A DNA stretch of 55,462 nucleotides from contig JAIPAP010000007.1 in the NCBI GenBank assembly GCA_021740045.1, positions 1 to 55,462 of the forward strand, written 5' to 3'. Within the stretch, counting starts at the first letter, position 1. Each line of letters opens with the position of its first letter. Positions 1 to 55,462 of this stretch are shown here, piece after piece. The DNA is from Bacteroidales bacterium. Lineage in GTDB: Bacteria > Bacteroidota > Bacteroidia > Bacteroidales > JAIPAP01. The position numbers and the translations under genes were made by a program. The notes beneath the pieces are model-generated. The model saw only the letters and a list, made by a program, of their open reading frames with translations, did no database searches and was not told the DNA's origin.

Positions 1-71
1 TTCAAACTGCTGATTTTTAACAGTTACCCTTTAGAGGTTAGGGATAAAAATCAGCAATTTGAAGGCTTTTT
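1..71 (+). terminator. Long hairpin followed by a T run
   Basis: Positions 1-19 pair with 45-63 at 18 of 19 places (the only mismatch is position 7 with 57). The loop is 25 nt and contains a further CCCT/AGGG pairing (27-30 with 40-43). GGCTTTTT follows directly. It has the form of an intrinsic terminator for an unseen upstream gene, or of an attenuator in the leader of the first GH32 gene. The window edge prevents telling these apart. Confidence 0.55.
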
Positions 72-94
72 AAACTCAACTCGCAGATATTTTA

Positions 95-157
95 AGGATG
101 GCTTATAAAGTTGGATATACGCTGAATTGGAGGACGATCATAAGCCATCCTCTTTTT
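95..157 (+). promoter_or_regulatory. Leader hairpin with T run before the first GH32 gene
   Basis: AGGATGGCTTAT at 95-106 is perfectly complementary to 140-151, a 12-bp stem with a 33-nt loop, followed by CTTTTT at 152-157. It lies just upstream of the start at 176, and the alternative ATG at 98 falls inside the stem. I see no TAnnTTTG box between this hairpin and the start codon, so transcription probably has to pass through it. An attenuator role is inference. Confidence 0.5.
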
Positions 158-175
158 AAAACACATAAAGGAAGA

Positions 176-2671
176 ATGATGAAACGCAAGCATACCATAA
201 CTTTTATACTGATACTGTTGATATTGACCGCCGGTCGTATAAATGCACAACACGATACCCTGGCCCACTGGAGCTTTGATGCTATCGAAAACCTGGAAAT
301 GAGCGAAACGGCTTCCGGGAATACCTTTGAGATCAACTCCAACTGGGATGCCGCCGAAACGGTGACTGGGGTAAATAATGGTATGGCTATGCGTACCGAT
401 GGTTATTCGGTTTGGTCTGATGGCATGCTCGCTAGCGAGCTGCCGTCAGATCAATTCACTTATAGCGGCTGGTTTGCGCTGGAATCGTATCCCGTAAATA
501 CCGCCGGCTTTATCGCACGATACAACGGTGATGCCAATACCGGTTTTATGATCGGTGTTGATAAATTCGGGCAGTTGGTTAACATTATCAGCATTAATGA
601 AACTTTTCATACCTTCCTATCGGATGTAAGGGTAAATAAATTTGAATGGCTCCACTTTACCACTACCATCGACACCCTTTCAAAGGAAATTAAAACATAC
701 CTGAATGGGGAGCTTGTGATCAACAAAACGCTTCCTGAAGGCGCCATTACTTGGCCCGAAAGCATGAAAATATACCTGGGAAGATGGAACCGTAATGAAA
801 CGGTTGGCATCTTTCCTACTAATCTCATCAATGGGTTATTGGATGAAATCACCCTGCAACAAGGTATTTTATCCCAAAACGATATTCAAACTATTTATCA
901 ATCACAACTTCCGGAAATAGAGCCCAATCTCGCCATACCCGAATCGCGGTTTGAAGGAGACTTTCACCGTCCTATTTACCATGCCATCCCACCTTCGGCC
1001 TGGACCAACGAACCTCATGGCCTGGTATATCATGACGGCCTTTACCACATATTTTATCAAAAAAATGCCAATGGTCCGTATTGGTCACAAATCAACTGGG
1101 GGCATCAATGCAGCCCGGATCTGATCACCTGGACGGAAGAAAAGCCGGTATTATCGCCGGAGCCCGGTTATGATCAGGTGGGCATATGGTCGGGTGATTG
1201 TGTGATCAATGAGGGAGAACCCACCATTATGTACACCGGTGTTGATGGCGTGAAAGCTACTATGGACATCGCCACCAGCAGCGATAACATGCTGGAATGG
1301 GAAAAGTACCCACAGAATCCGGTAGTTGATCATCCTCCAACCACATACAACCATATGGATTTCAGGGATCCTTTTTTCTGGCAGGATGGAAACACCTGGT
1401 ATATGATCATAGGTTCGGGAATTCAGGGAACCGGCGGAACCGTCTTCATGTATAAATCGGATGATTTTTACAATTGGGAATTCATCAGACCGCTTTTTAT
1501 TGGGCACGATAATGAGGATAATTCGGGTATCTTTTGGGAAATGCCGGTTTTTATGAAGTTTGGCGATAAAAGGGTGCTCTTGGTGAATAAAGTCCCCGAA
1601 CCCAATGCACCGGCTAATGCACTGTATTGGGTTGGCGAATTCATAAATGAACGCTTCTTTCCCGATCATGAAATGCCCAAAAAGCTTGAGATCATTAATC
1701 ATTTGCTCTCCCCAACGGTAACAACCGATACCGAAGGCCGGGAAGTTGGCATTGGTATTATCCCCGATCATCTTCCGGCTGAAGAAAACTATGAAAACGG
1801 CTGGGCCCATCTTTACAGCCTTCCCCGGGTTTATTACCTGAAGGACAATGAGAAACTGGCCCAGAAACCGCATCCTGATTTGGTTAAATTAAGGGGAGAA
1901 CATCATCACTTCGAGAACATCGAAGTGGTTCAACATGAAGAAAACTACCTGGACGGCCTTTCCGGCCGGAATATGGAAATAAAGGCCATCATTGATCCGG
2001 GTGATGCCGGCAAGGTGGGCATTATCCTGGGTAAATCTCCCAATGAGGAGGAGCTTACGAAAATATATTATGATTTTACGTTTGACTCATTTGTAGTTGA
2101 TTTAAATCAGGCGAGTACTAACCCTAATGTTCCGGCCGGAACAAAAACGGGTGAATATGAATTACCACAGGATAAGCCTTTCGAAATGCGGGTATTCATT
2201 GATGGTTCGGTGGTAGAAGTTTTTATCAATGAAGAATCGGCTTTTACCACCCGGATTTTCCCTGAACTGGAAAACAGCACCGGAATCGATCTGTTTGCCG
2301 AAGGTGGTACCGCTACCGGTATAAAAGTAGATGCGTGGGAAATGCTCGATATGCATGCGCCCAATTTGGGTATTGGAGACAGTAAGGATAAAACCGGCAA
2401 TATCATTAACCTTGTAAGGCCCAATCCATTTATGGATCAGATCAATTTTGAGCTGAAAATACCGGAGCCTTCACAAGTAGAACTCATCATTTACAACATA
2501 TTAGGAAAGCAAGTTGATAAAATCTCTGCGGGGCAGGGTGTAAGCGGGAATCAACAAATTACATGGGACGGAAGGAATGCAGTTGGAAAAGACCTGTCCC
2601 CGCAGATTTTTATTGCTGAACTTAAAGTTGATGGTAAAACACGAGGTGTTGAAAAAATCATTAAAAAGTAA
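176..2671 (+). CDS. LamG-GH32-like secreted protein with T9SS sorting domain (Glu in nucleophile position)
   Basis: The frame is open from 98, but the ATG at 176 gives a proper signal peptide (MMKRKHTITFILILLILTAG, cleavage near INAQ), so I start there (831 aa). Order: signal peptide; LamG-type sandwich (about 25-240) with the FALESYPV segment shared with the gene at 13279; GH32 five-bladed propeller and C-terminal beta-sandwich (about 255-730, ending in the typical DGSVVEVFINE); T9SS type A sorting domain (about 745-831, PNPF start, Lys-rich end). In GH32 enzymes the nucleophile lies in NDPNG; here the motif is NEPHG, with Glu at codon 1010-1012. The FRDP Asp is kept, and the acid/base motif WECP is WEMP, keeping the Glu. 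The next GH32 gene starts 15 bp downstream, so they are probably co-transcribed. A role in fructan breakdown at or outside the cell surface is likely from context; activity on ordinary beta-fructans is uncertain because of the substitution. Confidence 0.88.
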   Translation: MMKRKHTITFILILLILTAGRINAQHDTLAHWSFDAIENLEMSETASGNTFEINSNWDAAETVTGVNNGMAMRTDGYSVWSDGMLASELPSDQFTYSGWFALESYPVNTAGFIARYNGDANTGFMIGVDKFGQLVNIISINETFHTFLSDVRVNKFEWLHFTTTIDTLSKEIKTYLNGELVINKTLPEGAITWPESMKIYLGRWNRNETVGIFPTNLINGLLDEITLQQGILSQNDIQTIYQSQLPEIEPNLAIPESRFEGDFHRPIYHAIPPSAWTNEPHGLVYHDGLYHIFYQKNANGPYWSQINWGHQCSPDLITWTEEKPVLSPEPGYDQVGIWSGDCVINEGEPTIMYTGVDGVKATMDIATSSDNMLEWEKYPQNPVVDHPPTTYNHMDFRDPFFWQDGNTWYMIIGSGIQGTGGTVFMYKSDDFYNWEFIRPLFIGHDNEDNSGIFWEMPVFMKFGDKRVLLVNKVPEPNAPANALYWVGEFINERFFPDHEMPKKLEIINHLLSPTVTTDTEGREVGIGIIPDHLPAEENYENGWAHLYSLPRVYYLKDNEKLAQKPHPDLVKLRGEHHHFENIEVVQHEENYLDGLSGRNMEIKAIIDPGDAGKVGIILGKSPNEEELTKIYYDFTFDSFVVDLNQASTNPNVPAGTKTGEYELPQDKPFEMRVFIDGSVVEVFINEESAFTTRIFPELENSTGIDLFAEGGTATGIKVDAWEMLDMHAPNLGIGDSKDKTGNIINLVRPNPFMDQINFELKIPEPSQVELIIYNILGKQVDKISAGQGVSGNQQITWDGRNAVGKDLSPQIFIAELKVDGKTRGVEKIIKK

Positions 2672-2686
2672 CCAAAAGATATACAC

Positions 2687-4327
2687 ATGAATTTCAGAAT
2701 GAATGGATGGAGTTTGTTGCTAATCGGGCTTGTTTTAATAGCCAATGGTTGCAAGCAACCTAATGGGGATGAAAATAAGGATGCAAAGCAGGAGAATGGA
2801 ACAGTACTTTACATAGATACTGCTGATGTAAGTTCGGATTATTACACCGAACAACACCGCCCGCAATTTCATTTTACCCCTGAAGAAAAATGGATGAACG
2901 ATCCCAATGGCATGGTTTATTACGACGGTGAATACCACCTGTTTTACCAGCATAACCCTGATACCAACGTTTGGGGGCCTATGCATTGGGGGCATGCGGT
3001 AAGCACCGATCTGGTCCATTGGGGCCATTTGCCCATTGCCCTTTATCCTGATGAGTTGGGAACGATTTTCTCAGGTAGTGCAGTGGTTGATGAAAAAAAT
3101 ACCACCGGTTTTAAAAAGGGGGAGGAAGATCCCATTGTAGCGATGTTTACCCATCATCATGATCAAAAAGGGCAAACGCAAAGCATTGCCTACAGCCTGA
3201 ACCGGGGGAGAGATTTCACAAAATACAAAGACAATCCGGTAATCACAAATCCCGGCATAGCCGATTTTCGCGATCCTAAAGTTCTATGGCATGAAGAAAG
3301 CAGGCAATGGGTTATGGTGCTGGCTGTTCGCGATCATGTGAGAATTTATAAAAGCCCCGATTTAATAAACTGGGAAATGACCAGTAAATTCGGCAAAGGG
3401 GAAGGTAATCATAATGGTGTGTGGGAATGCCCCGATCTATTTCAACTTCCGGTTGGAGGTAACCCGGAAGACAAGCGATGGGTAATGATCGTTAGCATTG
3501 GTGATGGCGCACCGAATGGAGGTTCGGGCACACAGTATTTTATTGGTGATTTTGACGGGGAGAAATTCACCAATGTCAACCCTGCCGGCACCGAGTTATG
3601 GATCGACTGGGGACGTGATAATTATGCGGGCGTTACCTGGGCTAATATTCCTGAGAAAGATGGAAGACGTATCTTTTTGGGATGGATGAGCAATTGGCGT
3701 TATGCAACGATGGTTCCAACCTACAAATGGCGCAGTGCTATGACAGTTCCCCGCAAACTGGAGTTATACAGCACACCTGAAGGGATCTGTTTAAGCAGTG
3801 AACCTGTGGATGAACTTACCAAATTGCGCATGGAAACCACCAGCCTTGAGGCTGAGATGATCTCCGGTTATGAAAACAAAACCGGCGGACTGGGATTCAG
3901 CTCTCCCACTATGGAAATGGAGTTGGAATTCACAACCGAAAATGGCTCACAATTTGGAAATGCCAGTCATTTTGGCATAGAGCTTTCCAATAGCAAAGAT
4001 GAAAAAGTGAGCATAGGTTATGAAAAGGATAATAAGCGTTTCTTTATCGATAGAAGGAATTCAGGCAAAACGGATTTTAGTGAAGATTTTGCGGGTATTC
4101 ATTACGCCCCATGGGAAAATGATGATGAAAAGATTAAAATGAAATTGCTTATTGACGTATCTTCGGTGGAATTATTTGCAGAAGACGGCAAAGTAGTAAT
4201 GACTGATATTTTCTTCCCCAATGAAGAATTCACACAGGTTAAATTGTTCTCAAAGAATGGGAATGTGAAACTGAATTCCGGGAAGATTTGGAATTTGAAA
4301 TCGGCTTGGAATCCGGGGGAGAAGTAG
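2687..4327 (+). CDS. GH32 beta-fructosidase (levanase/inulinase type), lipoprotein
   Basis: A 546-aa GH32 enzyme with a lipoprotein signal (hydrophobic stretch then IANGC). All three catalytic motifs are intact: WMNDPNG with nucleophile Asp72, FRDPK with Asp196, and WECPDLF with acid/base Glu247. The N-terminal propeller (about 55-360) is followed by the beta-sandwich (about 375-540) with the usual VSSVELFAEDGKVVMTD-type segment. This is the expected retaining hydrolase of beta-2,1 or beta-2,6 fructans, attached to a membrane by lipid. Whether it is exo- or endo-acting cannot be read from the sequence. It lies 15 bp after the LamG-GH32 gene and before a terminator at 4400-4430, so the two form a short operon at the left edge of the PUL. 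Confidence 0.93.
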   Translation: MNFRMNGWSLLLIGLVLIANGCKQPNGDENKDAKQENGTVLYIDTADVSSDYYTEQHRPQFHFTPEEKWMNDPNGMVYYDGEYHLFYQHNPDTNVWGPMHWGHAVSTDLVHWGHLPIALYPDELGTIFSGSAVVDEKNTTGFKKGEEDPIVAMFTHHHDQKGQTQSIAYSLNRGRDFTKYKDNPVITNPGIADFRDPKVLWHEESRQWVMVLAVRDHVRIYKSPDLINWEMTSKFGKGEGNHNGVWECPDLFQLPVGGNPEDKRWVMIVSIGDGAPNGGSGTQYFIGDFDGEKFTNVNPAGTELWIDWGRDNYAGVTWANIPEKDGRRIFLGWMSNWRYATMVPTYKWRSAMTVPRKLELYSTPEGICLSSEPVDELTKLRMETTSLEAEMISGYENKTGGLGFSSPTMEMELEFTTENGSQFGNASHFGIELSNSKDEKVSIGYEKDNKRFFIDRRNSGKTDFSEDFAGIHYAPWENDDEKIKMKLLIDVSSVELFAEDGKVVMTDIFFPNEEFTQVKLFSKNGNVKLNSGKIWNLKSAWNPGEK

Positions 4328-4399
4328 AATACCTCTTGAATAACACTTAACGTGTTTACGAAACAGGGAAAGATATTTTTGGTGGTTTTTAATAATCTG

Positions 4400-4430
4400 A
4401 AAAAGCAAGGTCCTTCAACCTTGCTTTTTT
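4400..4430. terminator. Bidirectional intrinsic terminator
   Basis: AAAAAGCAAGG (4400-4410) pairs perfectly with CCTTGCTTTTT (4419-4429) around an 8-nt loop. It is A-rich on one side and T-rich on the other, so it can work both ways. It lies between the convergent GH32 gene (ending 4327) and the minus-strand gene ending at 4432. Confidence 0.85.
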
Positions 4431-4431
4431 A

Positions 4432-5061
4432 TTAATCAGCCTCAGCTATTTTTTCTTCTGCCAAATCCGTTATTTGTTTGGTAATATTCAGAAAATGCTC
4501 AATGTCATTTTTATCATAAAAATCATCAACATATCGAAGTCCGGCTAAATGGATTCTGTTTCTCATTTTTCTTAGTTCCTCTATCTCCGAAAATAGTTTA
4601 TCATCAATAATCTTACCCCTCTTACAGGCACGAGAAATATCCTGAAAATTTGTTCCTGCTTTAAGCTTGATAAGTTTTTTATGCAGATGTATTCCGCATA
4701 TTTCTTTTCCATCATCTGTTTTGAAGAGCACTTTTTTATTTGTATAGGTTTTTTCAAAACCCATTACTTTTCCATAATCTAATAAACTATTGTCAAGCAA
4801 CCTTTTGAGTGTATGGTGCAGTATCCCCTCTACAATGGATGCGAGATTTAGAACAATATTCTTGGAAATTGAATAATTCAAAGGACCTTGTAAATTTATT
4901 TCCTCCTGAAGTGTGAGTAAGAATGTTATATATTGAAAAGAAATGGCTAAATTTGAGCGAAGTCCTTTATCATTTATGAATTCGAATCTTTTTTCAAGAA
5001 TCTCAACCTCTTGAACATGCTTATTTATCTTTTCTATAATTCGTTCCATTTTCAGAATCAA
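4432..5061 (-). CDS. Hypothetical protein with HEPN-like Arg/His motif
   Basis: A 209-aa predicted cytoplasmic, mostly alpha-helical protein with no signal peptide; the start may instead be the ATG at 5049 (MERIIEK). I do not recognise the family with certainty. Near residues 163-175 it has ELRKMRNRIHLAG, which resembles the R(x4-6)H motif of HEPN domains (often LRxxRNxxxH), and it is preceded by a helical region with SIVEGILHHTLKR. Established knowledge: HEPN proteins with this motif are often RNases acting as toxins or in phage defence. The 62-aa gene upstream overlaps its start by 29-41 nt, so the two are probably translated together. The pair sits between two halves of a fructan locus and has no obvious link to sugar use, as expected for an inserted module. 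Toxin function is inference. Confidence 0.6.
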   Translation of the reverse strand: MILKMERIIEKINKHVQEVEILEKRFEFINDKGLRSNLAISFQYITFLLTLQEEINLQGPLNYSISKNIVLNLASIVEGILHHTLKRLLDNSLLDYGKVMGFEKTYTNKKVLFKTDDGKEICGIHLHKKLIKLKAGTNFQDISRACKRGKIIDDKLFSEIEELRKMRNRIHLAGLRYVDDFYDKNDIEHFLNITKQITDLAEEKIAEAD

Positions 5062-5209
5062 ATAATTCAGCTAAAGAAGGATAACCCTTTTCCCGAAAAT
5101 AATGAACCATCGTGTCAACTGACCGTGAACCGAAATCCTTACCATATTTCTCCTCAATCCTCTCTAATCTGGACTTTCTCTTTTTTCTATGTGATATTTT
5201 GGTTTTCAT
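5021..5209 (-). CDS. Small basic hypothetical protein, partner of the HEPN-like gene
   Basis: A 62-aa protein with a strongly basic start (MKTKISHRKKRKSRLERIEE) and a more acidic second half (YPSLAELFDSENG). No known domain is recognised. It is supported as a real gene by the TAnnTTTG box immediately upstream (5215-5222) and by its overlap with the downstream HEPN-like gene, a typical arrangement of coupled pairs. The basic N-terminus would suit nucleic-acid binding, and the position, first gene of a two-gene unit, would suit an antitoxin or autoregulator. These roles are guesses. Confidence 0.55.
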   Translation of the reverse strand: MKTKISHRKKRKSRLERIEEKYGKDFGSRSVDTMVHYFREKGYPSLAELFDSENGTNYRKDK

Positions 5210-5214
5210 GATCT

Positions 5215-5222
5215 CAAATTTA
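5215..5222 (-). promoter_or_regulatory. -7 box of the HEPN-like module
   Basis: On the minus strand this reads TAAATTTG, matching the Bacteroidetes consensus TAnnTTTG. It ends 6 bp before the ATG at 5209, so the transcript would be leaderless or nearly so. No clear -33 element is seen. Confidence 0.45.
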
Positions 5223-5307
5223 AGAATTATTCTTTAAAGTTAGATTTATTATAAAATCTATTACTTAAACGATGCCGGGTTATAACATATTTTGGCAGAT
5301 TATTATC

Positions 5308-8130
5308 CTACCTCCCTCCTGCCAAATACTCCGTTGGCGAAACTTTAAACTGTTCCTTAAAACATTTGGCAAAATAGGAAGGCGTGGAAAAGCCCACTTC
5401 ATAGGATATTTCCGAAATGGACATACCACTGTTCTTTAATAAGCCGGCTGCTTTTTTCAATTTAATGGAACGTATAAACTCACTTACCGACATACCCGTA
5501 AGCTGCTTTATTTTGCGGTAAAGATGCACCCGCGACATGCTCATCTCCTTGCTAAATTCTTCAACCCCAAAATCTTCGCGCGACATGTTTTCATTAATTA
5601 CCTTAATGGCCTTATTGATAAATTTCCGGTCAAGCTGATTGAAGTTATCTCCTGATTCTTTATCAAAATCAAGATTGGCCCGGTAATGCTCCCGCATCCG
5701 CTTCCGCGATTCGATGAGTTTGTTTACCCTTACCTGCAAATGCCGGCTGTTGAAAGGTTTGGGAATGTATGAATCGGCGCCCACTTCCAGACCATCGAGT
5801 TTATGCTCCAGCGAGGCTCTTGCCGTTAGCAATATAACGGGAATATGACAGGTGTTCAGGTTGTTTTTCAGGTTTCTGGTCATTTCCATTCCGTCCATTT
5901 CCGGCATCATCACATCGGCCACTATCAGGTCGGGCATTTCTTCCTCTACTTTCCTAATTCCTTCTTTTCCATTAGCCGCCTCAATAACATGGAAATCACC
6001 GGTAAGGCTGCTGCGGATATAATCCCGGACATCTTGGTTGTCCTCTACAAGAAGGATAGTAGGGATTTCATTTTCTTCAAATGGCAACCGGCCGGTATTA
6101 AAATTTTCTTCCAGGCCGGGCATTACATCCGTTTCGGTGGGTGCTGAACGAATCTCACGTTTTGTACCGCCTTCCTCAATACTTTCAGTAACAATTTCAT
6201 CCTCATTCAGATGATCATTCCCTATTGGGAAATGAAGGGTAAAGGAAGTGCCCTGTCCTTTTTCACTTTCCACATGAATATCGCCATGATGGAGCTCTAC
6301 AAGCCCTTTGGTAAGGGAAAGGCCAATTCCTGTACCCGGGAAAAAATTCGATTGCCGTTTCTCAATCTGATAGAAATTTTCAAATATCTGCTTTACGTGC
6401 TCTTTCGACATTCCACGGCCGTTGTCTTCCACGCAGATCTCCACAGCGTTTTTTTCGTCGGCGCCAAAGAGGTGACGTACTTTTCTTAACCTGATGTGAA
6501 TCATCCCACCGTCAGGGGTATATTTAAAGGCATTCGATAAGAGGTTAAACATGATCTTATCCAGCTTATCTTCATCAAACCAAAGCATAAGGTGATCATG
6601 TTCTGCCTTAAGCTTAAAATCGATGCCTTTGTTCTCGGCCAGTTCGTCGAAACTCTCTTTTACCCCCGAAAGAAAGGCCACAATGTTATGATACCCGGCA
6701 TGAAGCTTCATCTTAGCGCTTTCGAGCTTACGGAAATCCATCAACTGATTGATCAGCCGCAATAGCCTCATAGCATTGCGATGCATCATTCTGAACTGGT
6801 GTTTTTGCTTTTCATTAAAATCAGGCGAGTGTAGTACTTTTTCGAGAGGGCCGAGTAATAAAGTAAGTGGCGTACGAAATTCATGAGAAATGTTGGTAAA
6901 AAAGCGAAGCTTCATCTGGGTGGCTTCTTCCAGCTGCCCGGTCATTTCCTTTAATTTGTTGTGCTGTTTTACAATTTCCTGGTTTCGCTTTTCAATTTCC
7001 TGGTTCTGCTCTTCGAGTTTGCGATTGGTTTTTTGCTTGTGGCGGTATGCTCTGATCATCAACACCACTAAACCTATTAATAAGCCTACGGATATCAATG
7101 AAAGGATTAATAACAAGCGCTGGCTGCGAAAGCGTTCCACTTGTTTATCGAGGATTTCCTTATGGGCACTGATCTTATTTTGCAATGATTGTATCTGATC
7201 GCCCTGCATTTTAATCACCCGTGCATTAGTGGAATCGATGAGGACCGTTTGCAGAATATTTTCCTTGCTCACTTGCCTTCCGTTCAGGATTTGCCAGGCT
7301 ATCTCAATGGCACGGCCACCCCCGGTTGGGTATAAAAGAGTTGCATCCAGCTTACCGTCAATCACATATTGGACACCTCCTTCCGAGCCAGGTAGGCCAT
7401 CAATGCCCATAAATTTAAGATCATTTTGTATTCCATAGTCATTGGCAGCATTGTATGCTCCTTTGGCCATAAAATCGTTATGAGCAAAAACCAGGTCGAA
7501 ATCATCATAGGTATCCTTAGCTCTCACCATCATATCATAACCCCCTTGCCAATTCCAGCGGCCTGTTTGGGAGAATATGATCTCAATGTTAGTATAAGAC
7601 TGCAAAGCATCCACAAAACCGGCATGCCTTTCCTGTGCCGGTGACGAACCCGGTAATCCCCAGATTTCCACTATCGTGCCTTTGCCATTCAACAAATTAG
7701 CCGCATAATAACCGGCTTCCCTGCCAATTTGGTAATTATCAGCTCCTATAAATGCTGTATAAGCATCCGATTCTATCTCCCGGTCGATCACAATTACGGG
7801 TATACCCTTGTTATAGACTTCTTCAACAATGGGAGTGAGCGGCTTGGATTCATTAGGTGAAACAATCAGCAGATCAATACCCTTATTGACCAGTTCCTTA
7901 ATATCATTGATCTGTTTTTGGCTGTTATCATTGGCATCGCGCATGATCATCTCCATATTGGGATAAAGGGTTAGTTCGTTGAGTATTTCCCGGTTCATCT
8001 GCTCGCGCCAAATATCTGAAGTGGTGCATTGTGAAAACCCAATGAGGTATTCTTCATTCTGGGCTCCTAGCTCAAAATTTGAGATGAGAAAAAAGTAAGA
8101 TATTAAGATGATTTTTAAACTTTTATACAT
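5308..8130 (-). CDS. Hybrid two-component sensor/regulator with periplasmic sugar-binding domain
   Basis: A 940-aa protein counted from the ATG at 8130, chosen because it opens a clear signal peptide (MYKSLKIILISYFFLISN) and a TAnnTTTG box lies just upstream; an in-frame ATG at 8199 gives no better start. Order: signal; periplasmic type I binding protein of the ribose/fructose class (about 25-320); one membrane segment (about 340-360); coiled coil; histidine kinase with the SHEFRTP motif (His416) and an ATPase domain with EDNGRGMS and GTGIGLSL; receiver domain with phospho-acceptor Asp739 (VADVMMPEMDG); AraC-type DNA-binding domain at the C-terminus. The regulator of the Bacteroides thetaiotaomicron levan locus (BT1754) has the same architecture and binds fructose in the periplasm, so a fructose or fructan-oligosaccharide sensor for the surrounding genes is the likely role. 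It is divergent from susC, sharing a 0.3-kb control region. Confidence 0.93.
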   Translation of the reverse strand: MYKSLKIILISYFFLISNFELGAQNEEYLIGFSQCTTSDIWREQMNREILNELTLYPNMEMIMRDANDNSQKQINDIKELVNKGIDLLIVSPNESKPLTPIVEEVYNKGIPVIVIDREIESDAYTAFIGADNYQIGREAGYYAANLLNGKGTIVEIWGLPGSSPAQERHAGFVDALQSYTNIEIIFSQTGRWNWQGGYDMMVRAKDTYDDFDLVFAHNDFMAKGAYNAANDYGIQNDLKFMGIDGLPGSEGGVQYVIDGKLDATLLYPTGGGRAIEIAWQILNGRQVSKENILQTVLIDSTNARVIKMQGDQIQSLQNKISAHKEILDKQVERFRSQRLLLILSLISVGLLIGLVVLMIRAYRHKQKTNRKLEEQNQEIEKRNQEIVKQHNKLKEMTGQLEEATQMKLRFFTNISHEFRTPLTLLLGPLEKVLHSPDFNEKQKHQFRMMHRNAMRLLRLINQLMDFRKLESAKMKLHAGYHNIVAFLSGVKESFDELAENKGIDFKLKAEHDHLMLWFDEDKLDKIMFNLLSNAFKYTPDGGMIHIRLRKVRHLFGADEKNAVEICVEDNGRGMSKEHVKQIFENFYQIEKRQSNFFPGTGIGLSLTKGLVELHHGDIHVESEKGQGTSFTLHFPIGNDHLNEDEIVTESIEEGGTKREIRSAPTETDVMPGLEENFNTGRLPFEENEIPTILLVEDNQDVRDYIRSSLTGDFHVIEAANGKEGIRKVEEEMPDLIVADVMMPEMDGMEMTRNLKNNLNTCHIPVILLTARASLEHKLDGLEVGADSYIPKPFNSRHLQVRVNKLIESRKRMREHYRANLDFDKESGDNFNQLDRKFINKAIKVINENMSREDFGVEEFSKEMSMSRVHLYRKIKQLTGMSVSEFIRSIKLKKAAGLLKNSGMSISEISYEVGFSTPSYFAKCFKEQFKVSPTEYLAGGR

Positions 8131-8162
8131 TTTAACCCCTTTGTATGCCAATTTACCCGTAT

Positions 8163-8170
8163 CAAAACTA
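8163..8170 (-). promoter_or_regulatory. -7 box of the hybrid regulator
   Basis: The minus strand reads TAGTTTTG (TAnnTTTG), 33 bp upstream of the ATG at 8130. It supports that start over the in-frame ATG at 8199. A TTTG further upstream (8197-8200) is spaced too far (26 bp) to be a convincing -33 element. Confidence 0.55.
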
Positions 8171-8292
8171 ATTAATTTAGCGTTAAGGTCGGACGTCAAA
8201 TTTCAATTTTTAGAAAGATTGCTTAGATAAAAGCCCTTCATCAAATTAAGGGGATTTGTAACAAAATTAACATTGAAGTAACATAACTGCTA

Positions 8293-8319
8293 ATGGAGGT
8301 TTTCCTACCTCCATGAGGT
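8293..8319. promoter_or_regulatory. Nested inverted repeats, candidate regulator operator
   Basis: ATGGAGGT (8293-8300) and ACCTCCAT (8307-8314) form a perfect 8-bp inverted repeat with a 6-bp spacer. The second arm takes part in another one, ACCTC-CAT-GAGGT (8307-8319). ATGAGGTA at 8313-8320 recurs at 8369-8376, where it overlaps the susC -7 box. The site lies between the divergent regulator and susC genes, about 55 bp upstream of the susC promoter, where a PUL activator would bind. Binding by the regulator is inference. Confidence 0.5.
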
Positions 8320-8374
8320 ATCATTGTTACTTGTAGCTGAAACATAGGTGAAAGTGATTTTTCTATGGATGAGG

Positions 8375-8382
8375 TACATTTG
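8375..8382 (+). promoter_or_regulatory. -7 box of the susC operon
   Basis: TACATTTG matches TAnnTTTG exactly. It lies 24 bp before the ATG at 8406 and 63 bp before the preferred start at 8445. No good -33 TTTG is present, as expected for a promoter that needs an activator. Confidence 0.6.
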
Positions 8383-8444
8383 ATTGAAATTTAATCGAAA
8401 CAAACATGAACTTTATAAAGGTTAAACAAAAAATAATCAATCTT

Positions 8445-11400
8445 ATGAAAAGGTTAATTGTATCACTACTTATGCTATGTATCTCGGTAGTGGCCTTTGG
8501 TCAGCAAACCGAGGCATCGGGAACGGTGGTCGAGAAAGCGACCAATGAACCCATTCCGGGCGTTACCGTATTGGAAAAGGGAACCAATAACGGTACCGTA
8601 ACCGATATTAACGGTAAGTTTACACTAAAGGTATCTTCCGATGCCACCCTGGTGTTTTCATTTGTGGGAATGAAGAAGCAGGAAGTTCCTGTTGCCGGTA
8701 ATACCACCTTTAATATTGCTTTGGAACAAACCCAGGTAGGGTTGGAGGAATTTGTGGTCACCGGTTACCAGGTTCAACGTAAGGCCGATCTTACCGGGGC
8801 TGTTTCGGTAGTTAAGGTGGAAGATGCCAAACAAGAATCCAATCCCAACATCATTAGTTCCATTCAGGGACGGGTTAGCGGTTTGCAGGTAACCTCAAGC
8901 GGTGAACCCGGAGGAGGTGCAACTTCCCTGAATATCCGTGGATTCAGCACCATTAATGATAATGCACCGCTTTATGTGATCGATGGTGTTCCCACCAAAA
9001 CCGGGATCAATAAAATTAACCCGAATGATATTGAGTCCATTCAGGTATTGAAGGATGCTGCTTCGGCATCTATTTACGGTTCACGTGCCTCCAACGGCGT
9101 TATTGTGATCACTACAAAAAAAGGTAAAGATGGTGATATGGATGTAAGTTTTAACAGCTATGTCGGTGTCCAGGGCCTTCGTAACCGCCTGGATGTTTTG
9201 AATGCCAAAGAATGGGGAGAAGTATACTGGCAAGCCAAGCGGAATGCAGGTGAAACACCTTCCCATCCTCAATATGGTAGCTGGAAGGAACCCATCATGC
9301 CTTCTTACATAGATGCCAATAATGAAATTCCGGCCGGTAACACCGACTGGATCGATGAGGCCTTTGATCCGGCCATGATGCAATATTACAATCTGGGGAT
9401 TAGCAATAGCTCCGACAAGGGTAATGTTTATTTCAGCACATCCTACACTGATCAGGAGGGTATAATGCGCTATACCGGTTTCAACCGCATTACCGCCCGC
9501 TTGAATTCATCATATAATTTGCTGGACAGGTTGGAAGTTGGAGAAAACATCTCAGTTAGCTATACTAATCGCACCCTGATTGATGACCCGGGTTTCACCC
9601 ACCAGATCCTTTTCCAGCATCCGCTTATCCCGGTCTACACCGAAAACGGCGATTGGGCAGGCCCCACAGACGGACTGGGCGACAAGCGTAATCCCATTGC
9701 CGTACTATCCCAAAATAAAGAGAACTATACCAAAGAATACCGTTTATTTGGTAATGCGTATGCAGACCTGGAAATTATAGAAGGTCTCAACATTAAATCT
9801 AATATCGGTATCGATTATATTCCGGTTTATGATAAGCAATTTGATCCACGTTGGCAAGAAGGAACCCGCTCGGTTGACCAGAATTACCTAACCATGGATT
9901 ACAAATATGACCTGAGCTGGAACTGGACCAATACTGCCAACTATGTTTATACCAGTGATAATCATAACATCAATGCCGTATTGGGTATTGAGGCCATACA
10001 TTCCGAAGGACAGGGCATTTATGGCCGGGTAAGTGACTTTTTGGTACAGGGTGTAGATTTCCGTTACCTGGATGCCGGCACCGGCGAACAAACCAATGGT
10101 GGCTGGGGTGTTGAAAGCTCACTCCTCTCCTACTTCGGTAAAATTGACTACACCTTGATGGGTAAATACCTCGTTTCGGCAACTTTACGTCGCGATGGTT
10201 CCTCACGCTTGGGTGAAAACGAACGCATCGATTATTTCCCTGCATTTTCGCTGGGTTGGCGTGTGAATGAAGAAAGCTTTATGGATTCCTATGATTTTAT
10301 CTCCAACCTGAAAATTCGAGGTGGATACGGTAAAACCGGTAACCAGGCTATCCCGACCAATGCAGCCTACACCATTTACCAGCCCGATGTGGAATATGCA
10401 CAGTACAACCTGAACGGTGATAATAGCACGCCCTCAGCAGGTTATCGCCTGGTGAGCCACGGCAATCCGAGCCTGCTTTGGGAAACGGCAACACAAACCA
10501 ATATTGGTCTTGATTTGGGCCTGTGGGATGATAAGTTAATGTTCACCGCCGATTACTTTATTAAGGAAACCGACGGTATGCTCGTAAATCCGCCATTGCT
10601 CGGTGTTTGGGGCGAAGGCGCTGCTCCTTATATCAATGGTGGTAAAATGGAAAACAAGGGTATTGAAATGAGCCTCGATTACAGGGGAGTTGTTAGTGAA
10701 GACTTTACTTACGAAGCAGGCCTTAATTTTTCCAAAACCGAAAACGAAGTACTCGACATTGGTGAAGGCAATGATTTCTTCGATTTTGCTCCCGGCCGTA
10801 TCGAACCCGGCCACCCGGTATTCGCTTTCTATGGCTATGTTGCCGACGGTTTATTCCGCAGTATTGACGATATTGAAAACCATGCTACACAAGAAGGCAT
10901 CGACGCTACTGAAAGAAGCCTTGGCCGTATCCGTTACCAGGACCTAAACGATGATGGTGTTATCAATGAGCAGGATCGCCAGTATATCGGCAGCCCGCAT
11001 CCGGATTTCTCCATGGGGTTGAACCTCAGCGCCAGCTATAAGAACTTTGATATCTCCATGTTCATTGAAGGAGTTTTCGGACGCGATATTTATAACACCC
11101 ATAAGCGCATGACCGATTTCACCTATTGGAACTTTAACTACGGCGCCCGCACCCTGGATGCCTGGACACCCGAAAATCCCGATTCCGACATTCCGGCGGT
11201 CAGCACTTCCAACTTCAACAATGAATACCGTCATTCAACCTACTTTATTGAAGACGGGACTTATGTGAAATTTAAAAATATAGTAATTGGTTACACGCTT
11301 CCATCAAGCTTTACGGATAAGGCCAACCTGGAATCAGTACGGTTCTACGTGCAGGCACAAAACATCTTCAATATAACCGACTATACCGGAATGGATTATG

Positions 11401-11495
11401 AGGTAGGAGCTGCTTCAGCTACCTTCTATGGCGTGGATAACCAATTTTATCCGCATACTAAAAATGTAAACCTGGGTGTAAACATCAATTTCTAA
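8445..11495 (+). CDS. susC: SusC-type TonB-dependent outer-membrane transporter
   Basis: A 1016-aa transporter counted from the ATG at 8445, which opens the signal peptide MKRLIVSLLMLCISVVAFGQ; an upstream in-frame ATG at 8406 adds 13 residues. Order: signal; carboxypeptidase-like regulatory domain (TEASGTVVEKATNEPIPGVT, about 20-105); TonB plug with the SusC hallmarks SIQGRVSGLQV, LNIRGFSTIND and VLKDAASASIYGSRASNG (about 110-225); a 22-strand barrel to the C-terminus (NVNLGVNINF). It works with the SusD lipoprotein encoded 19 bp downstream to import oligosaccharides with energy from TonB. The fructan specificity is inferred from the GH32 neighbours and the sensor type. Length is normal for the family. 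Confidence 0.96.
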   Translation: MKRLIVSLLMLCISVVAFGQQTEASGTVVEKATNEPIPGVTVLEKGTNNGTVTDINGKFTLKVSSDATLVFSFVGMKKQEVPVAGNTTFNIALEQTQVGLEEFVVTGYQVQRKADLTGAVSVVKVEDAKQESNPNIISSIQGRVSGLQVTSSGEPGGGATSLNIRGFSTINDNAPLYVIDGVPTKTGINKINPNDIESIQVLKDAASASIYGSRASNGVIVITTKKGKDGDMDVSFNSYVGVQGLRNRLDVLNAKEWGEVYWQAKRNAGETPSHPQYGSWKEPIMPSYIDANNEIPAGNTDWIDEAFDPAMMQYYNLGISNSSDKGNVYFSTSYTDQEGIMRYTGFNRITARLNSSYNLLDRLEVGENISVSYTNRTLIDDPGFTHQILFQHPLIPVYTENGDWAGPTDGLGDKRNPIAVLSQNKENYTKEYRLFGNAYADLEIIEGLNIKSNIGIDYIPVYDKQFDPRWQEGTRSVDQNYLTMDYKYDLSWNWTNTANYVYTSDNHNINAVLGIEAIHSEGQGIYGRVSDFLVQGVDFRYLDAGTGEQTNGGWGVESSLLSYFGKIDYTLMGKYLVSATLRRDGSSRLGENERIDYFPAFSLGWRVNEESFMDSYDFISNLKIRGGYGKTGNQAIPTNAAYTIYQPDVEYAQYNLNGDNSTPSAGYRLVSHGNPSLLWETATQTNIGLDLGLWDDKLMFTADYFIKETDGMLVNPPLLGVWGEGAAPYINGGKMENKGIEMSLDYRGVVSEDFTYEAGLNFSKTENEVLDIGEGNDFFDFAPGRIEPGHPVFAFYGYVADGLFRSIDDIENHATQEGIDATERSLGRIRYQDLNDDGVINEQDRQYIGSPHPDFSMGLNLSASYKNFDISMFIEGVFGRDIYNTHKRMTDFTYWNFNYGARTLDAWTPENPDSDIPAVSTSNFNNEYRHSTYFIEDGTYVKFKNIVIGYTLPSSFTDKANLESVRFYVQAQNIFNITDYTGMDYEVGAASATFYGVDNQFYPHTKNVNLGVNINF

Positions 11496-11514
11496 ACCTC
11501 AAAAGAACAGAACA

Positions 11515-13191
11515 ATGAAAAAGCTAACTATATTCATAACATTCGCATTCGTTTCCATGCTTTTCTTTACGGCATGTAACGAAGATGAGTTCCTCGATAC
11601 GCAACCAAAAGGAACGTTGAGTGGCGATCAATTGGAAAGCCCCGAAGGTGTTGAAGCATTGATCAATGCGGCCTATGCAGGCCTGGCTATGAATTTCGCC
11701 GATCCGAATCCTGCATTCTTTCAGCCTCCGTCAAACTGGAGCTATGGCGATATGCGTTCGGACGATGCATACAAAGGTGGCGGCGGTGTTGGTGACATTG
11801 CCGAATACCATGACCTCGAAATTGGGAACGTACGTGCCGACAATCCACTACTTGAAAGAAAATGGCAAGCCATGTATGTGGCTATCGGAAGGGTAAATAA
11901 AGCCTTGAAAGCCTTACGGGAGATCGATCCTGCCGATTACGAAGATCGCAATGCCCGTATCGGCGAGATGCGTTTTCTGCGCGGTCATTTTTACTTCGAT
12001 ATGATGATCAACTTCGGAACTTTCGCCTATATTCATGAAGGTGTCGCAAATAATGAGTTGGAAGAGATCTCAAACAGCTTTGATGAAGAAGAACTTTGGG
12101 GCTATATCGAAACCGATTTCGCAGCTGCACGCGATACACTTCCCGAGGTAGCCTCAAAAGCCGGACGCGTTAATAAATTTGCTGCTCACGCTTATTTGAG
12201 CAAAACCTATATTTTCCAGGAAAAATGGGATCAGGCCCTTACCGAAGCCAATGCAGTGATCAATTCAGGTCAGTATGCGCTCTTTACTGATATAAGGAAC
12301 CTGTGGAAAGTAGATGCCGAACATGGTCCTGAATTCATTTTCAGTATTGAGCATTCCATTAATGATGGTTCCGATTTCGGTAATATCAACTGGGGAAACC
12401 TGTTGAACGCACCCAGGGGACCGGCATACGGCGGCGATGGTTTCCACCGCCCCAGCCAGAACCTGGTGAATGCTTATAAGGTTGATGAAAACGGCCTTCC
12501 GATGTTCGATAGCTTTAATGAAGAAAATGTAGATGAGGATACTCCTATTGATCCCCGTCTAGATCATTTCATCGGCCGTATCGGAATTCCCTGGAAAAGC
12601 TTCGAAGAAAGTGTGTATGATGAATCATGGTGCCGTAACCTGCAAGAATACGGACCCTATGCAGCCAAAAAATACCAGATCGACCCCAATTCATCATATA
12701 TGATCGAAGGCTGGCCCTGGGGTGGTTCTCCACTCAACTGGCCTATCCTTAAATATTCTGACGTACTATTGTGGAAAGCCGAGGCGCTCATCAAACTTAA
12801 CCAGAATCTTGACGAAGCCCGCAATCTGATCAATGACATCCGTGAACGTGCACAAAATGCACCCCGGGTACAAAAACTCGACGGCAGCGGGCCGGCAGCC
12901 AACTATAAGATCGAACCCTACCCGGCCAGCGGTTGGGATCAGGAAACTGCCCTCAAAGCCCTCCGTATGGAGCGCCGCCTTGAACTCTGCCTCGAAGGCC
13001 ACCGGTTTTACGACCTGGCCAGATGGGGCATTGCTGAGGATGTGCTCAATACTTACTTCGCCGAAGAAACCGAAGAACGTAGCTATTACGGACAGGCGAA
13101 CTTCATTGGCGACAAGCATGAGCATTTACCTGTTCCGCAAAATGAAATTGACCGCAGTGGCGGTCTTTACCAGCAGAATCCTGCATATTAA
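11515..13191 (+). CDS. susD: SusD/RagB-type glycan-binding lipoprotein
   Basis: A 558-aa lipoprotein: signal ending FFTAC, then acidic residues right after the lipid Cys (CNEDEFLD), which fits the Bacteroidetes surface-export signal. The SusD fold shows in the N-terminal DTQPKGTLSG segment, the TPR-like helices (MRFLRGHFYFDMM, AHAYLSKTYIFQEKWDQA) and the C-terminal ALRMERRLELCLEGHRFYDLARWG signature. It caps the SusC barrel and delivers oligosaccharides. It is the second gene of the unit starting at susC. An intercistronic hairpin follows at 13216-13242. Confidence 0.95.
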   Translation: MKKLTIFITFAFVSMLFFTACNEDEFLDTQPKGTLSGDQLESPEGVEALINAAYAGLAMNFADPNPAFFQPPSNWSYGDMRSDDAYKGGGGVGDIAEYHDLEIGNVRADNPLLERKWQAMYVAIGRVNKALKALREIDPADYEDRNARIGEMRFLRGHFYFDMMINFGTFAYIHEGVANNELEEISNSFDEEELWGYIETDFAAARDTLPEVASKAGRVNKFAAHAYLSKTYIFQEKWDQALTEANAVINSGQYALFTDIRNLWKVDAEHGPEFIFSIEHSINDGSDFGNINWGNLLNAPRGPAYGGDGFHRPSQNLVNAYKVDENGLPMFDSFNEENVDEDTPIDPRLDHFIGRIGIPWKSFEESVYDESWCRNLQEYGPYAAKKYQIDPNSSYMIEGWPWGGSPLNWPILKYSDVLLWKAEALIKLNQNLDEARNLINDIRERAQNAPRVQKLDGSGPAANYKIEPYPASGWDQETALKALRMERRLELCLEGHRFYDLARWGIAEDVLNTYFAEETEERSYYGQANFIGDKHEHLPVPQNEIDRSGGLYQQNPAY

Positions 13192-13215
13192 TTGTATGTT
13201 GATTGGGGAGTAATA

Positions 13216-13242
13216 AGGCAAAGGAAGAGGCTTTGCCTCTTC
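13216..13242 (+). promoter_or_regulatory. Mutually exclusive hairpins after susD
   Basis: AGGCAAAG (13216-13223) can pair with CTTTGCCT (13231-13238), or GAAGAGG (13224-13230) can pair with CCTCTTC (13236-13242); both stems cannot form together because they share 13231-13238 and the loop. No long T run follows, so processing or partial termination between susCD and the GH32 genes is more likely than full termination. Confidence 0.45.
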
Positions 13243-13278
13243 CCGCCTTCATTAACGAACCAAAAAACATAAAAAGTT

Positions 13279-15474
13279 ATGAGAACCACAAGTAATTTAG
13301 TTTTAATCCTTTCAATGATGCTTTTGGCAATAGCATCATGCGAGCAACGCGAAAAAGACATGGTTGCCCGCTGGAGCTTTGAAGGCCCACAGGAGCAGAT
13401 GGGTAAAGAAAGTGTGAGCAAAAATGTATTTGCCATTCACTCCGATGTGCATACTATTGAAAGCGTGAAAGGCGTAAAAGGGGAAGCCATACGCCTGGAC
13501 GGATATTCAACCTGGGCAAAAGGCGCTGTGGATATTGATAAAAAGCTCAGGGCATTTACAGTATCTTCATGGTTCGCCCTGGAATCCTATCCGGTAGATA
13601 TAGCAAGCATTATCTCGGCTTATGATTCGGCAAGGCAAGTTGGATTCAAACTCAGTGTGAATGAATACGGCTATCCGGTGGTGGCACTGGATCATAAAGG
13701 CAACAAAGCCATTATACAAGGTAAACAACCACTTCCAAAAATCAAGTGGCATTACCTGACCGCCACAGTGGATCAAAACCAAGTGAACTTATTCAACAAT
13801 GGCGAATTAATTACACAGGGAACCCATGACTTATCCGGTTACTCCTTTCCTAAAGAAGGAGATATTTATATCGGAAAGGGGTATCAAGAAAATAAAGTAG
13901 CCGAAACCTTCCCCACCAACACGATCAATGGAATTGTTGATGAGGTTAAGATATTCGATCAAAAGCTGGCCGAGAAAAAGATAAAAACCACCTACGGTAA
14001 GCTGAAGCCTGAAAAGAAGCCGAACCTTACCATACCCTCAACACGTTTCGCCGGTGATTTCCACCGGCCCGAATATCATCCTATTCCCCCAGCCGCATGG
14101 ACCAACGAAACTCATGGATTGATTTATCATGATGATAAATATCATATCTATTATCAAAAAAATGCAACCGGTCCATATTGGGCTCATATCAACTGGGGGC
14201 ACATGAGCACCCCTGATCTCCTCCAATGGGATCATCACAAACCGGTTCTATGGCCCGAAAAGGGATACGACGAATTCGGTATATGGTCAGGACACGTCAT
14301 TAAGAATGAAGAAGGCACGCCGGTGATCATGTATACCGCCGGCGATGGCGAGAAATTCGGTATGGCCATGGCCTATCCGCAAAATGATAAGCTTACCGAA
14401 TGGAAAAAATACGAAAAGAACCCGGTAATTCCCGAAGCTCCCGAAAAATTTGAGCGATCCGATATGCGCGATCCCTATATCTGGAAGGAAAAAGATACGT
14501 ATTACATGATCATAGGCTTTGGGGTGGAAAAACCTAAAAAAGCCGGCGCTGTTTTACTTTATAAATCCATGGACCTAAAAAATTGGGAATACCTGAATTT
14601 AATGCATGTAGGCAAACCCGAAGTATTTCCTTGCGGTGTTTTCTGGGAGATGCCCGTATTCTGGAAATTTAAGAATAAGGATAAATATGTGCTCCTTGTC
14701 AATAAAATTCCCTATAAAGGAGATCCGGCAAGAGCATTTTATTGGGTAGGTGAGTTTAAAAATGAGCGTTTTGTACCTGATCATGAAATTCCAAAATTGC
14801 TGGAAGTGGTTAATGGATTGCTTTCACCCTCAGTGGCCTACGACAAACAAAAACGTACAACGGCCATTGCCATTATCCCCGATGAAATTAAACCACAGGG
14901 GAATTATGAATTGGGATGGGCACATCTATACAGTATTCCACGGGAGTGGAAGCTGGAAGATCATCGCATTAAGCAATATCCTCATCCGAATTTAAAACGT
15001 TTGCGCACCGGGCATCAATCCTATCAAAATATAGATTTAACGCCCGGTACCGACAATCGGCCCAACATTGACGGCCGTCAGCTTGAGCTGGTTACCGAAT
15101 TCTCACAGGGCAGTGCCCGAGATGTGGGAATAATCCTGGGCAAACATCCCGATGACAAGGAGTTCACCAAGATCTCCTACAACTTTGCGCTGGGCAAATT
15201 TACAGTAGATCGCACTAAATCAAGCCTTAATAAATACATGCATAGCGATGTGAAAAGCGGCAAATTGCCTGAACCCAAAAATGGAAAGATTAAAATGCAC
15301 GTGTTTGTCGATGGTTCGGTAGTAGAAGTTTTTGTTAATGACGGCTATGCATTTACCACCCGGATGTTCCCCGAGAAAAAAGTAAGTAATAATGTGGAGT
15401 TTTTTAGTGAAGGTGGCAAGGCAACCCTTGAGAGCCTTGATGTTTGGAAAATGGATATAAAACAAGTGAAATAA
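13279..15474 (+). CDS. LamG-GH32-like lipoprotein (Glu in nucleophile position)
   Basis: A 731-aa lipoprotein (MRTTSNLVLILSMMLLAIAS, then the lipid Cys). LamG-type sandwich (about 30-240), then a GH32 propeller and C-terminal sandwich (about 250-728) ending in DGSVVEVFVND. It is a close paralogue of the protein at 176-2671: both share FHRPxYH, WTNExHGL, YQKNAxGPYW and FWEMPVF, but this copy has no T9SS domain. The nucleophile motif is NETHG (Glu at codon 14107-14109, residue 277) in place of NDPNG, with the Pro lost as well. The MRDP Asp and the WEMP Glu remain. The next gene starts 1 bp after its stop, so they are in one operon. It may be a GH32 variant with another linkage or aglycone preference, or a binding protein; the sequence cannot decide. 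Confidence 0.88.
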   Translation: MRTTSNLVLILSMMLLAIASCEQREKDMVARWSFEGPQEQMGKESVSKNVFAIHSDVHTIESVKGVKGEAIRLDGYSTWAKGAVDIDKKLRAFTVSSWFALESYPVDIASIISAYDSARQVGFKLSVNEYGYPVVALDHKGNKAIIQGKQPLPKIKWHYLTATVDQNQVNLFNNGELITQGTHDLSGYSFPKEGDIYIGKGYQENKVAETFPTNTINGIVDEVKIFDQKLAEKKIKTTYGKLKPEKKPNLTIPSTRFAGDFHRPEYHPIPPAAWTNETHGLIYHDDKYHIYYQKNATGPYWAHINWGHMSTPDLLQWDHHKPVLWPEKGYDEFGIWSGHVIKNEEGTPVIMYTAGDGEKFGMAMAYPQNDKLTEWKKYEKNPVIPEAPEKFERSDMRDPYIWKEKDTYYMIIGFGVEKPKKAGAVLLYKSMDLKNWEYLNLMHVGKPEVFPCGVFWEMPVFWKFKNKDKYVLLVNKIPYKGDPARAFYWVGEFKNERFVPDHEIPKLLEVVNGLLSPSVAYDKQKRTTAIAIIPDEIKPQGNYELGWAHLYSIPREWKLEDHRIKQYPHPNLKRLRTGHQSYQNIDLTPGTDNRPNIDGRQLELVTEFSQGSARDVGIILGKHPDDKEFTKISYNFALGKFTVDRTKSSLNKYMHSDVKSGKLPEPKNGKIKMHVFVDGSVVEVFVNDGYAFTTRMFPEKKVSNNVEFFSEGGKATLESLDVWKMDIKQVK

Positions 15475-15475
15475 C

Positions 15476-17446
15476 ATGAAGCAATTGATCACCACCGGTC
15501 TTATTATCCTTATGTGCATGTCAAATACTGCACATAGTGGAGAACAAGATAGCCTGTATCATGAAAAGTACAGGCCACAATATCATTTCAACCGCCCACA
15601 GGGATGGATTGGTGATCCCTGCGCATTGATCTACCTGGATGGCAAATACCATCTTTATTACTGGGGACATGCCACCAGTGAAGATTTGGTGCATTGGGAA
15701 CATCACCCATGGGCTATCGAAGAAAGTGATAGCATAGGCGTGATGTCCGGATCGGCTGTGATCGATTGGAATAATACCAGTGGATTTCAAAAAGGTAACA
15801 ATCCCCCGGTTGTTGCGGCTTATTCACAACTACATTTCGACGACATTGAACAGACCCAGGCTATTGCCTACAGCAATGATCGTGGTATGACCTTTACCAA
15901 ATATGATTATAATCCGGTAATTGATATTGACTCACGCGAATTCCGTGATCCGCAAGTATTCTGGCACGAAGAAACCGAAAAGTGGATCATGGTGATAACG
16001 CTCTCGGGCAAACGGAAAGTAAGGTTTTATGCCTCGGATAACCTGAAGGATTGGAAACACCTTAGTGATTTCGGCCCTGTTGGATCGGATCAGGGGGTAT
16101 GGGAATGTCCCGATATGTTCCCCTTACCGGTTGACGGCGACACAACCCACATTAAATGGGTGTTGGAAGTGGATGTCCAGCCCATAAGTGGACAATATTT
16201 CATAGGCGATTTTGACGGAAGGGAATTCAAGCTGGATGAAAACTTTGCAGGTGATTTGAATAAGAGGGAGGAAAAGCCTCAGGGAAACGTAGTGTTTGAT
16301 TTTGAAAATAAAACTCTTGAGGGATGGAGTAAAACAGGGGAGGCATTCGATGCCTCCCCGGCCCGGGGGGCCTTACCAAAGCAGGCAATAATTATAGGCT
16401 ACACCGGTGAAAGGCTTATTAACAGTTTCTACAAACAAGACGGAACCATCGGTAAACTCACGTCCCCTGCTTTTACGATCGATAAGGATTATTTGAATTT
16501 CCAGATCGGTGGTGGAATGCATCCTAAAAGCACCTATATGAAGCTGGTGGTGGATGAAAAACCGGTCCGGTTTAAAACAGGTATCAATACCGAAACGATG
16601 TATTGGACGCATTGGAATGTTTCCGAATTTAAAGGAAAGAAAGCCCACCTCGAAATAGTGGATTCTTGTAAAACCGGTTTTGGGCACATTAATATCGATC
16701 ATGTAATGCTATCGGATAAACCGGCTGAAAAGAAACGCGAAAAGGCTTTCTGGATTGATTACGGACCCGATTTTTACGCGGTTCGTTCCTGGAATAATTA
16801 CCCGGAAAACAGCAACCGCCGAATTTGGATCGCCTGGATGGGGAACTGGCTGTATGCCCGTGAGGTGCCTACCAAACCTTGGAAAGGTTTTGAATCTATT
16901 CCGCGATCACTGGCTTTGAAAACTTTCCCGGAAGGTATTCGTCTGGTTCAGCAACCCATTGAGGAGCTTACCTCCTTGCGCTATGATCACTTCAACATAA
17001 GGGACAAATCCATTGAAGGAGTTGAGCAATTGGAATTTAAGCCCGAAAGGAATGTTTATGAGCTCACGGCGGAATTTGTTACAGGCGACACCAGGGAATT
17101 TGGCTTTAACTTGTGTAAGAAAGGTTCCGAAGGCTTGGTGGTGGGTTATCGCCCGGAGGATGAAAAAGTTTATGTAGACCGGCGCCATGCCGGCAACACC
17201 GGCTTTCATCCCGAATTCGCCAAGGTGTATGAAGGCCCTTTGAAAGCCCGGAATGGCCTGGTTAAACTGCACATTTTTATCGATCAGTCATCCATAGAAG
17301 TATTCGGAAATGAGGGTGAAACGGTTATCTCATGCCAGGTATATCCTGATGAAGACGACCTTTCCATCGAATTATTTAGCGAAGGTGGCAAAGTCCATCT
17401 AAGTAGTTTGAATGCCTGGATGCTGAAATCGGTCTGGAAGAATTGA
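15476..17446 (+). CDS. GH32 fructan hydrolase with a domain inserted in the propeller
   Basis: A 656-aa protein with an ordinary signal peptide (MKQLITTGLIILMCMSNTAH). The catalytic residues are intact: WIGDPCALIY with Asp47, FRDPQ, and WECPDMF. Two things differ from its neighbours. The loop after the first motif is short (HLYYWGHATSEDLVHW, without the usual YNP..WGxMHW stretch of about 14 residues), so the entrance to the active site should differ. About residues 265-420 form an inserted jelly-roll-like segment (FDFENKTLEGW to INIDHVML) between propeller strands, after which blade 5 resumes (WIDYGPDFYAVRSWNN). The C-terminal sandwich ends with the IDQSSIEVFGNEGE segment. A periplasmic exo-acting fructanase is plausible from the signal type. 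It starts 1 bp after the preceding gene. Confidence 0.9.
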   Translation: MKQLITTGLIILMCMSNTAHSGEQDSLYHEKYRPQYHFNRPQGWIGDPCALIYLDGKYHLYYWGHATSEDLVHWEHHPWAIEESDSIGVMSGSAVIDWNNTSGFQKGNNPPVVAAYSQLHFDDIEQTQAIAYSNDRGMTFTKYDYNPVIDIDSREFRDPQVFWHEETEKWIMVITLSGKRKVRFYASDNLKDWKHLSDFGPVGSDQGVWECPDMFPLPVDGDTTHIKWVLEVDVQPISGQYFIGDFDGREFKLDENFAGDLNKREEKPQGNVVFDFENKTLEGWSKTGEAFDASPARGALPKQAIIIGYTGERLINSFYKQDGTIGKLTSPAFTIDKDYLNFQIGGGMHPKSTYMKLVVDEKPVRFKTGINTETMYWTHWNVSEFKGKKAHLEIVDSCKTGFGHINIDHVMLSDKPAEKKREKAFWIDYGPDFYAVRSWNNYPENSNRRIWIAWMGNWLYAREVPTKPWKGFESIPRSLALKTFPEGIRLVQQPIEELTSLRYDHFNIRDKSIEGVEQLEFKPERNVYELTAEFVTGDTREFGFNLCKKGSEGLVVGYRPEDEKVYVDRRHAGNTGFHPEFAKVYEGPLKARNGLVKLHIFIDQSSIEVFGNEGETVISCQVYPDEDDLSIELFSEGGKVHLSSLNAWMLKSVWKN

Positions 17447-17494
17447 AAGAAAATACAAATGAAACATATGTTAAACAATTAAAACTTTACAATT

Positions 17495-18637
17495 ATGAAA
17501 ATACGGTTAGCACAATTCATTTGGTTAGCGGTAATAGCAGGTTTCTTCTTAAGCGGGTGCTCCGAGGAAGAAGGGCTGAATGACCTGGGTACCGTTGAAC
17601 CACGGATCGTCGATTTCGGCATCCAGGGACTCGATGTTAATTCAACAGTCGATCAGGACACGCTTACCATCAGGGCCAAAGTACCGCCATATGCGGATAT
17701 CAACTCGATGGTCCCTATTGTTGAAACATCCTATGGCGCCAGTGTTACACCCAGCCCTGGTCAAGCTGTGGACTTTTCTTCCCCGGTTGCCTTTACCGTC
17801 GAAAATAATGGAACAACAAGAGATTACACAGCACATGTGACCTACGGAGGCCTGGACAAAAAATCCACACGCCTTTTATTAATTGGAACCTCTGATGCAG
17901 CCAGTGAAATCTCCAATGGCGACGAGGCTGCGGCAACCAATTGGGGTTTAAGCAGTTTTGATAAAGCTCAATACATGAGCTTTAATCAATTAGCCAACAA
18001 TAGCGCTGTGCTCGATAGCATCGATGTAGTTTGGTGGCATTATGATGCAGAACCGGAGCTACCGGATGGCGCCCTGGCTGATGCAGCGATAACAGCCTTA
18101 GTGGATTATCGCGACCGTGGAGGTAGCATTTACCTGAGTGGCTTTGCCACCCAATACACCGAAACCCTGGGCATTGTTCCCGAAGGTAAAGGACCTAACG
18201 AAGTGGGCGGCGCACCGCAGGAATTTGAAAATCCCGATCCGTGGGGTATAAGCTTTAAAGGATATGCATCACATGACATTTTCCAGGGCTTACGCAAAGC
18301 CGATGGTTATGACTACCCTGCTGCTTTCCTCATCAGCGCCGATACCTGGCGAAAAGATAACAAAGCCTGGTGGGTAGTAGTGGATAACCCGGATGCTTTC
18401 CCGGATAATGGGATCGGCTATTGCAGCACCGAATGGGATGGTGACCGGAATGTACTCATCATCCTGGCCGAATTCCCCGGTAGTGAAAGCCAGGGATCCT
18501 GCATCGCTTTCAGTGCCGGTGCATACGACTGGTATACCAGCCACGACGTGGAAAATACCTACATGGATAACATTCATCAAATAACCGAAAATATATTGTT
18601 GTACCTGGCAACAATCTCGGCAGAGATTGGCCAATAG
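17495..18637 (+). CDS. Surface glycan-binding lipoprotein candidate (DUF4960-like)
   Basis: A 380-aa lipoprotein (signal ending FLSGC, followed by SEEEG, an acidic surface-export-like start). Residues about 30-125 form an Ig-like domain (PRIVDFGIQGLDVNSTVDQD to RDYTAHVTYGG), as often placed as a spacer in surface glycan-binding proteins. Residues about 130-375 look like the DUF4960 domain: a repeated alpha/beta layout with LLLIGTSDAASE, VWWHYDAEPELP, YRDRGGSIYLSGFATQY and a Trp-rich middle. From memory, proteins of this kind occur next to SusD in Bacteroides levan loci. It lies 48 bp after the GH32 gene and ends at a strong terminator, so it closes the susC operon. Binding of fructan at the cell surface is inferred from position and architecture. 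Confidence 0.7.
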   Translation: MKIRLAQFIWLAVIAGFFLSGCSEEEGLNDLGTVEPRIVDFGIQGLDVNSTVDQDTLTIRAKVPPYADINSMVPIVETSYGASVTPSPGQAVDFSSPVAFTVENNGTTRDYTAHVTYGGLDKKSTRLLLIGTSDAASEISNGDEAAATNWGLSSFDKAQYMSFNQLANNSAVLDSIDVVWWHYDAEPELPDGALADAAITALVDYRDRGGSIYLSGFATQYTETLGIVPEGKGPNEVGGAPQEFENPDPWGISFKGYASHDIFQGLRKADGYDYPAAFLISADTWRKDNKAWWVVVDNPDAFPDNGIGYCSTEWDGDRNVLIILAEFPGSESQGSCIAFSAGAYDWYTSHDVENTYMDNIHQITENILLYLATISAEIGQ

Positions 18638-18667
18638 CCCTCTGGGCAAGTTTCATCGTAGCTTTTG

Positions 18668-18705
18668 ACATTCCGGTTGATCTTTTTTTTGACCGGAATG
18701 TTTTT
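18668..18705 (+). terminator. Intrinsic terminator of the susC operon
   Basis: ACATTCCGGT (18668-18677) pairs perfectly with ACCGGAATGT (18692-18701), followed by TTTTATT. The loop is T-rich. It lies 30 bp after the lipoprotein stop at 18637. Confidence 0.85.
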
Positions 18706-18745
18706 ATTCATTCGTTAAGCCAAAGTCCATACGAACATTTATAAT

Positions 18746-20488
18746 ATGAATTTCAACCGACACATTATAAACCACATAATAACTGTAGTCCTGGGTGTTT
18801 TGCTGGTAACACCCTCCCTTGCGCAGGAAGACTCACTAAAAAAAGGCGCCCCGGTTTGCATTACCATGGATATAACACCTTCAACCGCTCAGGATTACCT
18901 GTCCTTGGAAAGTGCAGGCGGCACAGCGAAAATCATCAACCTGGAAGTGAATGAACTGAAATCAATATATGAAGGCCAGCAAGGATTTGATGAGGAATAC
19001 CGCCCGCAATTCCATTACAGCGCCGAGGAAAATTGGCTGAACGATCCCAATGGATTGGTTTATTATGAAGGTACCTGGCATTTGTTCCACCAATACAACC
19101 CATATGGAAACCATTGGGGATATATGCACTGGAATCACGCCACCAGTACCGATCTTGTTCATTGGGAACACCAACCTGTTGCACTTACCATGAATGAGCA
19201 CGGTGATGGCCATCACGTGTTTTCGGGCTCGGCCGCTGTGGATCATAACAACACCTCAGGATTTCAAACCGGGGAAAATCCCCCGATAATAGCTGCCTAT
19301 ACCGTAGCGCGCACCGATAATGGAGAACAAAGCCAAAACATTGCTTACAGTAATGATGGAGGCTTCACTTTTGAACCCTATGAGAACAATCCGGTGATCC
19401 CGGCTATTCATGGCAACGATATGCGTGATCCCAAGATCTTTTGGTACGAACCGGATGAAAAATGGATCATGATCATTTATCAAACCGGCAGAATGGGTTT
19501 TTGGAGCTCCACTGATCTGAAAAACTGGGGGTTGTTGAGCACTACCGGTGGTGGCTGGTTTGAATGCCCCGATTTTTTCAAGCGGCCGGTTGATGGAGAC
19601 TCTACCAATACCAAATGGGTAATGGTTGACGGCGACGGTAGCTATAAGATCGGGACTTTCGATGGTGAAAGCTTTATGCCCGAATCCTCGAAGATGGTGG
19701 GGGATTATGGGGTGAATTATTATGCCACGCAAAGCTGGAACAACACCCCCAATGGCCGCAGAATACAAATAGCATGGATGCGCGACGGATATTTCCCGGG
19801 AATGCCCTTTAACCAGCAGATGTCGTTTCCGGTGGAGTTGAGCCTGAGAACCGTTGGCGAAGAAATCAGGCTTTGTAAAAGACCGGTCAAGACTATTGAA
19901 TCACTGCACAACATAAAACATAGTTTTACCAATCTGGAACTGAATCCGGGTGATAATCCGCTGGACAGCATTTATCATGACCTGCTTGATATTCGAATTT
20001 CGCTTGATGTGAAAGACGCCAACCAAATAGAATTCAACCTGCGGGGGCATAAGATCGTTTATGATGCAACGTTTAGCATCCTTTATTTCGAAACCCCCAC
20101 CGGTCAGACCGGCCATGTACTGGAACCCGAAGATGGTATGGTAAACATTCAAATTCTTATGGACCGCAGTTCCATTGAGGTCTTCGGCGGACTTTCACTG
20201 GAAGGAGCACAGGGACCCGATGCCATCCCGGAAAATGAAACCCTTAATAAAAGTATTCAGGTAAGCCCTAATCCTTTTAAAGATCATATTGAAGTAACAG
20301 CCACAACTCCTAATCTGAAAATTAATGAAATGCAGCTTTTCAATACAACCGGCCAATCAATGGGAAGTCAAAAAGCAGGCGATTGGAAAAAGGCCGTATT
20401 GAAAACAACCCATCTGACTCCCGGACTTTATACCATAAGAATAAGAACCGATAAGGGGGTAATAAATCGAAAGTTGATCAAGCTATGA
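18746..20488 (+). CDS. GH32 beta-fructosidase with T9SS sorting domain
   Basis: A 580-aa secreted protein: signal peptide (cleavage near PSLAQ), a 70-residue lead-in, then GH32 with intact WLNDPNG (Asp100), MRDPK and FECPDFF motifs (about 80-395). The C-terminal sandwich (about 400-490) is short and has MDRSSIEVFGG. A T9SS type A sorting domain (about 500-580, SPNPFKDHIEV to INRKLIKL) follows. A typical retaining fructan hydrolase, exported through the outer membrane by T9SS. It is separated from the susC operon by a terminator, so it has its own promoter, although no exact TAnnTTTG box is visible in 18706-18745. Confidence 0.92.
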   Translation: MNFNRHIINHIITVVLGVLLVTPSLAQEDSLKKGAPVCITMDITPSTAQDYLSLESAGGTAKIINLEVNELKSIYEGQQGFDEEYRPQFHYSAEENWLNDPNGLVYYEGTWHLFHQYNPYGNHWGYMHWNHATSTDLVHWEHQPVALTMNEHGDGHHVFSGSAAVDHNNTSGFQTGENPPIIAAYTVARTDNGEQSQNIAYSNDGGFTFEPYENNPVIPAIHGNDMRDPKIFWYEPDEKWIMIIYQTGRMGFWSSTDLKNWGLLSTTGGGWFECPDFFKRPVDGDSTNTKWVMVDGDGSYKIGTFDGESFMPESSKMVGDYGVNYYATQSWNNTPNGRRIQIAWMRDGYFPGMPFNQQMSFPVELSLRTVGEEIRLCKRPVKTIESLHNIKHSFTNLELNPGDNPLDSIYHDLLDIRISLDVKDANQIEFNLRGHKIVYDATFSILYFETPTGQTGHVLEPEDGMVNIQILMDRSSIEVFGGLSLEGAQGPDAIPENETLNKSIQVSPNPFKDHIEVTATTPNLKINEMQLFNTTGQSMGSQKAGDWKKAVLKTTHLTPGLYTIRIRTDKGVINRKLIKL

Positions 20489-20531
20489 TCATCTACAATG
20501 ATAAGGCATTACTGATGGTTGAGTTATTCGA

Positions 20532-20615
20532 ATCCCGGAAGGGATCAACAGTATTAACCACAGGCGATAGCCTGTGGCTTGACAAGCGGCTGGAAAAGCA
20601 ACTCCGAAGGAGTTG
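20532..20615. repeat. Cluster of three short perfect hairpins
   Basis: ATCCC-GGAA-GGGAT (20532-20545), CCACAGGC-GATA-GCCTGTGG (20558-20577) and CAACTCC-GAA-GGAGTTG (20599-20615) follow one another between two convergent genes. The arrangement resembles the dispersed palindromic repeats common between genes in Bacteroidetes. It may also act as a bidirectional transcription end, though there is no T run. Confidence 0.6.
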
Positions 20616-20629
20616 AACTATTCTCACTT

Positions 20630-21124
20630 TCAATGGAACATCTCGTGCATTTCACTGTCATCGGCCATGTTAGCAAACATCTCCTGCGTAAATCGCCCTT
20701 TCATATAGATCATAACATTTTCCTCACCGCTGACCAATATCACCATCTCGCGTATATTATCCCGGCGGTCTTTACGGGCCATTATGTTGACTTCCTCACC
20801 GTCTTCACGCACTTCCAGCCACTCAACCATCTCGGTTTCAACCAAGGCATTTGAGTATTCGCGGCAAAAATTAATACGAGCATTTAGATGATCGTTCTCA
20901 ACCACTATAAGCTTAACCTTATCAATGTGGCGGATAAAATCTTCCACCTCGGGTTCAAAATCATCGAACCATAAGGCCATCCGGACTATAAAACCGGGAA
21001 CCGTAAAATTCACCACGCCGTCATAGGACTTGTACTTATCGTAAACCTTTTCAAATGTGGGATCGTGTGCAAAGGCAGTTGTGCTGAATACTGCAAGGAG
21101 GACTATTACCAGTAACTTTTTCAT
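20630..21124 (-). CDS. DUF4252 family exported protein
   Basis: A 164-aa protein with a signal peptide (MKKLLVIVLLAVFSTTAFA). The rest fits the DUF4252 pattern seen in Bacteroidetes: a short helix, then IRHIDKVKLIVVENDH, a helical part, EWLEVREDGEEVNIMARKD and a final strand (MVILVSGEENVMIYMKGRFT). Function is unknown; proteins of this family are small periplasmic or lipid-linked products. It stands alone, convergent with the GH32 gene. The 479-bp stretch upstream shows no second gene. Confidence 0.75.
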   Translation of the reverse strand: MKKLLVIVLLAVFSTTAFAHDPTFEKVYDKYKSYDGVVNFTVPGFIVRMALWFDDFEPEVEDFIRHIDKVKLIVVENDHLNARINFCREYSNALVETEMVEWLEVREDGEEVNIMARKDRRDNIREMVILVSGEENVMIYMKGRFTQEMFANMADDSEMHEMFH

Positions 21125-21603
21125 ATCCTTTTGTTTTTTGATGTCACTTAATTTGACGATTGATCGGGAAATGAGTTACATCATTCCTTGCATTTTTCCG
21201 TGAAACTTGCGTTTGTACTATCAATATACTAATCTGTCCATTCGCCTGGAATCAACAAATTGAAAAATGAACGGAAACAAACACAGGTATTTATGTTGAA
21301 TCAGCCCCCAATGATCGAAACTTTAACGTAGAGTATCCAAACCGCACATTTTTTAAAAACTTTTCGAAATCATTGTTTACAGGTGATCTCAAAGAGCTTT
21401 AACATGAAATCCCCACATGACTTGGCATAGAAGAGCACTTAATAAGTTTTCCCGGAATTCCCAAGATAATTTTTGTAACTCAAACGCATAATTCATACTT
21501 TTAAGGTTCTGTTTTTATGACTGGTGTATATCTAAATATCAGAGCATAGTAAGATGGAAAGATGCATATCAATACAGCCCGATTCTCATAAAATACAACC
21601 CGT
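21125..21603. other. 479-bp intergenic stretch without a visible gene
   Basis: AT-rich sequence between the divergent DUF4252 and acetyltransferase genes. I find no convincing ORF, RNA gene, strong hairpin or exact TAnnTTTG box. It must hold the promoters of both flanking genes. Confidence 0.5.
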
Positions 21604-22383
21604 ATGGAGCAGCAGGAAATCATAATGATACAACCCGACAATGCACAATGGCGAGGTTTGTACTGCGTGAACAACGCAAAGCACCAAGGCTTTAAAAAAA
21701 AGACCAATTGGCTGAAAACAAGGATCAAAGAAGGGCTGCGACTAAAAATCCTACAATCGGGCAAGGAACAATTGGGTTTCATTGAATACATACCCGGCTC
21801 CAATGCATGGCGGGCCGTTAATGCCAAAGGCTACATGTTTATCCATTGCATTTGGGCAAAAGAGAAAAAAAATCGTAACCGGGGTTTTATGTCTCAATTA
21901 ATACTGGATTGCATCGAGGATGCCCGGAAATCCAACTTTGCAGGTGTTGCAGTAATGGCCGGTGATGGGCCCTGGATTGCCGATGCCGGTATATTCTTCA
22001 AGAATGGATTCCGTTTAGTCGATACAGCGCCGAATGGTTTCCAGTTGCTGGCCTACAGTTTCGATAACTTTCCTCCTCCCTATTTTCCCCAAAATTGGAA
22101 TGAACGAAAGGTGCAGCATCCGGGCTTGCATTTGTATTATGCCGATCAATGCCCTTACGTTTCAAAATCGATTAATGAGCTTAAGAAAACCGCCTCGGAA
22201 AAGGGATTCAACATTGGAATTACCAAATTCACTACGCCTGAGGAGGTACAGGAATTTGCCCCATCACCTTACGGCATCTTTGGATTGGTATATGAAGGAA
22301 AACTGCTGGCCGACCATTTTATTAGCAAATCACGCTTTATCAATATTTTAACTAAGGAAGTAACCTCTTCGGCAGTGGAGTAG
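21604..22383 (+). CDS. GNAT acetyltransferase, YoaP-like
   Basis: A 259-aa cytoplasmic protein; ATG at 21625 (MIQPDNAQW) is an alternative start. The N-terminal half is a GNAT fold: FIHCIWAKEKKNRNRGFMSQL is the acetyl-CoA binding region and GVAVMAGDGPWIADAGIFFKNGFRLVD the later strands. The C-terminal third (about 175-255, YADQCPYVSKSINELKK, SPYGIFGLVYEGKLLADH) resembles the thioredoxin-like YoaP domain attached to such acetyltransferases, with a lone Cys-Pro rather than CxxC. The acceptor substrate is unknown. It is monocistronic. Confidence 0.78.
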   Translation: MEQQEIIMIQPDNAQWRGLYCVNNAKHQGFKKKTNWLKTRIKEGLRLKILQSGKEQLGFIEYIPGSNAWRAVNAKGYMFIHCIWAKEKKNRNRGFMSQLILDCIEDARKSNFAGVAVMAGDGPWIADAGIFFKNGFRLVDTAPNGFQLLAYSFDNFPPPYFPQNWNERKVQHPGLHLYYADQCPYVSKSINELKKTASEKGFNIGITKFTTPEEVQEFAPSPYGIFGLVYEGKLLADHFISKSRFINILTKEVTSSAVE

Positions 22384-22475
22384 TTTTCGACGAAGCCACT
22401 TCAGGGACTTAAGATTTGCGCTTAAAAAGCATTAATATCTCTATTTATATACAATCTAAATTAATTGATTTTATT

Positions 22476-22483
22476 TATCTTTG
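22476..22483 (+). promoter_or_regulatory. -7 box of the reductase/methylthiotransferase operon
   Basis: TATCTTTG matches TAnnTTTG, 18 bp before the ATG at 22502. This gives a very short leader, as is common in this phylum. Confidence 0.6.
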
Positions 22484-22501
22484 CATGAAAATTTGAGATA
22501 G

Positions 22502-23161
22502 ATGAAATCAACCCTGGAAAAGCACTATAAAATACAACAAATACGAAGCTTAACCGACTCGGCCTACGTGGTGCGTTTCGATCGAAACGGCATTAAGTTT
22601 TTGCCCGGACAGCATATTTTGCTGGGCCCACCCAACCAGATCGAAGCACGTGAATATTCCATTTACAGTGGCACTGAGGACGATTACCTGGAAGTGTTGA
22701 TTAAAGAAGTGGTGCCGGGGAATGTCTCGCGCAAGCTCAAAAGGCTTGAAGTAGGCGAAGAACTGATGTTCGATGGACCGGTAGGCTATTTCACCCTGAA
22801 TATGCGCGATGTGCTGAGTAAAAAATATTACCTGATTGCCAGTGGCACAGGAATCGCTCCGTTTCATAGCTTTGTGCGGTCTTATGAACAGCTCGATTAC
22901 ACTTTGTTGCACGGTGTTAAATACGGAAACGAAGCCTATGAGCGCGATCATTACGAGCAGGAGCGTTATATCCTTTGCACTTCCCGCGATGAGGAAGGTG
23001 ATTTTAACGGCCGGGTAACCGAATACCTTAAACAAAATGAAGTGGACACCGATGCGTTGTTTTATTTATGCGGGAATATCAATATGATACACGATTGTTT
23101 TGATATTTTGCAGCAAAAAGGCGTTGACGCACGGCAACTGCAAGCAGAAGTCTATTTTTAA
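22502..23161 (+). CDS. Ferredoxin-NADP reductase-type flavoprotein
   Basis: A 219-aa FNR-superfamily protein: FAD-binding barrel with REYSIYSG (the RxYS flavin motif, about 57-64) and GNVSRKL (about 75-81), then an NAD(P) domain with IASGTGIAPFHSFV (about 117-130) and the C-terminal YLCGNINMIHD. No ferredoxin domain is attached. It presumably passes electrons between NAD(P)H and an iron-sulfur or flavin partner. The gene is 10 bp upstream of a MiaB-like methylthiotransferase and probably co-transcribed. Supplying electrons to these radical-SAM enzymes is an attractive inference, since they need a reductant. Confidence 0.85.
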   Translation: MKSTLEKHYKIQQIRSLTDSAYVVRFDRNGIKFLPGQHILLGPPNQIEAREYSIYSGTEDDYLEVLIKEVVPGNVSRKLKRLEVGEELMFDGPVGYFTLNMRDVLSKKYYLIASGTGIAPFHSFVRSYEQLDYTLLHGVKYGNEAYERDHYEQERYILCTSRDEEGDFNGRVTEYLKQNEVDTDALFYLCGNINMIHDCFDILQQKGVDARQLQAEVYF

Positions 23162-23171
23162 GCGGAGTTGA

Positions 23172-24527
23172 ATGATGCAATATAATATAATGACATTGGG
23201 CTGCCAGATGAACATCTCTGACAGCGAACGCGTAAAAACAGTACTCGAGGACGACATGGGCTTTACCTGGACCGATAACGAAAAGGATGCCCAAATCTTG
23301 GGTATTGTCGCCTGCTCGGTTCGGCAAAAAGCCATCGATAAGGTGTATTCCAAAATTGCCGAATGGAATAAACGCAAGAATAAACAACATCTGATCACTT
23401 TTCTTACCGGATGTATTTTACCCGCCGACCGCGAAAAGTTCCTCAAGATGTTCGACCTCGTATTCACAATGGCCGATCTGCCCAAATTACCGGATATGAT
23501 CGGTAAATACGGTGTGGTTTCCCCGGTGAGCCTCAATCGTATTGAAAAAATTGCCCCGGAGAGCATCAAGGACTTCTGGCATATTACCCCGCATTATTCC
23601 TCATCCTACCAGGCTTTTATTCCCATCCAAAACGGGTGCGATAAGTTTTGCACTTTTTGTGCCGTGCCTTATACCCGTGGCCGTGAAATTTCACGACCTT
23701 CCGAAGAGATCATGAGTGAGCTGAAAATATTGGTTGAAAAAGGATATAAATCCATTACCCTGCTGGGCCAGAATGTGAATTCCTATGGCTTGGATAAACG
23801 GGGGAATGAAATTTCCTTCCCCGAACTGCTGAGGAAAGTCGGCGAATATGGCAAGCAAAGCAGCAAGGATTTCTGGGTGTATTTCACCTCGCCTCATCCG
23901 CGTGATATGACCGATGAAGTGATCGAGGTGATCGCGGAATATCCGCATTTGGCCAAACAAATTCATCTTCCGGTGCAATCGGGTGATAACAAGGTGTTGA
24001 TGAAAATGAACCGCAAACACACCATTGAAGATTACCGGGAGATCATGCATACCATTTGGCGGTTGATACCGCAAGCTACTGTTTTCACCGATATCATCGT
24101 AGGATTTACCGGCGAAAGCGAGGAGCAGTTTGAAAACACCCGCCAGATCATGGATGAATTCAAATTCAACATGGCTTACATTGCCCAATATTCTCCCCGC
24201 CCCGGAGCAGCCAGTTCGCGTTGGGACGATGATATTCCAAGAGATGAGAAGAAAAAGCGTTTCCACCAGCTTAGCGAGGATATGATCAGGCACACCTATG
24301 CCTACAACCAAAGCATGATCGGAAACGTATATCCGGTGATTGTGACCGGAAAAGACCGCAAGGAAGGCTACTTATCGGCCCTTACCGAAGGGAAGATCAT
24401 TACCCGCTTCCCCTCAACGGAAGAATCGCTTATCGGGCAGTTTGCCAATGTAAGGATCACCACCGCCAGTGCAATGTCGACCGAAGGAGAGTTGGTGAAT
24501 GTGAAAGAACCGGAGTTGATATCATGA
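23172..24527 (+). CDS. miaB: MiaB-like tRNA methylthiotransferase (radical SAM)
   Basis: A 451-aa radical-SAM methylthiotransferase with all three domains: UPF0004 with the cluster Cys in LGCQMN (Cys11), ACSVRQ (Cys48) and TGC (Cys81); the SAM core with CDKFCTFC (Cys156, 160, 163) and the MiaB-type LGQNVNSYG; and a C-terminal TRAM-like region (IITRFPSTEESLIGQFANVRI). MiaB adds a methylthio group to i6A37 of tRNA. The second cysteine motif here is IVACSVRQ, not the common NTCxxR, so it is a divergent member and i6A specificity is probable but not certain. ATG at 23175 is an equally good start. Its stop overlaps the mtaB start by 4 bp (ATGA). Confidence 0.85.
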   Translation: MMQYNIMTLGCQMNISDSERVKTVLEDDMGFTWTDNEKDAQILGIVACSVRQKAIDKVYSKIAEWNKRKNKQHLITFLTGCILPADREKFLKMFDLVFTMADLPKLPDMIGKYGVVSPVSLNRIEKIAPESIKDFWHITPHYSSSYQAFIPIQNGCDKFCTFCAVPYTRGREISRPSEEIMSELKILVEKGYKSITLLGQNVNSYGLDKRGNEISFPELLRKVGEYGKQSSKDFWVYFTSPHPRDMTDEVIEVIAEYPHLAKQIHLPVQSGDNKVLMKMNRKHTIEDYREIMHTIWRLIPQATVFTDIIVGFTGESEEQFENTRQIMDEFKFNMAYIAQYSPRPGAASSRWDDDIPRDEKKKRFHQLSEDMIRHTYAYNQSMIGNVYPVIVTGKDRKEGYLSALTEGKIITRFPSTEESLIGQFANVRITTASAMSTEGELVNVKEPELIS

Positions 24528-25816
24528 GTAAATCCATTGCTTTTAAAACCCTCGGTTGCCGGCTTAATCAATATGAAACCGATGCGCTGGCTTCCCGGTT
24601 CGATAAAAACAATTACCGCATTGTTAATTACGATGATGCCGCCGATGTGTATGTGGTGAATACCTGCACCGTAACCGGTCAGGCAGATCATAAATCCAAA
24701 CAAATTGTAAGGCAGGCGACCAAAAATAACAAGGATGCCGTTGTGGTGGTTGCCGGTTGCATGGTGAATAACCACCGCGAGAAGCTGGAGGAAAGCCTCG
24801 ATAATGTGACCTATTTTGTCGATAACGAGGAAAAAAGCCAGATCTTCGACCTGATCGATGCCCATTACAAAGGTGAGGTTTATCACCCGAAAAAGACCGG
24901 AAACAGCATTTTCAGTTACGAAGCAGCCGATAAGACCTTCCACACCCGCAGCATGATCAAGGTGCAGGATGGTTGTGATAATTTCTGTACGTTTTGCATC
25001 ATTCCCAAGGTGCGTGGCCGCGCCACCAGCCGCCCGGTGGATGACATTTTAAAAAACATCAAACAGGTAATCGGCTTCGGCTATAAGGAAATCGTGTTGA
25101 CAGGTGTTAACATTGGCCGCTATGACTATGAGGGCATTCGCTTTGAAGACCTGTTGGAAAGGATCCTGGAACTCCCGGGCGATTTCCGGGTACGCATCTC
25201 CTCCATCGAAGCCGACGGATTCAGCAAAAAGCTGTACGAGCTGTTCCGCCATCCCAAGCTCACACCTCACTTGCATTTATGCCTGCAAAGTGGATCGGAA
25301 AAGATATTGCTAAAGATGCGCCGGATGTACACCGCCAAAGAATTCCGCCGCATCATGGATGACATTTGGAAGGTAGTCCCTGATTTTAACTTTACCACCG
25401 ATGTGATTGTCGGCTTTCCAGGCGAGACCGAAGAGGATTTTCAGGAAACCGTCGATTTTGTAAAAGATGCCGGTTTCAGCCACATCCACACCTTTAAATA
25501 CTCCATGCGACAGGAAACCCGTGCCGCCCGCATGAGCGATCATATTACCAATAAGTTGAAAGCGGAGCGCAGCGAGATCATCCGCAAACTGGCTGATGAA
25601 AACAAAGAAAACTACCGTCGCTCCTTTATCGGCAAAACCCAGCAGGTACTGGTTGAAAAGATCGATGAACAAGGCTTTGCCCGCGGTTACGGTGAGCACT
25701 ACATCCCGGTTAAATTCAAAGCCGATAACGTTCAGCGTAATGAATTCTACGATGTAAGGATCGACCGGCTAGAGGTTGAAGACGAGCCGGTGCTTGTTGG
25801 AAGCCAAAGGCTATGA
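24524..25816 (+). CDS. mtaB: Threonylcarbamoyladenosine tRNA methylthiotransferase MtaB
   Basis: A 430-aa MtaB-type enzyme, which converts t6A37 to ms2t6A37 in ANN-decoding tRNAs. UPF0004 domain with LGCRLNQYE, VVNTCTVT and VAGCMV; radical-SAM domain with CDNFCTFC, LTGVNIGRYDYEG (the MtaB form of the motif) and HLHLCLQSGSEKILLKMRR; C-terminal TRAM-like stretch (GYGEHYIPVKF to NEFYDVRI). The three N-terminal cysteines and the CxxxCxxC triad are intact. Last gene of the three-gene unit from 22502; translationally coupled to the MiaB-like gene. Confidence 0.93.
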   Translation: MSKSIAFKTLGCRLNQYETDALASRFDKNNYRIVNYDDAADVYVVNTCTVTGQADHKSKQIVRQATKNNKDAVVVVAGCMVNNHREKLEESLDNVTYFVDNEEKSQIFDLIDAHYKGEVYHPKKTGNSIFSYEAADKTFHTRSMIKVQDGCDNFCTFCIIPKVRGRATSRPVDDILKNIKQVIGFGYKEIVLTGVNIGRYDYEGIRFEDLLERILELPGDFRVRISSIEADGFSKKLYELFRHPKLTPHLHLCLQSGSEKILLKMRRMYTAKEFRRIMDDIWKVVPDFNFTTDVIVGFPGETEEDFQETVDFVKDAGFSHIHTFKYSMRQETRAARMSDHITNKLKAERSEIIRKLADENKENYRRSFIGKTQQVLVEKIDEQGFARGYGEHYIPVKFKADNVQRNEFYDVRIDRLEVEDEPVLVGSQRL

Positions 25817-25913
25817 GGCTCAGGAACGAAGAGATGAGCGGTGGAAGAATTTTGAATTTTGGGTATCCCTTGTTATAAGCGTAATAGAATCTTGCCTATC
25901 CAGGAAAAGACTC

Positions 25914-25954
25914 ACTGTGGAACTTCTTCACACTCACGAAAGCCTTTCCACAGT
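25914..25954 (+). terminator. Hairpin after mtaB, weak terminator candidate
   Basis: ACTGTGGAA (25914-25922) pairs with TTCCACAGT (25946-25954) over a 23-nt loop, about 100 bp after the mtaB stop. No T run follows, so this is only a candidate transcript end or processing site. Confidence 0.3.
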
Positions 25955-26067
25955 TCAGGATTAATATTGTATGGCTAAAAACCCCTATGGTCGCTGTTTT
26001 CCTGTATCCGAATTGCTGGTATAAAGCTTGAACGTCATTTCGTGAATCACATAAAAAAGAGAGGACT

Positions 26068-26949
26068 ATGATACGGAATATTGTGCTGCTAATGATCATG
26101 ATGTCAATCGCAATCGGTTGCCAGGATCAGGAGGAAAAGAAGAAACAAGAGTCTGATTTGAGTAAGGAAAACAAGCAGTTGACCGAAAAGCTTAACCAGG
26201 TGCAAAAAAGAAATGAGCGGCTGGAAACAGTGATCATGGATATTAAAGGGAACCTGGATAAAATAACCCAAAAAGAAGCTGAATTGCAAAAGATAGAACC
26301 CGGGGCGGATGCCGGTTCGAAAGTGCAAAACCTTACCGGTGATATCAACAATTTGATGATGGAAAGTAAACAGGAAATCGAATCGCTCAACAAACAAGTC
26401 CGCAATGCCGGGTACCGGGCATCCAAATTTGCCGGCCGGATTGATAAGCTCGAAATAAAGCTTGATGAAAAGAAAATGCTGATAGATTCGCTCAATACCG
26501 TTACCAAAAACTTGGAAGGTAATATCAGCAACATGAAAGATGAGTTATCGAAAATGAAAAAGACCATTGCTGACTTGAAAAAAGACAACAAAACGCAGTC
26601 GGAAGAGATTGATAACAAAACCACACTGCTAAATACGGCTTATTATGCCATGGGAGAAGAGGATGCATTAAGAGACCGGAATGTAGTAGACAAGGTGGGC
26701 GGTTTTCTGGGATTTTTAGGACGTTGCGAAGTGTTGAAATCCGATTTTAACAAGGATGCCTTTAACAAGATCGATATACGCGATAAGAAAACATTCGATA
26801 TTCCATCGGATGATCTTAAGCTGGCGACTGTCCACCCTGAAGAAGCTTATGAAGTGAAAAAAGAAAACGGTGATGTACAGCAACTTGTCATAAGCAATCC
26901 TGACTTATTTTGGGAAGCATCCAAATATTTAGTGATCATTAAAGACTAA
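26068..26949 (+). CDS. Coiled-coil lipoprotein of unknown function
   Basis: A 293-aa lipoprotein (MIRNIVLLMIMMSIAIG then the lipid Cys). Residues about 20-190 are almost entirely heptad-type coiled coil, rich in Lys and Glu with regular Leu/Ile. A compact C-terminal domain follows (about 195-293, VVDKVGGFLGFLGRCEVLKS to LFWEASKYLVIIKD). Lipoproteins of this plan are common in Bacteroidetes; I know of no assigned function. It is monocistronic, ending at a good terminator (26979-27013). Confidence 0.75.
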   Translation: MIRNIVLLMIMMSIAIGCQDQEEKKKQESDLSKENKQLTEKLNQVQKRNERLETVIMDIKGNLDKITQKEAELQKIEPGADAGSKVQNLTGDINNLMMESKQEIESLNKQVRNAGYRASKFAGRIDKLEIKLDEKKMLIDSLNTVTKNLEGNISNMKDELSKMKKTIADLKKDNKTQSEEIDNKTTLLNTAYYAMGEEDALRDRNVVDKVGGFLGFLGRCEVLKSDFNKDAFNKIDIRDKKTFDIPSDDLKLATVHPEEAYEVKKENGDVQQLVISNPDLFWEASKYLVIIKD

Positions 26950-26978
26950 CCCCCATATACTTTGAACCCCGGCAAAAG

Positions 26979-27013
26979 CTCTCATCGGCCACCCGGCTGG
27001 TGGGAGTTTTTTT
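26979..27013 (+). terminator. Intrinsic terminator
   Basis: CTCTCATCGGCC (26979-26990) and GGCTGGTGGGAG (26995-27006) form a 12-bp stem including three G-U pairs, with loop ACCC and seven T following. It ends the coiled-coil lipoprotein transcript. Confidence 0.85.
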
Positions 27014-27113
27014 CATTCTCCAATCAAAATAACTTATAACTGGTAATAATTCGGAATTCTAAACTCCTCATTCTTAATTCATAATTTTAAACGGCTTGTC
27101 AACACCCTAGAGA

Positions 27114-27175
27114 AGATTGTATTAGATTGATCAGATTGAATAAGATTGAAAATCGCCAATCTACAATCTACAATC
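27114..27175. repeat. AGATTG/CAATCT repeat array forming an imperfect palindrome
   Basis: AGATTG occurs four times (starting 27114, 27124, 27133 and 27143), followed by CAAT at 27157 and CAATCT at 27164 and 27171, the reverse complement. Units are 7-10 bp apart. The region just before it (27050-27090) is also low in complexity. It lies in the 257-bp gap before the RNA methylase gene. Confidence 0.6.
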
Positions 27176-27194
27176 TTTAATCTCACCAATTCCG

Positions 27195-27202
27195 TACCTT
27201 CG
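27195..27202 (+). promoter_or_regulatory. Candidate -7 box immediately before the RNA methylase
   Basis: TACCTTCG differs from TAnnTTTG at one place. It ends 4 bp before the ATG at 27207, which implies a leaderless transcript if used. Confidence 0.3.
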
Positions 27203-27206
27203 CCCT

Positions 27207-28301
27207 ATGGCAAATATTATCATCACAACCGTTCCCGGCCTTGATAAGCTGGCTATGCGGGAAATAAAGGATATCACCGGCAAAGACCCTGAATATGCCC
27301 ATAAAGGCATGTTACGGCTTGATGGTGAAATGGATGATGTGTTGCATTTGAATTACCGGGGTAAAATGCTTCAGAAAGTCTTCTGGCAATTAGCGGAGGC
27401 GCATTTTGAAAAGAAAGATGAAATCCCGGAAACTATTCATCAATTACCGCTTAACGAGTTAATAAAAGAAGATCAAAGTTTTGCAGCAGATACTGATCGT
27501 CATGGGGAGCATGACTTTACCTCCACCGGCATCAACCGGCTTGCCGGTGAAGCTATTATTAACCGTTTTAGAAATCTTACCGGAAAACGCCTGGCAGTAA
27601 ACCTGGATAAGCCTGATATTACCTTTCGCATTTTTATCCGTCATCAACAATGTATTATTGCCCTCGACACTACGGGTACCGGCTTGCATATGAGGCATTA
27701 CCGGCGATACCTGCATCCGGCCGGCCTGAATGCTTGCGTGGCAAATGCTATGGTAAGGCTCTCGGAATGGACACCCGGTGAATCCCTTATCGATCCCATG
27801 TGCGGCTCGGGAACTACCTGCATTGAGGCGATCCTTATGGCTAACCGGATCCCCAATGAACAAAAAGACTTTCCATGCCTTCGTTTTCCGTTTATCGATA
27901 AGGCTCACCTAATGAAGCTCAAAGCAAAAATTGAGGATGAAAAACTCGATCAACCATTGAGCGTTTTTGGCGCCGACATCGATCGTAAAGCCCTGATCGG
28001 CGCCCGGAAAAATGCTGAAAAGGCAGGAGTACCGCCGGATTTCATTGAAGGTGATGCCACAAAGATCCCACTTGATCATGACCGAATTATACTGAATCCG
28101 CCCTTTGGCCTCCGCATGGGATCATATAGAACAGTGGAAGAATTGTATGAGAAATTCCTGGAACACCTCTTTCAACACAACTGGAAGCGGACAGTCATCC
28201 TTACAGCCCGGCCATACCTTATTCCCGAAACATTGGTTCACCAAAGGATCAATGTTGAAAGTGGCAAGCTGCCCATGTCGATATTGTTGCTGGAAAAATA
28301 A
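27207..28301 (+). CDS. THUMP-type N2-guanine RNA methyltransferase
   Basis: A 364-aa RNA methylase: N-terminal ferredoxin-like/THUMP region (about 1-155, TTVPGLDKLAMREI to FRIFIRHQQCIIALDTTG), the linker GLHMRHYR, then a Rossmann methylase with the SAM loop DPMCGSGTTCIEA, an acidic strand (GADIDRKALIGARKNA), DATKIPL and the catalytic NPPFG. The architecture is that of the Trm14/TrmN/RlmL group, which makes N2-methylguanosine in tRNA or rRNA. With one methylase domain it is shorter than two-domain RlmKL, and nearer to Trm14/TrmN in plan. The exact target nucleoside is not deducible. Monocistronic. Confidence 0.85.
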   Translation: MANIIITTVPGLDKLAMREIKDITGKDPEYAHKGMLRLDGEMDDVLHLNYRGKMLQKVFWQLAEAHFEKKDEIPETIHQLPLNELIKEDQSFAADTDRHGEHDFTSTGINRLAGEAIINRFRNLTGKRLAVNLDKPDITFRIFIRHQQCIIALDTTGTGLHMRHYRRYLHPAGLNACVANAMVRLSEWTPGESLIDPMCGSGTTCIEAILMANRIPNEQKDFPCLRFPFIDKAHLMKLKAKIEDEKLDQPLSVFGADIDRKALIGARKNAEKAGVPPDFIEGDATKIPLDHDRIILNPPFGLRMGSYRTVEELYEKFLEHLFQHNWKRTVILTARPYLIPETLVHQRINVESGKLPMSILLLEK

Positions 28302-28308
28302 GGCTATT

Positions 28309-28839
28309 CTATTCGTCCTTCATAAAATAAATGTTCACCGAAACTGATGTTGACAGATTAAAATTAGTATTACCCGGATTACCAAAACGGTAGGAGCGCG
28401 CATCCGAGTTAGTCACATTTCCCTGGGCTTCAACGCCAATACTAAATTGTGGGCTTACGAAATATTCACCTCCAGTACCAATACCTCCTATCCAGTCTAT
28501 TAAGTTTTCGTTCTGGGCTTCATTATCCGCAGAAGGTACATTGGTAATAACCCCCGCTCTGAGAGTTACGTAAGGAGCCAATTTACCTTTCGATAAGTAA
28601 TACCTGGGAGCAAGGGCTATTCCAAAGTCAGTTCCTACACCCTGAGCTATATTTACCAAAAAAGAGGGCACCAAAACGGTTTTTTCTCCTATCCAAAATG
28701 GCACTGTAATGTCATACTGCCCCGATTGGAGTGAAGCACCCAGTCCAACAGTACCTTTTGGAGGCCGGTTTTGCGCTTGATTATTCAAAGCAAATAAAAT
28801 AATGAAAAATGATAACAGGAATAAATGCTTGATTTTCAT
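28309..28839 (-). CDS. Small outer-membrane beta-barrel protein
   Basis: A 176-aa protein with signal peptide (MKIKHLFLLSFFIILFALNNQAQ). The rest consists of alternating strands typical of OmpW/OmpA-like 8-strand barrels (TVGLGASLQSGQYDITVPFW, FGIALAPRYYLSKG, YFVSPQFSIGVEAQG), ending with a barrel-type strand (LSTSVSVNIYFMKDE). Function unknown. It lies 45 bp after the lipoprotein gene starting at 29424, probably in the same transcript. Confidence 0.75.
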   Translation of the reverse strand: MKIKHLFLLSFFIILFALNNQAQNRPPKGTVGLGASLQSGQYDITVPFWIGEKTVLVPSFLVNIAQGVGTDFGIALAPRYYLSKGKLAPYVTLRAGVITNVPSADNEAQNENLIDWIGGIGTGGEYFVSPQFSIGVEAQGNVTNSDARSYRFGNPGNTNFNLSTSVSVNIYFMKDE

Positions 28840-28884
28840 GGTTATAAAGTTTATAGGTTAGTTATTAAGTTAGGTTTTCAATTG

Positions 28885-29424
28885 TTATTTCTTGCCATAA
28901 TTGGGATCATACCCTTTATCGATAATGATATTATCCCATAACAATACATCATCAAACTGGACATATAGCCGGTAAACCCCATTTGGTAAATTATCGATAA
29001 TAATGTGGGTAGATCCGTCCTTAGTAGTTTCCCACTCCATAATGGGCGCTCCACCTGCAATTAAATTTTGGGAACCCGAAAAAGTATATCCCTGGTAATG
29101 AACATCTTCCTTTGTTGTGGCCTCCACCAACCACATTTTTCTGGGTTGGTTGCTTATCTTTGAAGTTGAATAAACAGCTAATACGCTATAGGCAGGATTT
29201 GGATATGATTCAATCCTATACGGGTTTTCGAATGATTCCCGCTCGGCTGTCAGTTTTACGTTAGGTTTACCCAGTGTGGCAACTATGGCGCCTTGATGAT
29301 CCCTAAAATGAAAACCTGTGCACTCAGGGATCGAAAGATCGCTCAAACGATGGGTACTTTCACTCTTTTCGCAGGCAGCAGTCATAAGAAGTAAAGCAGT
29401 AAAAATTAAGGTGAGTTTTCTCAT
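28885..29424 (-). CDS. Hypothetical lipoprotein
   Basis: A 179-aa lipoprotein (MRKLTLIFTALLLMTAA then the lipid Cys, followed by EKSES). No domain recognised. The C-terminal half (STHIIIDNLPNGVYRLYVQF, LLWDNIIID) has the beta-strand spacing of a small Ig-like or T9SS-like sandwich, but the Pro-Asn-Pro start and the basic end of a sorting domain are missing, so I do not call one. It is upstream of and in line with the small barrel protein gene. Confidence 0.65.
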   Translation of the reverse strand: MRKLTLIFTALLLMTAACEKSESTHRLSDLSIPECTGFHFRDHQGAIVATLGKPNVKLTAERESFENPYRIESYPNPAYSVLAVYSTSKISNQPRKMWLVEATTKEDVHYQGYTFSGSQNLIAGGAPIMEWETTKDGSTHIIIDNLPNGVYRLYVQFDDVLLWDNIIIDKGYDPNYGKK

Positions 29425-29575
29425 GGTATGCGTATGTTTGTTGGTTAATCATAAGTTATTCCAATTTGGGTTAAATCGAATCAAAGCTCTGAAATAATTT
29501 ATAAATTTCCAAAAATTCTTAAAAAACTAAACAAGATGGTATGTATGGGGTTTTAATCATTAAACCAAAAAAGAT

Positions 29576-29956
29576 ATGGCTATGCCCACATTTTTCACAG
29601 CAATCAACTGCATGGACGGCCGGGTGCAACTGCCGGTAAACGAATACCTGAAAAAGCGCTATCAGGTAGATTATATCGATATGATTACTGAACCGGGGCC
29701 CAATGGAATCCTTGCTAAAATGGAAAACCAAACGCTTATATCATCCATTGAGGGTCGCATCAATATTTCTGTTGAAAAGCACGCATCCAAAGGAATCGCA
29801 GTAATCGGGCATCATGATTGTGCCGGAAACCCGGTGGATAAGGAAGAACAAAACAAGCACACCCGTCAGGCCATTGATTACCTGAAGTCAAAATATCCTT
29901 CGCTCCCGGTTATTGGTTTGTGGGTGAATGAGGATTGGCTGGTGGAGGAAGCATAG
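29576..29956 (+). CDS. Minimal beta-carbonic-anhydrase-like protein
   Basis: A 126-aa protein with no signal peptide; ATG at 29582 is an alternative start. It shows the zinc site of beta-class carbonic anhydrases in short form: CxDxR (NCMDGR: Cys12, Asp14, Arg16) and HxxC (IGHHDCAGN: His79, Cys82). Between them, INISVEKHASKGIAVIGHHDC matches the strand before the second motif. Beta-carbonic anhydrases are usually over 180 residues; this is a single alpha/beta core lacking the N-terminal helices and C-terminal extension. Hydration of CO2 or binding of another small molecule is possible; activity cannot be claimed from this. Monocistronic. Confidence 0.7.
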   Translation: MAMPTFFTAINCMDGRVQLPVNEYLKKRYQVDYIDMITEPGPNGILAKMENQTLISSIEGRINISVEKHASKGIAVIGHHDCAGNPVDKEEQNKHTRQAIDYLKSKYPSLPVIGLWVNEDWLVEEA

Positions 29957-29990
29957 AGCATAGAGCGAAGAGCGAAGAGTTGGGGGCATG
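29957..29990. repeat. Short direct repeats CATAGAG and GAGCGAA
   Basis: Just after the carbonic-anhydrase-like stop codon come CATAGAG twice and GAGCGAA twice in succession, a low-complexity purine-rich stretch. I see no coding or secondary-structure role for it. The rest of the 148-bp gap up to 30104 shows nothing. Confidence 0.4.
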
Positions 29991-30104
29991 GAACATGGGG
30001 TATACTTGATCAAACGACTTTATTTTTTCGTTAACTGTATTTTGTATTAGCTGAGGCTGGTAATGCAACCAAAGCAGGGAGCTTAAATCTAACGAACACC
30101 GGTT

Positions 30105-32030
30105 TTAAAATGAAGACAGTGAATTGATGACTAATTTCCCTACCTTCACTTCATCCTCTATTTTTAGCTTAATAAGATAAAGACCTTGATGTAAGAAAGA
30201 TAAGTTTAATCGGTTCCGCGCTTTGGTAATTGTTTGCCGAAAAACTAATTCTCCCTTTATATCAAATATTTCAATAGATCCATAATCAACATGTTTAGGT
30301 AGATTTATATTCAACAAACCATGAGAGGGATTAGGAAAAATTGAAATCCCGGTGTTTACCTGCTCTTGCACATCAGAATATATGATATATATGCCCTCAA
30401 TCAATTGTATATGGCTACCGCATTCATTTATAGCTTCCACTTCTATAATTCCATAACCTTCTTCATTCCATTCAACCGTAATACAAGGTGTGTTTTGCCC
30501 CGATAAGATGCTTCCCAGCTTCACATTCCATGCATAGGTAACCGGTGATTTTCCTTCGAGAAGATCAACCGAATATTCTTCCACATCATAAAGGTATACA
30601 TCAGTATTTCCCGAAATTGGTGTTATTAAAGGAGGTAAGCAACTGTCTATGGTTATGGTTATGCACATGGTATCAATACCACATCCATTGCTTACAGTAA
30701 CCTGAAGTGTATCCACTCCTGTTTGCTCCCATACAATACCAACACTATCATAACCCTGCCCGGTAACAATTTCGCCATAGCCACTGGTCCAATTGTATTC
30801 AGCTCCTCTTGAATCGATGCAACTGTAAGGAATTGTGTCGAAAATTGAAACATGCCTATGCCCTGTGATAGAATCAATGAGCGGCTTTACACATCCTGTG
30901 GAATCGGTTTTCACCAAAGTGATGAAAGGGTTTTGACAGGAATAACTCCCACCACCCGTAATTACAAAACCACCATCATAAGTTTGCTTTACAGATTCTC
31001 CGGATTCAGCGGCCGAATTTCCAAAATATCTGCTCCATAAAAGATTTCCATTATTATCAGCCCTCAGAAGCATTATATCAGTTACATTAAGCCATCCTAC
31101 ATATTTGTTTCCGGTAATCACATAGCCGCCATCATTGGTGGGCGCACAATCTTTTACCCTGCCTCCCAAGACTTCAGAATAATTCTTACACCAAAGGGTA
31201 TCTCCATTCTCATTAATTTTTAATGCTACGATCTGATCCATTCCTGATAATGGTTTGTATTTTGCCAACACAATATAATTACCATCCGTTAATGGCTTTA
31301 TAGATCGCGCAGCATCTCCATTATCGTATGTTTTTGTCCAGACCACATTTCCATCATTATCGAGCTTTACCAAAAAGATATTACTACCCCATGGTCCGTA
31401 GCTTGAAGTACTTCCGGCAATAATGACGGAATTATTAGCTGCCGGACATGCCGAATATGCGTATTCATCTTCGTCACCCCCAATGTTCTTCTCCCATAAT
31501 AATTCGCCATCAACATTTGTTTTAATTACATAAAAATCATAAGGTTGTGGATTAGATCCATACATACTGCTGGTATAACCAGTAATTAAAAAATTGTTAT
31601 TCCCGGTTTGATAAATTGCCTTTCCAAAATCACTATTCACACCTCCAAAATCTTCAGCCCATTGCATTTCTCCTTCATTATCAACTTTTACAAGAAGAAC
31701 ATTTTTCCCTTCGTCTTCTTCATAGATATCTCCGGTTAAAATAAAACCGTAATCTGAAGTCTTGGTACCGGCATATAAATAATCATCTTCTTCAAGCCCT
31801 GTTAAGTTTTGCCAAATGCTCTCTCCGTATTTATTGGTTCTTAACCAGCAACCATGATAGTCTGGCTCATTTCCGAACCCATATCCGGATATAACATAAC
31901 CACTGTCTTCTACCTGCATGACTGCAGAAGAATATAGCAACGGAAAATCAGAAAACCTTTCTTCAAAAGTAATTTGTCCTGTACAGGAAAGTGTTGAGGC
32001 CAAAATCAGGGTAAGCAAATAGGTTCTCAT
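30105..32030 (-). CDS. T9SS-secreted beta-propeller-like repeat protein
   Basis: A 641-aa secreted protein: signal peptide (MRTYLLTLILASTLSCTGQ), then about eight repeats of 40-55 residues to about residue 380, each with a GYVITG-type strand and a DxxGxxxW segment (for example LLVKVDNEGEMQWAEDFGG, LLRADNNGNLLWSRYFGN). This is the pattern of seven- or eight-bladed propellers of the delta-60/WD-like kind. Two Ig/PKD-like domains follow (about 390-550, with VTVSNGCGIDTMCITI and VTYAWNVKLG), then a T9SS type A sorting domain (about 560-641, FPNPSHGLLNINL). Ligand unknown. Monocistronic. Confidence 0.85.
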   Translation of the reverse strand: MRTYLLTLILASTLSCTGQITFEERFSDFPLLYSSAVMQVEDSGYVISGYGFGNEPDYHGCWLRTNKYGESIWQNLTGLEEDDYLYAGTKTSDYGFILTGDIYEEDEGKNVLLVKVDNEGEMQWAEDFGGVNSDFGKAIYQTGNNNFLITGYTSSMYGSNPQPYDFYVIKTNVDGELLWEKNIGGDEDEYAYSACPAANNSVIIAGSTSSYGPWGSNIFLVKLDNDGNVVWTKTYDNGDAARSIKPLTDGNYIVLAKYKPLSGMDQIVALKINENGDTLWCKNYSEVLGGRVKDCAPTNDGGYVITGNKYVGWLNVTDIMLLRADNNGNLLWSRYFGNSAAESGESVKQTYDGGFVITGGGSYSCQNPFITLVKTDSTGCVKPLIDSITGHRHVSIFDTIPYSCIDSRGAEYNWTSGYGEIVTGQGYDSVGIVWEQTGVDTLQVTVSNGCGIDTMCITITIDSCLPPLITPISGNTDVYLYDVEEYSVDLLEGKSPVTYAWNVKLGSILSGQNTPCITVEWNEEGYGIIEVEAINECGSHIQLIEGIYIIYSDVQEQVNTGISIFPNPSHGLLNINLPKHVDYGSIEIFDIKGELVFRQTITKARNRLNLSFLHQGLYLIKLKIEDEVKVGKLVINSLSSF

Positions 32031-32180
32031 AACTTAATTATTTAAGTGCCAGCAACTGCAAATCATATTAAAAGTAATTAGAACTTCGGTGTAAAGTTAT
32101 TAAATAAATAAGGAAAAGGAAAGAAAAAAAATAGGGGTGCGTTCAAAAAGAAAAACGGCCTTGAAAGCCGTCTTCCCCAG

Positions 32181-32267
32181 TACCCAGGGCGGGACTTGAA
32201 CCCGCACGGCCATGCAATGGCCATTGGATTTTAAGTCCAACGTGTCTACCAATTCCACCACCTGGGC
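32181..32267 (-). tRNA. tRNA-Leu (anticodon UAA)
   Basis: 87 nt, minus strand. Acceptor GCCCAGG pairs with CCTGGGT (one G-U pair) with A73. D-loop region TGGTAGACAC, anticodon loop ACTTAAAAT with anticodon TAA, the long variable arm of leucine tRNAs (TGGCCATTGCATGGCC), and T-arm GCGGG-TTCAAGT-CCCGC. CCA is not encoded. Supports a complete gene. Confidence 0.95.
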
Positions 32268-32284
32268 ACGATGTCAAATAAAAA

Positions 32285-32308
32285 ATTCTCCCGTTTTATG
32301 GGGAGAAT
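32285..32308. other. Hairpin between the tRNA genes
   Basis: ATTCTCCC (32285-32292) pairs with GGGAGAAT (32301-32308) across an 8-nt loop, between tRNA-Leu and the tRNA-Gly remnant. It could help processing or termination of the tRNA transcript; there is no T run on the minus strand immediately after it. Confidence 0.4.
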
Positions 32309-32315
32309 ATCCTTA

Positions 32316-32437
32316 AGCGAAAGACGGGACTCGAATCCCGAAAAATCCAAATCCTTGATTTTTTGATTTTTCGAGGATGCTCGAATTGAAAATTCGGCAC
32401 CCGCGACCCTATCTTTGAATGAACGCTCTTTTCGCTG
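32316..32437 (-). pseudogene. Degenerate tRNA-Gly copy with internal insertion
   Basis: AGCGAAAGACGGGACTCGAA (32316-32335) is an exact 20-bp copy of the 3' end of the intact tRNA-Gly (32438-32457). CCCGCGACCCT (32400-32410) repeats another piece of it (32458-32468). In the intact gene these two pieces are contiguous; here about 64 bp of AT-rich sequence splits them, at the T loop. The remaining 5' part (32411-32437) no longer resembles the tRNA, apart from CTTTTCGC. This looks like a tandem tRNA duplicate that suffered an insertion and decayed. Confidence 0.7.
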
Positions 32438-32510
32438 AGCGAAAGACGGGACTCGAACCCGCGACCCTAACCTTGGCAAGGTTATGCTCTACCAACTGAG
32501 CTACTTTCGC
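32438..32510 (-). tRNA. tRNA-Gly (anticodon GCC)
   Basis: 73 nt, minus strand. Acceptor GCGAAAG pairs with CTTTCGC, discriminator T as usual for glycine tRNAs. D-arm GCTC-AGTTGGTA-GAGC, anticodon stem-loop AACCTTGCCAAGGTT with anticodon GCC, T-arm GCGGG-TTCGAGT-CCCGT. CCA is not encoded. Confidence 0.95.
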
Positions 32511-32614
32511 GTCGTTTGCAGGTGCAAATATAATTCAATTTTTAAAATCCAAAAGCATATCTGAAAATTTTTTCGCCATTCGCCTTGCTTAGATCTGCAT
32601 TATTGTGAAAGAAC

Positions 32615-35236
32615 TCACTCTCCCAACAACCGCTTTATCTCATTCAATTTCATCAGGGCTTCTACCGGTGTAAGTGTATTGATATCGGTGTTTAGTATAT
32701 CCTCCTTGATTTGATCGAGCAGGGGATCGTTTAGCTGTATCAGGCTTAACTGGTACTTATCGGCTTCGCTTACTGGTTTTTTGGCCTTACGCCGGCTCAA
32801 CTGCCGGTTGCTGTGCGATTGCTCCAACTGCCCCAGCAACTCATTGGCCCTTTCCAACACCGTTACCGGCATTCCGGCCATTTTAGCCACATGTATCCCG
32901 AAACTGTGCTCACTGCCACCCGGTTGCATCTTGCGCAAAAAGATCACCTCATTATTCACTTCCTTAACGGTGATGTTATAATTTTTGATGCGCTTCATGG
33001 AGGATGCCATCTGGTTCAGCTCGTGATAATGGGTGGCGAACAGTGTTTTGGCCCGGAACAAGGGATGTTCGTGCAGAAACTCTGCAATGGCCCAGGCAAT
33101 GGAGATACCGTCATAGGTACTGGTACCCCGCCCGATCTCATCCAGCAAGATAAGGCTGCGATTCGTAATGTTGTTCAGGATGCTGGCCGTTTCATTCATT
33201 TCCACCATAAATGTCGACTCCCCGGAAGCAATGTTATCGGAAGCTCCCACACGGGTAAAGACCTTATCGATCACCCCAATGCGGGCTGATTTGGCGGGAA
33301 CATAACAGCCCATCTGGGCCATTAAAACAATTAATGCCGTTTGCCTGAGCAATGCCGATTTACCCGACATGTTGGGTCCGGTAAGGATGATGATCTGTTG
33401 ATCTTCATTGTCGAGATATACATCATTGGCTACATATTTCTCATCGGGTGGCAGGTTTTGCTCGATCACCGGGTGTCGTCCCTGATGGATATCAAGCTCA
33501 TGGGATTCGTCAATTTCGGGCCTGATATATTTGTTTTCCCCCGATACCGTGGCAAACGAGAGCAGGCAATCCAGATGAGCGATCAAGGAGGCATCCAGTT
33601 GAACAGGCTTAATGTAATCGGCCGTGCTTCTTACCAGTTCTGTGAACAAACGGGCTTCCAAATCAAGTATCTTTTCCTCGGCGCCCAATATCTTTTGTTC
33701 GTATTCTTTCAACTCTTCGGTGATGTAGCGTTCCGAATTCACCAGGGTTTGTTTCCGGGTCCACTCGGCCGGTACTTTATCCTTATGCACATTAGTCACT
33801 TCCAGGTAATAACCGAAAACATTGTTATAACCGATTTTTAAGGAAGGAATGCCGGTGTTTTTACTTTCGCGCTGCTGGATTTGCACCAGGTAATCTTTCC
33901 CGGAGTAAGCCAGTTCACGCAGTTCATCCAACTCATTGGAAACACCATTGGAAATCACATTGCCTTTATTAACCATTGCCGGCGGTTCTTCCTGAAGCTC
34001 CTCCCCTATTTTTTTACTGATGAATGAACAGGGATTTATCTGGTCACCGATCTTCTTCAACGAAGCATTCCCCGACTGGTTACAGGCCTCTTTGATGGGT
34101 TGCAAAGCATCCAAAGCCTGCTTTAGCTGCAACAACTCCCGTGGGTTAATTCGCCCCACCGATACCTTGGAGATCAAGCGCTCCAGATCGCCTATCTTTT
34201 GGATTTGTTCTTTCAGAGTACCGGTAAGTTTTTTATTGCTGATGAGTTCTTCCACCACATCCAGCCGTTCCTGTACCGGTTGTTTGTTCTTAAGGGGAAG
34301 TACGATCCATCTTTTCAGCAGCCGCGCTCCCATGGGTGAGATGGTCCGGTCGATGGTATTAAGCAGGGTTGCCCCATCTTCATGCTGTGGCGCCACCAGC
34401 TCCAGGTTGCGGATGGTGAATTTATCGAGCCAAACATAATGCTCCTCTTCAACCCGCTGAATTTTCGTTATGTGGCTTACCTTATCATGCTGGGTTTCGG
34501 CCAGGTAATGCAGGGCTGCCCCTGAAGCAATATTGCCCTGATCAATATCTTCAACACCAAAACCTTTCAGGGAAGTGGTTTCAAAATGCCTGAGCATCAG
34601 ATCATGGGCAAAATCCGCTGTGAAGACCCAGTCATCGAATGTCTTTAAAAAATATTTATCACCGAATTGTTCCACAAACTGCCGCATCTTGCTTTTCTGG
34701 ATCACCACTTCGCTTGGACTGAAGGTTTGCAGCAGCTTATCGATATAATCCGCATTACCCTGGGCTACATAAAATTCACCGGTTGACACATCCAGAAAAG
34801 CCACACCCGAAGTTTTGGGATTGAGGTGAAGGCTGGCCAGGAAATTATTCTCGCGGTGCTCGAGCACCTTATCATTATAGGAAACCCCGGGGGTAACCAG
34901 TTCGGTTACGCCACGTTTAACAATTTTCTTAGCCAGCTTGGGGTCTTCCAGTTGATCACATATGGCCACCCGCTGTCCGGCCTTTACCAACTTGGGCAAA
35001 TAAGTATCCAGCGCATGATGGGGAAACCCGGCTAAATCAACATAGGAAGCCGCTCCATTGGCCCGTTTGGTGAGGATAATGCCCAGGATCTCGGCTGTTT
35101 TTTTTGCATCCTCGCCAAAAGTCTCGTAAAAATCCCCTACCCTAAAAAGCAGCAAGGCATCAGGGTACTTGGCCTTAATGGCATTGTACTGCTTCATCAA
35201 AGGTGTTGTAACGATATTTTCATTGCTTTTGGTCAC
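32615..35236 (-). CDS. mutS: DNA mismatch repair protein MutS
   Basis: A full-length 873-aa MutS, which recognises base mismatches and small loops and starts repair with MutL. N-terminal mismatch-binding domain with the FxE motif ([16 protein letters not shown]); connector, lever and clamp domains; C-terminal ATPase with Walker [16 protein letters not shown], the [11 protein letters not shown] stretch, Walker [17 protein letters not shown] and FATHYHEL; and a helix-turn-helix/C-terminal region ([17 protein letters not shown] to [10 protein letters not shown]). No missing motif. Monocistronic on the minus strand, downstream of a good -7 box. Confidence 0.97.
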
Positions 35237-35321
35237 GGTATCCTGTGCTGTTTATCAATTAATTATTAAAAATAAATTATTGCAAAGTACAAGTTTTGAT
35301 CTTTTCCACCTTATCATCGAA

Positions 35322-35329
35322 CAAAGTTA
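35322..35329 (-). promoter_or_regulatory. -7 box of mutS
   Basis: The minus strand reads TAACTTTG (TAnnTTTG), about 85 bp upstream of the mutS ATG. No clear -33 element. Confidence 0.45.
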
Positions 35330-35385
35330 ATACTATAATCCGTTGATCCCTGAAAAGGAAATATTCACTTTTCCACATCGATGAT

Positions 35386-35393
35386 TAATTTTG
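35386..35393 (+). promoter_or_regulatory. -7 box of the TrmH-family gene
   Basis: TAATTTTG matches TAnnTTTG, 20 bp before the ATG at 35414, giving a short leader. Confidence 0.5.
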
Positions 35394-35413
35394 TCAACAA
35401 ATAGGGAGTTGAT

Positions 35414-35965
35414 ATGCGAAAACTGAAGAATGCAGAATTAAACCGGCTGAGCGTAGAACAGTTTAAAACAGCCACCAAGAGCCCTTTTGTAATTGTGTTG
35501 GACAACATCAGGAGCCAGAATAATGTAGGTTCGGTTTTTCGAACGGCTGATGCGTTCCTGGTGGGGCATATTTATTTGTGTGGCATCACGGCCACCCCGC
35601 CTCACCGGGAAATTCATAAAACGGCGCTGGGCGCCACTGATTCCGTTGAGTGGTCTTATCTCCAATCAACCCAACAGGCCATTAAGTCCTTAAAAGAACA
35701 CGACTACCAGGTTTATGCCATTGAACAGGCTGAAGATAGCATATCGCTCGACATTTTTGAACCCCGCTTTGATAAGAAGATCGCTCTTGTATTCGGGCAT
35801 GAGGTAAAGGGCGTTAGTGAAGAAATAATGGACTTGATCGACGGTTGTATCGAAATCCCGCAATACGGCACCAAGCATTCACTAAATATTTCGGTAAGTG
35901 TTGGGGTGGTGATGTGGGATTTGTTTCGCAAGCATAAGCAGCATGTGAGCCCTGAATATCCGTGA
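35414..35965 (+). CDS. TrmH/SpoU-family RNA 2'-O-methyltransferase
   Basis: A 183-aa SPOUT methylase with the three family motifs: LDNIRSQNNVGSVFRTADA (motif 1, catalytic Arg in NxRSxxNVG), ALVFGHEVKGVSEE (motif 2) and CIEIPQYGTKHSLNISVS (motif 3), which form the knotted SAM site. It methylates ribose in tRNA or rRNA; the short length without an N-terminal extension resembles TrmH/TrmL-type tRNA enzymes, but the target cannot be stated. It is divergent from mutS. Its stop codon directly abuts the stop of the convergent outer-membrane protein gene (TGATCA, no gap). Confidence 0.9.
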   Translation: MRKLKNAELNRLSVEQFKTATKSPFVIVLDNIRSQNNVGSVFRTADAFLVGHIYLCGITATPPHREIHKTALGATDSVEWSYLQSTQQAIKSLKEHDYQVYAIEQAEDSISLDIFEPRFDKKIALVFGHEVKGVSEEIMDLIDGCIEIPQYGTKHSLNISVSVGVVMWDLFRKHKQHVSPEYP

Positions 35966-36712
35966 TCAGAAATGATATCTTACCCCAACCGATAAATAGC
36001 TGTATTTATCCTGTCCGGCCCTGATGCTCTGATCGAGATCGAAATTATCGGTGTTTGCCCAATACCACCTTAATTCAGCAATCATATCGATGTGATCCAT
36101 AAATTCATTGCTAAATCCCCGGGTCTCAGAAAACTGATAGGCCATACCCAGCCCAAGTGGGATGACCAGTTCAGTCGTCATTTCGGTTTTTTCCTTGCCG
36201 TCAGCGGTATAACCGGTTACATCAAGAATTTCCCGGTCCTCCAGGGTGTATTTAATGCTGCGGTAATCGGTAAGCCCGGAGCCAATTATAGCATAAGCCA
36301 TGATGTGTGTCTTGTCATTATAGTAAAAGAGAATATCATTAATATTGATCAACACTGATATTGAATACTCCCTGATCTGGGATTCGAAAAACAGGTTTTT
36401 GGCTCGATTAGCCCCGGCAAGTTTACCTTCAAGTAACTTTGCATTCATATGAAGATAGGGATTCAATTGCTTATAAACCGACAAGCTTAAGCCACCCCGC
36501 AATTCATTTCGATTCCTTGTGATAGGAAGAAAATCATAGTTCTTAACATCCCCATAAAACACCATTAATCCCCCATCCAGTCCTACTGACCATCCACCGT
36601 CGTTGCTTTGGGCCATAACCTTTGTTATGCCAACTGAACCAAGCAAAAGGATCAAAAGGTAAGCCTTAAGCTTACTTGCCGCTTTCTTCATCATGCCCGC
36701 ATGATTTTTCAT
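35966..36712 (-). CDS. Outer-membrane beta-barrel protein (about 250 aa)
   Basis: The frame is open from 36757, but the ATG at 36712 (MKNHAGMMKKAASKLKAYLL) or at 36694/36691 gives a normal signal peptide (LILLLGSVGITKVMAQ). The mature part alternates hydrophobic strands and polar turns as in OmpA/OMP_b-brl barrels (GLDGGLMVFYGDVKNYDFL, GGLSLSVYKQLNPYLHMNAK, DMIAELRWYWANTDNFD), ending in a C-terminal Phe (YLSVGVRYHF), the usual barrel-assembly signal. Function unknown; it may be a structural or porin-like protein. It stands alone. Confidence 0.8.
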   Translation of the reverse strand: MKNHAGMMKKAASKLKAYLLILLLGSVGITKVMAQSNDGGWSVGLDGGLMVFYGDVKNYDFLPITRNRNELRGGLSLSVYKQLNPYLHMNAKLLEGKLAGANRAKNLFFESQIREYSISVLININDILFYYNDKTHIMAYAIIGSGLTDYRSIKYTLEDREILDVTGYTADGKEKTEMTTELVIPLGLGMAYQFSETRGFSNEFMDHIDMIAELRWYWANTDNFDLDQSIRAGQDKYSYLSVGVRYHF

Positions 36713-36791
36713 GTGTAAATATAATAATCTTTGCAATTTCAACCCAAGAGTTGCCAAAACTTAAACTATGATGAACGTAAACTAGATAATT

Positions 36792-36905
36792 ATGAACAGG
36801 AGGGCTAAAGTATACTACGATGAGAGGATATGTGGTTATCTTGAAGAAACAGAAACAGGATACAAAGAACTAATGAAACAAGGCTGCGAAAGACTGGGAC
36901 TATAG
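36792..36905 (+). pseudogene. HipA N-terminal remnant
   Basis: A 37-codon ORF whose first 24 residues (MNRRAKVYYDERICGYLEET) match the start of HipA-type kinases, which begin with a basic strand, a Tyr-rich turn and LAGxLEE. The next residues (YKELMKQGCERLGL, then TAG) do not continue the HipA pattern, and no kinase domain follows. A HipA toxin gene is normally about 300-440 codons, so this is a broken copy left by deletion. No HipB-like antitoxin gene is found nearby. The match is by eye over a short stretch. Confidence 0.45.
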
Positions 36906-36934
36906 TTGAATTAAAAAGCTTACAATTTCTTTAT

Positions 36935-36987
36935 CCCCGTCCCGAAAGTTTTCGGGATCGGGGCAGGCCGTGAGCGAGAATCGCTCA
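36935..36987. repeat. Paired palindromes beside the HipA remnant
   Basis: CCCGAAA (36941-36947) pairs with TTTCGGG (36950-36956), and outside it CCCCG (36935-36939) with CGGGG (36959-36963). A second hairpin, TGAGCGA-GAA-TCGCTCA (36971-36987), follows. Its composition resembles dispersed Bacteroidetes repeats; it also lies where a terminator for the convergent genes would be. Confidence 0.6.
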
Positions 36988-36996
36988 ATTTGGGTA

Positions 36997-37239
36997 CTAT
37001 TCATCATCCTTGCGAATGATCTCGAGCTTGAAGTGGGAGGCATAAGCAGCCAGGGCACCGATTGCTGCCAATATAGGAGCAACCAAAACGCCTATCACGC
37101 CTACGTTTACCGGGATCTCCATATAGGTGTGACCTTTTTCATTTTTAATGATGATACGGCGGATATTGCCTTCATGGAGCAATTCCTTTACCTTTTTGAG
37201 CAAATTCTCACTGTGTACTCGGAATTCTTCTTTTTTCAT
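36997..37239 (-). CDS. DUF4342 family small membrane-associated protein
   Basis: An 80-aa protein: basic helix (KKEEFRVHSENLLKKVKELLHEG), a beta pair (NIRRIIIKNEKGHTYMEIPV), a Gly/Ala/Val-rich hydrophobic segment likely to be one membrane helix (VGVIGVLVAPILAAIGALAAYA) and a short basic tail. This is the DUF4342 plan; function unknown. It lies 38 bp after the two-haem lipoprotein gene and is probably the last gene of the 38755-36997 unit. Confidence 0.8.
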   Translation of the reverse strand: MKKEEFRVHSENLLKKVKELLHEGNIRRIIIKNEKGHTYMEIPVNVGVIGVLVAPILAAIGALAAYASHFKLEIIRKDDE

Positions 37240-37277
37240 CGGATAAGAATTTAAATATTTGATTTTCTAAACTTTTG

Positions 37278-37745
37278 CTATTCCACCCATATTAGTTCGA
37301 CATCCTTCCCGTGGCAGGAATTACAGGCGCCCATGTTGGTACGCTTGTTCTTTGCTTTGCGATTTCCCGCTTCATCAATTATCACCGGATATAAACCATC
37401 TTCGATGTTCAGGTCTTGGGTAGTGTAAAAGTTGCCCAATGCATCCCCTTCCAGGAGATGCAGCAAAGTGCCTTCCCCTTCCACATCGCTGTAAAATTCG
37501 ATCAGGACATTGGGGATCGGATTATTGCCGGTACTATCGTAAACCGAACCGGCAATGGTGAACGTCATCTCACCGGTGCTATGGCATTTCATGCAGTCCT
37601 CACCGTTGTGATGACTTTTCATGGCTCCATGTTTGCTAACACCGGCACTTTCCTCTTCATCGATGTAAAAGAAATCTTCACAGGACGCCAGTATCAATAA
37701 CCCCAATCCCATGATCATTAAAGCTAAACCCCTTCCAGCGCGCAT
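37278..37745 (-). CDS. Lipoprotein with two CxxCH haem motifs
   Basis: A 155-aa lipoprotein (hydrophobic stretch, then LILAS and lipid Cys22). It carries two c-type haem motifs: CMKCH (Cys51, Cys54, His55) and CNSCH (Cys141, Cys144, His145), near the two ends of the mature protein. Between them is a carboxypeptidase-regulatory/transthyretin-like stretch (FTIAGSVYDSTGNNPIPNVLIEF, DGLYPVIIDEAGNRK), so the haem sites flank a small beta-domain. Possible axial ligands include His39 and His45/46. It is predicted to be a periplasmic or surface di-haem electron carrier; its partner is unknown. It lies 20 bp after the SGNH-type gene. Confidence 0.75.
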   Translation of the reverse strand: MRAGRGLALMIMGLGLLILASCEDFFYIDEEESAGVSKHGAMKSHHNGEDCMKCHSTGEMTFTIAGSVYDSTGNNPIPNVLIEFYSDVEGEGTLLHLLEGDALGNFYTTQDLNIEDGLYPVIIDEAGNRKAKNKRTNMGACNSCHGKDVELIWVE

Positions 37746-37765
37746 CTTACCAAGAATGACTTTGA

Positions 37766-38755
37766 TTAATATTCATTGCCCACTAAAATAGCATTTTTCC
37801 TGAGATACTCGGCCAACAAGCGGTGTCCTTTTTCCGAAAAATGAATGCCGTCGGCAAAAAGATAAGCTGCAGATGGTTCTATAGGCTTTGCTTTCAGGTA
37901 ATTGACAGGGTCATACACCTTGATATTTTCATTATCAAAATATTGTATTAATTTTTTCTGGGGAAGGCCTCTCAGGCTATCCTTGGTTTCACGCAGCTGA
38001 TATTCATAGGGTAAAAGCACTATCGAAAAATCCCACCCGGCCTGCATGCAGCGCATTTTGATTTGCTTAATGGTTTGTAGGGCTTGATTAAACGCCTTCG
38101 ATGGATGCTTATAAAACTGAAGATCATAGTGAAAATAGGTTTCCGGGCGATCAAAAAAGATTCCCTTTAACCAGATGTAAAAATAGGAATGGGTTTTCAG
38201 AAAACGGAAGACCCTACCGATCCATTTATTCTTGCTAAGGGCAGGTTCGTTATTGCTTTCAAGATAAAGATCATTAAGGCAATAAAACAAAACCACTTCA
38301 TCAATCTTATAATTATTGTTATTAGCCAGATGCTTAACGATATTGTGGTAATCGTTAACCGCATATCCGGCAAAAGAAGCGTTCAGCAGGTTAAATTCCT
38401 CGTAATGATCCTGGAGGATTGCCGGAAAAGTAGAATCATCTTCCACTCCTACTCCCAATGTTACCGAATCGCCCAGTAAGAGTTTGCTTTTTCGGGAGGT
38501 ATCGGGCATTCGTCCTGTGCTCCGAAATCCCCATTGGTTTGTTGTCACGGTCCGGTCCATAGCCTCTCCGGAAACATTGGGTTTAAGCCCGGGTGTAGAG
38601 CCATAAACACCATCGGTTACCAGATCATTATCAATACCCTGCAGGCGTATATCGGGATAAAACAAGCGTATGGCCGTTTCCATCAAGCCTATTACAGCGA
38701 TCAGGATCAAAGCATTGATCAATACAAGTTTAAAATGTCCTTTCGTCAACTTCAT
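37766..38755 (-). CDS. Membrane-anchored SGNH-type hydrolase-like protein
   Basis: A 329-aa protein with an N-terminal signal-anchor (FKLVLINALILIAVIGLMETAIR), then an SGNH/GDSL-like domain in the periplasm. Visible motifs: block I KLLLGDSVTLGVGV (Ser97), block III VVLFYCLNDLYLES (Asn in CLNDL), and block V FADGIHFSEKGHRLLAEYL (Asp and His of the dyad). The family removes acyl or acetyl groups from polysaccharides or lipids. This resembles the SGNH proteins with an N-terminal anchor that are linked to exopolysaccharide work (the AlgX/J type), but the substrate is open. First gene of a unit with the two-haem lipoprotein and the DUF4342 gene. Confidence 0.75.
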   Translation of the reverse strand: MKLTKGHFKLVLINALILIAVIGLMETAIRLFYPDIRLQGIDNDLVTDGVYGSTPGLKPNVSGEAMDRTVTTNQWGFRSTGRMPDTSRKSKLLLGDSVTLGVGVEDDSTFPAILQDHYEEFNLLNASFAGYAVNDYHNIVKHLANNNNYKIDEVVLFYCLNDLYLESNNEPALSKNKWIGRVFRFLKTHSYFYIWLKGIFFDRPETYFHYDLQFYKHPSKAFNQALQTIKQIKMRCMQAGWDFSIVLLPYEYQLRETKDSLRGLPQKKLIQYFDNENIKVYDPVNYLKAKPIEPSAAYLFADGIHFSEKGHRLLAEYLRKNAILVGNEY

Positions 38756-38871
38756 TTTGAAAACAAAAATTCGGACAAAAAAATAGCTTTACTTCACTGT
38801 ATTAGCCAAGCAAAGCTATATAAAACAAATACGTTTACCCAATTAACAACAAATTCGCTGATCCGTTTGGC

Positions 38872-39345
<474 letters not shown>

Positions 39346-41121
39346 TTAAAGTTTATTTTTAAATGGTTTATATTCTTTTCCTCCACCGGAAAATCCGGCA
39401 TTTTTATAAAATTCCACAAAGGTCAAGCGCATGGGGTGTACGAAAGCCCCCAGCGATGAGATAAAGATGTTGGCAACATGTCCTACCACAAGGAATATCA
39501 CCATCAACACCGGGCCTACATATGGCAGCCCCTGATTAATAGACATAGAGATATCGTTGATCACAAATCCCAAAATAGCACTTGAAACACCCAGGGCAAA
39601 CAAACGAATATAGGAAAGCACATCACCGAAAACTCCGGTAATATTATACAAATCCCATAAACCTTTCCCGATACGGGCAAAAACATTGGCCTTGGGATCA
39701 CTCCAAAACAGGATCAGAGCAATACCGCCAAATATTAACAGGTTTCCTAACAAACCGTATCCATCAAGGCCAAAATAAACGCCTAAGCCAGGCAGCAAAA
39801 GCATCCAACCGATTTGTGGTAAAGCGTATTGAAATCCATATTGACGATACCGGTTCACTGCATGAATGCCAATCCCGAACAAGATTTGAACAACACCTAT
39901 GATCACAGCCAGGTAAAAGCTTTGCTGGCTATCGAGCATAAACGATTTGACCCCTTCCAGGGCAGGAATTTCAGCTTTTAATAAATTCATCCCGAAAAAG
40001 GTCCCTGTTAGCACCCCGAAAATCAAGGTTCCCACGCCCAGAAACTGAACCAGCGTTAATATGGGCTTCATTTTGGGTTTCACCTTTGGTTTGAGAATGA
40101 ATCCCAGAATGATAAAGATCAATCCGTAACCGGCATCGCCCAGGCAAAAGCCAAAGAACATCATAAAGAAAGGTGCAAACAATGGGGTCAGATCGAGTTC
40201 AGCATAAGAGGGCAAAGCAAATAAGTTGCCTATCGGTTCGAAAAGACGGGCAAACCGGCCATTTCTAAGTTCAATAGGTGGATGCTCATCAGGGTCGGGC
40301 TTTAGCGACACATAAAGGATTTTATTCTTTTCCAGGTATTGATCAAGGGGTTCCCGTTTATCTACCGGTACAAAACCTTCCAGTATCTTTACCTTGCCTT
40401 CAGCCTGCTCATTGGTATTAAGCAACACCTTATCATAATCGGCCTCCTGTTCGGTTTTATTGGCAGCCTTTTTCAATGCAGGAATGGAAGTAGCAGCGTA
40501 CTCATCCAATTTTTTGTTAATGTTTTCGATACGCTCTTCAACCTGCTTTTTCTCATTCAGCACCTCACTCAAAGACCGTTGTGGAGGCTTGATCTCTTCG
40601 GCCTCTATATCGATTTGCTCATCGCCTTCCTGCACCACAACAAAATGAGCTTGCGATTGATATATGCTGATGATCTCAGCATTATGCTGTTTCTTCCACT
40701 CCGGATCGAATTTCTTTTCGGAAATCACAAAGAAGCGGACCGTTAATCCGGCCCCCTTGAGCTTATTAAGGGTATCCCAGGAAAAATCGCCCCAGGGCTC
40801 CACCTGGTTGATCTCTTTGTTCAGCGCATTATGTTTTTGGCTCAGGCTTTCGAGCTCGTTACGCTTGCTGCGAACATCCTTCGTTACCTCAAAACCATCG
40901 GGCTCCTCTTCAGGCTGTTTGGCTTCCACATCCCTTCGTTGCAAGAAATCAATGGTATCGTTGATCAGCTTAAGCTGGTCGAGTTTTTTAGTGGTTTCCT
41001 CGTCCAATTCGGTTTGCTTTTCAACAATATCCACCACGCCCAAATCGCCAAGGTCATTAAGGAATTGATTGTATTCCTGATGGTAGACCAGGAATGAATA
41101 TTTTCGCATCGGGACTATCAT
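39346..41121 (-). CDS. atpI: V/A-type ATPase subunit I (stator, a-subunit)
   Basis: A 591-aa subunit with an N-terminal cytoplasmic part (about 1-330, alpha/beta and long coiled coil) and about seven or eight membrane helices in the C-terminal half (for example LFAPFFMMFFGFCLGDAGYGLIF, FLAVIIGVVQILFGIGIHAVNR-like, IRLFALGVSSAILGFVIND, LMVIFLVVGHVANIFISSLG). The essential Arg expected opposite the c-ring is likely the one in YIRLFALG. Start may be the Met at 41109 (MRKYSFLVYHQ). Its start overlaps the stop of subunit D by 1 bp. Confidence 0.93.
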   Translation of the reverse strand: MIVPMRKYSFLVYHQEYNQFLNDLGDLGVVDIVEKQTELDEETTKKLDQLKLINDTIDFLQRRDVEAKQPEEEPDGFEVTKDVRSKRNELESLSQKHNALNKEINQVEPWGDFSWDTLNKLKGAGLTVRFFVISEKKFDPEWKKQHNAEIISIYQSQAHFVVVQEGDEQIDIEAEEIKPPQRSLSEVLNEKKQVEERIENINKKLDEYAATSIPALKKAANKTEQEADYDKVLLNTNEQAEGKVKILEGFVPVDKREPLDQYLEKNKILYVSLKPDPDEHPPIELRNGRFARLFEPIGNLFALPSYAELDLTPLFAPFFMMFFGFCLGDAGYGLIFIILGFILKPKVKPKMKPILTLVQFLGVGTLIFGVLTGTFFGMNLLKAEIPALEGVKSFMLDSQQSFYLAVIIGVVQILFGIGIHAVNRYRQYGFQYALPQIGWMLLLPGLGVYFGLDGYGLLGNLLIFGGIALILFWSDPKANVFARIGKGLWDLYNITGVFGDVLSYIRLFALGVSSAILGFVINDISMSINQGLPYVGPVLMVIFLVVGHVANIFISSLGAFVHPMRLTFVEFYKNAGFSGGGKEYKPFKNKL

Positions 41122-41714
41122 TAGGCAGCTCCCTCCTTTCGGCTTTTAACGATCTTTTGTGATGACTTGGAGAGATTCTCCTCATCTTCGAGAAAGCGCT
41201 TGATCTTGCGAATAGCATCCTGGTACCCGGGAATCTGAACTTTTTCATACAGATTCACCTTTTGGGTGGTTTTCTTCCGGGCATAATCGAGCAGGTGCAT
41301 TTTGCGGAGGAAAAATTCCCGCTCAATAGCCACGCGGGCCAACTCCTTCAGGACGGCAATTCCATCGAGGTACCATTTGGGTTTGTTGAATAAACTGAAC
41401 GATTTGGTCTCGAAAATGATATCTTCCAACACCGGCGTTTTCACACCGGCAATCTTCTTCACTTTAAGCTGAACATCCTTAATGCTTAAGAGGTCTTCCT
41501 CAAATTCGCCCCAAAGCCTCACCATATCATCATAAGCTTTCATTTTTTCATGAAGCTTTTCATCCAGGCGATCAGCCTCATCCTTGGCACGCTTCACTTC
41601 CACCCGCAGGGCCGATTCCTTGTTCTTGAGCGTGGGCAACGCCCGCTCACGAATGGCCAGCTGCTTCTTTAAGCGCTGTTGGGATGTTTTATTATATTGA
41701 AATTTTATCGACAC
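41121..41714 (-). CDS. atpD: V/A-type ATPase subunit D (central shaft)
   Basis: A 197-aa mostly helical protein with a basic start (KFQYNKTSQQRLKKQLAIRE) that matches the V-ATPase D family, and a long antiparallel coiled-coil pattern. It rotates within the A/B hexamer. It lies 27 bp after subunit B and overlaps subunit I by 1 bp (TAATG). Confidence 0.92.
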   Translation of the reverse strand: MSIKFQYNKTSQQRLKKQLAIRERALPTLKNKESALRVEVKRAKDEADRLDEKLHEKMKAYDDMVRLWGEFEEDLLSIKDVQLKVKKIAGVKTPVLEDIIFETKSFSLFNKPKWYLDGIAVLKELARVAIEREFFLRKMHLLDYARKKTTQKVNLYEKVQIPGYQDAIRKIKRFLEDEENLSKSSQKIVKSRKEGAA

Positions 41715-41741
41715 GGCTCAAATGCTTTTGGTTCACAAACG

Positions 41742-43112
41742 TTATGCTTCGCTTCCGGTCTTTTCTTTCTGGCGCTTCTCTTCCAGACCTTCTTCCTCGG
41801 GCCAGTACTTTTGAACCAGCTCTTCCTTAAGACCAACTTCTGCTTTCGTAAAATACTTGTTAAACAGGTACCAGCCGGTATCGAGCATCTCGTCAATATC
41901 GATATTCACGTCGATAGCAAGTAGTTTTTCGGAATATTCCTTGGCAAAGTCCAGGGTACGCTCGTCGTAATCGGTGAGGTCGAAACCGTTTTCCATCTTG
42001 GTTTTGGCGTTGGATGCATCGGCAAACAAGCGCACCGCTGCGTTCATCACTTTCGGATGGTCTTCACGGGTTTTCTCACCAATAACCAATTGCTTCAATC
42101 GGGATAAGCTCCTGAAAGGATCTACGATAACCTTGCCCACATCGGTATCTTTACGAAGGAACAACTGCCCCTCGGTAATGTAACCGGTATTGTCGGGAAT
42201 GGCGTGAGTGATATCACCTCCCGAAAGTGTTGTTACTGCAACAATGGTAATGGATCCCCCTTCGGGGAACTGTACCGCTTTCTCGTAGATCTTGGCCAGG
42301 TCACTATACAAGGAACCGGGCATGGAATCTTTCGACGGTATCTGATCCATGCGGTTCGATACAATAGCCAGAGCATCGGCATACAGGGTCATATCCGTAA
42401 GCAACACCAGCACGCTTTGGTTTTTATCCACGGCATAATATTCAGCAGCCGTGAGTGCCATATCGGGCACCAGCAAACGCTCAACAGGCGGGTCTTCGGT
42501 TGAATTCACAAAAGAAACGATACGGTCTAGCGCACCGGCATTATCAAATACGTTTTTGAAAAAAAGGTAATCGTCATTAGTCAATCCCATGCCCCCCAAT
42601 ATGATCTTATCGGCTTTAGCCCTCAGGGCTACCATTGCCATCACCTGATTATAGGGTTGGTCAGGATCGGCGAAGAAGGGAATCTTCTGCCCACTTACCA
42701 GGGTATTGTTCAGGTCGATACCGGCAATACCGGTAGCAATTAATTCCGAAGGCTGTTTACGGCGAACCGGGTTCACAGTAGGGCCACCAATCTCGCGCTC
42801 CTCCCCTTCCACATCAGGGCCGCCATCGATAGGATTTCCAAAGGAGTTGAAGAAGCGTCCTGACAGCGATTCACTAACCTTTAGTGATGGGGGTTTACCG
42901 TAAAAAACAACCTCGGCATTAGTAGGGATACCTTCGGTTCCACCAAACACCTGCAGGGTAATATCATCACCTATTACCTTTACTACCTGGGCAAGCTTGC
43001 CGTGGACAATGGCCAGCTCTTCATAACCCACTCCGGCAGCCTTGAGTGAACAAGTTGCCTTGGTAATATTTGTTATCCGTGTGTATATCTTTTGAAATGC
43101 TTGTGTTTCCAT
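41742..43112 (-). CDS. atpB: V/A-type ATPase subunit B
   Basis: A 456-aa non-catalytic nucleotide-site subunit. It has the family's barrel (TRITNITKATCSLKAAGVGY), the GRFFNSFGNPIDGGP turn, the RKQPSELIATGIAGIDLNNTLVSGQKIPF region without a Walker A lysine, VLVLLTDMTLYADAL, and the arginine-finger segment IPSKDSMPGSLYSDLAKIYE. Overlaps subunit A by 1 bp (TAATG) and lies 27 bp before D. Confidence 0.95.
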   Translation of the reverse strand: METQAFQKIYTRITNITKATCSLKAAGVGYEELAIVHGKLAQVVKVIGDDITLQVFGGTEGIPTNAEVVFYGKPPSLKVSESLSGRFFNSFGNPIDGGPDVEGEEREIGGPTVNPVRRKQPSELIATGIAGIDLNNTLVSGQKIPFFADPDQPYNQVMAMVALRAKADKIILGGMGLTNDDYLFFKNVFDNAGALDRIVSFVNSTEDPPVERLLVPDMALTAAEYYAVDKNQSVLVLLTDMTLYADALAIVSNRMDQIPSKDSMPGSLYSDLAKIYEKAVQFPEGGSITIVAVTTLSGGDITHAIPDNTGYITEGQLFLRKDTDVGKVIVDPFRSLSRLKQLVIGEKTREDHPKVMNAAVRLFADASNAKTKMENGFDLTDYDERTLDFAKEYSEKLLAIDVNIDIDEMLDTGWYLFNKYFTKAEVGLKEELVQKYWPEEEGLEEKRQKEKTGSEA

Positions 43113-44884
43113 TAGGCAACCTTCCTTTCTTCCATAATTTGTTCCAATTGCTTTTCATGCTCCTTGAACTTATCCGAATCGTATTTGGAATAATTCATCT
43201 GCTTCAGCTCATTGATCAAGCGCTTAAAATACTGGGCCACATCCTCGAAAGAGTCGAATTCAAACCGGGTCCGGTATATTTCAAGAACTTTGTCGAGCAT
43301 ATATCGCTGACGTTCAATGGGGGTAGAAGCATCAATTTCGTCAAAGGCATCCTGTTGTAGAATCACAAAATCGATCACTTCCGACTTCCAAAAGGAAATG
43401 TGATAGTCGATGGGCACCCCATCATCACCCAGAATATCGATTTGTTCCGAAGATTCGCGGCCGCGGATCAGTATATCTTTTACCAACTCAATATTATCCA
43501 TCCAATTCTCATGGATATTTTTATTAAGATACTCTTTCACTTCATCGTATTCGAGGTACTTTGAATAACTATCGATGGGATCGACCGCCGGGTAACGCTT
43601 ACTGTCGGCGCGATCCTGCGAGAGTGCATAGAAACACCGGCCGACTTTCTTGGTCGCTTCGGTTACCGGCTCCTTGAGGTTACCACCGGCCGGGGAAACC
43701 GTTCCGATAAAGGTAATGGAACCTGTTTCGCCATTATTCAGGTAAGTATAACCGGCCCGGGCATAGAAGTTTGAGATAATTGCCGTAAGATCCATAGGAT
43801 AAGCATCAGGGCCGGGTAGTTCTTCCATCCGGTTCGACATTTCGCGCAGCGCTTGTGCCCAGCGTGAAGTGGAATCGGCCAGCATGAGTATCTTCAACCC
43901 CATTTGCCGGTAATATTCTGCCAGGGTCATCGCTGTATAAACCGAAGCTTCACGGGCTGCCACCGGCATGTTTGAGGTGTTGGCAATAATGGTGGTACGC
44001 TCCATGAGCTTACGACCGGTTCGGGGGTCATCCAACTCGGGAAATTCGGTAAAGATCTCCACCACCTCGTTGGCACGCTCCCCGCAGGCGGCAACAATCA
44101 CAATGTCGGCTTCGGCCTGCTTGGAAAGGGCGTGCTGCAATACGGTTTTACCACTACCGAACGGACCGGGAATAAAGCCGGTGCCTCCTTCGGTAATCGG
44201 ATTAAGTGTATCGATAGTACGAACGCCGGTTTCGAGCAAACGGAATGGGCGGGGTTTCGATTCAAACACCTTGATCGGCACCTTAACCGGCCATTTCTGC
44301 ATCATGGTTACCTCAATGTCATTACCCTCTTTATCGGTTATGACGGCAATTTTATCTTTAATGGTATAAGAACCTTCATTGGCAAGGCTTTTTAAGGTAT
44401 AATTGCCTAAAAGCTTAAACGGCACCATAATCTTATGGGGCTGGTAATTTTCGGTAACTTCACCCAGCCAACTTCCGGCAGCTACATTATCGCCTTCTTT
44501 TGCCAGGGGCTTAAAATCCCACTTTTTCTCTTCATCAAGCGGGATAGTATATTCGCCTCGTTTCAGGAAGACTCCTTCCATTTTATCAAGATCGTTCTGC
44601 AAGCCGTCGAAATTCCTGGAAAGAATGCCAGGAGCAAGGGTAACTTCCAGCATATGGCCGGAAAATTCAACCTCGGCGCCAACGCTCAAACCACGGGTGC
44701 TTTCAAAAACCTGTACATAAGCAGTGGGCTCTGCCACTTTAATTACCTCGGCCATTAGCGGCGTATTACCCAATTTGATGTAACAGATCTCATTTTGCGA
44801 TATCGGCCCGTCAACATCAACCAGTACAAGGTTAGCGATAATGGATCGTACCTTTCCCTTAGTCTGTTTACCTTTTTCTTCCAT
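43112..44884 (-). CDS. atpA: V/A-type ATPase catalytic subunit A
   Basis: A 590-aa catalytic subunit: N-terminal barrel, the non-homologous bulge region (about 115-200), then the nucleotide domain with Walker A GPFGSGKTVLQHALSK (Lys246), the GERANEVVEI segment, Walker B ILMLADSTSRWAQALREMSNR and the C-terminal helices. It hydrolyses or makes ATP in alternation with B. Its start overlaps the stop of the DUF2764 gene by 17 bp. Confidence 0.97.
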   Translation of the reverse strand: MEEKGKQTKGKVRSIIANLVLVDVDGPISQNEICYIKLGNTPLMAEVIKVAEPTAYVQVFESTRGLSVGAEVEFSGHMLEVTLAPGILSRNFDGLQNDLDKMEGVFLKRGEYTIPLDEEKKWDFKPLAKEGDNVAAGSWLGEVTENYQPHKIMVPFKLLGNYTLKSLANEGSYTIKDKIAVITDKEGNDIEVTMMQKWPVKVPIKVFESKPRPFRLLETGVRTIDTLNPITEGGTGFIPGPFGSGKTVLQHALSKQAEADIVIVAACGERANEVVEIFTEFPELDDPRTGRKLMERTTIIANTSNMPVAAREASVYTAMTLAEYYRQMGLKILMLADSTSRWAQALREMSNRMEELPGPDAYPMDLTAIISNFYARAGYTYLNNGETGSITFIGTVSPAGGNLKEPVTEATKKVGRCFYALSQDRADSKRYPAVDPIDSYSKYLEYDEVKEYLNKNIHENWMDNIELVKDILIRGRESSEQIDILGDDGVPIDYHISFWKSEVIDFVILQQDAFDEIDASTPIERQRYMLDKVLEIYRTRFEFDSFEDVAQYFKRLINELKQMNYSKYDSDKFKEHEKQLEQIMEERKVA

Positions 44885-45713
44885 TTATATCGAATTCTTT
44901 TTGAAATTCAAAACTATTCCTTAGCTCTTCAAGCAATTTATTAAACATCTCACGCCCGGTTTCCTCATCGAGCTGCATCCAGCGGTTCACCATATTCAGT
45001 TTGATCACATATCCCAAAATCACCTCGATGGTGAAATAATTGAAGGTGTTCAACTCATCGATATATTGCCATTTAAGCTGATCGATATCTTTCTCTCGCT
45101 CCAGCAAATTCTCCTTATCGAAAATATGAAGCAGCTTTTCCACCTCCGGAAAATCGTTGGCCAGGCCAAAATCACGGGCATGGCTCTTTCGGATGGACTC
45201 GGTAATGGCTTCATGGCCGATGAGTTCCCCTTCGAGCGGATGGTCATATTTGCGCGCCATAAGGCCGGCCATTACATTTTTTACGTTCCGCTCAAATTCG
45301 AACCATTTATCAAGAAAATCATTCTTCAAAGACGTTATGTAATCATAAAAAAGGCCGGTCAATTGATTCTCCCAGCTCATGTTCTCGTCTAAAGTCGTTT
45401 CATTGAGGTAATTAATAATGAACTTCTGCATATATTGCGGAAGCTGGCTGGGCTCTTTTTTCTCCTCTTCCAGCAAATCGTGGGAATAATTCCCCATATC
45501 GTTAAAAGGCTCCTCACTCTTTTGCAGGAGATTTAGCAGGTTAAAATTGTCATGAGGTAAGTAAAGCACTTTAACGAGCTCGAGGTCCTTCCCGTCAATT
45601 TCTTCATGGAGATATTCCTTAAACTCCCCAGGGGAAAACTGAAGCTTATTTTGCTCGAGGATCAGCTCCGGAAGACCGGCAACAAGACTATAATAGTGCT
45701 TTATTATTCTCAT
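44868..45713 (-). CDS. DUF2764 protein of the V-type ATPase operon
   Basis: A 281-aa largely helical protein beginning YYSLVAGLPEL, the hallmark of DUF2764. This family is found in V-type ATPase operons of Bacteroidetes, Chlamydiae and spirochaetes, in the place where other operons have subunit C, so it probably links the central shaft to the ring or to the stator. It overlaps the E gene by 4 bp (ATGA) and the A gene by 17 bp, indicating coupled translation and fixed stoichiometry. Confidence 0.85.
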   Translation of the reverse strand: MRIIKHYYSLVAGLPELILEQNKLQFSPGEFKEYLHEEIDGKDLELVKVLYLPHDNFNLLNLLQKSEEPFNDMGNYSHDLLEEEKKEPSQLPQYMQKFIINYLNETTLDENMSWENQLTGLFYDYITSLKNDFLDKWFEFERNVKNVMAGLMARKYDHPLEGELIGHEAITESIRKSHARDFGLANDFPEVEKLLHIFDKENLLEREKDIDQLKWQYIDELNTFNYFTIEVILGYVIKLNMVNRWMQLDEETGREMFNKLLEELRNSFEFQKEFDINGRKR

Positions 45714-46330
45714 TGCTTCTCTCCGTAAAGTAATTGGTTTGTTCTGGGGCGCAGGTACGCCTTGAAAAAGTTTTCAAAGTCCTGGTCGGTAAAACTGATC
45801 TTAAAACTGCCATCCTTGGGGCCAATTTTGAAGCCGGATTTCATGCGTTGGTCAAACTTAACTTCCAGGCCCTTTTGCATGTATTCATTCTCCTTAGCGG
45901 TAAAATATTTTCCCAGCTTATTTTCATCTTCCTTGGGAAGCATAACAGCTACATTCAACTGTCCCGTTTTGCTGGGGTCCCAGTTTTTAATGGCGGTTTC
46001 TATGATCTCTTGTACGAAGTCCTTGTCTTTAAATACTTTTTCAACAGGTTCATCAATTACTTTGGCGGTGATCAGATCGGTAATTTTTTGCTTTAATGCT
46101 GTAACTGCCTGATTAGCCGATAATCTTAATTCCGAATCCAGGTTTTTCTTAATCTCTTCGGCCTCTTTCTTCGCCTTGTTTACAATTTCATCGGCTTCCT
46201 TTTGTGCTTGATTCTTAATTTCTTCAGCTTCCTTTTCAGCCTTTTGTTTGATTTGCTTTGCTTCCTCGTTGGCTTTGGATACACCTTCCGAGTAGATTTT
46301 TTCAGTTAATTCCTGCAGTTTATTTTCCAT
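45710..46330 (-). CDS. atpE: V/A-type ATPase subunit E (peripheral stalk)
   Basis: A 206-aa protein: long amphipathic helix rich in Lys, Glu and Ala (about 1-95, for example KANEEAKQIKQKAEKEAEEI) followed by a small alpha/beta domain (about 100-206). This is the peripheral-stalk E subunit layout. No separate G (or H) subunit gene is seen in the operon, so this long helix may pair with another chain or with itself. First gene of the operon. Confidence 0.9.
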   Translation of the reverse strand: MENKLQELTEKIYSEGVSKANEEAKQIKQKAEKEAEEIKNQAQKEADEIVNKAKKEAEEIKKNLDSELRLSANQAVTALKQKITDLITAKVIDEPVEKVFKDKDFVQEIIETAIKNWDPSKTGQLNVAVMLPKEDENKLGKYFTAKENEYMQKGLEVKFDQRMKSGFKIGPKDGSFKISFTDQDFENFFKAYLRPRTNQLLYGEKQ

Positions 46331-46402
46331 GGATTAACGCGATTTATATTTAGTTGCCTTGTTTTCATGCAATAGCTTAATTTTTACAGCCTATAAGACG
46401 GC

Positions 46403-46431
46403 CAAAATTAACAAAAGATTTACATTTCAAA
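46403..46431 (-). promoter_or_regulatory. Candidate promoter of the ATPase operon (proximal)
   Basis: On the minus strand TTTG (46428-46431) is followed after 17 bp by TAATTTTG (46403-46410), a match to both Bacteroidetes elements though the spacing is a little short. This would start transcription near 46396, with a leader of about 66 nt. Confidence 0.5.
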
Positions 46432-46498
46432 GGTTAATTCCATATGAATTTTCTAATCTCTACAGAGTTTAAATAATTTGACATCAATACTACCCAAT

Positions 46499-46518
46499 AG
46501 TGTTAAACGTTTAACACT
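46499..46518. promoter_or_regulatory. Perfect 20-bp palindrome upstream of the ATPase operon
   Basis: AGTGTTAAACGTTTAACACT is its own reverse complement. The central TTAAACGTTTAA with CG in the middle resembles LacI-family operators. It is 169 bp upstream of atpE and directly downstream of a distal -7 box (46531-46538). No regulator gene is adjacent. Confidence 0.6.
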
Positions 46519-46530
46519 CCTTTACGCATA

Positions 46531-46538
46531 CAAATATA
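46531..46538 (-). promoter_or_regulatory. Candidate -7 box (distal) of the ATPase operon
   Basis: The minus strand reads TATATTTG (TAnnTTTG), about 200 bp upstream of atpE. Transcription starting about 7 bp later would begin next to the 20-bp palindrome, which suggests a repressor site. The 318-bp gap between 46331 and 46648 holds these elements and a small TAAACC-CACA-GGTTTA hairpin (46578-46593), and no gene. Confidence 0.4.
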
Positions 46539-46648
46539 GATATATTTCAAGTTCTCAGTTTGATTTTATGGGAACCTTAAACCCACAGGTTTAGCCTAAA
46601 CTATAGGATTTTCGAAAAGTATAAATAAATCTTCTAATCTTGCATAAC

Positions 46649-47074
46649 TTATAACAGCCCAGCTGAACGCATGATCTCGGCAAGCTTTTTATCATGTTTG
46701 GCTTGTTCTCTCATGATGTGCTCCAATTTCCGGTATTTCTCGTCAAGGTCTTCTGTTTTTTGCCTTACCGGATGTAGGGATGTTCGCCTGTCCCACATGA
46801 TATAACCAAAAATGAGAATGATGAATGCTATCACAATCCCAAAACCCCAGTATAAAACTTCAATCCTGTTTAAAACAGCATCAAAGCGGGTGTTCATTTC
46901 ACTACGGAGTGACATGAACCGCCGATCCATTTCCTCCCCAAGAGCCTCTACCTCCTTTTCGGTTCGCATAATACGGTCGCGGTCTTCCAGGGTAAACGCC
47001 ACCTCGTCATCCTGACCAAAGGCCGGAACTATGGTCAGCAAAATTAATAAGAGATATATCGATATTGACTTCAT
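46649..47074 (-). CDS. Exported coiled-coil membrane protein, unknown function
   Basis: A 141-aa protein: signal peptide (MKSISIYLLLILLTIVPAFGQ), a charged helix (about 25-65, RIMRTEKEVEALGEEMDRRF), one membrane helix (VLYWGFGIVIAFIILIFGYIMW, about 73-94) and a second coiled-coil-like basic region at the C-terminus (EKYRKLEHIMREQAKHDKK). If both the signal and the membrane helix are used, the C-terminus is cytoplasmic. I do not recognise the family. It lies 67 bp after the RND pump gene, on the same strand. Confidence 0.65.
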   Translation of the reverse strand: MKSISIYLLLILLTIVPAFGQDDEVAFTLEDRDRIMRTEKEVEALGEEMDRRFMSLRSEMNTRFDAVLNRIEVLYWGFGIVIAFIILIFGYIMWDRRTSLHPVRQKTEDLDEKYRKLEHIMREQAKHDKKLAEIMRSAGLL

Positions 47075-47141
47075 GGTATTAACCGAATTAATACATCAAA
47101 GATATACAAAATATATTCATATTTCAACCTTGACCAATTTA

Positions 47142-50100
47142 CTAAGCAGCCCTCCGTGTAAACATATGATAAAGTACCGGAACCACAATGAGGGTAAGGA
47201 AAGTGGATACCAACAAGCCTCCGATTACCGTCCAGCCCAGGGGAGCCCATAAAGTTCCTCCCCGGATGGTTAAGGGGAGCAATCCTCCGATTGTGGTTAA
47301 GGTGGTAAGGATAATCGGGGTAAACCGGGTTTCACCAGCCTTCCGGATAGCTTTTTTCATTTTATTTCCTTCCCGAAGCAATTGATTGGTATAATCCACC
47401 AAAATGATGGAATTGTTGATCACAATCCCGATCAGGCTGATCAACCCAATAAAGGCAGTAAAGGAAAAAGTGTACCCCGAAATCAGCAGCGCCCATACCA
47501 TTCCAATCATGGCAAAGGGCACGGCAACAAAAATAATAAGGGGTTGTGAGAAGGAACGGAATTGAAGTACCAGCACAGCAAATATGGCAATAATAGCAAT
47601 GACCATGGCCCGGCCCATGCCGCCAAAGGATTCCTGCCTGTTTTCAAGCTCCCCGCTGATCTTGTAATCATAACCTTTGGGGAAATCCTTGTTTTCGAGT
47701 TTTTCCATGACCGGACCCAATACCTCATCCAGGCTGTATCCTTTTCCGGTTTCGGCTGTAATAAGGGCGCTGCGATCGAGGTTGTAACGGGTAATAACGC
47801 TTGGAGCTTGACTGAATTCATAGGTTGCCAGTTGCCGCAAGGGTATCTGCCGGTTAAACATGGAGGTAACGTATATTTTATCAATATCCTGCAGGGTCAC
47901 CTCACCATCCACCGGCAGGCGCAAAATAAGGTCGTATTCTTCGCCTTCATCATCGCGGTATTTGGAAACCACCACTCCGTTAAGGGCTGTGCGGATTGTC
48001 TTATCGATTCGTGCCACGGGCACGCCCAGCATGCCAGCCTTGATCTTATTGATCCTGAAATGCAAGTTACTTTTGCTCTTGCTCATCTGGTTATCAATAT
48101 TGATGGCTCCGGGCTGGGCTTCCAGGTAATTCTCAACCTCCCGGCCCAGGTCCTTCAGAATCTCCACCTTCTCCCCGGTAACATAGATCATGATGGGCGA
48201 ATCACTGGGCGGGCCTTGCTCAAATTCAGTCACATTGATCCGGGCACCCGGGTAATCCGCAAAAGTCTTGCGCAGGCGCTCCACCAAATGATCGAATTCA
48301 GGATACTCATATTCATGCAGATGTACATAGAAATCAGCAAAGTTCTTGGCATAGCGGCGGGGAAAAACATTGTAATAAATGCGGGGGTTGCCATGCCCTA
48401 CATTAGTAGCATACTTCTCAATATCAGGCACTGTATCCAGCACCGATTCCACATATTGAGCCACCTCATCGGTTTCATCCAGATTGGTGCCTTCGGGCAT
48501 TAAAACCCTGATCATCAATTGCGGGGTTTCGGATTTGGGGAAAAAGCTTAATCCCACATAGCGGAAGACAAAGCCTGATATTCCCAGCAAAACCACGGCA
48601 ACGATCAACACCAGTGCCCGGTGATTAAGGGTATATCTCAAGGTGCTTCTGTAGGGCCCTTCGATAAATCCTTTCAACCATTGCTGAAAGCGATTTTCCC
48701 GACTATCGGTGTTTTGCTCTTTCTTTTTCTTCTTTTTGATCTTCTGATAGGGCTTTAAAACCTTACTGGCAATCAAAGGAGATAACGATAGGGCAATCAA
48801 AAGGGATACCGCCAGGGTGGCAATAATGGTTAAAGGCAGACTTCGAATAAAATCGCCCGCTTTATCAGGCATCATGATCACAGGCACAAAAGCCAAGACA
48901 GTTGTCAGTGTGGCACTTGAAATCGCCCATCCCACCTGCGATGCAGCTTTTACGGCAGCTTCCTTCCGGGAATATCCGTTGGCTATAAAACGATTGATGT
49001 TTTCCACCATCACAATGGAATTGTCCACCAATAGACCTAAAGCAACCACCAATCCCGCTATGGAAATTTGCTGCAGACCAAAACCTGATAAATCAACAAT
49101 TCCCAATCCTACAATGATGGAAAGCGGAATGGCGACAATAACAATGACAGATGAGCGGAACCCTAGCGCCAAAAGGATCACAATGCCCACCAGGATGATC
49201 CCCTGCAACAAATTCCCCAGGAAACCATTAATGCGGTCATCCACAATGGTAGCCTGATCAAATACAACTTCAAGCCTGACATCATCCAATTCCTCCTGAC
49301 GGAAATCCTGAAGGATGGGATCGATATTTTCCCGGATATCAAAAATATTATAACCCTCTTTTTGAAGGACTTTCATAAAGATGCTGCGCTTACCGTTAAA
49401 GCGAGCTTTATAGCTGACATCTTCGTAATCGAAATGCACATTGGCTATATTTTCGAGGTAAATAAGACGTCCTTCATACGAATGCACCACCGTGCGCCTG
49501 ATTTCTTCCAGGTTTTTAAAGGAACCGCTGGTCTTGATGCTATAATTCTTATCCCCCAGGTCCATGGCGCCACCGGGAATGATAGCACTGTTACTTCTGA
49601 TCGCATCCGCTACCTGCGACGCCGAAATATTCATTTGTGCCATTTGTTCCATATCCAATGAAATGCGGACTTCCTGCCGGGGAGCAGCAACAAGGTCGAC
49701 GCTTTTAACACCGCTTACCTTCTCAATTTGCTTTTTCAGTTTCTCGCCCTTATCTTTCATTACCCGGAATTCGGCGGTTTCCGATACAAGGGCTAGCTGC
49801 AATATGGCAACATCGGTGCTGGTCCACTGATTAATGGAAATGCTGTGAATATCATCCGGCAAATCGGTTTTAATGCTGTTGATCTCCTGAACCACCTCGT
49901 CATACTTCTCCTGGGCATCGGTTCCGTATGTAAATTCCACACCTACATAGGCAATTCCATCTTTCAGATTGGTATTGATCTTCTTAATATCCTCCAGCTC
50001 ATTAATGGCTTCCTCAATGGGAATAGCGATCAATTCCTCCAGGTCAACCGGATCGGCCCCCGGATAGATCATCACAATACCCGCCCCCGGAACATATATG

Positions 50101-50216
50101 GTTGGGTTTTCGGTTTTGGGCATATTAATGAATGCGTTTACCCCCCAAATGGTAAGCAGAATAAAAGCCATGAGGGTAAACTGGTAATTGCCGGTGGCTA
50201 GTCTGGGTAGCTTCAT
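47142..50216 (-). CDS. RND-family efflux pump (AcrB/HAE1 type)
   Basis: A 1024-aa inner-membrane pump with two repeats, each with a large periplasmic loop and helices around them. Visible landmarks: PTIYVPGAGIVMIYPGADPVDLEE near the start, the proton-relay helix GLVVALGLLVDNSIVMVENI (Asp of TM4), and a matching repeat near the C-terminus (LISLIGIVINNSIILVDYTNQLL, GGTLWAPLGWTVIGGLLVST). HAE1-type drugs or hydrophobic compounds are the usual substrates; the exact range cannot be told. Its start overlaps the membrane-fusion protein stop by 4 bp (ATGA). Confidence 0.93.
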   Translation of the reverse strand: MKLPRLATGNYQFTLMAFILLTIWGVNAFINMPKTENPTIYVPGAGIVMIYPGADPVDLEELIAIPIEEAINELEDIKKINTNLKDGIAYVGVEFTYGTDAQEKYDEVVQEINSIKTDLPDDIHSISINQWTSTDVAILQLALVSETAEFRVMKDKGEKLKKQIEKVSGVKSVDLVAAPRQEVRISLDMEQMAQMNISASQVADAIRSNSAIIPGGAMDLGDKNYSIKTSGSFKNLEEIRRTVVHSYEGRLIYLENIANVHFDYEDVSYKARFNGKRSIFMKVLQKEGYNIFDIRENIDPILQDFRQEELDDVRLEVVFDQATIVDDRINGFLGNLLQGIILVGIVILLALGFRSSVIVIVAIPLSIIVGLGIVDLSGFGLQQISIAGLVVALGLLVDNSIVMVENINRFIANGYSRKEAAVKAASQVGWAISSATLTTVLAFVPVIMMPDKAGDFIRSLPLTIIATLAVSLLIALSLSPLIASKVLKPYQKIKKKKKKEQNTDSRENRFQQWLKGFIEGPYRSTLRYTLNHRALVLIVAVVLLGISGFVFRYVGLSFFPKSETPQLMIRVLMPEGTNLDETDEVAQYVESVLDTVPDIEKYATNVGHGNPRIYYNVFPRRYAKNFADFYVHLHEYEYPEFDHLVERLRKTFADYPGARINVTEFEQGPPSDSPIMIYVTGEKVEILKDLGREVENYLEAQPGAINIDNQMSKSKSNLHFRINKIKAGMLGVPVARIDKTIRTALNGVVVSKYRDDEGEEYDLILRLPVDGEVTLQDIDKIYVTSMFNRQIPLRQLATYEFSQAPSVITRYNLDRSALITAETGKGYSLDEVLGPVMEKLENKDFPKGYDYKISGELENRQESFGGMGRAMVIAIIAIFAVLVLQFRSFSQPLIIFVAVPFAMIGMVWALLISGYTFSFTAFIGLISLIGIVINNSIILVDYTNQLLREGNKMKKAIRKAGETRFTPIILTTLTTIGGLLPLTIRGGTLWAPLGWTVIGGLLVSTFLTLIVVPVLYHMFTRRAA

Positions 50217-51265
50217 TTATTTTCTTCAGGTTTCATAACATTGATCTTGCTTTTAGAATCGATGTAGTTTACCCCCTTAGTAATAAGTGTCATACCTGGG
50301 GCAACACCCGACTTAACATACAGCTTTTCACCGGTAAGCCGCGATATGATAATCTTGCGGCGAACCGGCCGGTTATCCTCTATGGAATAAACATAAGCCG
50401 TAGTCCCCGAGGCATCGATCATCGCTTCATTGGGAATAACCATAAACAGATCACTTTCGGTGGGATAAATGTCCACTTTACCGATAAAACCTGAAGCCAA
50501 TTTCACTTCAACCGGATCGAGGCGGAGCTCCACCTCGTAGGTTCCGGTGTAGGGGTCGGCAGTTCCTGCAATTTGTTTTACCGTAGAACGAAACACCTGG
50601 TTTGGATAGGGATCAAAATGGATATGGGCAGTATCACCGGCCTTTACCTTGATCACATCCTTATCGGAAAGGTTGCAGTTCATTTTCCACCGGCCTTCCA
50701 TCACCCCAAACAAAATTACGGGAGTGCCGGGACCAACCATTTCGTTGGCTTCCATCAGGGTCTTAAGCACTTTACCGTTAGCCGGGGCCTTTATGCTGGA
50801 ATGATTCAGGTTGAAAAGCGCCGCTTCATAATCGGCTTCGGCTAGATTGAGGGCCGTTTTGGCATTCTGATAATCCTCCAGGGTGGCAACACTGTCCTGG
50901 TAAAGGTTTTTGGTTCGCTTCAGATCCCTTTCGGCTTTTTCCACGGCGAGTTCGGCTTGCCGCACTTTGGCACGGATCTCAGAAAGATCGAGCCGGGCCA
51001 TCGCATCACCTTTATTCACCATCTCCCCTTCATCAACTTCGATGGATTGGATAATGCCTCCGGTTTTAAAGCTAAGCCGCAACTCTTTAGGTGATTTTAA
51101 TTTACCACTGGTATGAATGGGAAATTTCACCTGTTTTTGCTTTACTGTAATGGTTTCCACATTCACCACATTTTCAGCCTTTTCGGGCTTATCATCGCCG
51201 GCACAGCTTGTAAGAACCCAGGTTGGGATAATAGCAATAACCAAAATACTGATATATCTTTTCAT
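50213..51265 (-). CDS. RND membrane-fusion lipoprotein (HlyD/AcrA type)
   Basis: The frame is open from 51298, but the ATG at 51265 starts a clean lipoprotein signal (MKRYISILVIAIIPTWVLTS then Cys), giving 350 aa. Lipoyl/barrel-sandwich half-motifs flank an alpha-hairpin (VRQAELAVEKAERDLKRTKNLY to LNLAEADYEAALFNLNHSSI); the barrel (FDPYPNQVFRSTVKQIAGTAD) and membrane-proximal domains follow. It links the RND pump to TolC in the periplasm. The gap to the TolC gene is 13 bp, and it overlaps the pump gene by 4 bp. Confidence 0.92.
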   Translation of the reverse strand: MKRYISILVIAIIPTWVLTSCAGDDKPEKAENVVNVETITVKQKQVKFPIHTSGKLKSPKELRLSFKTGGIIQSIEVDEGEMVNKGDAMARLDLSEIRAKVRQAELAVEKAERDLKRTKNLYQDSVATLEDYQNAKTALNLAEADYEAALFNLNHSSIKAPANGKVLKTLMEANEMVGPGTPVILFGVMEGRWKMNCNLSDKDVIKVKAGDTAHIHFDPYPNQVFRSTVKQIAGTADPYTGTYEVELRLDPVEVKLASGFIGKVDIYPTESDLFMVIPNEAMIDASGTTAYVYSIEDNRPVRRKIIISRLTGEKLYVKSGVAPGMTLITKGVNYIDSKSKINVMKPEENK

Positions 51266-51278
51266 AGCCCATGCGTTT

Positions 51279-52664
51279 TTAATCATTGGGATTTTCATAT
51301 CTAGATATCACATCAAGGCCGGCAACCCGGCGCAATTCGGCATCCTTTACCTTATAGTCATATTTGTTGATAATCAGGTTCTCTTTGGCGCGTGTCATAG
51401 CCGTGCGGGCATCCTTTAGCTCCAGGTAATTGGCCCGCCCCTGTTCGTATCTTTTACGAATGACCTGATAAGCGCTTTCAGCACTCTGTTTTTGTTTACG
51501 GGCAGCCACTACCGCTTTTCCGGCAGCTTCCAGCTCATACCAGGCCGAGATCACCTCAAGGCCAATCTGGCTTTGCACCTCCTGCAATTTCTCTTTGGCC
51601 ATAGCCCGGCTTATTTTCGACTCCTCAATTTCAGCACGATTTTCAAAGCCTTTAAATAAATCCCATTTAAGCACCAACGATGCCAGCACGTAATCATATT
51701 CATCGGTAAAGCGATACTCCGTTCCCTGAAAACCATAATCAACCGCAGCATTCAAAGAAGGGAGCCTGCCACCGGTATGATGCATTTCAATCACTTGCTC
51801 AGTCAATTGGATGCGTTTTTCCAACTGATCCAACTCCAGTCGTTGGTTCATGGCTTTTTGCTTTAGCTCTTCGGCCCTATATGCCGAAGTTACAGATGGC
51901 AAGCTTGTATCTGTTTTAATTTCCGTTTCAAGCTTGCGATTGATCAGGAAATTGAAATAGGCCCGGGCCTGTTTCTGTTTTTTTAGTGCCTCCGCCTGTT
52001 GTTGCTCAACTTCGCTGATCTCCGCTTCCGCCTTATGGATGGCATCGATGGTGACCTTATTATTATCATAAAGGCTGCGATTAACCCTCAAATTCTCCTC
52101 AAGCAATTCCAAGGTTTGCTTATAAAGATGCAACACTCTTTTGGTTTTCAGATAATTGAAATAAGCCTTACGTATTTTACTGATCAATTCACGTTTGTAT
52201 ACCTCCACCCCTATTTGCTTTACTTTAGTTTGTTGCTCACTGATCTTGTAATTGTAATAAATATCAGCATTGAATACCGGTTGGCGAAGGCTGAGCTTGG
52301 TTTCATGTTCCTTTGAACGAAGAAAGGGAACCGATTGGGCATCCACTTCAGGAAAGGCTTCTTCCTGCAGAAGAAAGTTCAGGGTATTGTAAACCGGGTT
52401 CAATAAGCTATCCACTGGAATATCGATGGTTCTGCCACCATCAGCCACTGAATATCGTGCGTTTAGCGAAACGCGTGGGAAAAAGAGGCTTTTGGATTGC
52501 TCCAGCCTTGCCAGGCTTTGCTCGTAGGATAATTGTTTTTGGCGAAGGGCATGATTACTCTCAAGGCCTTGCCGGATGTAGTTGTCCAGAACGGGGTTTT
52601 GACCCGTTACATACTGGGCAAAAAAGATAACCAATAAGTGAAGAATAATGACCCTGTTTACCAT
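51279..52664 (-). CDS. TolC-family outer-membrane channel
   Basis: A 461-aa TolC-like protein with a signal peptide (MVNRVIILHLLVIFFAQYVTG) and the two internal repeats of the family: YEQSLARLEQSKSLFFPRVSLNARY and LPSLNAAVDYGF, followed by LEDARTAM-type and AYQVIRKRYEQGRANYLELKDA helices. It forms the trimeric exit duct of the tripartite pump. First gene of the operon; a promoter lies 117 bp upstream. Confidence 0.93.
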   Translation of the reverse strand: MVNRVIILHLLVIFFAQYVTGQNPVLDNYIRQGLESNHALRQKQLSYEQSLARLEQSKSLFFPRVSLNARYSVADGGRTIDIPVDSLLNPVYNTLNFLLQEEAFPEVDAQSVPFLRSKEHETKLSLRQPVFNADIYYNYKISEQQTKVKQIGVEVYKRELISKIRKAYFNYLKTKRVLHLYKQTLELLEENLRVNRSLYDNNKVTIDAIHKAEAEISEVEQQQAEALKKQKQARAYFNFLINRKLETEIKTDTSLPSVTSAYRAEELKQKAMNQRLELDQLEKRIQLTEQVIEMHHTGGRLPSLNAAVDYGFQGTEYRFTDEYDYVLASLVLKWDLFKGFENRAEIEESKISRAMAKEKLQEVQSQIGLEVISAWYELEAAGKAVVAARKQKQSAESAYQVIRKRYEQGRANYLELKDARTAMTRAKENLIINKYDYKVKDAELRRVAGLDVISRYENPND

Positions 52665-52735
52665 GCCGGTGTGCTTTTAGATTGAACTGTTTTTACACCT
52701 AAAAGCCGGCCTGGAATGAGACAATTGCACTGCTT

Positions 52736-52747
52736 TACCATATGGTA
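52736..52747. promoter_or_regulatory. 12-bp palindrome in the efflux operon leader
   Basis: TACCATATGGTA is a perfect palindrome, located between the -7 box (52781-52788) and the TolC start, roughly 25-40 nt after the predicted start point. A repressor site is possible; a chance palindrome cannot be excluded. Confidence 0.3.
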
Positions 52748-52780
52748 CCTGTTTTTCATTCGCCATCAGCTCACAAGTAA

Positions 52781-52812
52781 CAAATATACATACCTTACCT
52801 GTATTAATCAAA
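52781..52812 (-). promoter_or_regulatory. Promoter of the efflux operon
   Basis: The minus strand has TTTG (52809-52812), a 20-bp spacer and TATATTTG (52781-52788): both Bacteroidetes elements at the usual distance. The predicted start near 52774 gives a leader of about 110 nt. This is the best promoter match in the window. Confidence 0.7.
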
Positions 52813-52910
52813 CAAGAAGCCTGCAATGCTAACAATCTTCAGATAATTTGGTTTATCAGATATTCGGGTGATTACGGCAGCATTCCTAATTTTTATCCGG
52901 TTTATATAGA

Positions 52911-53076
52911 GCCTGTCTATAAAGTCTCGATTTTGTCATATTCCTCCCCGCAACCCCTTAATCCCCTAAAGGGGAACAGCCTCACAATCAGCCGGCTATA
53001 TGGTTCTCCCCTTTAGGGGATCCCGATAGGTATCGGGAAGAGGGGCGAAGTTCGAGAGGAAGTTTGTAGACAGACA
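52911..53076. mobile_element. MITE-like palindromic element
   Basis: The ends are imperfect inverted repeats: GCCTGTCTATAAAGTCTCGA (52911-52930) and, read inward from the other side, GTCTGTCTACAAACTTCC then TCTCGA (down to 53052). Inside, ATCCCCTAAAGGGGA (52961-52975) and its reverse complement (53007-53021) form a second pair, and CCCGATAGGTATCGGG (53022-53037) a third. There is no ORF. A clear target duplication is not seen. It overlaps the 3' end of the aspartokinase-decarboxylase remnant. A passive element moved by a transposase elsewhere is likely. Confidence 0.6.
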
Positions 53077-53489
53077 CTAGTCCATTTATATGAATGCATG
53101 CCAGCCGGTACTGTATTTAGAATTTCAGAAATACCCGCCTTAATCCTGCTTTTTCCGGAATAAACTGCTTGCGGTATTCGTCTCAAATTATAGGTGGATG
53201 CCATACTTTCCCCGTATGCCCCGGCATCTTTTATGGCGAGATAATTACCTCTTCTCACCCGGGGCAAGTCGATATCTTCTCCAAATACATCGGATGATTC
53301 ACAAACCGGCCCGACTACATGATATTGCTCTATATCGCCTTCTCCGGATAAATTTTTAATATGATGTTTTGCCCCGTATAATGCCGGCCTGATCAGATCA
53401 TTAATGATATCTTTCACGGTGTTTATTCGTTCACCTGAACCCAGCGAGGTTCCCCCGAATTTGAATATGTGAATTGGGTTTGAAATCAT
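53013..53489 (-). pseudogene. Remnant of an aspartokinase-diaminopimelate decarboxylase fusion
   Basis: A 158-codon ORF whose first 28 residues are an aspartokinase start (IHIFKFGGTSLGSGERINTV) and whose continuation is the C-terminal part of diaminopimelate decarboxylase: NDLIRPALYGAKHHI, VVGPVCESSDVFGEDIDLP and AIKDAGAYGESMASTYN. Bifunctional AK-LysA fusions exist in some bacteria in exactly this order, so a single in-frame deletion of roughly 700 or more codons explains it. The junction is at KDIINDLIRP, where the DNA has the palindrome ATCATTAATGAT. The final 25 or so codons run into the MITE-like element. Aspartokinase catalysis and the PLP site are gone, so it cannot be active as either enzyme. 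Confidence 0.8.
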
Positions 53490-53563
53490 GGCCGCAAAAC
53501 TATTTTATGCCTGTTAGTTCAAGAAATAATTCGCCGGTTTATCACTTATTTGTAACGAAATGT

Positions 53564-53571
53564 TAAATTTG
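53564..53571 (+). promoter_or_regulatory. -7 box of the ACT-domain gene
   Basis: TAAATTTG matches TAnnTTTG, 32 bp before the ATG at 53604. The octamer TTTGTAAC occurs at 53549-53556 and 53568-53575, one copy overlapping the box. Confidence 0.5.
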
Positions 53572-53603
53572 TAACAATTTGTGAAATATTAAAGACTAAT
53601 GCC

Positions 53604-54254
53604 ATGATCACCATTCAGCAAGCCGTCGATCGCATCGTACGTGAAAAACCATTCATGGAAGAAGCCCTTCACGAAGGATTGATCAATCTTTCGGCATTGG
53701 CGCTGAGCATAAAGCCTCAAGTTGAAGACGTTATTGCCAAACCCGTTAAAAAGGGATCCATTGTGATGGCCTTGAAACGACATGAGCCGGGACGTTTAAT
53801 ACCAATTACCGTTAAAGCACAGCGGTTGGCAAGCAATATCCATAATATCATAGTCAGGTCAAACATCAGTGTTTTTACATTTGAAAATTCCATTAATCTT
53901 TATAGAAAGATCACTGAGTTCTCTAAAAGGCTGCAAATGGAAAAAGGCCTGTTTTTCACCTTTTCCTACGGGGTTTTTGAAACCACTCTAATTGTCAATA
54001 GCAAAGCCGAAAATGATATTCAACAAATGTTTGCCGATGAAAAACAACTCACCCATGAAGATAAGCTGGCTTGTGTAACTCTTTATCTGCCTGACGAAAA
54101 CACTGAGGTGGCCGGTTATTACTATTACATCCTGAAGTTGATTGCCTGGGAGGGAATAAATATCGTCGAAGTATTATCCACCACCAATGAGTTTTCATTG
54201 ATCATACGGGATAAGGATGTGGACAGGGCTTTTTCGGCTTTGAAGCAACAGTGA
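53604..54254 (+). CDS. ACT-domain regulatory protein
   Basis: A 216-aa cytoplasmic protein. The N-terminal 75 residues are helical (MITIQQAVDRIVREKPFMEEALHEGLINLSALA) with a possible winged or HTH-like layout. Two ACT-like segments appear to follow (about 80-135, SNISVFTFENSINLYRKITEF; about 140-215, CVTLYLPDENTEVAGYYYYI and INIVEVLSTTNEFSLIIRDKDVDRAFSAL). The closing pattern, a strand of the NEFSLIIxDKD type then a helix, is that of aspartokinase ACT domains. No kinase domain is attached. A small-molecule (amino acid) sensor is likely. It is divergent from the aspartokinase remnant. Confidence 0.75.
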   Translation: MITIQQAVDRIVREKPFMEEALHEGLINLSALALSIKPQVEDVIAKPVKKGSIVMALKRHEPGRLIPITVKAQRLASNIHNIIVRSNISVFTFENSINLYRKITEFSKRLQMEKGLFFTFSYGVFETTLIVNSKAENDIQQMFADEKQLTHEDKLACVTLYLPDENTEVAGYYYYILKLIAWEGINIVEVLSTTNEFSLIIRDKDVDRAFSALKQQ

Positions 54255-54294
54255 AATGTTGATTTGCGTAAATAAAGGTCCAAACAAAAACCAT

Positions 54295-54302
54295 TATTTT
54301 TG
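54295..54302 (+). promoter_or_regulatory. -7 box of the Nramp-like gene
   Basis: TATTTTTG matches TAnnTTTG, 29 bp before the ATG at 54332. Confidence 0.5.
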
Positions 54303-54331
54303 TGTGCTTCGATTAATTAAATTAAGCTGCC

Positions 54332-55462
54332 ATGTCTATTCGCAAATTCATCCGTATCCTGGGACCCGGCTTGCTGATGGCCGGGGCTGCTGTAGGTGTA
54401 TCCCATCTTGTCCAATCCACACGTGCCGGCGCTAATTACGGCTTCGACCTGGTGTGGATACTCATATTAGCCAATGCAATTAAGTACCCTTTTTTTGAAC
54501 TGGGCACCCGCTATTCCATATCTACTGGTAATAGCCTGGTTGAAGGGTATTACAAAATCGGCCGCTGGGCTTTGATCATTTTCGCAGCGCTTACCTTGCT
54601 TACGATGTTTGCTATCCAAGCCGCCGTAACTATAGTCACAGCCGGGTTATTTGCCAATCTGTTTAATCTGACCATCAGCCCCGTAGTGCTAAGTGCCTTT
54701 ATTCTCATTGCCCTGACGATAATTATCATGGTCGGACAATATTCCATACTCGATAAAGTGATCAAATGGGTGATCATAACCCTGGCAATTTCAACACTTG
54801 CTGCCGTGGTAGTTGGCTTTAACATCGGCTACCATCCCGATCCCGCTTATGCCATTGGTTTCAACTGGGCTAAAAACCTGGACATCCTGTTCGTGATCGC
54901 CTTTATCGGTTGGATGCCGGCCCCTATAGATCTTTCGGTATGGCAATCCGTTTGGACCAAGGCTAAAATCAAGGATATGAAAGGTGAATACCAACTCCGG
55001 CAATCGCTGTTGGATTTACGGATAGGATATATTGGAACCGCTTTGGTAGCTTTGGGATTTCTTACCCTGGGAGCGCTGGTAATGCATGGTAGTAGCATGG
55101 AACTCTCGCCCCAGGGTGTGACATTTGCCGAACAACTGATCAACTTGTATACGGCCAGCCTGGGAGAATGGGCTTATCCTATTATTGCCCTAGCGGCTCT
55201 TACCACCATGATCAGTACCACACTGGCGGTACTGGATGCATACCCCCGGGCACTGAAACCAACTACTGAGCTTCTTGTTCCCTCATTAGCCAAAATTGGG
55301 AACGCAAACGGATGGCTGACCTGGTTCTGGATCATAATTGTAGTGATCGGTACTATTGCTTTGATGGCCTTTTTCCAAAAGACCATGCAATTTATGGTTG
55401 ACCTGGCCACCACCATCTCCTTTGTAACGGCACCCATCCTGGCCTACCTGAATTACCGGGCC
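54332..55462 (+). CDS. Nramp-like divalent metal transporter, 3' end beyond the window
   Basis: An open frame of 377 codons from the ATG at 54332 with no stop before the window ends. The product begins MSIRKFIRILGPGLLMAGAA, the Nramp start, with about ten membrane helices visible (for example WALIIFAALTLLTMFAIQAA, VVLSAFILIALTIIIMVGQ, IALAALTTMISTTLAVLDAY). The canonical first-helix metal motif DPGN is absent: the segment reads GVSHLVQSTRAGANYGF (residues 22-38). The sixth-helix motif MPHN is replaced by GWMPAPIDLSVW. Related proteins with GVSH at this place occur in other Gram-negative bacteria. Import of Mn2+ or Fe2+ therefore cannot be assumed; another cation is possible. Confidence 0.85.
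   Translation, partial: MSIRKFIRILGPGLLMAGAAVGVSHLVQSTRAGANYGFDLVWILILANAIKYPFFELGTRYSISTGNSLVEGYYKIGRWALIIFAALTLLTMFAIQAAVTIVTAGLFANLFNLTISPVVLSAFILIALTIIIMVGQYSILDKVIKWVIITLAISTLAAVVVGFNIGYHPDPAYAIGFNWAKNLDILFVIAFIGWMPAPIDLSVWQSVWTKAKIKDMKGEYQLRQSLLDLRIGYIGTALVALGFLTLGALVMHGSSMELSPQGVTFAEQLINLYTASLGEWAYPIIALAALTTMISTTLAVLDAYPRALKPTTELLVPSLAKIGNANGWLTWFWIIIVVIGTIALMAFFQKTMQFMVDLATTISFVTAPILAYLNYRA

Follow-up and report, generated by a model that had tools for sequence, protein, structure and literature searches.

P0001 and P0002, two paralogous proteins encoded in a fructan locus of a Bacteroidales bacterium, are probably active retaining GH32 fructanases with a glutamate as nucleophile; endo action on an inulin-type beta-2,1 substrate, in a surface-bound or secreted form, is the likeliest assignment. 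From the sequences, their conservation, a modelled fold, the gene neighbourhood and a tree, we infer catalysis, the endo mode, the linkage, the location and a binding role for the LamG domain. We refer to the whole stretch of DNA analysed, 55,462 nucleotides, as the window. Its features that matter here are as follows.

176..2671, plus strand: P0001, LamG-GH32 protein 1, 831 aa, with LamG, GH32N and GH32C domains and a FlgD-like / T9SS-like tail
1010..1012, plus strand: Glu279 (GAA) of P0001 at the GH32 nucleophile position, in WTNEPHG (codon position and alignment)
1367..1369, plus strand: Asp398 of RDP in P0001, at the transition-state stabiliser position (motif position and alignment)
1538..1540, plus strand: Glu455 of FWEMP in P0001, at the acid/base position (motif position and alignment)
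2687..4327, plus strand: GH32 with the ordinary Asp (WMNDPNG, WECP; Pfam and motif alignment)
5308..8199, minus strand: hybrid two-component regulator with a Peripla_BP_4 (periplasmic-binding) sensor (Pfam)
8406..11495, plus strand: SusC-like TonB-dependent transporter (Pfam matches to TonB plug and barrel)
11515..13191, plus strand: SusD-like protein (Pfam)
13279..15474, plus strand: P0002, LamG-GH32 protein 2, 731 aa, with LamG, GH32N and GH32C domains
13546..13983, plus strand: LamG (Laminin_G_3) domain of P0002 (Pfam; the best fold match of the domain model is AbnA, a GH43 arabinanase)
14107..14109, plus strand: Glu277 (GAA) of P0002 at the GH32 nucleophile position, in WTNETHG (codon position and alignments)
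14470..14472, plus strand: Asp398 of RDP in P0002 (motif position; invariant in 41/41 aligned sequences)
14647..14649, plus strand: Glu457 of FWEMP in P0002, at the acid/base position (motif position; invariant in 41/41)
15476..17446, plus strand: GH32 with Asp (WIGDPCA, WECP) and a stretch inserted within the propeller (split Pfam match, motif)
17495..18637, plus strand: DUF4960 protein, a probable surface fructan-binding protein (Pfam; PDB match 8aa2_T, E 1.1e-38)
18746..20488, plus strand: GH32 with Asp (WLNDPNG, FECP) and a T9SS sorting domain (Pfam, sorting-domain model, motif)

The locus therefore holds a hybrid two-component regulator, a SusC-like transporter (so named because of its position beside SusD), a SusD protein, five GH32 genes and a DUF4960 protein. 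The 3.9-Mb, 97% complete assembly has six GH32N matches, every one inside the window, and the three GH32 genes other than those of P0001 and P0002 are all of the Asp and Cys type. The match of the DUF4960 protein, PDB 8aa2 chain T, is a component of the BT1760 locus that we take to be the levan-binding partner of BT1760. P0002, encoded directly after SusD and with a lipobox-like start (LLAIASC, by eye), is probably a surface lipoprotein. The N terminus of P0001 looks signal-peptide-like by eye, and its TIGR04183 sorting-domain score of 21.5 bits is slightly under the cut-off of 23.

Both proteins score far over the Pfam cut-offs for the GH32N and GH32C models and so belong to GH32; for PF00251 (GH32N) the scores are 213.7 bits for P0001 and 199.5 bits for P0002, against a cut-off of 22.1. 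P0001 matches PF13385, PF00251, PF08244 and PF13860 over cut-off. The two share 45% identity, and both reading frames are open. When they are aligned with the other GH32 proteins of the window, WMNDPNG becomes WTNEPHG in P0001 and WTNETHG in P0002, RDP is retained, and the acid/base motif reads FWEMP instead of WECP. The first-pass annotation had described these exchanges, from NDPNG to NEPHG/NETHG and from WECP to WEMP with the RDP Asp and the acid/base Glu kept, and the codons and alignments confirm them. A five-row MAFFT alignment puts WEMP one column off WECP, but pairwise and HMM alignments set its Glu on the acid/base Glu. The GH32 carboxylate triad (nucleophile in WxN(D/E), Asp of RD, acid/base Glu) is thus present, although not in its commoner Asp form. 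A sequencing or frame artefact is ruled out, as the same change occurs in two separate genes and in 39 related loci.

A glutamate nucleophile is already reported inside GH32, for endo-inulinases. In PMC5245892, the nucleophile of INU2 is Glu43 in YWMNEPNG and the proton donor is Glu233 in EVPDM; PDB chain 3rwk agrees, with WMNEPNG and WEVPDM. Two further papers call the Glu of WMNEPNG critical for endo-inulinase (PMC6042768) and state that in endo-inulinase Glu43 replaces Asp (PMC13416181). A review drawing on Kim et al. gives Glu323 as the putative nucleophile and Glu519 as the acid/base of the Arthrobacter S37 endo-inulinase; the E323A and E519A variants have reduced kcat with unchanged Km, and D460A is dead (PMC5984348). 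The review prints the S37 motifs as WMNDEPNGL and ECMP, which are taken here as D(E) and C(M). The novelty of the substitution is therefore smaller than first thought. The first-pass annotation had supported a Glu nucleophile by analogy with other retaining families; the precedent lies within GH32 itself, and the other families are unneeded. Of the three readings that the annotation offered, the one that holds up best is a GH32 subgroup of altered specificity.

Both window proteins carry the endo-inulinase (EC 3.2.1.7) signature, that is, a Glu nucleophile (NETHG/NEPHG) and a residue other than Cys after the acid/base Glu (WEMP). The step from this signature to an endo-inulinase draws on two characterised precedents and on convergence, and we regard it as reasonably probable. 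Endo action does not depend on Glu, however, as the endo-levanase BT1760 has Asp.

We propose the following mechanism. Glu277 of P0002, or Glu279 of P0001, would act as nucleophile in place of the Asp and attack the fructosyl unit bound in subsite -1 at its C2, with Glu457 or Glu455 as the acid/base and Asp398 stabilising the transition state. Met in place of the Cys that normally follows the acid/base Glu (relatives have Leu or Val) would belong to the same change. The chain, likeliest an inulin-type beta-2,1 fructan, would be cut internally, outside the cell or on its surface, while the LamG domain would help to keep hold of the polymer. SusC/SusD and the Asp-type GH32s of the locus would then take over the fragments. 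The substrate linkage is the least certain part of this reading, because the DUF4960 neighbour may fit levan-type loci too.

The Glu is strongly conserved across related proteins. It is invariant at the nucleophile position in two alignments of the clade, in 35/35 and 41/41 sequences. The larger comprises P0001, P0002 and 39 of the 45 Glu proteins from the 39 loci described below, near-copies being left out. It has 44 invariant columns, among which the only acidic residues are Glu277, Asp398, Glu457 and the C-terminal Asp678 (P0002 numbering); Asn276 is also invariant in 41/41. The first-pass annotation would have yielded to another Asp in the nucleophile place, and the 41 rows rule this out, since no further acidic residue of the propeller is invariant. 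A single third-base change separates Asp from Glu codons, so that reversion would be easy, yet it is seen in no clade row read. The annotation had also held that the substitution was selected. Its argument from two paralogues is weak by itself, and the support comes instead from the strong conservation and the presence of Glu in 39/39 loci. The motifs it gave fit the window proteins, but the clade is looser: NExHG varies to NESYG, NEPYG, NEGYG and NEPHA, and RDP to RDT, RDQ, RDE or HDP in some members.

To relate the nucleophile to the residue after the acid/base Glu, we assembled 119 non-identical rows, each 380 residues or longer, including five PDB chains and four window proteins; shorter rows (among them the window gene at 15476-17446, which its insert splits) were left out, as were identical rows and a duplicate from the window. 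The nucleophile column is readable in 115 of the 119, with 56 Glu and 59 Asp. In every Glu row (56/56) the acid/base Glu is followed by Met (51), Leu (4) or Val (1, INU2). In every Asp row (59/59) Cys follows the acid/base position, the acid/base Glu itself being lost in two. In a partial sample of GH32s from the phylum of the window (54 rows without PDB rows, from top-scoring or hand-picked GH32s in loci L072 to L115), all 43 readable rows have Asp, including three rows that repeat a single gene from two loci; 42 of the 43 read EC and one reads AC. Exceptions to the coupling are two divergent Catenovulum GH32s, which combine GDANP (Asp) with LEVPEY, and another divergent gene with ETPEI. From the EVP of a cut Catenovulum gene we had expected NE, but the full genes read GDANP, i.e. 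Asp. The coupling of Glu with Met and of Asp with Cys thus applies to the bulk of the GH32 family covered by these rows and not to the divergent branches.

To analyze the distribution of the clade, we searched one genome per species across 84,980 species with an alignment of the two window sequences. The search patterns were FWEMPVF and (S/G)WFALESY. A total of 66 stretches matched them, and relatives are encoded in 39. As the patterns are strict, 39 loci is a lower bound. The nucleophile site lies outside both patterns, so Glu was not selected by the search, but the inclusion of FWEMPVF means that Met after the acid/base Glu was partly selected in these loci; among members found by other routes, some have WELP or FELP. 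Each of these named-genome loci (39/39) encodes one or more proteins with Glu at the nucleophile position, and six of the 39 have two Glu copies, as does the window. The hosts include Flavobacterium, Pedobacter, Terrimonas, Draconibacterium, Prevotella, Bacteroides and Tannerellaceae, together with one Rhodothermales bacterium and one Acidobacteria bacterium. The presence of LamG was checked by Pfam on five clade proteins and by alignment on 32.

The neighbourhood of the window recurs in many of these loci. Homologues of SusC and of SusD are each found in 34/39, of the regulator in 23/39 and of the DUF4960 protein in 16/39. SusC and SusD are missing from five loci: L049 and L053, whose contigs are short, L046, which a contig end truncates, and L060 and L061, which come from the Rhodothermales and the Acidobacteria bacterium. 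An Asp-type GH32 accompanies the Glu type in 37/39 loci, where three of the Asp-type genes break off ahead of the nucleophile yet have EC; L031 and L034 have none in the part covered.

Plasmid records carry clade members in the gammaproteobacterium Catenovulum (two genes) and in the haloarchaea Haloterrigena and Natrinema. The Haloterrigena protein is a single chain of 1404 aa in which a Glu-type GH32 is followed by an Asp-type GH32, a natural pairing of both types. A Natronorubrum plasmid match covering 91% of P0002 is of the Asp type. None of the plasmid records that span 80% of the query (4 in one search, 3 in another) is actinobacterial, and there is no clade relative among 19 matching stretches of viral contigs. 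Of 395 genomes from the phylum of the window, 71 have a GH32N match and three have the Glu clade at E 1e-60. Each of these three has at least two copies, a lower bound for two of them as the search scored the two best candidates per genome; in one, the gene is identical to that of the Rhodothermales locus. Among 40 relatives from the order of the window, none has the Glu clade; eight have some match at 1e-20, amounting to 10 genes, nine with Asp and a tenth with the nucleophile column unread but with EC. The distribution of the LamG-GH32 Glu clade is therefore patchy.

We next asked how the Glu type relates to INU2 by descent. A quick tree of 105 rows, computed with the nucleophile and acid/base columns removed and without bootstrap or outgroup root, sets 45 Glu rows apart by a branch with support 92, which is under star level (98 without the haloarchaea). 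INU2, on a long branch, falls within a 52-row group that is otherwise Asp type or cut (support 100). With INU2 among Asp rows and the 45 Glu rows apart, two gains of Glu are needed. A tree constrained to unite the 46 Glu rows is worse by 90.5 log-likelihood units (AU p 0.0008), and a single origin of Glu shared with INU2 is rejected by the tree and the AU test. The combination of Glu with loss of Cys thus seems convergent between the fungal endo-inulinases and the LamG clade. In line with this, invertases and exo-enzymes come before INU2 when solved relatives are ranked by sequence; INU2 is 10th of 42 for P0002, 20th of 40 for P0001 and 20th of 50 for the clade profile. Kinship is therefore a poor guide to function here, and the function is argued by convergence, not by descent.

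The AlphaFold2 model of P0002, built from 41 sequences (mean pLDDT 91.6, pTM 0.89), is that of an ordinary bimodular GH32, with a five-bladed propeller and a beta-sandwich. Its best fold match is the GH32 enzyme 7vco (Z 43.5, 461 residues), and it also matches the INU2 endo-inulinase 3sc7 (Z 41.5, 455 residues, rmsd 2.5), the levan fructotransferase 4ffh (Z 41.4) and the endo-levanase 6r3r (Z 34.2); the order of the matches does not tell endo and exo enzymes apart. Modelled alone, the LamG domain (pLDDT 95.2) best matches residues 643-846 of AbnA (Z 23.3, 195 residues, 17% identity), an extracellular GH43 arabinanase; entry 5hon shows this part, domain 4, in complex with a ligand whose name begins 'arabinot'. 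GH43 and GH32 are both families of five-bladed propellers that cut furanosides, and AbnA is presumably endo-acting; if so, it offers a solved parallel for a LamG-type binding domain on an endo-furanosidase. Lower fold matches of the LamG model are jelly-roll domains of unrelated proteins, including the binding parts of clostridial neurotoxins, which reflects a common fold.

Part of this evidence could also be read as pointing to an active Glu-nucleophile GH32 that is exo-acting or specific for levan or branched fructan, with Glu tuning specificity or pH and not the mode of attack. We consider this unlikely, although it is the alternative that fares best. The nearest solved relatives are indeed invertases and exo-enzymes, the link to endo action is drawn from just two characterised enzymes, and the DUF4960 protein, with homologues in 16 of the 39 related loci, would suit it. 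Paralogue pairs in 6/39 loci suggest two substrates, and the two Glu copies there and in the window are unexplained by one endo function. However, both Glu-type GH32s described in the reports cited here are endo-inulinases, the LamG fold match comes from a polysaccharide-cutting enzyme, and the three Asp-type GH32s of the window may already supply the exo function.

It is improbable that the proteins are non-catalytic GH32 derivatives that bind fructan and serve as surface glycan-binding proteins or sensors. Other retaining glycosidases often lose activity when Asp is changed to Glu, and the LamG domain and probable surface location would fit such a role; beyond these points, nothing was found in favour of the carbohydrate-binding derivative that the first-pass annotation had listed. 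Binding alone would not require the acid/base Glu and the RD Asp, which are invariant together with the nucleophile Glu in 41/41 sequences, and the loss of catalytic carboxylates that marks non-catalytic GH32 relatives is not seen, as all three are kept; Glu is, moreover, the reported nucleophile of characterised GH32 endo-inulinases. Least probable of all is the annotation's transferase, a fructosyltransferase yielding difructose anhydride or longer oligofructans, for which nothing speaks apart from the propeller match to 4ffh (Z 41.4), a match no better than those to hydrolases and to an enzyme that keeps Asp (the entry names a D54N mutant), and the locus is a SusC/SusD uptake system.

For P0001 and P0002 we therefore retain the endo-acting, Glu-nucleophile fructanase. 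It is tempting to speculate further, though with less than even confidence, that the LamG-GH32 clade gained Glu independently of the fungal endo-inulinases, and that Asp-to-Glu with Cys-to-Met/Leu/Val is a convergent endo-fructanase switch readable from sequence. If so, the nucleophile has been swapped on two or more occasions within an active retaining glycosidase family, accompanied by a corresponding change of the acid/base motif. Sorting GH32 enzymes into endo and exo is a hard problem, to which PMC11760859 is devoted. If Glu and loss of Cys mark endo action, many unassayed GH32 genes of gut and environmental Bacteroidota would become assignable at once, including those on which the sharing of inulin fragments between a bacterium and its neighbours depends.

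To our knowledge, no member of the LamG-GH32 Glu clade has been assayed. Among the literature matches listed, whose scope leaves out most subscription journals, no paper deals with the clade, none has GH32 and LamG in one enzyme by title or abstract, and BACOVA_04502 does not occur in the 12 of 235 matching papers listed for it. INU2 of Aspergillus ficuum (EC 3.2.1.7, PDB 3RWK/3SC7) is alike in its Glu nucleophile, its non-Cys residue after the acid/base Glu (WEVP) and its bimodular GH32 fold; it is unlike in being fungal, in its 516-residue chain, too short for a LamG domain, in its own loop motifs and in its separate tree branch. The fungal loop 1 motif PTANVWGN, taken from PMC6042768, is replaced in P0002 by NATGPYWAHINWGH. 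The Arthrobacter sp. S37 endo-inulinase, compared through the review's description, is bacterial and shares the Glu nucleophile (Glu323) and an acid/base Glu519 in ECMP; its Glu at position 323 leaves room for a long N-terminal part.

Among Bacteroidota, B. ovatus and B. caccae have cell-surface endo-inulinases according to PMC5967196, in which B. thetaiotaomicron strain 8736 appears without putative ones; as described there, the former are alike as surface enzymes on inulin. In PMC11784079, the inulin locus of Segatella copri has a single GH32, which is named a predicted endo-inulinase. The B. thetaiotaomicron BT1760 levan locus resembles that of the window in SusC/SusD, a surface endo-GH32 and a surface binding protein, and its DUF4960 protein is the PDB match (8aa2_T) of ours. 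BT1760 itself is unlike P0001 and P0002: its nucleophile is the Asp in GFVGDPMP and its acid/base motif is ECP (PMC5245892), and the BT1760-like C-terminal domain PF16346 scores 20.0 and 19.6 bits on the window proteins, under the cut-off of 31.4. Against these systems, what looks new in the LamG-GH32 clade is the paired loss of Cys, the breadth of the clade and its independent origin.

In the haloarchaeon Haloterrigena, a LamG-GH32 of the Glu type, which carries Glu at the nucleophile position, is followed by an Asp-type GH32, with the usual Asp, within a single protein (locus L067, 17422-21636). The same order is found in Natrinema (locus L068, 11458-15713), where a frame break divides the arrangement into two annotated genes. 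Natronorubrum (locus L069, 7830-11327) encodes a GH32 of the Asp type whose front part is long, and a gene annotated as GH68, a family that makes fructan, adjoins it on the opposite strand.

Several GH32 genes are clustered on a Catenovulum plasmid (loci L066 and L071). The cluster includes two Glu-type LamG-GH32 genes and two divergent GH32 genes with the motifs GDANP and LEVPEY, and the front parts of the divergent proteins appear repeated when read by eye.

In Asp-type GH32 genes of three other loci, L011, L013 and L108, the acid/base Glu is replaced, giving ACP, KCP and ACP, respectively. These proteins are possibly inactive or altered relatives.

The window, which belongs to a Bacteroidota-like genome, also carries genes for a V/A-type ATPase:

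39346-46330, minus strand, V/A-type ATPase genes (subunit I, both nucleotide-binding subunits and their neighbours)

One Asp-type GH32 of the window's fructan locus (15476-17446, plus strand) has WIGDPCA where WMNDPNG is usual, and its propeller is interrupted by an insert of about 150 residues. In the PDB, the top two matches to this protein are exo-inulinases.
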